A stretch of 28,358 nt of DNA, from NCBI GenBank assembly GCA_934317205.1, contig CAKREL010000019.1, positions 1-28,358 on the forward strand, read 5' to 3'. This document shows, one piece after another, positions 1-28,358 of this stretch. Both the position numbers and the translations under genes were made by a program. The stretch's first letter is position 1, and every line of letters begins with the position of its first letter. Source of the DNA: an uncultured Eubacterium sp. (GTDB lineage: Bacteria; Bacillota; Clostridia; Lachnospirales; Lachnospiraceae). The notes below the pieces were generated by a model, which saw only the letters and a list, made by a program, of their open reading frames with translations, made no database searches and was not told the origin of the DNA.

Positions 1-654
1 AATTTCTTCATTAAATGCCCACAGGTCTTCCATCGATCCACCGCCACGTCCGACAATGATCACATCTACATTTTTCTGTTCCATTGCATAAATTCCTTGT
101 ACAATAGATGCTGCTGCACCTTCCCCCTGAACCAGTGCAGGATATAAAAGTAATTGTACATAAGGATTTCTTCGATGAGAAATATTCTGAATATCCCTAA
201 TTGCTGCACCAGTTGGTGCCGTCACAATACCAATGCGAAATGCATAACGGGGAATGTCCTGCTTATATTCCTGTGCAAACATTCCCATCTCTTCCAGTTC
301 TTTTTTTCGCTCCATAAATTTCTGGTAGAGAATTCCCACTCCATCACGCGTCACCTGATGAGCATACAGCTGATACTGTCCGTCACGCTCATAAATGTGA
401 ATTTCACCCTGAACTATGACACGATCACCTACATCCATATGAAAGGACAGTCCCTTAAGTACATTACCGTGAAACATCACAGCTTTGAGCACACCAGTTT
501 CATCTTTTAATGTAAAATATATGTGTCCGGAGCTGTGATATTTACAATTTGAAATTTCTCCCCGCACCGCAATATGGCTCATCATAAAATCCTGTGCGAA
601 CATATTCTGAATATAAGAATTTACCTGTCCCACAGAATAGACATTCCTTCTCAT
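1..654 (-). CDS. xseA: Exodeoxyribonuclease VII large subunit (3' part cut by window edge)
   Basis: The large, catalytic subunit of exonuclease VII, which degrades single-stranded DNA to short oligonucleotides in the cytoplasm together with the small subunit XseB. The first 218 codons are visible, starting with ATG at 654 (MRRNVYSVGQVNSYI). Residues 1 to about 100 read as the N-terminal OB-fold nucleic-acid binding domain, with the family signature VRGEISNCKYHSSGHIYFTL. The catalytic domain follows, with IGIVTAPTGAAIRDI and the glycine-rich VGRGGGSMEDLWAFN just before the window edge. The reading frame is still open at base 1, so the C-terminal half lies outside. The start overlaps the nusB stop by ATGA (651-654), which indicates translational coupling. 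The nusB-xseA order is typical of Firmicutes; xseB would be expected next, outside the window. Confidence 0.95.
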   Translation of the reverse strand, partial: MRRNVYSVGQVNSYIQNMFAQDFMMSHIAVRGEISNCKYHSSGHIYFTLKDETGVLKAVMFHGNVLKGLSFHMDVGDRVIVQGEIHIYERDGQYQLYAHQVTRDGVGILYQKFMERKKELEEMGMFAQEYKQDIPRYAFRIGIVTAPTGAAIRDIQNISHRRNPYVQLLLYPALVQGEGAAASIVQGIYAMEQKNVDVIIVGRGGGSMEDLWAFNEEI

Positions 655-1046
655 GCCAGTCCGGATAAAATTCCGTTTACAAATGCCGGTCCCTGATCAG
701 ATCCATATAATTTTGCCAGTTCGACAGCCTCATTAATAGATACGGATACCGGAATTTCTTCCTCATATTTAATCTCATAAGCAGCAAGGCGCAAGATTGA
801 AAGCTCTGCCTTTGCCATACGTGTCGTTTTCCAGTTTTTAGATGCCGCGTTCAGTGCTGCATCCAGTTCATCTAAATGTTCCACAATACTGTGCACTTTG
901 TTTAAAATGTAGTCAGAATCTTTCTGACGTACTTCTCCAAGTTCTTCCATATACAGCGCAATTTGTTCATCCAGTTCTTCCGTGCTGTGAAATTCTATTC
1001 CAAATAAAATTTTAAAAATTTGTTCTCTTACTTCTCTTCGGCTCAT
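651..1046 (-). CDS. nusB: Transcription antitermination factor NusB
   Basis: NusB binds boxA RNA with S10 (NusE) and takes part in antitermination of rRNA operons. The protein is small, all-helical and of normal family length (131 residues). It begins MSRREVREQIFKILFG and ends with the family-typical region around EIPVSVSINEAVELAKLYG and FVNGILSGLA. A longer start at 1058 exists, but its ATG lies inside the Shine-Dalgarno sequence (GGAGGATAAC) of the ATG at 1046, so I chose 1046. The gene lies 109 bp downstream of the Asp23 gene and overlaps xseA by ATGA. The same neighbourhood (Asp23-like gene, nusB, xseA) is found widely in Firmicutes. Confidence 0.95.
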   Translation of the reverse strand: MSRREVREQIFKILFGIEFHSTEELDEQIALYMEELGEVRQKDSDYILNKVHSIVEHLDELDAALNAASKNWKTTRMAKAELSILRLAAYEIKYEEEIPVSVSINEAVELAKLYGSDQGPAFVNGILSGLA

Positions 1047-1141
1047 GTTATCCTCCATATTTTGTCCTGCTCAACTCAAGAATGCATCTCTCATCTGTTC
1101 AAGAATGCCATGTCTCCAGCTGACAGTTTTTCACTCACAAA

Positions 1142-1163
1142 TCGAGTAGGTTGCCCTACTCGA
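1142..1163 (-). other. Perfect hairpin with GCAA tetraloop over the Asp23 stop codon
   Basis: A 9-bp perfect stem (1142-1150 paired with 1155-1163) closes a four-base loop that reads GCAA on the transcribed strand, a GNRA tetraloop. The TAG stop codon of the Asp23 gene (1156-1158) lies in the stem. No U-run follows, so it is not a standard terminator. It could act as an mRNA stability or processing element between the Asp23 gene and nusB; that role is inference. Confidence 0.5.
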
Positions 1164-1539
1164 CTGCGTTTTTCATGTCAACATCTGCAATTCTGACATT
1201 TACACTGGATACCTCAAGCCCTGTCATATTCTCAATAGCTGCTTTTACTTTTTCCTGTACATTACCGGATACCGCTGGGATTGCATAACCGTAAGCAATA
1301 TTGATAGTTACAAATACTTCAATCTTGCCTTCCTCTGTCACTTCCACACGAACACCTTTCGACAGGTTCTTCATACCAAGACGGCTTACCAGTTCTTTTG
1401 TAATATTTCCACCCATAGAGCAAACGCCCTCTACTTCTGTGGCAGCAAGTCCGGCAATGATTGTAATGACTTCTTCTGCAATCTGCACTTCACCTAACCC
1501 ATCTTCTTTAATTTTTAATCCTTTTCTATCTTCAGCCAT
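1156..1539 (-). CDS. Asp23/Gls24 family envelope stress protein
   Basis: A 127-residue protein of the Asp23/Gls24 (DUF322) family, related to Bacillus YqhY and YloU. Members are small, mainly cytoplasmic proteins; some bind the membrane through a partner, and they are linked to alkaline or cell-envelope stress and to control of fatty-acid synthesis. The family core is visible as GLGEVQIAEEVITIIAGLAA near the N-terminus, then VEGVCSMGG, VRVEVTEEGKIEVFVTINIAYG, and the C-terminal VNVRIADVDM. The start ATG at 1539 has an ideal GGAGG nine bases upstream. A sigma-A type promoter lies just upstream. The placement directly before nusB matches the yqhY-nusB arrangement of Firmicutes and is probably the first gene of an Asp23-nusB-xseA unit. 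The exact paralogue cannot be assigned by eye. Confidence 0.9.
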   Translation of the reverse strand: MAEDRKGLKIKEDGLGEVQIAEEVITIIAGLAATEVEGVCSMGGNITKELVSRLGMKNLSKGVRVEVTEEGKIEVFVTINIAYGYAIPAVSGNVQEKVKAAIENMTGLEVSSVNVRIADVDMKNAVE

Positions 1540-1580
1540 GGAAAACCTCCTAAAATATCATTCATTTTTCATTATTATCT

Positions 1581-1609
1581 AGTATACCAAATTATTTCCT
1601 GTTTGAAAA
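1581..1609 (-). promoter_or_regulatory. Sigma-A type promoter for the Asp23-nusB-xseA unit
   Basis: On the minus strand the -35 box is TTTTCA (1604-1609) and the -10 box is TATACT (1581-1586), separated by exactly 17 bp. This gives matches of 4/6 and 5/6 to consensus. It sits in the gap between the transporter gene and the Asp23 gene, about 40 bp upstream of the Asp23 start codon. Confidence 0.65.
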
Positions 1610-1617
1610 CTCATTTT

Positions 1618-3108
1618 TTACAGGATTGCCACAAAGACATTGCATACGATCAATGAGATTGCTGCAGAAAATAATACACTTTGCAATGGGCGCACAACGC
1701 CGCGTCTGCACCAGAAAATATTCAACAGTATAATGCCAAGTGTCAGCAGTGTCATTGTCTTTGGCGACCACGCATACCAATTGGCAATACTCATATTCTG
1801 ATACAACATAGAAGCTCCTACCGTCAGAAGCAGCCCTGCAACGATTGGTCGCATATAGGTCTGTAACACATGAAAAATCCTGAGATTTTCAAATTGTTCA
1901 TAAATATATACCACCGCAGAAAATGTGCCCCCGGAAGCTGCAATACTGCAGGCAAATCCACACAATGCCACAAAAATTCCACACGGTGTTCCACCACTCT
2001 CGTATCCAAGTATGTATCCAACTCCCGACAAGATCTTGCAAAGAATCGATCCGGGAAGCCCATTAGCTACCGATGCAATCTTAAAATAGAAATCATCATA
2101 ACTGATCATTCCAGTATTAACAAAAAGACCATTAGCTACTGCAAGGTAAGCATCTCCACCGCCAAAAGATATGACTGCCGAGATAAGTCCCCTGATAATA
2201 AAATGAAAAGTATCGTTAAAGCAAAGCAATGCAGGAAATGATAAAATCACCAGAAACAATGCCCAACTAATTTCCTCTTTTACAAGATTTTTCATCTTTT
2301 TCCATGAAAAGGGAATTCTTCCTTCGATACTGCTGCAAAGCCCATACACAGATAATACAATCATTGCAATACGAAGTGTCCACAACACTTCCGGACTGCT
2401 GATCAGATGCATTTTTCCGACACAAAGGCAGTACAGTATCGTAATCATTCCTGAAATCAGTATTCTGCTCCAGCGAAATCTCCCTCCTGTAAAGAAAATG
2501 ATAAAAAATGCCGCACACAATATATCAATCGTTGAAACATCAAAAATTGGTGTTGACCCGCTACTGCCAAACAATTGGAACATCTCTTTTCCGCAAGTCA
2601 ATAAGAACACCAGAATCATAAAGCTCATTCCACTTTTTGCTGTTCCTTTTTCCCTGCATTCTCGAAAGGTTCCTTTCGCATACATGAGCAACATATAGAT
2701 GATATATGCTGTTACACCAGCTGAAGCAAACAAAATCTGACGCAGCACCAAATTTCCGGAACGGTTAATCATCATCAAAAATAATACTGTAAAAAAAGTA
2801 CCAGGAAGTCCCATAAGTAATGCTGATAATATCATACCTGGTATACCACACACTTTTCGTCCCACACCGGCAGCTACTTCCACCGGAAGTGCCCCCGGAG
2901 TGATATTTGCTACAACTACATCTTTCGTGTACTCTTCCCTGTCGATAAGCTTATTCTCATAAACCACTTCAGATTCAATCACCGGAACCAAGGCCGTTCC
3001 GCCACCAAATCCAATACATCCGATTTTTAGCATGGTTAACAACAATTTTTTCATATTCAGATTTCTGGTTTTATTTCTTTGCTTTTTTTTCATCTGATCT
3101 GTTCTCAT
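1618..3108 (-). CDS. Chromate transporter family (CHR) membrane protein, two-half form
   Basis: A polytopic inner-membrane protein of the CHR family, whose characterised members export chromate. The substrate in gut Clostridia is usually untested. Both family half-repeats are present in one chain: GCIGFGGGTALVPVIESEVV with ITPGALPVEVAAGVGRKVCG near the N-terminus (residues about 30-90), and AVISFGGGDAYLAVANGLFV with VANGLPGSILCKILSGVGY in the second half (about residues 310-370). Many Firmicutes encode the halves as two separate genes, so this is the fused, long form (496 residues, about 10 or more hydrophobic segments). The start is uncertain. The ATG at 3108 has no clear Shine-Dalgarno, and an internal Met before KKLLLTMLKIG would also fit. 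It lies 62 bp downstream of ligA and probably reads through from it. Confidence 0.85.
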   Translation of the reverse strand: MRTDQMKKKQRNKTRNLNMKKLLLTMLKIGCIGFGGGTALVPVIESEVVYENKLIDREEYTKDVVVANITPGALPVEVAAGVGRKVCGIPGMILSALLMGLPGTFFTVLFLMMINRSGNLVLRQILFASAGVTAYIIYMLLMYAKGTFRECREKGTAKSGMSFMILVFLLTCGKEMFQLFGSSGSTPIFDVSTIDILCAAFFIIFFTGGRFRWSRILISGMITILYCLCVGKMHLISSPEVLWTLRIAMIVLSVYGLCSSIEGRIPFSWKKMKNLVKEEISWALFLVILSFPALLCFNDTFHFIIRGLISAVISFGGGDAYLAVANGLFVNTGMISYDDFYFKIASVANGLPGSILCKILSGVGYILGYESGGTPCGIFVALCGFACSIAASGGTFSAVVYIYEQFENLRIFHVLQTYMRPIVAGLLLTVGASMLYQNMSIANWYAWSPKTMTLLTLGIILLNIFWCRRGVVRPLQSVLFSAAISLIVCNVFVAIL

Positions 3109-3170
3109 ATTTTCAGTCTTACTGCATGATACACATTATTTCATCTATCAGCTTACATCTGGAATTTCTT

Positions 3171-5189
<2,019 letters not shown>

Positions 5190-6002
5190 CTAACTCCTCT
5201 TTCCCGGATTTTTTCCCTTGGGTGAACTGTATGACTTCGCTGTCAATTTATTTAATGTAGCCATTTCTTCTGCTGTCAGTTCCCTATATGTGCCCGGTGC
5301 CAGATCGCTCAGAAGAATATTCATCACTCTGGTGCGCACCAACCGCTTCACACGATATCCACATGTTTCACACATTCTGCGGATCTGGCGGTTATATCCC
5401 TGAGTCAATATAATACGAAACGTTCTGTCATTGACTTGTGTCACTTTACACGGTCTTGTATGTACTCCCAATTCTTCGAGATACAGCCCTCCACGCATCT
5501 GCTCCAGAAATTCAGGTGTGATTTTCTCATTTACTGTGACCACATATTCTTTCTCATGATAGTTTCCGGCCCGCATCATCTTATTAACCAGATCTCCCTG
5601 ATTTGTCAGTAAAATCAGCCCCTCGGAATCCTTGTCAAGACGTCCTACCGGGTAAATTCGTTTCGGATAATTGATAAAATCAATAATATTGTTCTTTTCC
5701 CGTTTTTCTGCTGTACAAACAATTCCTACCGGTTTGTGAAATGCAATCATGATTTCTTCCGTTTCCGGGCAGACTTCCTTCCCACAAAAAGTGACCCGCA
5801 TTCCCGGGAGTACTCTATCCCCGGTCACAGCTTTACGCCCATCTAATAATACATTTCCCTTTTCGATTTCTCGATCTGCTGCGCGCCGGGAGCATACCCC
5901 GGCTTCGCTCAGATATTTATTTATACGTATTCCTTCCTGAATCTCTCTTTTTTCTGTATTCATCTGTTCTTCTCTCTTCTGTTTTCTCTTTTTATTTCGC
6001 AT
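5190..6002 (-). CDS. rluF: 23S rRNA pseudouridine synthase, RluF/RluB family
   Basis: Converts a uridine of 23S rRNA to pseudouridine; in E. coli RluF acts at U2604. An S4 RNA-binding domain (IRINKYLSEAGVCSRRAADR, about residues 25-75) precedes the RsuA-type catalytic domain. The catalytic aspartate is at residue 123 in VGRLDKDSEGLILLTNQGDL. The family motif GYNRQIRRMCETCGYRVKRL is near the C-terminus. RluF is preferred over RluB from the overall pattern (NYHEKEYVVTV), but this is not certain. The start is open. The ATG at 6002 has no visible ribosome-binding site, while an internal ATG at 5963 (MNTEKREIQ) follows a purine-rich stretch and could be the true start. A charged, lysine-rich N-terminus precedes the S4 domain in the longer form. 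Confidence 0.88.
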   Translation of the reverse strand: MRNKKRKQKREEQMNTEKREIQEGIRINKYLSEAGVCSRRAADREIEKGNVLLDGRKAVTGDRVLPGMRVTFCGKEVCPETEEIMIAFHKPVGIVCTAEKREKNNIIDFINYPKRIYPVGRLDKDSEGLILLTNQGDLVNKMMRAGNYHEKEYVVTVNEKITPEFLEQMRGGLYLEELGVHTRPCKVTQVNDRTFRIILTQGYNRQIRRMCETCGYRVKRLVRTRVMNILLSDLAPGTYRELTAEEMATLNKLTAKSYSSPKGKNPGKRS

Positions 6003-6056
6003 TCCATCGGTAACAATTTTTATCTATACAGAGACAATATCAACCAGAAAATCATC

Positions 6057-6494
6057 TCACATCTGATAAGTCTTCATTTTTCTCATATTATCCTCTTCAA
6101 AATCAATCATTTCTTTTGCTAGCTCCGTTGCAAATATGCCAGCATCACGATACTTATGAATCGCATGTTTGAGTTCTTTCACACCACGTTCATTACCCTT
6201 TTCCATCATATCTGCCACGTCTTCTGTCTTATTCTGAAGTGCTTTTCGCATTTTAATAGAAGTCTTGAGCATTGCCGTTGTTAATGGTTTTAGCTGTGCC
6301 GGTTCGCTGCCATTTGCACACAAGCGTATTCTCGCTTTCCGCCCAAACTGTTCCATTTTATCTGCCTGAACGTTTAATTCATAAGCAAATTCCTCGTCAT
6401 AAATATCTTTTAGTACTTCATGGATGGCATCCACACCCATATTGGAATTTTTGCAAATTGCATGAAGCAGATTGTTTTCGTCTTTCTGTGTCAT
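6057..6494 (-). CDS. Small helical protein of unknown function
   Basis: I do not recognise the family. The 145-residue product has no signal peptide or membrane segment, is rich in Lys, Glu, Met and Ala, and reads as four or five amphipathic helices (for example MGVDAIHEVLKDIYDEEF and VKELKHAIHKYRDAGIFATE). This suggests a soluble cytoplasmic four-helix-bundle-like fold; that is inference. The gene is well supported: GGAGG lies seven bases before the ATG at 6494, it fills the space between a terminator and rluF, and it has no competing frame of similar quality. It ends 54 bp before the rluF start and may be the first gene of an unknown-rluF-ligA transcription unit. Confidence 0.75.
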   Translation of the reverse strand: MTQKDENNLLHAICKNSNMGVDAIHEVLKDIYDEEFAYELNVQADKMEQFGRKARIRLCANGSEPAQLKPLTTAMLKTSIKMRKALQNKTEDVADMMEKGNERGVKELKHAIHKYRDAGIFATELAKEMIDFEEDNMRKMKTYQM

Positions 6495-6626
6495 GACAAA
6501 ACCTCCTCTTTTTAAGTTAGTATTGTCATTTCACTGCAAAATATTCCATTCCCACCTGTCAATATGTAATGTCCTGTTTTTCATTGCTCGCAAAATTCAA
6601 GCCATCTCATGTCTGATATACATATC

Positions 6627-6651
6627 AAAAGGGAACAGTCAACCTGTCCCC
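6627..6651 (-). terminator. Rho-independent terminator after the SH3b protein gene
   Basis: On the minus strand GGGGACAG, a five-base loop GTTGA, and CTGTTCCC form an 8-bp stem (one G-U pair), followed immediately by TTTT. It is about 35 bp after the stop of the SH3b protein gene and separates that gene from the unknown-rluF-ligA unit. Confidence 0.7.
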
Positions 6652-6686
6652 TCTTTATTATTTCTTTTTATGATACGTGCGAAGCA

Positions 6687-8090
6687 TTACTGCTGAGCTG
6701 TAACATATTCTGTCTTTACATATCCCACGATACTGCCGGTTTTCACCTTACTCCATCCATTTGCAGTTACCGCAAGCTGACGAAGCTCAGAACCTTGGAT
6801 TGCAGATGCAAGTACGGCGGACTGTTCATTCGGTTCCTGACGGATGTTCATTGTTTCCGTTGCATAAACCCATGCTTTCTGTTCTGTTTCCGTTGTATCC
6901 ATTGTCTGCTGCTGTTGCTGTGCGGCCTGATCGGCAGCCTGCTGTTGCTGTGCGGCTTCTTGTGCCTGCTGATCCTGTGCTGCCTGCTGCTGTGCAGCTT
7001 CCTGTTCCTGCTGCGCTACCTGCTGCGCTGCCTCCTGTGCTTTTTGGTCCGCTTCCTGCTGTTGCTGTACATTCCATTCACTGATTGCATTTGCGAGAGT
7101 TACTTCTACCATATTTTTCAGATTTTCATCAGCATTAAGTGCATCTTCATATCGTGTCTGTACATTTGCCTGCAATGCAATGACGTCTTCGTCATTCTGA
7201 TAATCTGAGATCAACTGAAGAATCGTATCATCCATCTGATTCTCCTGGTATTGTAAGTTAAATGGGCTGTATATATTATCAATGTAATACTTTCCTTTGT
7301 CATCTGTTGTAACATAAAAGAAGTCCAGTCCAGGTGCTGCTGTATCTACATTCTTATACTTCAGATCAAATGCCACGGATACAATAAAGGAATGATCATC
7401 TGCCCCTGTCTTTGTATAGCAGGTAATGTTATCATATTTTTCTATATACTGACTGTACATGGTGATGTAACTTTTTTCCTTATCTGAGATAGGATTTGCA
7501 TATGCAAGCATCTCACCTGTATTGCCAGACGCATATGCTGCATAGTAGTTCTCAATCAAGGTATTAATCTCCGTATACTGATCTGTCTCATATTCCTGAG
7601 ATGATAAGGACTCATCACGATTTGCAGCTTTCTTTTCCTTCATACTCTTTACGCCAATAATAATTGCACAGATCGCAACAATTACAATCAGACAGCCGAT
7701 GCCGACAAATGCGATATTTCTGCGCATAAATGCTATCGACTTCTCTTTTTTGGCTTCTGATTCATCCAGACTTCGGCGCATAGTCTTTTTCTTTGATGCA
7801 AGGTGGTGTGACTCATCCTTTGCCCCAGCCATACGAGATTTATCCTTCACGCTCTCTTCTGATATAAATTCCAAATCCTCCAGAATATCATCCTGCTCTC
7901 TCTCTTTTTTACGATGATGATGCAGTCGGGTCTCAAATACATGCTTTGCTGAATGCTCCGTCTTTGCCTTTTTACCTTTTTTATATTCAGTTTTTCTATC
8001 TTCTCCCGTTACAATATCTGGGATTTCACGCTCATTATCATTATTATTTATATTTTTATCTGTTACTTTTTTCTTATCAAATTCTGACAT
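6687..8090 (-). CDS. Membrane-anchored protein with Gln/Ala-rich linker and C-terminal SH3b domain
   Basis: A 467-residue protein without a recognised full-length family. Residues 1-125 are highly charged and hydrophilic, with Lys/Arg/His clusters such as LHHHRKKEREQDD. One hydrophobic segment (about 126-147, AFVGIGCLIVIVAICAIIIG) makes it a type II-like membrane protein with the N-terminus inside. Outside follows a folded region (about 171-335) with a pattern reminiscent of NTF2-like or TcaA-type extracytoplasmic domains (INTLIENYYAAYASGNTGEM). Then come a Gln/Ala-rich low-complexity linker (341-396) and a bacterial SH3 domain (406-465, MNIRQEPNEQSAVLASAIQG, ending GYVKTEYVTAQQ). SH3b domains usually bind cell-wall peptides, so a cell-wall sensing or remodelling role is plausible. 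GGAGG lies six bases before the start. It has its own promoter and terminator, so it is separate from the pilus locus. Confidence 0.85.
   Translation of the reverse strand: MSEFDKKKVTDKNINNNDNEREIPDIVTGEDRKTEYKKGKKAKTEHSAKHVFETRLHHHRKKEREQDDILEDLEFISEESVKDKSRMAGAKDESHHLASKKKTMRRSLDESEAKKEKSIAFMRRNIAFVGIGCLIVIVAICAIIIGVKSMKEKKAANRDESLSSQEYETDQYTEINTLIENYYAAYASGNTGEMLAYANPISDKEKSYITMYSQYIEKYDNITCYTKTGADDHSFIVSVAFDLKYKNVDTAAPGLDFFYVTTDDKGKYYIDNIYSPFNLQYQENQMDDTILQLISDYQNDEDVIALQANVQTRYEDALNADENLKNMVEVTLANAISEWNVQQQQEADQKAQEAAQQVAQQEQEAAQQQAAQDQQAQEAAQQQQAADQAAQQQQQTMDTTETEQKAWVYATETMNIRQEPNEQSAVLASAIQGSELRQLAVTANGWSKVKTGSIVGYVKTEYVTAQQ
6903..7070 (-). repeat. Gln/Ala-rich low-complexity coding repeat
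   Basis: Within the SH3b protein, codons 341-396 are almost only CAG/CAA (Gln), GCN (Ala), GAG/GAT and a few Val, in imperfect units of the QEAAQQ and QQQAAQ type. The underlying DNA is an imperfect trinucleotide tract (CTG/TTG/GCC on the plus strand). It is a flexible linker between the extracytoplasmic domain and the SH3b domain, and its length may vary between strains by slippage. Confidence 0.75.
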
Positions 8091-8116
8091 ATCTTACCTC
8101 CGATAGTACGCCTAAC

Positions 8117-8145
8117 ATAATACCACAGAGGATAAAATACGTCTA
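8117..8145 (-). promoter_or_regulatory. Extended -10 promoter for the SH3b protein gene
   Basis: The minus strand shows TAGACG (8140-8145), a 17-bp spacer, and TATTAT (8117-8122). The -10 box is preceded by TGG, giving an extended -10 (TGnTATTAT). The -10 box ends 26 bp before the start codon at 8090, giving a short leader of about 20 nt containing the GGAGG site. Confidence 0.6.
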
Positions 8146-8248
8146 GGTATTTAAAAAAAGTTTATGAAATAATCACATTTGTCAACTTTTCATTAAACAT
8201 TATTTATCATACGTCAAAAACCATGATTATGTAATGTTCACTCCATTT

Positions 8249-9319
8249 CTACCGCAGTGCCGATTCCAATTCCACCCGGTTATTGCTATATACAAATGCG
8301 TCCTCCCTTGTTATATACCCCTGCTGCATGAGTCGAACCAGATCTGCATTCAGTGTATGCATACCAAGTGCTGCTCCGGACTGCATCATCGTGGAAATCT
8401 GATGCGTTTTGCCCTCACGGATCAGGTTCAAAATCGCGCCCGTAGCAACCAGAAGCTCTGTAGCAGCAATTCTCGTTACACCTCCGCCACATGGAATCAG
8501 GCACTGACTGACAATTCCTCTCAACGTACCGGCCAGCTGAATCCGTACCTGATTCTGTCCTTCTGCCGGACATGCATCAATAATCCGCTCCACGGTCTGT
8601 GCCGCTCCGGTTGTATGAAGCGTGGAAAGTACAAGATGTCCGGTTTCTGCCGCCAACAGTGCAGCCTGGATAGTTTCATAATCGCGCATTTCTCCCACAA
8701 GGATGACATCCGGATCTTCACGCAGGGCACTGCGCAGGGCTGATGCGAAATCGGATACATCGTCTCCTACTTCCCGCTGATGAATCAGAGACTGTTTGCT
8801 TTCATAGACATACTCTACCGGATCTTCAATTGTAATAATGTGCCGGTCACTGTACTGATTCATATATTCGATCATTGCGGCCAGCGTTGTGGATTTTCCA
8901 CTTCCCGTCGGTCCGGTAACAAGGATCAGCCCACGGGGTGCTTTCGCCATTTCATGGAGAACGGTCGGCATCTTAAGTTCTTCCAATGTCGGAATTGATG
9001 CATTCAGCAGACGGATGGTTGCTGCCATCTTTTTCTGCTGTCGAAATACATTCACTCTCTGCCGTTTTCCATCTGTTGTCTGAAAAGAGAAATCTGCATC
9101 CATTCCCTGTTCAAACAGCATTCTCTGCCTGTCCGGCATCATTGCATACAGCATACCCGTTATTTCATCTGCAGGCAACTGTGTCTGTGCCGGAATCAGT
9201 TTTCCGTTGATTCGGTACCAGACCGGCATTCCCTCTGAAATATGAATATCCGATGCTTTTTTCTCCCGCGCTTCCCGTATGATTGCATCTGCTGTCAGCT
9301 GTAAACTGCCCTCTGTCAT
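8249..9319 (-). CDS. pilT: Type IV pilus retraction ATPase PilT
   Basis: A hexameric cytoplasmic ATPase that powers pilus retraction through PilC. The length (356 residues) is normal. The N-terminal PAS-like domain has KKASDIHISEGMPVWYRING. The Walker A motif is GPTGSGKS at residues 136-143, followed by the Asp box (TIEDPVEYVY), Walker B (REDPDVILVGEMRD, about 200-213) and the His box (TGHLVLSTLHTTGA). The C-terminal AILNLIREGKTHQI (295-308) matches the AIRNLIRE signature that separates PilT from PilB-type ATPases and is needed for retraction. The start ATG at 9319 follows AGAGAGG. It is the last gene of the pilus locus, 34 bp after pilB. No clear terminator is visible in the 158 bp that follow. 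Confidence 0.96.
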   Translation of the reverse strand: MTEGSLQLTADAIIREAREKKASDIHISEGMPVWYRINGKLIPAQTQLPADEITGMLYAMMPDRQRMLFEQGMDADFSFQTTDGKRQRVNVFRQQKKMAATIRLLNASIPTLEELKMPTVLHEMAKAPRGLILVTGPTGSGKSTTLAAMIEYMNQYSDRHIITIEDPVEYVYESKQSLIHQREVGDDVSDFASALRSALREDPDVILVGEMRDYETIQAALLAAETGHLVLSTLHTTGAAQTVERIIDACPAEGQNQVRIQLAGTLRGIVSQCLIPCGGGVTRIAATELLVATGAILNLIREGKTHQISTMMQSGAALGMHTLNADLVRLMQQGYITREDAFVYSNNRVELESALR

Positions 9320-9353
9320 ACTGTCAGACCTCTCTTTCTCTATCTGTCAGTTC

Positions 9354-11030
9354 CTACTGATAACTGATTTTTAACAATTCTTCCGGTGTGGTCACACCCT
9401 CTTTTACCAGATTCAGGCCACTTTCCTTTAACGTACGCATGTGCTGGTGTTCTTTCGCATATGCTGTGATTTCTTCTACTGTATTATGATTGATGATCAT
9501 ACGGCGGATTTCGTTATCAATTGAAACAATCTCATGCACCGCAATTCGTCCGCTGTAACCAGTGTGATTACAGTGCGCACATCCAACACCACGGCGCACT
9601 TTCTTGACATCTTCTCCAAGAAAAATCTGTTCTTCTTCGGTTGTCTCCATCTCCACACCGCATTTTGGACACACTTTACGCATCAGACGCTGTGCCACCA
9701 GTCCCACCAGCGAATTGGCCACCAGATATGTTTCCACTCCCATATCCTCCAGGCGGACAATACTGGAAACTGCATCATTGGTATGTAACGTACTCAACAC
9801 CACATGACCGGTGATTGCTGCACGGACGGAAGTACCTGCGGTCTCTCCATCTCGGGTCTCACCTACCATGATGATATCCGGATCCTGACGCATCAAAGCT
9901 CTCAGACCCACATCAAAGGTCAGCCCTGCTACTGGATTTACCTGTGTCTGATTGATTCCAGCCATATTTTTCTCCACCGGATCCTCGATGGTGGAAATAT
10001 TGACATTTCTGCCGGACAGATAATCCAGCACCATATATAACGTCGTGGATTTACCGCTTCCTGTCGGTCCGGTAATATAAATAATTCCGTTCGGACGGTT
10101 CAGCATCGGTGCAAACTGGTTATAGCTGTAATCATCCATACCAAAATGATCTGCATGATCCATATGAGTAGTCGCAGCCATGATTCTCAGTACTGCTTTT
10201 TCACCAAATACTGTCGGCAATACAGATACACGAATATTTACACTTCCACCCTCCAGATTGACACGGAAATGTCCATCCTGTGGAATTCGTTTTTCTGCAA
10301 TATCCAGATTTGATAAAATCTTAATACGTGCAATCAGCGGTGCATGGATATGTCTCTGGATTGTTACATATTCCATGATCACACCATCAATTCGCATTCG
10401 TACTTTCGTCTCTGCCTCAAAAGGCTCGATATGAATATCACTTGCTTCTGATTTAATTGCACGCTCGATCAGACTATTCAGCAGTCGAATGATCGGTGCT
10501 TCATCATCTCCGGCCCCCAAATCCTCAATGGCCAGTTCTTCCGCCTCCGGCATGGCAAAATCTACATTTGCCTGTGTCGCTGCTTTTCTGGCACTGACCT
10601 CTGCAAAATAATAAGAAACAGCTTTTCGGAGGGGTTCTTCCTCACTCAGATAAATCTGCAGCTGGCAGCCGGTCTGTTGCCGTACTTCCTCCAATGCAAA
10701 ATAGTTCAGCGGATCGTTGGTAACGATAGTCATATTGTGTCCCTGCACACTGAGCGGAAGAATCAGATTTTTCTCACACAGTTCGCGGTTTACCATACCA
10801 ACTGCCTGAAGCTCCACATTCTGCTGTGCCACATCTATAATTTCCAGATGCAGTCTGCTGGCCAACGCATCCAATACCTGTGTTTCCGAGACAAATCCCA
10901 GTTCCATCAGAATCTGACCTACTCGTTTGTCACGATGCTCCTTCTGCCATGCAAGTGCCTGCTGCATCTGCGCCTCTGTTACATATCCTTTTTCAACCAG
11001 AATATCTCCAATTCTCAGATTCGTATTCAC
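9354..11030 (-). CDS. pilB: Type IV pilus extension ATPase PilB (GspE family)
   Basis: A hexameric cytoplasmic ATPase that drives pilin polymerisation with PilC. Residues 5-65 form the N-terminal MshEN/T2SSE_N region (RIGDILVEKGYVTEAQMQQA), which in some homologues binds cyclic di-GMP. The C-terminal ATPase has SEASDIHIEPFE, Walker A GPTGSGKS at 321-328, Asp box (STIEDPVEKN), Walker B (RQDPDIIMVGETRD, about 381-394) and His box (TGHVVLSTLHTNDA). A tetracysteine zinc motif (C454, C457, C484, C487) is typical of PilB/GspE and absent from PilT. The start is GTG at 11030, ten bases after GGAG. An ATG out of frame just before it opens a three-codon ORF whose TGA overlaps the GTG. The gene follows pilO by 30 bp. 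Confidence 0.96.
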   Translation of the reverse strand: MNTNLRIGDILVEKGYVTEAQMQQALAWQKEHRDKRVGQILMELGFVSETQVLDALASRLHLEIIDVAQQNVELQAVGMVNRELCEKNLILPLSVQGHNMTIVTNDPLNYFALEEVRQQTGCQLQIYLSEEEPLRKAVSYYFAEVSARKAATQANVDFAMPEAEELAIEDLGAGDDEAPIIRLLNSLIERAIKSEASDIHIEPFEAETKVRMRIDGVIMEYVTIQRHIHAPLIARIKILSNLDIAEKRIPQDGHFRVNLEGGSVNIRVSVLPTVFGEKAVLRIMAATTHMDHADHFGMDDYSYNQFAPMLNRPNGIIYITGPTGSGKSTTLYMVLDYLSGRNVNISTIEDPVEKNMAGINQTQVNPVAGLTFDVGLRALMRQDPDIIMVGETRDGETAGTSVRAAITGHVVLSTLHTNDAVSSIVRLEDMGVETYLVANSLVGLVAQRLMRKVCPKCGVEMETTEEEQIFLGEDVKKVRRGVGCAHCNHTGYSGRIAVHEIVSIDNEIRRMIINHNTVEEITAYAKEHQHMRTLKESGLNLVKEGVTTPEELLKISYQ

Positions 11031-11060
11031 TTACTCATTTCTCCTTCAAGTTTTACGCTT

Positions 11061-11771
11061 CTAATTTTCTCCACAGGTGTATATCGCTAATGTACAATTA
11101 CAGCTCATCTGAGAAACGGTCTGCAGACTGCTGTTTACATACTCATTTTCCTGCATGGAAAAAGATGTTACCTGAATCCCCGGATAATTATTGGCGATAT
11201 CATCTAAAAATGCCCGGATTTCCGTTTCATTTCCCTGAACTGTCACATCCACAGATGTAGTGTTGACATAAGCCGCCTGTGGCACAGTCCTCCCCTCTTC
11301 CTGCGCAGTTTCTGCACTGTCCGAAGTATCCTCTGCCTCTGTGCTTTCCACATCCGTTGTATCCGTTGTTGCCTCTGCATTATTCACTTCTGATAATACA
11401 TATGCAGACGGAATCCCCGGAGCTGTCCCGGTAATATTCAGATACACCGGGAACAGATTATGGTCTAGCACGATTCCCGTAACCAGTTCATCTACCTGTC
11501 GATTTTCCAGCAGATCATAATAGCCTTCTTTCGTAGCCTGCAACACTTCCTGCTGCTTTGCGATCTTCACATCAAAACTGCCTGTCCGATCCATTACATC
11601 CTGCATTTCCAGCTGTTCTGTTTCCAGCTCAGTCCGCTGATCGGCCAGATCCATATGCTTATCTATGGCTGGGAAAATCAGAAAACGGATCATAAAAAAT
11701 GCTACCAGCACACAGGCCAGAACTTTCAAAAGAAAAATATCCTTCGGTCTTAATTCCATACTGATTTTCAT
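11061..11771 (-). CDS. pilO: PilO-like type IV pilus assembly protein
   Basis: A bitopic inner-membrane protein of the PilO/GspM type, which pairs with PilN to link the cytoplasmic PilM ring to the pilus machinery. One membrane segment is at residues about 13-34 (LLKVLACVLVAFFMIRFLIF). A coiled-coil region follows (about 40-92, with QRTELETEQLEMQD), and then a ferredoxin-like C-terminal domain (VDVTVQGNETEIRAFLDDIA, VTSFSMQENEYVNSS). This order is the PilO pattern. Sequence similarity in PilO is weak in general, so position carries part of the call: the gene sits between pilMN and pilB. A Glu/Thr/Asp/Ala-rich acidic stretch (about residues 131-160) is inserted in the periplasm-equivalent domain and makes the protein somewhat longer than usual. 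The start overlaps the pilMN stop as TAATG. Confidence 0.82.
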   Translation of the reverse strand: MKISMELRPKDIFLLKVLACVLVAFFMIRFLIFPAIDKHMDLADQRTELETEQLEMQDVMDRTGSFDVKIAKQQEVLQATKEGYYDLLENRQVDELVTGIVLDHNLFPVYLNITGTAPGIPSAYVLSEVNNAEATTDTTDVESTEAEDTSDSAETAQEEGRTVPQAAYVNTTSVDVTVQGNETEIRAFLDDIANNYPGIQVTSFSMQENEYVNSSLQTVSQMSCNCTLAIYTCGEN

Positions 11772-13195
11772 TACTGCTCACCTCCGGCTTCTTCTGCTTT
11801 CAATACACAGGAAAGCATCAGGGAATACTCTCCGCCATCATAACTGTAACCACTGTAATTCACAGAATCAAACAATCCGGTATCATCCAGCTTTTGAATA
11901 TAATTCGGGATGTCAATAACTTTACGGCTCACTGCATGAAAAGTCAGCGTACCGGTCGACATATCCAGTGACTGTACACGCACAGACATATCATTACCGC
12001 CTACATCCACGATTTTTTCCAGCATTTCCTCTGTCAGATCCGGATATGTATCAAGATTCTGTTTCATCTGCGCTACCTGACTCAATTGTGTTGCCAGTTT
12101 TTCACTCTCTGTCTCTTTTGCAAGTGCTTTACTGTATTCTTCCTGTACTTGGGAATCATTGATCCAGTCCTCAATGGCAGCTGCCTTATGTTCTTCTGCC
12201 AGATTCCATACTGACAGCCCCGCGTATACCGCTGCACAAATTCCAAATATAATCACCGGATATATAATCTGCTTCGCAGTATTTTTTGTTTTCACCATTC
12301 CCTCTTCATGAGCGCGGCACCATACCTGATACAGATTAATCCCTTTCGTTTTTTCTTTCATCAGAGCACCGATACAGGCCAGCCAGTCCTCCGCATTTTC
12401 CGTTGCAGTAAAATTCAGGTCAATCTTCAACGGATGTGCTTCCAGCTGCATGTTATGAATCCCATCCACACTGACCTCAAAATCGTCAGGCTGGCAGCCG
12501 GCATAATAAACATCTGTGATTGGGACCTCAGACTTCGTTGTTGCATAAAACTGTAAAATACCGGAAATCAGGCGTACAATCTCTGTTCCAAAATCCAAAG
12601 TACCGCGTTCACTGAAAATCCGGCTCTTTGTAGAGTACAGATATATCCCTTCCCGATACAACAGACTTGTCACACTGTTTTCTTCAAAAAGCAGGTAAAT
12701 GGCTGTCTCACGGCTATGGCTTTTTTGATGCGCCATCACCCGCAGATATCCCTCGACATAGACGGTAATCTCACGGATTGGAAGTCCAATCTCGCGGCAG
12801 AATTCTACTACCTGTGTAATGATTGCATCATCGGCACTTCCACAGCAAAGGGTAACACCATTTTTTCGATCAGCCGAAATTACAGAATAATCCATAACGG
12901 AATCTCCTTCCGTCTCAGCCACAATGTTTTCTGCCATGCGGGTCAGTTCTTTTCCGGTTGCATATGGGATCTGTGTAATACGGCTGGAACTATAAGAAGA
13001 CGGAAACACCATTTTCACCGGTCCAGGATGATGCTTCTGTGCATATTCCCGAAGTGCTTCCTTCCAAAGCTCGATAACATTCCCGAATCCGTTGAGTGGA
13101 ATCCTCTCGACCTCCTGCACCTTTGGCGGCTTTCCGGCTTTTCCGGACGCAACAAGGATACACTCGTCCTGTATTACTATTACTGTATCACTCAT
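11771..13195 (-). CDS. PilM-PilN fusion protein (GspL-like architecture)
   Basis: A 474-residue protein that joins a cytoplasmic PilM-like actin-fold domain (about residues 1-280) to a PilN-like bitopic membrane protein. The junction is marked by GINLYQVW (285-292), which matches the N-terminal INLLP-type motif by which separate PilN proteins bind PilM. A membrane segment follows (about 311-331, IYPVIIFGICAAVYAGLSVW), then a coiled coil and a PilN-type C-terminal domain (GTLTFHAVSRKVIDIPNYIQ). The actin-like part keeps CCGSADDAIITQVVEFCREI and SRETAIYLLFEENS, but the first nucleotide-binding motif is degenerate (VIQDEC instead of a DIG-type motif). GspL of type II secretion has the same domain order. 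The start at 13195 follows GGAGG by ten bases. No separate pilM or pilN is present, which supports the fusion. Confidence 0.85.
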   Translation of the reverse strand: MSDTVIVIQDECILVASGKAGKPPKVQEVERIPLNGFGNVIELWKEALREYAQKHHPGPVKMVFPSSYSSSRITQIPYATGKELTRMAENIVAETEGDSVMDYSVISADRKNGVTLCCGSADDAIITQVVEFCREIGLPIREITVYVEGYLRVMAHQKSHSRETAIYLLFEENSVTSLLYREGIYLYSTKSRIFSERGTLDFGTEIVRLISGILQFYATTKSEVPITDVYYAGCQPDDFEVSVDGIHNMQLEAHPLKIDLNFTATENAEDWLACIGALMKEKTKGINLYQVWCRAHEEGMVKTKNTAKQIIYPVIIFGICAAVYAGLSVWNLAEEHKAAAIEDWINDSQVQEEYSKALAKETESEKLATQLSQVAQMKQNLDTYPDLTEEMLEKIVDVGGNDMSVRVQSLDMSTGTLTFHAVSRKVIDIPNYIQKLDDTGLFDSVNYSGYSYDGGEYSLMLSCVLKAEEAGGEQ

Positions 13196-13222
13196 CTGTA
13201 TTTATCCTCCATTTTATCTGAC

Positions 13223-13262
13223 GTACTCCCGGAATCTTTTAAATAAAAAATTCCGAAAGTAC
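13223..13262 (-). other. Intercistronic hairpin between pilC and pilMN
   Basis: In the 84-bp gap, GTACTTTCGGAAT (13250-13262) pairs with ATTCCGGGAGTAC (13223-13235) over 13 positions with two G-U pairs, closing a 14-nt AT-rich loop. No U-run follows on the minus strand, so termination is unlikely. A role in mRNA processing or stability is possible but is inference. Confidence 0.5.
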
Positions 13263-13279
13263 ATTCTGGTGTATCCGTT

Positions 13280-14473
13280 TTATGAATTCTCGATAGCTGA
13301 ATAGGATTCATAAATTGGCAGCATTACCGCCATCATGATAAATCCAACGACCACAGCCATAACAATGATCAAAATAGGCTCCATCAGCGTTACGATACGC
13401 TTGGTCGCCTGCTCTGCCTCATCTTCCAGCGTTGCCGCGATGGAATCCAGCATCAGATCCAACCGGCCACTCTCTTCACCAATCTGTACCGTACTTGCCA
13501 GTTTCTTCTGAATACCATCCACCCGATGCAGAGCCTGAGACAATGGAACACCGCTGCGCACCTTCGAAACCACATCACCAAACTGTTCTTCCACATAGGC
13601 ATTTCCAATAGTTTTTCCAGCAGTTGCGATAGCCATAGCAATCGGCATTCCACTTGTATAAAGGCTGCTTAGTGTGCGCGCAAAACGTGCCGTATAGATA
13701 ACCTGAAACAAATTGCCAAACAAAGGCATCTTCACTTTTCCACGATCCAGTGCTCTGCGTACCCCCGGAATGCCTGCGATCAGGCGAATTACCATAACAA
13801 TGGCAAATACGATGATCAGTGCTATATACCAGCGTTTCGTAAGAAAATCCGAACAATTGATCAATACCGTTGTCATCCACGGCAGTTGATCCAGCTGGTC
13901 AAATAATGACTGAAACTGTGGCAAAATAAATGTCACGATCAAAATAACGATAGCCACACACAAAATAAGTAAAATACACGGATATGTCATCGCTGACCGT
14001 ACCTGTTGCGTCAGCTTATAATCCTTTTCATATTGAACTGCCAGTCGTCCGGTCACCTGATCAATGTTACCACTTCCCTCGCCGGAACGAATCATTCCGA
14101 TCATCAGATCCGGGAAACATTTCTTCGTCTCCATTGCCTCTGATAATGGAATACCTTTCTTCAGATCCTGCAGGATATCTTTATAGATCACACGCTCGCC
14201 CGCTGTGATTCCCTCCTGCTCTGAAATAATATCAAGTGCCCTTACAAGTGTCACCCCGGAAGCCAGTAACGTTGACAGCTCCCTGCAGAATACCGCAAGT
14301 TGTTTTGCCTTTAATTTCTGATAACCACGGCTCTCCGTTAGATTTTTTGCACTGATCAGAAAAAGTCCGTCTTCACGCAACTGCTGCTGTAGGGCATTCT
14401 CAGCAGCCGCCTCCACCGTTCCTTTATGCTTCTTTCCTTTCATGTCTTTTGCGACATATCGAAAACGTGCCAT
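13280..14473 (-). CDS. pilC: Type IV pilus platform protein PilC (GspF family)
   Basis: The polytopic inner-membrane protein on which PilB and PilT act to add or remove pilin subunits. The length (397 residues) is normal. An N-terminal region (RYVAKDMKGKKHKGTVEAAA) precedes two GspF repeats. The first has FCRELSTLLASGVTLVRALD and MIGMIRSGEGSGNIDQ, followed by membrane segment YPCILLILCVAIVILIVTFI. The second has FARTLSSLYTSGMPIAMAI and STVQIGEESGRLDLMLD, followed by the last membrane segment PILIIVMAVVVGFIMMAVML. The duplicated GE.SG motif in both halves is diagnostic. The start ATG at 14473 follows AAAGGAA. It is 19 bp after pilD. Confidence 0.96.
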   Translation of the reverse strand: MARFRYVAKDMKGKKHKGTVEAAAENALQQQLREDGLFLISAKNLTESRGYQKLKAKQLAVFCRELSTLLASGVTLVRALDIISEQEGITAGERVIYKDILQDLKKGIPLSEAMETKKCFPDLMIGMIRSGEGSGNIDQVTGRLAVQYEKDYKLTQQVRSAMTYPCILLILCVAIVILIVTFILPQFQSLFDQLDQLPWMTTVLINCSDFLTKRWYIALIIVFAIVMVIRLIAGIPGVRRALDRGKVKMPLFGNLFQVIYTARFARTLSSLYTSGMPIAMAIATAGKTIGNAYVEEQFGDVVSKVRSGVPLSQALHRVDGIQKKLASTVQIGEESGRLDLMLDSIAATLEDEAEQATKRIVTLMEPILIIVMAVVVGFIMMAVMLPIYESYSAIENS

Positions 14474-14492
14474 CTTCTGAATTCCTTTCTGT

Positions 14493-15275
14493 CTATAATT
14501 TTCCTAGATACCATTTTACAATACGGTCTCCCACAAATGCAGAAACAGCCAGTCCCACAGCCAGGAACGGACCGAATGCAAAATGATCTTTCCTTTTCAA
14601 TTTTCCACTTAACAACATAAAAGCTCCATAACCGCCTCCGGTAAGAAGCCCGATAAACATGGCACATACGGTAGCTCCCGTTCCAAGGAACAGTCCCGAT
14701 GCGGCCATCAATTTAATATCTCCGCCCCCAAAAGCTCCCGGAATGATCAGCGCCAATATCAGCATTGGTACTGAAATCACCACAGCCCCCAACAGACGGC
14801 TTCCAATTCCATGCTCCGGAAACAGCCATACTGCACACACCGCCAAAACAAGGATCATTATGTGAAATCTATCATATATCATCTGTGTATCCTGATCAAT
14901 CAGGGCTACCACAAGCAATATTCCCAAATAAGCAAAAATCACTGCGCCTTTCAGGGAAATAATTCCCGAAAGTCCACAGCCAAAATATATTCCGCAGCCG
15001 ATAAATGCTGCGCCTCCGGCTACTTCCACCAGAAAATCTCTCCAGGGGATCTTCACCCCGCAGGTTCTGCACTTTCCACCAAGACAAAGATAACTGATAC
15101 ATGGAACCAACTCCAATCCTTTCAGTTCCCTGCCACAATTGGTACAATGGCTCCGCCCCTTAACAACACTTTCCTGACGGGGCATCCTGTCTATTACTAC
15201 ATTCAAAAAACTGAAGATACAAGCTCCAAAAAAGAACCGTATCACATATATTATCACTTCTACTACTGCTAACAT
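14493..15275 (-). CDS. pilD: Prepilin peptidase/N-methyltransferase PilD
   Basis: An integral membrane aspartic protease that cleaves prepilin leaders after the -1 glycine and methylates the new N-terminus. The N-terminal methyltransferase domain has FGACIFSFLNVVIDRMP and the four-cysteine zinc motif at C44, C47, C69 and C72. The two protease aspartates are present: one in ALIDQDTQMIYDRF (D127), the other in the GGGDIKL motif (D186). The length (260 residues) and about eight hydrophobic segments fit the full bifunctional form. GGAGAATAAA precedes the ATG at 15275, and the start lies 1 bp after the stop of the upstream pilin-like gene. Substrates in this locus are the two tandem pilins and at least two minor pilins. 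Confidence 0.95.
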   Translation of the reverse strand: MLAVVEVIIYVIRFFFGACIFSFLNVVIDRMPRQESVVKGRSHCTNCGRELKGLELVPCISYLCLGGKCRTCGVKIPWRDFLVEVAGGAAFIGCGIYFGCGLSGIISLKGAVIFAYLGILLVVALIDQDTQMIYDRFHIMILVLAVCAVWLFPEHGIGSRLLGAVVISVPMLILALIIPGAFGGGDIKLMAASGLFLGTGATVCAMFIGLLTGGGYGAFMLLSGKLKRKDHFAFGPFLAVGLAVSAFVGDRIVKWYLGKL

Positions 15276-15276
15276 T

Positions 15277-15723
15277 TTATTCTCCGGTATTGATCATGCT
15301 TTTTTCATGATACACAGTGTATCTGTCCTCTGCATCCGCATCATACCAGACCGTGTATTCACCTTCCCGATAAACAAATCGACAAACTGTATATCCGTCC
15401 TCTTCCACCTGAAGAATCCAAAAATCTCCAGGCACTTCACTTAACTGTAAAATTTCTTCATATAAACCATCTGCGATGCCTCCCTCCCGGGTGACATCGC
15501 AGAAAGCCTCATTTCTGCCATACTGCTGTGTTGCAATTACCTGGGCTGCCATTCGCACCGATCTGGCATTCCCCATAGCGACCTGGGAATCAGCCCGGTA
15601 CATTATCCGGAGCACCCCAGGAACTACTAACACAATCGCAAGCAGAATTATGATCAGAAGGTAAATAGCCAGCCTGATCCAGTTGTATTTAATTTTTATC
15701 TTCTTTGGAATCCTGACTGGCAT
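15277..15723 (-). CDS. Pilin-like membrane protein lacking a prepilin cleavage site
   Basis: A 148-residue protein with a basic N-terminus (RIPKKIKIKYNW), one membrane segment (AIYLLIIILLAIVLVVPGVL) and a small extracytoplasmic domain. It aligns with the tandem pilins next to it. The helix proline and the MAAQ motif are 23 residues apart in both, with matching R..V.MAAQ and YG. Further on, L.EV, E.G and the paired tyrosines (RFVYREGEYTVWYD against AVQYENQGKTCYYT) also correspond. In that alignment the -1 glycine is replaced by Tyr and the +5 glutamate by Leu, so PilD should not process it. It is therefore best read as a pilin paralogue that stays as a bitopic membrane protein. AGAGG lies seven bases before the start. 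It is between the pilins and pilD. Confidence 0.75.
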   Translation of the reverse strand: MPVRIPKKIKIKYNWIRLAIYLLIIILLAIVLVVPGVLRIMYRADSQVAMGNARSVRMAAQVIATQQYGRNEAFCDVTREGGIADGLYEEILQLSEVPGDFWILQVEEDGYTVCRFVYREGEYTVWYDADAEDRYTVYHEKSMINTGE

Positions 15724-15744
15724 ATGGTTACCTCTTTTTGTATT

Positions 15745-16248
15745 TTATTTACCGTCTGGTTTTGAATTGTTTGGGGCTGTAAAAGAATATGTACCTTTTT
15801 CTCCAGTTGCTCCCGCTGTGTAATAACAAGTTTTTCCCTGATTTTCATACTGTACAGCAGTTACTTTTCCATTTTCTACCGTAACAGACTTAATACAAGA
15901 AGCTTTTACTTCTGCAAGATCTGCAATGGAAGCTTTTGCGATTACAATTGCACTGTCTGACACGGTGTCTTTTTCATTATCTCCGACAGAAATTGTAGTT
16001 GATGAATTCAATGTTAATGTACCATAATATTCATCAACTAATGTCTGTGCTGCCATTACGGTCTGACGTGTCTCAGCTATGATAGATTTCTCTTTTGCTT
16101 TATTAATATATCCTGTCAGTGTCGGGATTAATAAAGCTGCTAAAATTGCAAGGATTACCAGAACTACGATCAGCTCTACAAGCGTAAATCCTTTTTTCTT
16201 GTTTTCTTTGAGTTTTTTGTCTCTTAATTCGAATAATTTTGCAATCAT
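15745..16248 (-). CDS. Type IV pilin, major-type (second of tandem pair)
   Basis: A pilus subunit precursor of 167 residues. The class III-type leader is 20 residues (MIAKLFELRDKKLKENKKKG). Cleavage after G20 gives a mature N-terminus FTLVELIVVLVILAILAALL with the +5 glutamate in place and the helix-breaking proline at mature position 22. After the helix comes a small globular domain (about 100 residues) ending in NSKPDGK. It shares almost all of the leader and the first 50 mature residues with the pilin upstream, so the two are a tandem duplication with diverged globular domains. AGGAGA precedes the start. The gene lies 132 bp downstream of the other pilin and may have its own promoter. Which of the two is the major subunit cannot be told from sequence. 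Confidence 0.93.
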   Translation of the reverse strand: MIAKLFELRDKKLKENKKKGFTLVELIVVLVILAILAALLIPTLTGYINKAKEKSIIAETRQTVMAAQTLVDEYYGTLTLNSSTTISVGDNEKDTVSDSAIVIAKASIADLAEVKASCIKSVTVENGKVTAVQYENQGKTCYYTAGATGEKGTYSFTAPNNSKPDGK

Positions 16249-16301
16249 TTCTCATACTCTCCTTTGTAAAAAAATATTTATATCAACGCCTCGGTGCAGC
16301 G

Positions 16302-16329
16302 TTCATACCACAGATATCGAAACAGTTAA
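16302..16329 (-). promoter_or_regulatory. Candidate internal promoter before the second pilin
   Basis: On the minus strand TTAACT (16324-16329), a 16-bp spacer and TATGAA (16302-16307) are seen, with TGG before the -10 box (extended -10). Each box matches consensus at 4/6. It lies in the 132-bp gap between the two pilin genes, about 55 bp before the start codon. The evidence is modest. Confidence 0.35.
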
Positions 16330-16380
16330 GTGAATATTAACCGATCCACTCACCCTGTCTGCTCATAACCAAATCATCTT

Positions 16381-16878
16381 CTATTGTATATTATAGGTTC
16401 CTTTTGATCCATATTTTAAAGTTGTTCCACTTCCTGTATGTTCTACTTCATAAATACATGTTTTTCCATCTGATTCATACTGAAGCATAACTACTTTTCC
16501 TGCATATACAGTTGCAGCTTTGATATGATCTGCCGAAACTTCTGCCAGTTCTGCCACATCCTCAACAGGAATTTTTACTTTTCCATTGCCAAACGAACCG
16601 ATACTGATAGCTTCGTATACATTTACAGTTGCTTCCTGTAAATCCAACTTTCCGTATTCCTCATCCACCAGCGTCTGTGCGGCCATCACACACTGTCGCG
16701 TCTCAGCCACAATTGTTTTCTCTTTGGCCTTATTAATATATCCTGTCAGTGTCGGAATCAGTAAAGCCGCCAGAATCGCAATAATCACCAGAACTACGAT
16801 CAGTTCTACTAAGGTGAATCCTCTCTTTTTGTTTTCCCTGAATTTTCTGTCTCTCAATTCAAATAATTTTGTAACCAT
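16381..16878 (-). CDS. Type IV pilin, major-type (first of tandem pair)
   Basis: A pilus subunit precursor of 165 residues. The start is placed at the ATG at 16878, not at the longer 16899, because GGGGAG is eight bases upstream and the resulting leader (MVTKLFELRDRKFRENKKRG) matches the other pilin residue for residue in length. Cleavage after G20 yields FTLVELIVVLVIIAILAALL with the +5 glutamate. The globular domain ends in GSKGTYNIQ and holds two cysteine-free halves typical of small Gram-positive pilins. Directly upstream is a long structured leader, placed as if to set expression of the pilin genes within the longer transcript. Confidence 0.93.
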   Translation of the reverse strand: MVTKLFELRDRKFRENKKRGFTLVELIVVLVIIAILAALLIPTLTGYINKAKEKTIVAETRQCVMAAQTLVDEEYGKLDLQEATVNVYEAISIGSFGNGKVKIPVEDVAELAEVSADHIKAATVYAGKVVMLQYESDGKTCIYEVEHTGSGTTLKYGSKGTYNIQ

Positions 16879-16907
16879 TTCTCTTTCTCCCCTTTGCATT
16901 CATGCTT

Positions 16908-17088
16908 TTTATCTCAGTCGAGAAGACTCCCACTTCTGCAAGTGGTGAGTAATAACAAGTCTTTCTCAGTGAGAGTACAATCTCCGACTGAGATAAACGC
17001 TCCGCGAGGATGTGCAGTGATTCTGAGAAGAATATGTCAGCTTTCGCTGACCAGAATCACGCACCAAGTCTCACGTGCGTTCGACTTG
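16908..17088 (-). promoter_or_regulatory. Structured RNA leader upstream of the pilin genes
   Basis: The 216-bp gap between a minor pilin gene and the first tandem pilin is packed with inverted repeats. In transcript order: hairpin D, CAAGTC (17083-17088) with GACTTG (17065-17070). Next is stem C, a 9-bp stem (17052-17060 with 17017-17025), extended by GTGC/GCAC (17061-17064 with 17012-17015) across one bulged base and capped by a 6-bp stem with a GAAA tetraloop (17036-17051). Then comes a small CTC/GAG hairpin (17000-17008). Last is stem A, a perfect 13-bp pair (16985-16997 with 16908-16920) enclosing hairpin B (16926-16950). ACGCAC (17075-17080) in the loop of D can also pair with GTGCGT (17059-17064), so alternative folds exist. 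It does not match the class I or II cyclic di-GMP aptamers that I know. Its function is unknown. Confidence 0.6.
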
Positions 17089-17094
17089 AATTTT

Positions 17095-17832
17095 TCAGTC
17101 CTCCATAGTAGTCACATTGTCGTTTCGTACAGGCATATGACGAAACTGAAGAATTTCCGTATCGGCAGCCACGGCCTGTGTGCGTTCCGGATCACTGTAC
17201 AACGTCACCGTTGCTGTAATCTGGTTTACTGCAGTTCCCGCATTGATTCCATCCGGAAAAGCCCAGGTCACTTCCAGATAGTTTCCCATATAGAAACCTT
17301 CGCCAAACACAGTGGACACCGCACGGGCGACCGGAACTCCATCTTCGCTGTAACGATATTTTCCATTATTGCAAAAATAATAACGCGTCAGCAACTGTCC
17401 GGCCGGTACCGCTTCAGCCATCCCGGAATTCTGACTTCCGATCTGCAACTTCGTTGCATCACAGCCATCGGCCGATATAAGCACTACGTACCCATCTTCA
17501 TTCATAAATTCTAATATATTTCCTGAATTTTTTCCAGTCATATCCGTAATTTTTTCTGATTTTTTGTCATTTTGTTCATAAATTTTAATGTATCCGTTTG
17601 CATCTGCAGTCAAACCACGCAATTCGGTCATAACTGTATCGAGAATTGACTGCGCAAACTGCATCTTCTGTTCACGGACAAAAATCTTTGCGGCCGAACT
17701 TAACGCTGATGCCGCCATCACCATCATAATGCTGATGAGCAATAACGTAACAATCGTTTCCACCAATGTCGTACCACTTCGTTCCTTCAGTTTCCGCTTC
17801 ATCTTTTTTACATAAAAACTCAGCTTTTTCAT
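17095..17832 (-). CDS. Type IV minor pilin (PilW/GspJ-like position)
   Basis: A 245-residue pilin-like protein. The 20-residue basic leader ends in KLKERSG, and cleavage after G20 gives TTLVETIVTLLLISIMMVMA with the +5 glutamate. The globular domain is larger than in the major pilins (about 190 residues), as in PilW/GspJ-type minor pilins. The assignment to that class is by size and position only. The ATG at 17832 follows GGAGG by nine bases and overlaps the previous gene's stop as ATGA. It is the last of three minor pilin genes after the giant adhesin gene, and the structured leader begins right after its stop codon. Confidence 0.88.
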   Translation of the reverse strand: MKKLSFYVKKMKRKLKERSGTTLVETIVTLLLISIMMVMAASALSSAAKIFVREQKMQFAQSILDTVMTELRGLTADANGYIKIYEQNDKKSEKITDMTGKNSGNILEFMNEDGYVVLISADGCDATKLQIGSQNSGMAEAVPAGQLLTRYYFCNNGKYRYSEDGVPVARAVSTVFGEGFYMGNYLEVTWAFPDGINAGTAVNQITATVTLYSDPERTQAVAADTEILQFRHMPVRNDNVTTMED

Positions 17833-18233
17833 TGCGTGGTACCTCCTGCTGCCTGAGTTTCTGATGTACCAGGCAGACCATAGGTATAAAAAGTAATGAT
17901 TTGATTTGCTCCTTTGGAATCGGTATAACTAACCTGTTTGGATGCCAGATTCAAATCTACGGAAAATACCTGATTTCCAATCCGGTCCATCTCCGGTGTG
18001 GTTGCCACAAACCGAAGCGTCTGATCACTTCCTGGGGTCTGTTCTGCCGATGCCAGATTCTTGATGATTTCTGCATTCTGTGCACGAATCTGCTTGTTTT
18101 GTTCCATCGAGGCATGACTATAAGAAATTGCCCCCTGCAGGATTCCAAAGAGAATCAGAAAAATGAACATACTTGCAACCACTTCCACCAGAGTTTCCCC
18201 TGATTTTTTCCTGATCTTATGTAACTTCATCAT
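17829..18233 (-). CDS. Type IV minor pilin (PilV/GspI-like position)
   Basis: A 134-residue pilin-like protein with a short 12-residue leader (MMKLHKIRKKSG). Cleavage after G12 gives ETLVEVVASMFIFLILFGIL, which keeps the +5 glutamate; the first mature residue is Glu instead of Phe or Met. The remaining domain is small and ends in a Gly/Thr-rich tail (AAGGTTQ). Small size and position between the other two minor pilins resemble PilV or GspI. GGAGG lies 12 bases before the first ATG. It overlaps both neighbours by ATGA (18230-18233 and 17829-17832), so the three minor pilins are translationally coupled. Confidence 0.87.
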   Translation of the reverse strand: MMKLHKIRKKSGETLVEVVASMFIFLILFGILQGAISYSHASMEQNKQIRAQNAEIIKNLASAEQTPGSDQTLRFVATTPEMDRIGNQVFSVDLNLASKQVSYTDSKGANQIITFYTYGLPGTSETQAAGGTTQ

Positions 18234-19063
18234 TCGCTATCTGTACCTCCTCCCTGCGTCGTATCCGCATGAACATTTTCATGAAATACACACGATGTTG
18301 TCTGCGGCAGGAATTCGTATTTGATTGCCTCGGATCCTTCTGGTGTATAAATCTCTCCGCTGGTATTATTTTTGTGCCACTTACTGCCATCCCAGACAAT
18401 GTCCACTCCATTATGAGAAAACTTTACCTCGTACTTTTCTTCCCGGCTGTACTCTGTTTTGCAGGTATAGGTAGTATCATCACAGGAAGCAGTCACCTCA
18501 ACGATCAGATTGTATTCACGCACCGTAGTATTTCGGATGCGGTCAATCTCTGTCTGATAATTTGTGCCCGCCGCTGCAATATCTAACTCACCGGTTTTCA
18601 CTGAATCCATTGTCTCTGCACTGTTCTTTTCTTTGGACAGTGTGATTCGGATATTTCCATATCCGGCAGGCAGGGATGCTGCCTCCGCCAGATTTTCAAG
18701 ATTCGTATCACTCACCAGAAAATTATATTTCGATGCATCCGGATAGTCCTCACTGTAATCTAGATACTGTGTGTCATCCAAAAATTTGTTTGCAAACGCA
18801 TAAAATGTCTGATTCTGTGAACCGTCACTGCTTCTGTTATCATATTTCAGTAACTCTTCATTTAATACCTGCGCGGCAGAAGTCGCCAGCTGATTGCACC
18901 GTTCTTCCTTCAGGCGCAGATTTGACTGCGCCGTCAGAAGTCCGGCCGTATAAAGGATTGCAGCGGCAAAGGCTACAAAAAATGCTGATACACAGATCAC
19001 AACAACCATCGATATCCCGTTTTTCTTATTTTGCCGAAGCTGCTGCCAGCCTTTCCATTCCAT
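18230..19063 (-). CDS. Minor pilin without +5 glutamate (PilX/GspK-like)
   Basis: A 277-residue pilin-like protein. An ATG at 19105 overlaps the stop of the giant gene (TAATG), but the ATG at 19063 has GGAGG eight bases upstream and is chosen. The leader MEWKGWQQLRQNKKNG ends in Gly, and cleavage there gives ISMVVVICVSAFFVAFAAAI, with Val instead of Glu at position 5. In type II secretion GspK, and in PilX-type proteins, loss of the +5 glutamate marks the subunit that caps the tip of the pilus. The large globular domain (about 230 residues) contains NYQTEIDRIRNTTVREYNLI and ends NVHADTTQGGGTDSE. The position directly after the giant protein gene suggests that the two products interact. Confidence 0.82.
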   Translation of the reverse strand: MEWKGWQQLRQNKKNGISMVVVICVSAFFVAFAAAILYTAGLLTAQSNLRLKEERCNQLATSAAQVLNEELLKYDNRSSDGSQNQTFYAFANKFLDDTQYLDYSEDYPDASKYNFLVSDTNLENLAEAASLPAGYGNIRITLSKEKNSAETMDSVKTGELDIAAAGTNYQTEIDRIRNTTVREYNLIVEVTASCDDTTYTCKTEYSREEKYEVKFSHNGVDIVWDGSKWHKNNTSGEIYTPEGSEAIKYEFLPQTTSCVFHENVHADTTQGGGTDSE

Positions 19064-19104
19064 AAATAGTTCCTCCGGTCTGCACCATTTTTGTGCTGAT
19101 TCCA

Positions 19105-22100
19105 TTAATTATTCCAGCTGATCTCATATGTGTCTGATGCAGCATAAGCATCACTTACTGTCACAGTCAGATTTTTCTGTACATCTGCCTGGAAAGATGC
19201 TTTCTGAGTCACCGCAAAGTTTGCATGTGTCACACTGCTTCCATCCACTGCTGTCAATTTTTCCACATCCGGCAATTTCAGTACATAATGAAGTGTTCCA
19301 TCACCCTGAAGCTGAACTGTCAGCTGTGCAGTCAGCGTTAATGTATAATAATAAGTTGCTCCGCTGTCTGCCTTATAATTGGACGATACGGCCACACTGT
19401 AAGCATTCAGATCATACGTGTGCACTTTTGCCGTTTCCGGCGTTCCACTTGGGTAGGTCTCCGTATTTTTCGATACTGTCTCCCAGATGTACTGCCACTT
19501 TTCTGCCGTCTGGTCTGTCTGGTCCTGAATTTTGCGATATACATACTGCTGTACTTCCGCCGTTTTATTTCCGGCCGCATCTGTTTTTTCCAAAATACGA
19601 AGCTGACCATTCAGTGCTCTCGTTCCGGTTGCAGATGCCGGATCTGTCATCTGTCCTGTCAGATCCACGCTGTACATATCTGCACAATCTACGCTGTCCC
19701 AGGAAAGAGCCGTATGTAGTGCTGTCCAGTTCTGCACACTGCCCGATACGTTCGGCGTTGTCTGGACGGTCGCCGCAACAGTATCCCTCAGGCTGTCTGA
19801 GGTAACCACCGGCTGTGCCAATTTCACATATGGAAGCTGATATACATCCGGGGATCTGGTCCACAACGAACTTACACTTCCGGCGCCGGATGATATTCTG
19901 GCGTAAAATACAACCCATTTTCCAGCGTATTGGATGGACAGATCAGTTACTATATGATAATAAGTCTGTGCGTTTGATACATCCATTTGTACTGGTACAT
20001 CACCAGCCGGATAAACAGCCATATAGGCGCCAGGGTCTGAACTTGTCGCTTTTGCCGCTTCTCCTGCACTGTTATATACATACGCACGCAGCAGGTATGC
20101 ACTTCCTCCCGGCGGAATGCTTGCACGATCCGCTGACAGCCCAACTCTCAGACCACCTGACAGAAAACTTGCCGCTTCCATCGGATTTGCTTTGTCAAAA
20201 GCCCAGTTTACGTTCCATGATACATTTGGCTGTGCAATACGCGACGGAACCTGAAGTTCACAGGAAACTCCCGCCGCACTGTTTATGAATATATTTGCAT
20301 TACTGGATTGTGCAACCACATACACAGTAATTCTCTCACCTGCATATTTTTCCAGATTTACAATCTGAGAATAGGTTGCTGCACCTGTTGCTTTCTGCAC
20401 AGAGCCAACTTTTTCTGCAATTCCAAGATTTCCGGATGTATCATACGCACGTACATAAATCTGATAACCGGCACAATAATCCTCATTTGGAATACATGGC
20501 CAGATTACTTTATAATTCAACTCATTATGATCCACATTCGTCACAGAAGCCTGTCCCGGTTTTTCCAGTCTCTGTGCCACTGAATAAGTCGCAGTTGAGG
20601 AAAGTCCGATCTGCTTTTTCGATGCATCACCGATTCGGGTAACTTTCAGGCGAACCCGCGTATAATTCCAGTCCTCTCCGTTAATGGTAAAGGTTCTGCC
20701 ACCAGTGTAATCACCAGTATCTATTGTAACTTCCTTGCCATCTGCATCAATACCGGTCAAAACGATCTCATACGTCGGATTTTCTTTATCCGATATATCT
20801 TTGTCCCAGGAGAATATATATTGCATCTGATTCTCACTGTCATAAGACGGTGTCAGACTGCTTCCATCTGCCTGATCCATCTCTGGAGCGGGCAGCCAGT
20901 CAAATAACTTACCGGAAACTGTCTGGTATGGCTTAAAATCCTGCCAGTTATTTCGAACTGCCACACTGTAACTATATCCCCACTGCTCCGTACCATCCGC
21001 ATTGAATCCTTTCAGCTCTGTAACTGCACCACTCTTTGGCTTACTGTCTGTATCATGATACAGATATACCGGTCCAAGGCCAGTCTGCGCATACCACAAT
21101 CTGACATGCAGATTCTGCGCCTTTCCAAGATATTCCGGTAAATTTGTAAAATGAGCAGTAACACTTCCGCTGGATACCGTCATCATATCTGTCTTTGCAA
21201 ATACAATATCTTGATGAACAGTTCCTTTGGCATCGGTCCAGTCGCCAAGCAATTCTGCGCGGTAAATCGGATTTACTTCCAGTATCTCTGCATTTTTTGT
21301 ATCATCAATTGTCACATCCACACTGAGTGTATCCAGTGTATTTCCTGAGATTGAATAACTTGTCTTTGCTATATGGCTCAGATTATCAGTGCTCCATTTA
21401 TATGGAGTATCCAGACCAATGAATGCCTGGAACAATGGCATATATGCAGATGTTGAAATTACAGGTGAATCCTCATAATCTGTATTACCATGCAAAGCCT
21501 GTGCAATCATCTGATAAGTATTATCTTTCTTATTCTTTTTACTATCAAAATTTATTGGCAGAATACCTGCTGGATTATCAGCACTTAATACCACATTTTT
21601 ATCTTTTCCATAAGCATTTAGATAAATATTCACTTTCCAGCCAGAATATTGTTCATACTCCTCAAGATTGTTCAAACTCACTTGATAATAGTAAAAAACC
21701 TTTTCTCCATTAAGCATATAGCCATCCGGTACCATTACAAGTTCTGCCCGGACTTCCGGGCTTGGAAGAATAGCCCCACTCTGGATAACACTGGCTTCTG
21801 TTGGCACTGATTTTTCCACATCCTCGAACATGCTGACCGACTGAACTGAAATATTCAATTTTCCTGATAATCCTGAAGGAATATCAAAACTTTCGTTTTC
21901 TGTGTAGATCATTTGGGTTGCACTCTGTCCATTGCTGCCCGTAATGCTCACCAGATATGCAAACGGATCACATTTCGTCGCAGGATCTGCTGGCAGATTA
22001 CCCGGTGTCACAGAAATACTGATCTTACCATCTGCCACAGTCGCTTTTGCAGAAACAGGAGCCAAAAGCTGTTTCTGACTGTCTGTCAGCAAAATACCTT

Positions 22101-25100
22101 CCAGGCGTCGATAACTTTCACGAGACTGATTATAAATCTCATCGTTCTCAAGATCTGGATTTTCTGTACATTTTTTGTACACATTATCATTCCAATGATG
22201 GTCCTCATTTCCTGTATAAAACAAAATCTGACCAATTCTTGTTGTTTTGTCCGCAGCTACAATATATCCATCAGAATCAACGAAACAATCGCTTCCAATA
22301 GTATCAATGCCGCTATAAATCTCTGCAAAGGCATATTTATAGCTACTTTCTGTTCTTTCAACCGCTACCGAATGGATATTGCTAATATAATCACCCCAAT
22401 GTACATTGCCTCTCCGGGTGACAGGAACATTCACTTCTCCACTTCCACGACTGATGACATTCCCATTTTCATCCAATTTTCCAAGGACAAATTTATTATA
22501 ATAAAATCCGGCATCAGATCCATATCTCTGAGGACCAAGTCCATCAATAAAGAAATTATTTTTTCGGTTATTGCTGTCTTGTATATTTCCGGCTGTTCCT
22601 CCCTGATTATTTCCGGTTGAATAAATTGGGCTATTCGTCGGTTTATACCCATATACATTTACTGAATAGCAGTCATTTACAATTGTATTACTCCATCCAC
22701 GCTCAGTATAACGTGCACCAATAATTCCGCCAGAAAACCGGCTTCCCTGTAACTTTTCAGCAAAATTCCTGCAGCGCTCCACCTGAAGTTTTACGCGCTG
22801 AGTAGATGTTACCACTTCAGATCCATTACTGCTTGTCGGTACATTGTCACAGGAAAGGAATCCAAAAATACCGGAAGCCATGGATGAAGAATAAATTTCT
22901 ACATCAGGGCCATTTACACAATCCAGAATGCGAATCGTAAATTCCTGTCCTTTATCCGCATCATTTACTTTATAGGTAGTAACATTACCAAGAATACCAG
23001 CACTGTCATTTGCTCCGTAAGAACCAGATGACAGGCTGGCTCCTTTTCTCATATACAGATTACCATGATTTTCGCAACCGATGATATTGTAATCATTATC
23101 TTCATATGCATAATACAACTGTGCAACAATTCCACCAGACGCTCCACTCCAGCCAAGCTGCAGTGAAGTCTGAAGATTACCATAATTCCTACAATCCGAA
23201 ATCGTACCACCAGCTGCTGTCCACTGTCCTATAATTCCTCCGGAATAATGAGAACGATAACAATAAACGGTACCAAAATTAATACATTTTTCAAGTGTCC
23301 AGTCATTTCCGGTAGAAGTATTCTGATTTCCAATGATTCCGCCTGCGAAACGGTTTGTCTGACCATCTTCGCCTGCTTTTTTTGAAGTGCCGGCAGACAC
23401 CTGGCGTCCGACAAAAGCCCCATTGACCAGACAAGCTAAGCTTTTCTCTGACTCATTCATACCGATCACACCACCGGTACCAACACCAACTGCTTCTGAA
23501 CGATTCAAGATAAACCAGTTACCTGAAACGCATCCATTTAACACACCGTCTGTACTGTTAAAGGCCGTAATGCCTCCGATACTGCCGTTTGCCGTCATTT
23601 TCAAGTTCATACGGTCTTGTGAAATCGTCGTTTTTGAATTATGATAAACAGAATTTTCGATTTCATAATGCGAGTTTCCGTCTACCCATTCTACCGGTTT
23701 CGTATCCGGTGACAGATTTCCTTTCTGTACATCATGCGCTGCATTTACCAAGGCTGACACATCTGCCATTGTCTCCGCTGTCATGATCAATGATGTCTTG
23801 TTGCTTCCGGACATCCGGATCGTTCCTTTGTTAAATCCAGTCACGCCGCCAAGCATACCATATTTAGCCTGCAGTACACTCTTGCTATTATCCGCAAGCA
23901 TACAACTGTCAATCAACGCATTTGTCTCATTTTTACCAACAATTCCACCTGCATGGCTCGCCATTGCTTCTTTCTGTGCTGTAGTACTTGTACTGGTAGC
24001 CGTATAGATACCTTGAATATCCATACGGATCTGAGTAACCACGTTATGACTTAATTCCGCATAGTTGATGCCCGCAATGCCACCATAGCAATTTCCGGCT
24101 GCACCGGCATTTACTTTTTCTGCTATCGTTCCATTAAAGCTGCAGTCTGTAACCTTCACCTGATAATCAGTATCTGCATTCAAACGGATAGATGTTCCAT
24201 TGCTGCCAACAATTCCTCCCAGATACTGATAACCGCTGAAGTTATCAAACGTCAAATTGCTTGCGACAATACCTGACACAACACCTGCATTAGAACCAAC
24301 TGCGCCGCCAACGGTCAGATTCCCCTTGTTTGCTTTAATCTGTGGCATATATTTCAGATCAAATGCACTGGTTCCGGTGGCAGTAGCTGCCGTAGATGTA
24401 ACCATGCCGGTATTTTCCCCCGCAATTCCACCAAATACAGTTGCATTACCGCATAATACTACCGAATTTCCCGGAATGCTGTCTGTAATCATTCCGCTGT
24501 TCGTCGCAACAATGGCTCCGCTGGCATTTACATCCAGACTATAAATTTCCACATTATCGTAAATGCTGTTTCCATTGACTCTGCAATACTCGATCCTGCC
24601 AGCGTTTGTTGCCGCAATTCCTCCAGCATAACCGTCACTGCTTCTGACATTTCCGTAGTTATTGCAGTTTTGGATAACAGCCTTTGGATTCGTCGTTTCT
24701 GCCACGATTCCGCCTGCATTTCCCGCATCGGCACTGACATTGTCGCAACGGTTCACCGCATACTGAATCGTTCCATCCGTCACGCCGGCGATTCCACCGA
24801 CGGTTCCATGGGAAGCCTGTACCCTTCTCGCCTTCGCAGTAATATATAATCTATTATCCGTGGAGCGTTTGATCTGCCCATGATTGATACCGACAATTCC
24901 ACCGACTTTCTCGTAGCCTTGCACTGTCACTTTATCTGAAACAACTACAATTTCACTATTTCCATCAGCATTTCCACTAACTAGAATACTTCCACCAGTC
25001 TCATTAATACCAACAGCACCGCCGACACCGGCTCCTCTCATACCGGAAACCAAATGACCAGATGAACTGTCATCTTTTGAAAGCTGGATTTCACCACTGT

Positions 25101-28100
25101 TTTGCCCGGCAAGTCCACCAACTGATGCAAATCCGGTTTCATCCGCTCCAGAAGCATTTACAGTGGCATTATTTGTATTTTCAAAAAGAATACCGCCCTG
25201 CAGGTTCCATCCAGCGATTCCGCCAAGATGATCCCTTCCTGCAATTGTTTTACCTGATGCAGTTGTACAAAACATTACAGTTCCGCCATTGCTGTTGATA
25301 CCAACAATTCCACCCACATATTCCAGTGCTGCATTTCCAAAATGTTCACTAAGTTCACATTTTGTCACAGTTCCTGCATTCAGGCCAACCACACCGCCAC
25401 TTCCGGTAAACCCAGAAAGTGATCCGGTATTGGTACAATGTGTAATCGTTTCATTTTCCAGTGCAACACCTGTAATACCACCGATAAAATGCAGTTTCAG
25501 GTTCTTGGCATCTTCTGAAAGGAGTTTCGGTATCTCGCCACTGGCTCCATATGTTCCCAGTTTCACTGCTCCATCAGATACATCTGTCTTTCCTGACAGT
25601 TCCGATGCAAATGTAATATTTCCCACATTTTTACAGTTCTTAATCTGGATTTTACTGTTCTTTTCACAGTAACCCAGCACACCACCGGAATACATGACTG
25701 TCTGAATCGGAATATTATTTGTATTTATCTTTAAATCACTGGCGGTATTTCCATTTGTTGAAATCGTCAGCGTATATGGATTTGCAGATTCCATGACCGC
25801 TGTCGGTACATTCGTCGCCGAATAAAGTTCTGGCAGTATCTGTGCCACATTTAATTCTACAGATGTACGGATTCCCTCATCATTTTCTACATCAGCGGTC
25901 GGAATCTGACTTTCTGTATAAGTTCTCTGATAACCAATAATTCCACCGCAGAAAGCTTCTCCGGTAATCGTTCCGAGCATATTATCCGCACGCAGAGCTG
26001 ATATCTCTGTATCTTCCCTGATATTCAGTACATTTGCACCAATCACTCCACCAACAAAGTATCGTCCCTGCACACTTTGTGGTTTTACTGTCAATGTCTG
26101 CTGTGCTGAATCCACAGAAGCATTAAATCCAAATGCACCTCCCGCACATTTTTCATAGGCATAAATCTGGCCTCCGATGAGCGTATAATTTACATCAAGT
26201 GTAGCTTTCACATCATTGAACCCGGCTATCCCTCCAACATAGTTGTTCCCAACTACAATACTGGATACTGACTTCACCATGATGGCCTGACTCTCATCCG
26301 AAAACTCGATCTCACCATTATTATATCCGACAATTCCTCCAACATAGTCGCTTCGGGCATCCCAGGTATTGACGACCATATCAAAAATAGAATTGCCATA
26401 ATCAGACAGATAACTTGCGCAGTCACTGATTCTCGCACCGTTGGCATTATATCCAACGATACCACCAACATAACGTCCGCCCTCTCCATTTTCTTTTTTA
26501 GTCCCAGCTACTACGCCATTGTTGATACAATTAGATAAAACAACATCTTTTGTATTATAACCGACAATTCCACCCACATATTCATTTCCAATAACATAGC
26601 TCCGGTTTGTTGTAACAGAGACGCTCTCATGCAGCTGAGCCTGGATTGCATCACTGATATTTCCACCAAGCCCGCCTGCAATTCCACCGACATATTTAGC
26701 GCCAAGAATATAACCATTGCTTTCCGTTCCGCAGTTTGCTATCAAACTGTGATTGCCATAGCCGACAATGCCACCCACGTACTGGCCTTTCAACAACGCT
26801 TTCTTATTTTTATTATAGGAAAAACTGGAAGACCGTCCGGATGCACTGGTAGAATTATAAACCAATGTTCGATATGCATATCCAACAATTCCGCCAAAAT
26901 AATTTCCATTGACAGAATCTGTTGCCGCTGATGTACAAAGAATCAGTCCTGTATTTGAACTGTCTTTGATTGCCGCCTCAGATTCCCATTTTTTTTGATC
27001 AAATGTGTCTGCAGTTCCGTCAATCATGCCAACAATTCCACCGGTCATATAATTGCCGGATACCCCGGCATGATTCCGGCAGGAAAGAAGTACACTTTTC
27101 TCTTCTTTGCTCTCCAGTTTCGCATATCCTGCGATTCCGCCGATTCCTAAGGCATAGTTTTCACAATCACCTGTATTGGCTGCCCCACTCATAGTAGGAA
27201 GATGCGCTTCCACTGCCCCTTCCATCGTTACATCTTCTATTTTTCCGGTTGTTGATGCAGTCAGATTTCCATCCTTGTCCGTATCTGCCAGAATACCAAC
27301 GACTCCACCCACTGCTGCAATCTGTGTATTTCCATTTGCAGACAGCACTGCCGATTCAAGTGAAACATTTACTGTCTTTGCATTCTGCACTGAGTTATTA
27401 TCTGCCACAGACGTAATCTCTGTATGTTTGATCACGCCCGCACTGCGTCCTGCAAGGATACCAATGCCTTTCAACTGCGTGTAAGTATGTACTTCATTTT
27501 CCTGTCCAGTTGACACACCAAATGTAATACTTGGTTCGCGCAGCACAAAATCTGTAACCGTTCCTTCCAGCTCTCCAAACAGACCCAGATATTCTGTCTT
27601 TTTTAGATTAGAAGCAGCAGAGGCATCAGCCAGCTGCTGTACCGTCTCATCATCCACAATGGACGTTTCACCCAAACGCAGATTGGACACATATGTTTTC
27701 TTACCATGTCCCTGCAGCGTATGCTTTTTTGGAAGTACTGCAATGGTTGGAAAATCTGCTGCCTCATCCGCAGAGTTTTCTTTCCACGCCAGCTTTTCCA
27801 CGGTTGCCCCCGCTGTCTCCTGCTCATCTGCAGTCAGATCATACACACCGGTTCCCACAGAAGTCCAGTCCATATTTTTATTTGTCAGCTCGAAATCTGC
27901 ATCAATATCTGCATCATAATAACGCATATTGGAGAGATGACGAAATGCTGCTATTTTCACTTTATTTCCATTGGTTTTATCCGCAAACATCGTGTTTGCA
28001 TCATTGGATGTTACAGATTGACTGGAACGATACTCTCTCGTGACTGAATTACTGCTGTCTGTTCCCGCATAAGAAATTGCCTTCACCGTCGCATAAATAT

Positions 28101-28358
28101 CCTGCGGTTTTTTCAGATCCTGTGTTTCTGTCAGATCTGCTCCATTTACTGAAGCCAGACGACAGATGCTTGTGCTCATCGTCCGCTGTAATGCATTGTA
28201 ATCATCTGTACCTTCTCTTGATTCCAGTAAAGCCTGTACTTTTGCTGACATCATTGCATCTAATACAAGTGTGTATTTATTATCTTGATAGGTCAATGGA
28301 AAACTCCACTGTCCCCTCTCCTTATCTTCACTGTCCTGCAGCGTCACATTTGCAAAAG
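19105..28358 (-). CDS. Giant GLUG-repeat surface protein, candidate pilus adhesin (N-terminus outside window)
   Basis: An open frame of at least 3083 codons with no stop, which runs off the window end; the apparent GTG start at 28347 is not a real start, since the frame continues upstream. After about 250 residues without repeats come about 37 glycine-rich GG[IVLA]xG motifs (residues about 255-1915), typically YVGGIVGYN followed by a short turn and a Cys/Asn-rich strand. These match the GLUG motif of bacterial adhesins and probably form a beta-solenoid. From about residue 2090 on there are several fibronectin III-like beta domains (for example PAPEMDQADGSSL, RIAQPNVSWNVNW). The C-terminus (DAYAASDTYEISWNN) has no LPXTG motif, charged tail or membrane segment. 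The gene stands at the head of the T4P locus and its TAA overlaps an ATG of the next reading frame. It may be exported as a pilus-tip or pilus-associated adhesin; that is inference. Confidence 0.82.
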   Translation of the reverse strand, partial: FANVTLQDSEDKERGQWSFPLTYQDNKYTLVLDAMMSAKVQALLESREGTDDYNALQRTMSTSICRLASVNGADLTETQDLKKPQDIYATVKAISYAGTDSSNSVTREYRSSQSVTSNDANTMFADKTNGNKVKIAAFRHLSNMRYYDADIDADFELTNKNMDWTSVGTGVYDLTADEQETAGATVEKLAWKENSADEAADFPTIAVLPKKHTLQGHGKKTYVSNLRLGETSIVDDETVQQLADASAASNLKKTEYLGLFGELEGTVTDFVLREPSITFGVSTGQENEVHTYTQLKGIGILAGRSAGVIKHTEITSVADNNSVQNAKTVNVSLESAVLSANGNTQIAAVGGVVGILADTDKDGNLTASTTGKIEDVTMEGAVEAHLPTMSGAANTGDCENYALGIGGIAGYAKLESKEEKSVLLSCRNHAGVSGNYMTGGIVGMIDGTADTFDQKKWESEAAIKDSSNTGLILCTSAATDSVNGNYFGGIVGYAYRTLVYNSTSASGRSSSFSYNKNKKALLKGQYVGGIVGYGNHSLIANCGTESNGYILGAKYVGGIAGGLGGNISDAIQAQLHESVSVTTNRSYVIGNEYVGGIVGYNTKDVVLSNCINNGVVAGTKKENGEGGRYVGGIVGYNANGARISDCASYLSDYGNSIFDMVVNTWDARSDYVGGIVGYNNGEIEFSDESQAIMVKSVSSIVVGNNYVGGIAGFNDVKATLDVNYTLIGGQIYAYEKCAGGAFGFNASVDSAQQTLTVKPQSVQGRYFVGGVIGANVLNIREDTEISALRADNMLGTITGEAFCGGIIGYQRTYTESQIPTADVENDEGIRTSVELNVAQILPELYSATNVPTAVMESANPYTLTISTNGNTASDLKINTNNIPIQTVMYSGGVLGYCEKNSKIQIKNCKNVGNITFASELSGKTDVSDGAVKLGTYGASGEIPKLLSEDAKNLKLHFIGGITGVALENETITHCTNTGSLSGFTGSGGVVGLNAGTVTKCELSEHFGNAALEYVGGIVGINSNGGTVMFCTTASGKTIAGRDHLGGIAGWNLQGGILFENTNNATVNASGADETGFASVGGLAGQNSGEIQLSKDDSSSGHLVSGMRGAGVGGAVGINETGGSILVSGNADGNSEIVVVSDKVTVQGYEKVGGIVGINHGQIKRSTDNRLYITAKARRVQASHGTVGGIAGVTDGTIQYAVNRCDNVSADAGNAGGIVAETTNPKAVIQNCNNYGNVRSSDGYAGGIAATNAGRIEYCRVNGNSIYDNVEIYSLDVNASGAIVATNSGMITDSIPGNSVVLCGNATVFGGIAGENTGMVTSTAATATGTSAFDLKYMPQIKANKGNLTVGGAVGSNAGVVSGIVASNLTFDNFSGYQYLGGIVGSNGTSIRLNADTDYQVKVTDCSFNGTIAEKVNAGAAGNCYGGIAGINYAELSHNVVTQIRMDIQGIYTATSTSTTAQKEAMASHAGGIVGKNETNALIDSCMLADNSKSVLQAKYGMLGGVTGFNKGTIRMSGSNKTSLIMTAETMADVSALVNAAHDVQKGNLSPDTKPVEWVDGNSHYEIENSVYHNSKTTISQDRMNLKMTANGSIGGITAFNSTDGVLNGCVSGNWFILNRSEAVGVGTGGVIGMNESEKSLACLVNGAFVGRQVSAGTSKKAGEDGQTNRFAGGIIGNQNTSTGNDWTLEKCINFGTVYCYRSHYSGGIIGQWTAAGGTISDCRNYGNLQTSLQLGWSGASGGIVAQLYYAYEDNDYNIIGCENHGNLYMRKGASLSSGSYGANDSAGILGNVTTYKVNDADKGQEFTIRILDCVNGPDVEIYSSSMASGIFGFLSCDNVPTSSNGSEVVTSTQRVKLQVERCRNFAEKLQGSRFSGGIIGARYTERGWSNTIVNDCYSVNVYGYKPTNSPIYSTGNNQGGTAGNIQDSNNRKNNFFIDGLGPQRYGSDAGFYYNKFVLGKLDENGNVISRGSGEVNVPVTRRGNVHWGDYISNIHSVAVERTESSYKYAFAEIYSGIDTIGSDCFVDSDGYIVAADKTTRIGQILFYTGNEDHHWNDNVYKKCTENPDLENDEIYNQSRESYRRLEGILLTDSQKQLLAPVSAKATVADGKISISVTPGNLPADPATKCDPFAYLVSITGSNGQSATQMIYTENESFDIPSGLSGKLNISVQSVSMFEDVEKSVPTEASVIQSGAILPSPEVRAELVMVPDGYMLNGEKVFYYYQVSLNNLEEYEQYSGWKVNIYLNAYGKDKNVVLSADNPAGILPINFDSKKNKKDNTYQMIAQALHGNTDYEDSPVISTSAYMPLFQAFIGLDTPYKWSTDNLSHIAKTSYSISGNTLDTLSVDVTIDDTKNAEILEVNPIYRAELLGDWTDAKGTVHQDIVFAKTDMMTVSSGSVTAHFTNLPEYLGKAQNLHVRLWYAQTGLGPVYLYHDTDSKPKSGAVTELKGFNADGTEQWGYSYSVAVRNNWQDFKPYQTVSGKLFDWLPAPEMDQADGSSLTPSYDSENQMQYIFSWDKDISDKENPTYEIVLTGIDADGKEVTIDTGDYTGGRTFTINGEDWNYTRVRLKVTRIGDASKKQIGLSSTATYSVAQRLEKPGQASVTNVDHNELNYKVIWPCIPNEDYCAGYQIYVRAYDTSGNLGIAEKVGSVQKATGAATYSQIVNLEKYAGERITVYVVAQSSNANIFINSAAGVSCELQVPSRIAQPNVSWNVNWAFDKANPMEAASFLSGGLRVGLSADRASIPPGGSAYLLRAYVYNSAGEAAKATSSDPGAYMAVYPAGDVPVQMDVSNAQTYYHIVTDLSIQYAGKWVVFYARISSGAGSVSSLWTRSPDVYQLPYVKLAQPVVTSDSLRDTVAATVQTTPNVSGSVQNWTALHTALSWDSVDCADMYSVDLTGQMTDPASATGTRALNGQLRILEKTDAAGNKTAEVQQYVYRKIQDQTDQTAEKWQYIWETVSKNTETYPSGTPETAKVHTYDLNAYSVAVSSNYKADSGATYYYTLTLTAQLTVQLQGDGTLHYVLKLPDVEKLTAVDGSSVTHANFAVTQKASFQADVQKNLTVTVSDAYAASDTYEISWNN
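22587..27590 (-). repeat. GLUG-type protein repeat region
   Basis: About 5 kb of coding sequence encodes about 37 (counted by eye) GG-x-x-G units spaced mostly 35-70 residues apart. Strong copies read YVGGIVGYN, VGGIVGIN, LGGIAGWN and FVGGVIGAN. On the plus strand they appear as repeated CCACC and CCGCC-containing boxes of the form ACAATTCCACC. Units are divergent in DNA, so the array is old and unlikely to recombine easily. Confidence 0.8.

What the first reader, a model, noticed from the sequence alone, without database searches (positions are those of the whole stretch)
19105..28358. Giant GLUG-repeat protein at the head of a type IV pilus operon
A protein of more than 3080 residues, with about 37 GG[IV]xG units and C-terminal Fn3-like domains, sits directly upstream of three coupled minor pilin genes. 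Gram-negative T4P carry the PilY1 tip adhesin in the matching position beside minor pilins, and no PilY1 relative is present here. The giant protein may be an unrelated, Gram-positive counterpart: a tip adhesin carried by the minor-pilin complex. The sequence directly shows the repeats, gene order and coupling. The tip location is inference.
Basis: partly seen in the sequence, partly recalled or inferred. Interest (0 to 1): 0.8.

Follow-up and report, generated by a model that had tools for sequence, protein, structure and literature searches.

The report
Giant modular type IV pilins
The giant repeat protein appears to be itself an enormous pilus subunit, one of a family of roughly 1,500 to 7,700-residue pilins in gut and related bacteria, built as a normal pilin carrying a very long arm that probably helps the pilus stick to things.

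Summary
In detail: a 3083-codon ORF, open at the window edge, lies directly upstream of three coupled minor pilin genes. The strict GG[IV]xG count is 28, not about 37. The 95%-identical relative P0002 (3366 aa, ~358 kDa) and 51 of 51 further giants checked begin with a type IV prepilin leader with Glu5 (mostly G|FTxxE). So it is not a PilY1-like non-pilin but a giant modular pilin: pilin module, ~1,600-residue GLUG region (predicted beta-helix, closest to IgA1 proteases but without HExxH), then FnIII-like domains. At least 37 of 397 sampled genomes of the E. ramulus genome's family carry such prepilins (1,464-7,664 aa). 45 of 51 have another prepilin gene within 4 kb. Two genomes hold an ordinary 189/191-aa pilin with the same module in the same slot. 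All 16 family-sample genomes with the closest PilT carry a giant, but 182 of 216 PilT-positive genomes showed none. Best reading: a minor pilin displayed by the pilus, probably at its tip, as a long adhesive arm. Tip location and adhesion are inference. It is a new, extreme variant of the known modular pilins.

The parts
19105..28356 (-). Giant modular prepilin, 3083 codons in the window; the N-terminal ~283 residues (leader, helix and the whole ~200-residue pilin module) lie beyond the window edge
   Evidence: N-terminus read by homology from P0002 (95% identical over 3083 residues)
22567..27309 (-). GLUG-repeat region (P0001 residues ~350-1930), predicted beta-helix
19108..22107 (-). C-terminal array of FnIII-like domains (P0001 residues ~2084-3083)
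   Evidence: AF2 model and PDB matches
18230..19105 (-). K-like minor pilin, prepilin-type leader without Glu5 (NG|ISMVV)
   Evidence: no Glu5 in 7 of 7 aligned sequences; first start shares a base with the giant's stop; no Pfam pilin hit
17829..18233 (-). I-like minor pilin (SG|ETLVE)
   Evidence: PF07963 just over cut-off
17095..17832 (-). J-like minor pilin (SG|TTLVE)
   Evidence: PF07963 below cut-off
16381..16899 (-). Major-type pilin 1
   Evidence: PF07963
15745..16248 (-). Major-type pilin 2
   Evidence: PF07963
15277..15723 (-). Conserved membrane ORF with a pilin-like stretch, no Pfam or NCBIfam hit
   Evidence: relatives in many T4P loci
14493..15275 (-). PilD prepilin peptidase
   Evidence: PF06750 and PF01478
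13280..14473 (-). PilC platform protein
   Evidence: PF00482
11771..13195 (-). PilM-like (possibly PilM-PilN) protein
   Evidence: position; PilN hit below cut-off
11061..11771 (-). PilN/PilO-like protein
   Evidence: T2SSM_b hit below cut-off, position
9354..11030 (-). PilB extension ATPase
   Evidence: PF00437, PF05157
8249..9319 (-). PilT-type ATPase
   Evidence: PF00437; used for the co-occurrence test

Best explanation
A giant modular minor pilin of a monoderm T4aP-like pilus. Shown by sequence in relatives: a prepilin leader with Glu5, a hydrophobic pilin helix and a conserved pilin module, then a GLUG region and further domains, in one ORF at the minor-pilin slot beside K-, I- and J-like prepilins. 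Predicted: the GLUG region is a beta-helix and the distal ~1,000 residues are FnIII-like. Inferred: PilD cleaves the leader; the pilin module joins the K/I/J-like minor pilins (perhaps as the H-type member, with the Glu5-less K-like subunit as cap); and tip-first assembly carries the ~350 kDa arm out through the wall as a long adhesive fibre that PilT can pull on. It would do PilY1's job by fusion to a pilin rather than as a separate protein.
For: Leaders with Glu5 in 51 of 51 giants, in 119 of 120 listed close relatives (P0003's listed start lies inside the module) and in 95 of 96 proteins of a second search from another branch, which partly overlaps the 51. Shared pilin module, A6, 38 rows; AF2 helix 11-65 plus head strands. 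Beta-helix and FnIII folds. Slot: 45 of 51 with another E/D5 prepilin gene within 4 kb on the same strand, against 3 of 100 ORFs more than 6 kb away; 42 of 51 with Pil machinery in the fetched stretch. Ordinary 189/191-aa pilins with the same module stand before K- and I-like genes in G640 and G578. K-like lacks Glu5 in 7 of 7. Giants against PilT: 34 of 216 versus 3 of 181, p=4e-7; 16 of 16 in the closest PilT group. F5/8 type C in 8 and CBM_2 in 2 of the 96 second-search proteins (precomputed), confirmed in one each.
Against: No experiment. The window's own N-terminus is off-window and no genome is held for it. The N-terminal model has modest confidence (mean pLDDT 63.7, 7 sequences). No binding domain is recognised in the window's protein itself. 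Giants are not universal with these pili: 182 of 216 PilT-positive genomes showed none (an undercount, since G191's giant was missed there and found). 6 of 51 giants lack a clear E/D5 prepilin neighbour (L097, L110, L112, L120, L163, L164; L120's next gene is a second giant prepilin, L112 ends at the contig). L096, L102 and L104 follow their minor pilins rather than head the operon. Three of 37 giant-bearing genomes gave no PilT hit at the cut-off (G375, which has other Pil genes beside the giant, G231, G362).
Confidence: 0.7

Rival explanations
1. Membrane-held surface adhesin: the prepilin-type helix only anchors the giant in the membrane, it is not polymerised, and its arm reaches through the wall.
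For: The arm would be long enough by rough geometry (recalled values). Nothing here shows incorporation, and 6 of 51 loci lack a clear neighbouring prepilin.
Against: Glu5 in 51 of 51, shared pilin module, the slot beside K/I/J-like prepilins, and an ordinary pilin in its place in G578/G640.
Confidence: 0.17
2. Modular pilin placed along the shaft or near the base rather than at the tip.
For: It has Glu5, so another subunit could sit above it. [quoted passage not shown]
Against: It sits in a set with K/I/J-like minor pilins, whose counterparts are placed at tips in S. sanguinis (modelled) and M. xanthus (cryo-ET) according to PMC9934059 (passages).
Confidence: 0.1
3. PilY1-like non-pilin tip adhesin docked on the minor pilins.
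For: Gene order beside minor pilins; PF05567 not found in 9 of 9 genomes.
Against: Relatives are themselves prepilins; no PF05567 match in the window part.
Confidence: 0.02
4. Pilus-borne M26-type protease, as Raynaud 2021 suggests for pilins with IPR011493.
For: The repeat region matches IgA1 proteases in fold.
Against: HExxH in 0 of 51 giants, 0 of 120 close relatives and not in P0001, and in 0 of 96 of the second branch.
Confidence: 0.01

Closest known systems
Modular type IV pilins: S. sanguinis PilB (vWA) and PilC (lectin), PMC8179133 and PMC9934059 (passages read)
   Same: Prepilin leader and pilin module with a non-T4P domain at the C-terminus, alongside other minor pilins in a monoderm T4aP locus; proposed tip adhesins
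   Different: Processed PilB is 50.5 kDa; here ~358 kDa, with relatives up to 7,664 aa. The most extreme multi-domain case that paper names is 860 residues with 12 repeat copies. GLUG region plus FnIII-like array instead of a single domain; K/I/J-like partners also present
PilC/PilY1 tip adhesin of diderms
   Same: Large effector encoded with minor pilins (recalled); probably the same job
   Different: PilY1 is a non-pilin with a propeller domain; the relatives here have a prepilin leader, and no propeller was found
M26 IgA1 proteases and GLUG proteins (M26 label recalled)
   Different: No HExxH, prepilin leader, pilus locus
Kil/TadG Tip minor pilins (PMC12075869, passages read)
   Same: Large minor pilins with variable C-terminal domains at the tip
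   Different: Tad system of a predatory diderm; different domains as described there
Tapirins (cellulose adhesins of Caldicellulosiruptor; T4P linkage and fold recalled, papers seen only as a listing)
   Same: The NCBIfam tapirin model matches the two major pilins of the window far below its cut-off, at its N-terminus
   Different: No match listed for the giant P0004; much smaller

Membership tests
Modular type IV pilin | N-terminal class III prepilin leader (PF07963/IPR012902) | tested here: met
   In relatives: Glu5 leader in 51 of 51 giants; PF07963 above cut-off in P0004, P0009 and P0085, but below cut-off or absent in several distant giants (L113, L114, L120, L129). The window's own N-terminus is off-window and read only by homology to P0002
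Modular type IV pilin | Pilin module: long alpha1 helix plus head | tested here: met
   In relatives: AF2 helix 11-65 and head strands (modest pLDDT); the same module stands alone as 189/191-aa pilins; profile A6 matches solved pilins, best 8pfb PilE1, mostly through the helix
[quoted passage not shown]
   GLUG region and FnIII-like array
Modular type IV pilin | Processed by PilD and incorporated in filaments | not testable with these tools
   pilD lies in the same gene cluster; needs experiment
H-type member of an HIJK-like minor pilin complex | Occupies the fourth minor-pilin place beside K, I and J | tested here: inconclusive
   Gene slot fits; the GspH model hit is far below cut-off; no co-folding possible
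PilC/PilY1 | PF05567 propeller | tested here: not met
   No match in the window part; 0 of 9 genomes of relatives; one of six other genomes rang above cut-off
PilC/PilY1 | Not a pilin | tested here: not met
   Relatives have the prepilin leader
M26 IgA1 protease | HExxH metalloprotease motif (recalled as its catalytic motif) | tested here: not met
   0 of 51 giants, 0 of 120 close relatives, not in P0001; 0 of 96
Sortase-anchored (LPXTG) adhesin | C-terminal sorting signal | tested here: not met
   None in the last 80 residues of P0001, P0002 or the other sequences (51 in all; L112 and L133 are cut before their C-terminus; L161-L166 not included)

The most novel reading that the evidence does not exclude
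Clostridia of the gut build type IV pili whose tip complex contains a single giant pilin with an arm of tens of nanometres or more. One minor-pilin slot has been extended from ~190 to more than 7,000 residues with interchangeable repeat and carbohydrate-binding modules. This is a pilin-borne tip fibre that replaces PilY1 and that retraction pulls on.
Probability: 0.5. Interest if true: 0.82.

Novelty: new variant of a known kind. Interest (0 to 1): 0.7.

Why it matters
Which component makes type IV pili of monoderms sticky is described as unknown in PMC6916266 (passages), and PMC9934059 states that PilY1 is absent in monoderms. This names a concrete candidate in human gut species (E. ramulus, Coprococcus comes) with testable predictions. 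It also shows that prepilin surveys with a length limit would miss these proteins: PilFind keeps only proteins under 350 aa (PMC3244431, passages). A pilin of 350 kDa and more raises the question of how the machinery assembles such a subunit and moves it through the wall.

Full report
Observation. The minus-strand frame 19105-28356 is open for 3083 codons and runs off the window. Its stop shares one base with the next ORF's first ATG (TAATG), and the three following ORFs overlap by 4 bases from one to the next. In six relatives the distance from giant to next ORF is -13 to +82. Downstream come two major-type pilins, a conserved small membrane ORF, PilD, PilC, PilM- and PilN/O-like proteins, PilB and PilT.

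The missing N-terminus. A search with residues 1-360 gave 600 proteins at E<=0.001, the best 120 listed. The nearest, P0002 (3366 aa, 95% identical to the window over 3083 aligned residues), starts MKRTWKKG|FTLTELIVVLVIM; the calculated mature mass is 358 kDa. P0002 carries no source name; it may represent the cluster holding the window's own protein, which is inference. Of the 120 listed, 119 have a leader with Glu5; P0003's listed start lies inside the module. PF07963 is above its cut-off in the three scanned, P0004, P0009 and P0085. The window residues begin at position 284 of P0002, so the whole pilin module is off-window.

Slot and relatives. One genome-contig scan returned 56 loci; the strong ones are E. 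ramulus, Coprococcus comes, Hominisplanchenecus faecis, bacterium D16-56, a Dorea MAG and other MAGs. In L001-L005 and L008 the giant (3270-3593 aa) is followed directly by a K-like prepilin without Glu5, an I-like and a J-like minor pilin and pilus machinery (L003's contig ends after PilC); L006 has the same layout with the giant broken into two frames. In several, PilT lies directly upstream.

Distribution. One (G137) has no prepilin leader, leaving 37. This is a lower bound: the list was cut, and G191's 1,893-aa giant was missed there. The largest frame is 7,664 aa (G190, whose second giant is 3,515 aa as listed, 3,497 from its first start); G195 has two in tandem (3,222 and 3,167 aa as listed). 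In a class sample of 391 genomes, profile A6 found giants of 1,893-3,752 aa in six genomes not examined before, G191 among them; most other matches there are ordinary pilins. In a phylum sample of 398, 11 genomes matched at E<=1e-14 and one (G977, 2182 aa) was a new full-module giant. A second protein search from another branch gave 96 proteins of 2302-4292 aa; 95 have the leader with Glu5, and P0166 begins inside it. This set includes the query's own cluster and may overlap other sampled genomes. Some are already named 'prepilin-type N-terminal cleavage/methylation domain-containing protein' in databases, so the sequences are public.

Counts. 51 giants were examined in 50 genomes (G190 twice; G009 and G010 look like one species; L106 dropped beforehand; L006 and L007 left out). 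All 51 have Glu at +5 (44 begin FT, 4 FS, 2 YT, 1 VS). 45 have another E/D5 prepilin gene within 4 kb on the same strand, against 3 of 100 ORFs more than 6 kb away; 42 have PilB, PilC, PilD, PilM or PilT in the fetched stretch; some stretches end at contig edges. PilT (E<=1e-80) is in 216 of the 397 genomes. Giants occur in 34 of these 216 and in 3 of the other 181 (p=4e-7), so 182 PilT-positive genomes showed none. The 16 genomes with PilT closest to the window's (467 bits or more; the next is 390) all carry a giant, against 18 of the other 200 PilT-positive genomes (genomes matched by eye between the lists). The genomes are related, so these p-values overstate independence.

One slot, many sizes. 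The giants share a ~200-residue pilin module (A6, 38 rows). Profile A6 also finds 189- and 191-aa ordinary pilins in G640 and G578, followed by K- and I-like minor pilins (J-like too in G578; the G640 contig is short), and 483-675 aa forms in G464, G693, G780 and G218. On a tree of 56 modules the six small forms need 3 changes, at least 2 forced by well-supported branches; some branches are long. So the arm was probably gained or lost more than once.

Mechanism. Shown: sequence anatomy and gene order. Inferred: PilD cleavage, assembly with K/I/J-like minor pilins, tip display, adhesion, retraction load. The inference uses the S. sanguinis PilABC model and the diderm HIJK-PilY1 tip (PMC9934059, PMC10191384; passages read): a subunit without Glu5 caps or starts the complex, and PilY1 is stated to be absent in monoderms. 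PF05567 was not found in 9 of 9 giant-bearing genomes, with one of six other genomes ringing above its cut-off.

Known or new. Modular pilins are known (PMC8179133, passages): more than 1,200 proteins and 264 architectures. That paper mentions IPR012902-IPR011493 and reads the second part as an M26-family peptidase. From recall IPR011493 is the GLUG entry, so the pairing itself is in print; the giants here lack HExxH. The paper names an 860-residue protein with 12 repeat copies as the most extreme multi-domain case; its dataset was not read, so longer ones may be listed there. What appears new is the size class, the recurring slot with interchangeable arms, and its frequency in this family. 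No paper on this was listed in the searches.

Noticed in passing
window 15277-15723 (-): Conserved 148-aa membrane ORF between the major pilins and PilD with a pilin-like stretch (RADSQVAMGNARSVRMA) but no Pfam or NCBIfam hit; relatives recur in many T4P loci. Possibly an undescribed pilus component.
   Followed up: partly
L133, L134, L113 (G190): One genome holds a 7,664-aa and a ~3,500-aa prepilin, each preceded by PilB, PilT and a pilin; the larger is followed by a 2,563-aa protein without a detected prepilin leader.
   Followed up: partly
L120-L121 (G195): Two giant prepilins in tandem (3,222 and 3,167 aa as listed) before a K-like gene and other Pil genes.
   Followed up: partly
L167 (G491) 4676-6499 and 11260-13077: 605-607 aa proteins without a detected leader match the giant-pilin module profile at their C-terminus.
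   Followed up: no
L109 (G131): A 1,692-aa prepilin whose helix resembles the major pilin sits before the 2,296-aa giant.
   Followed up: no
L006 10001-20132; P0085: The giant is split into two frames in one MAG, and a 2,352-aa shorter form of the E. ramulus type exists; assembly error or strain variation not decided.
   Followed up: no
P0128-P0133, P0135, P0148 and P0165, P0172: Giant prepilins with precomputed F5/8 type C (8) or cellulose-binding CBM_2 (2) domains; confirmed inside the arm of P0129 and P0172.
   Followed up: partly
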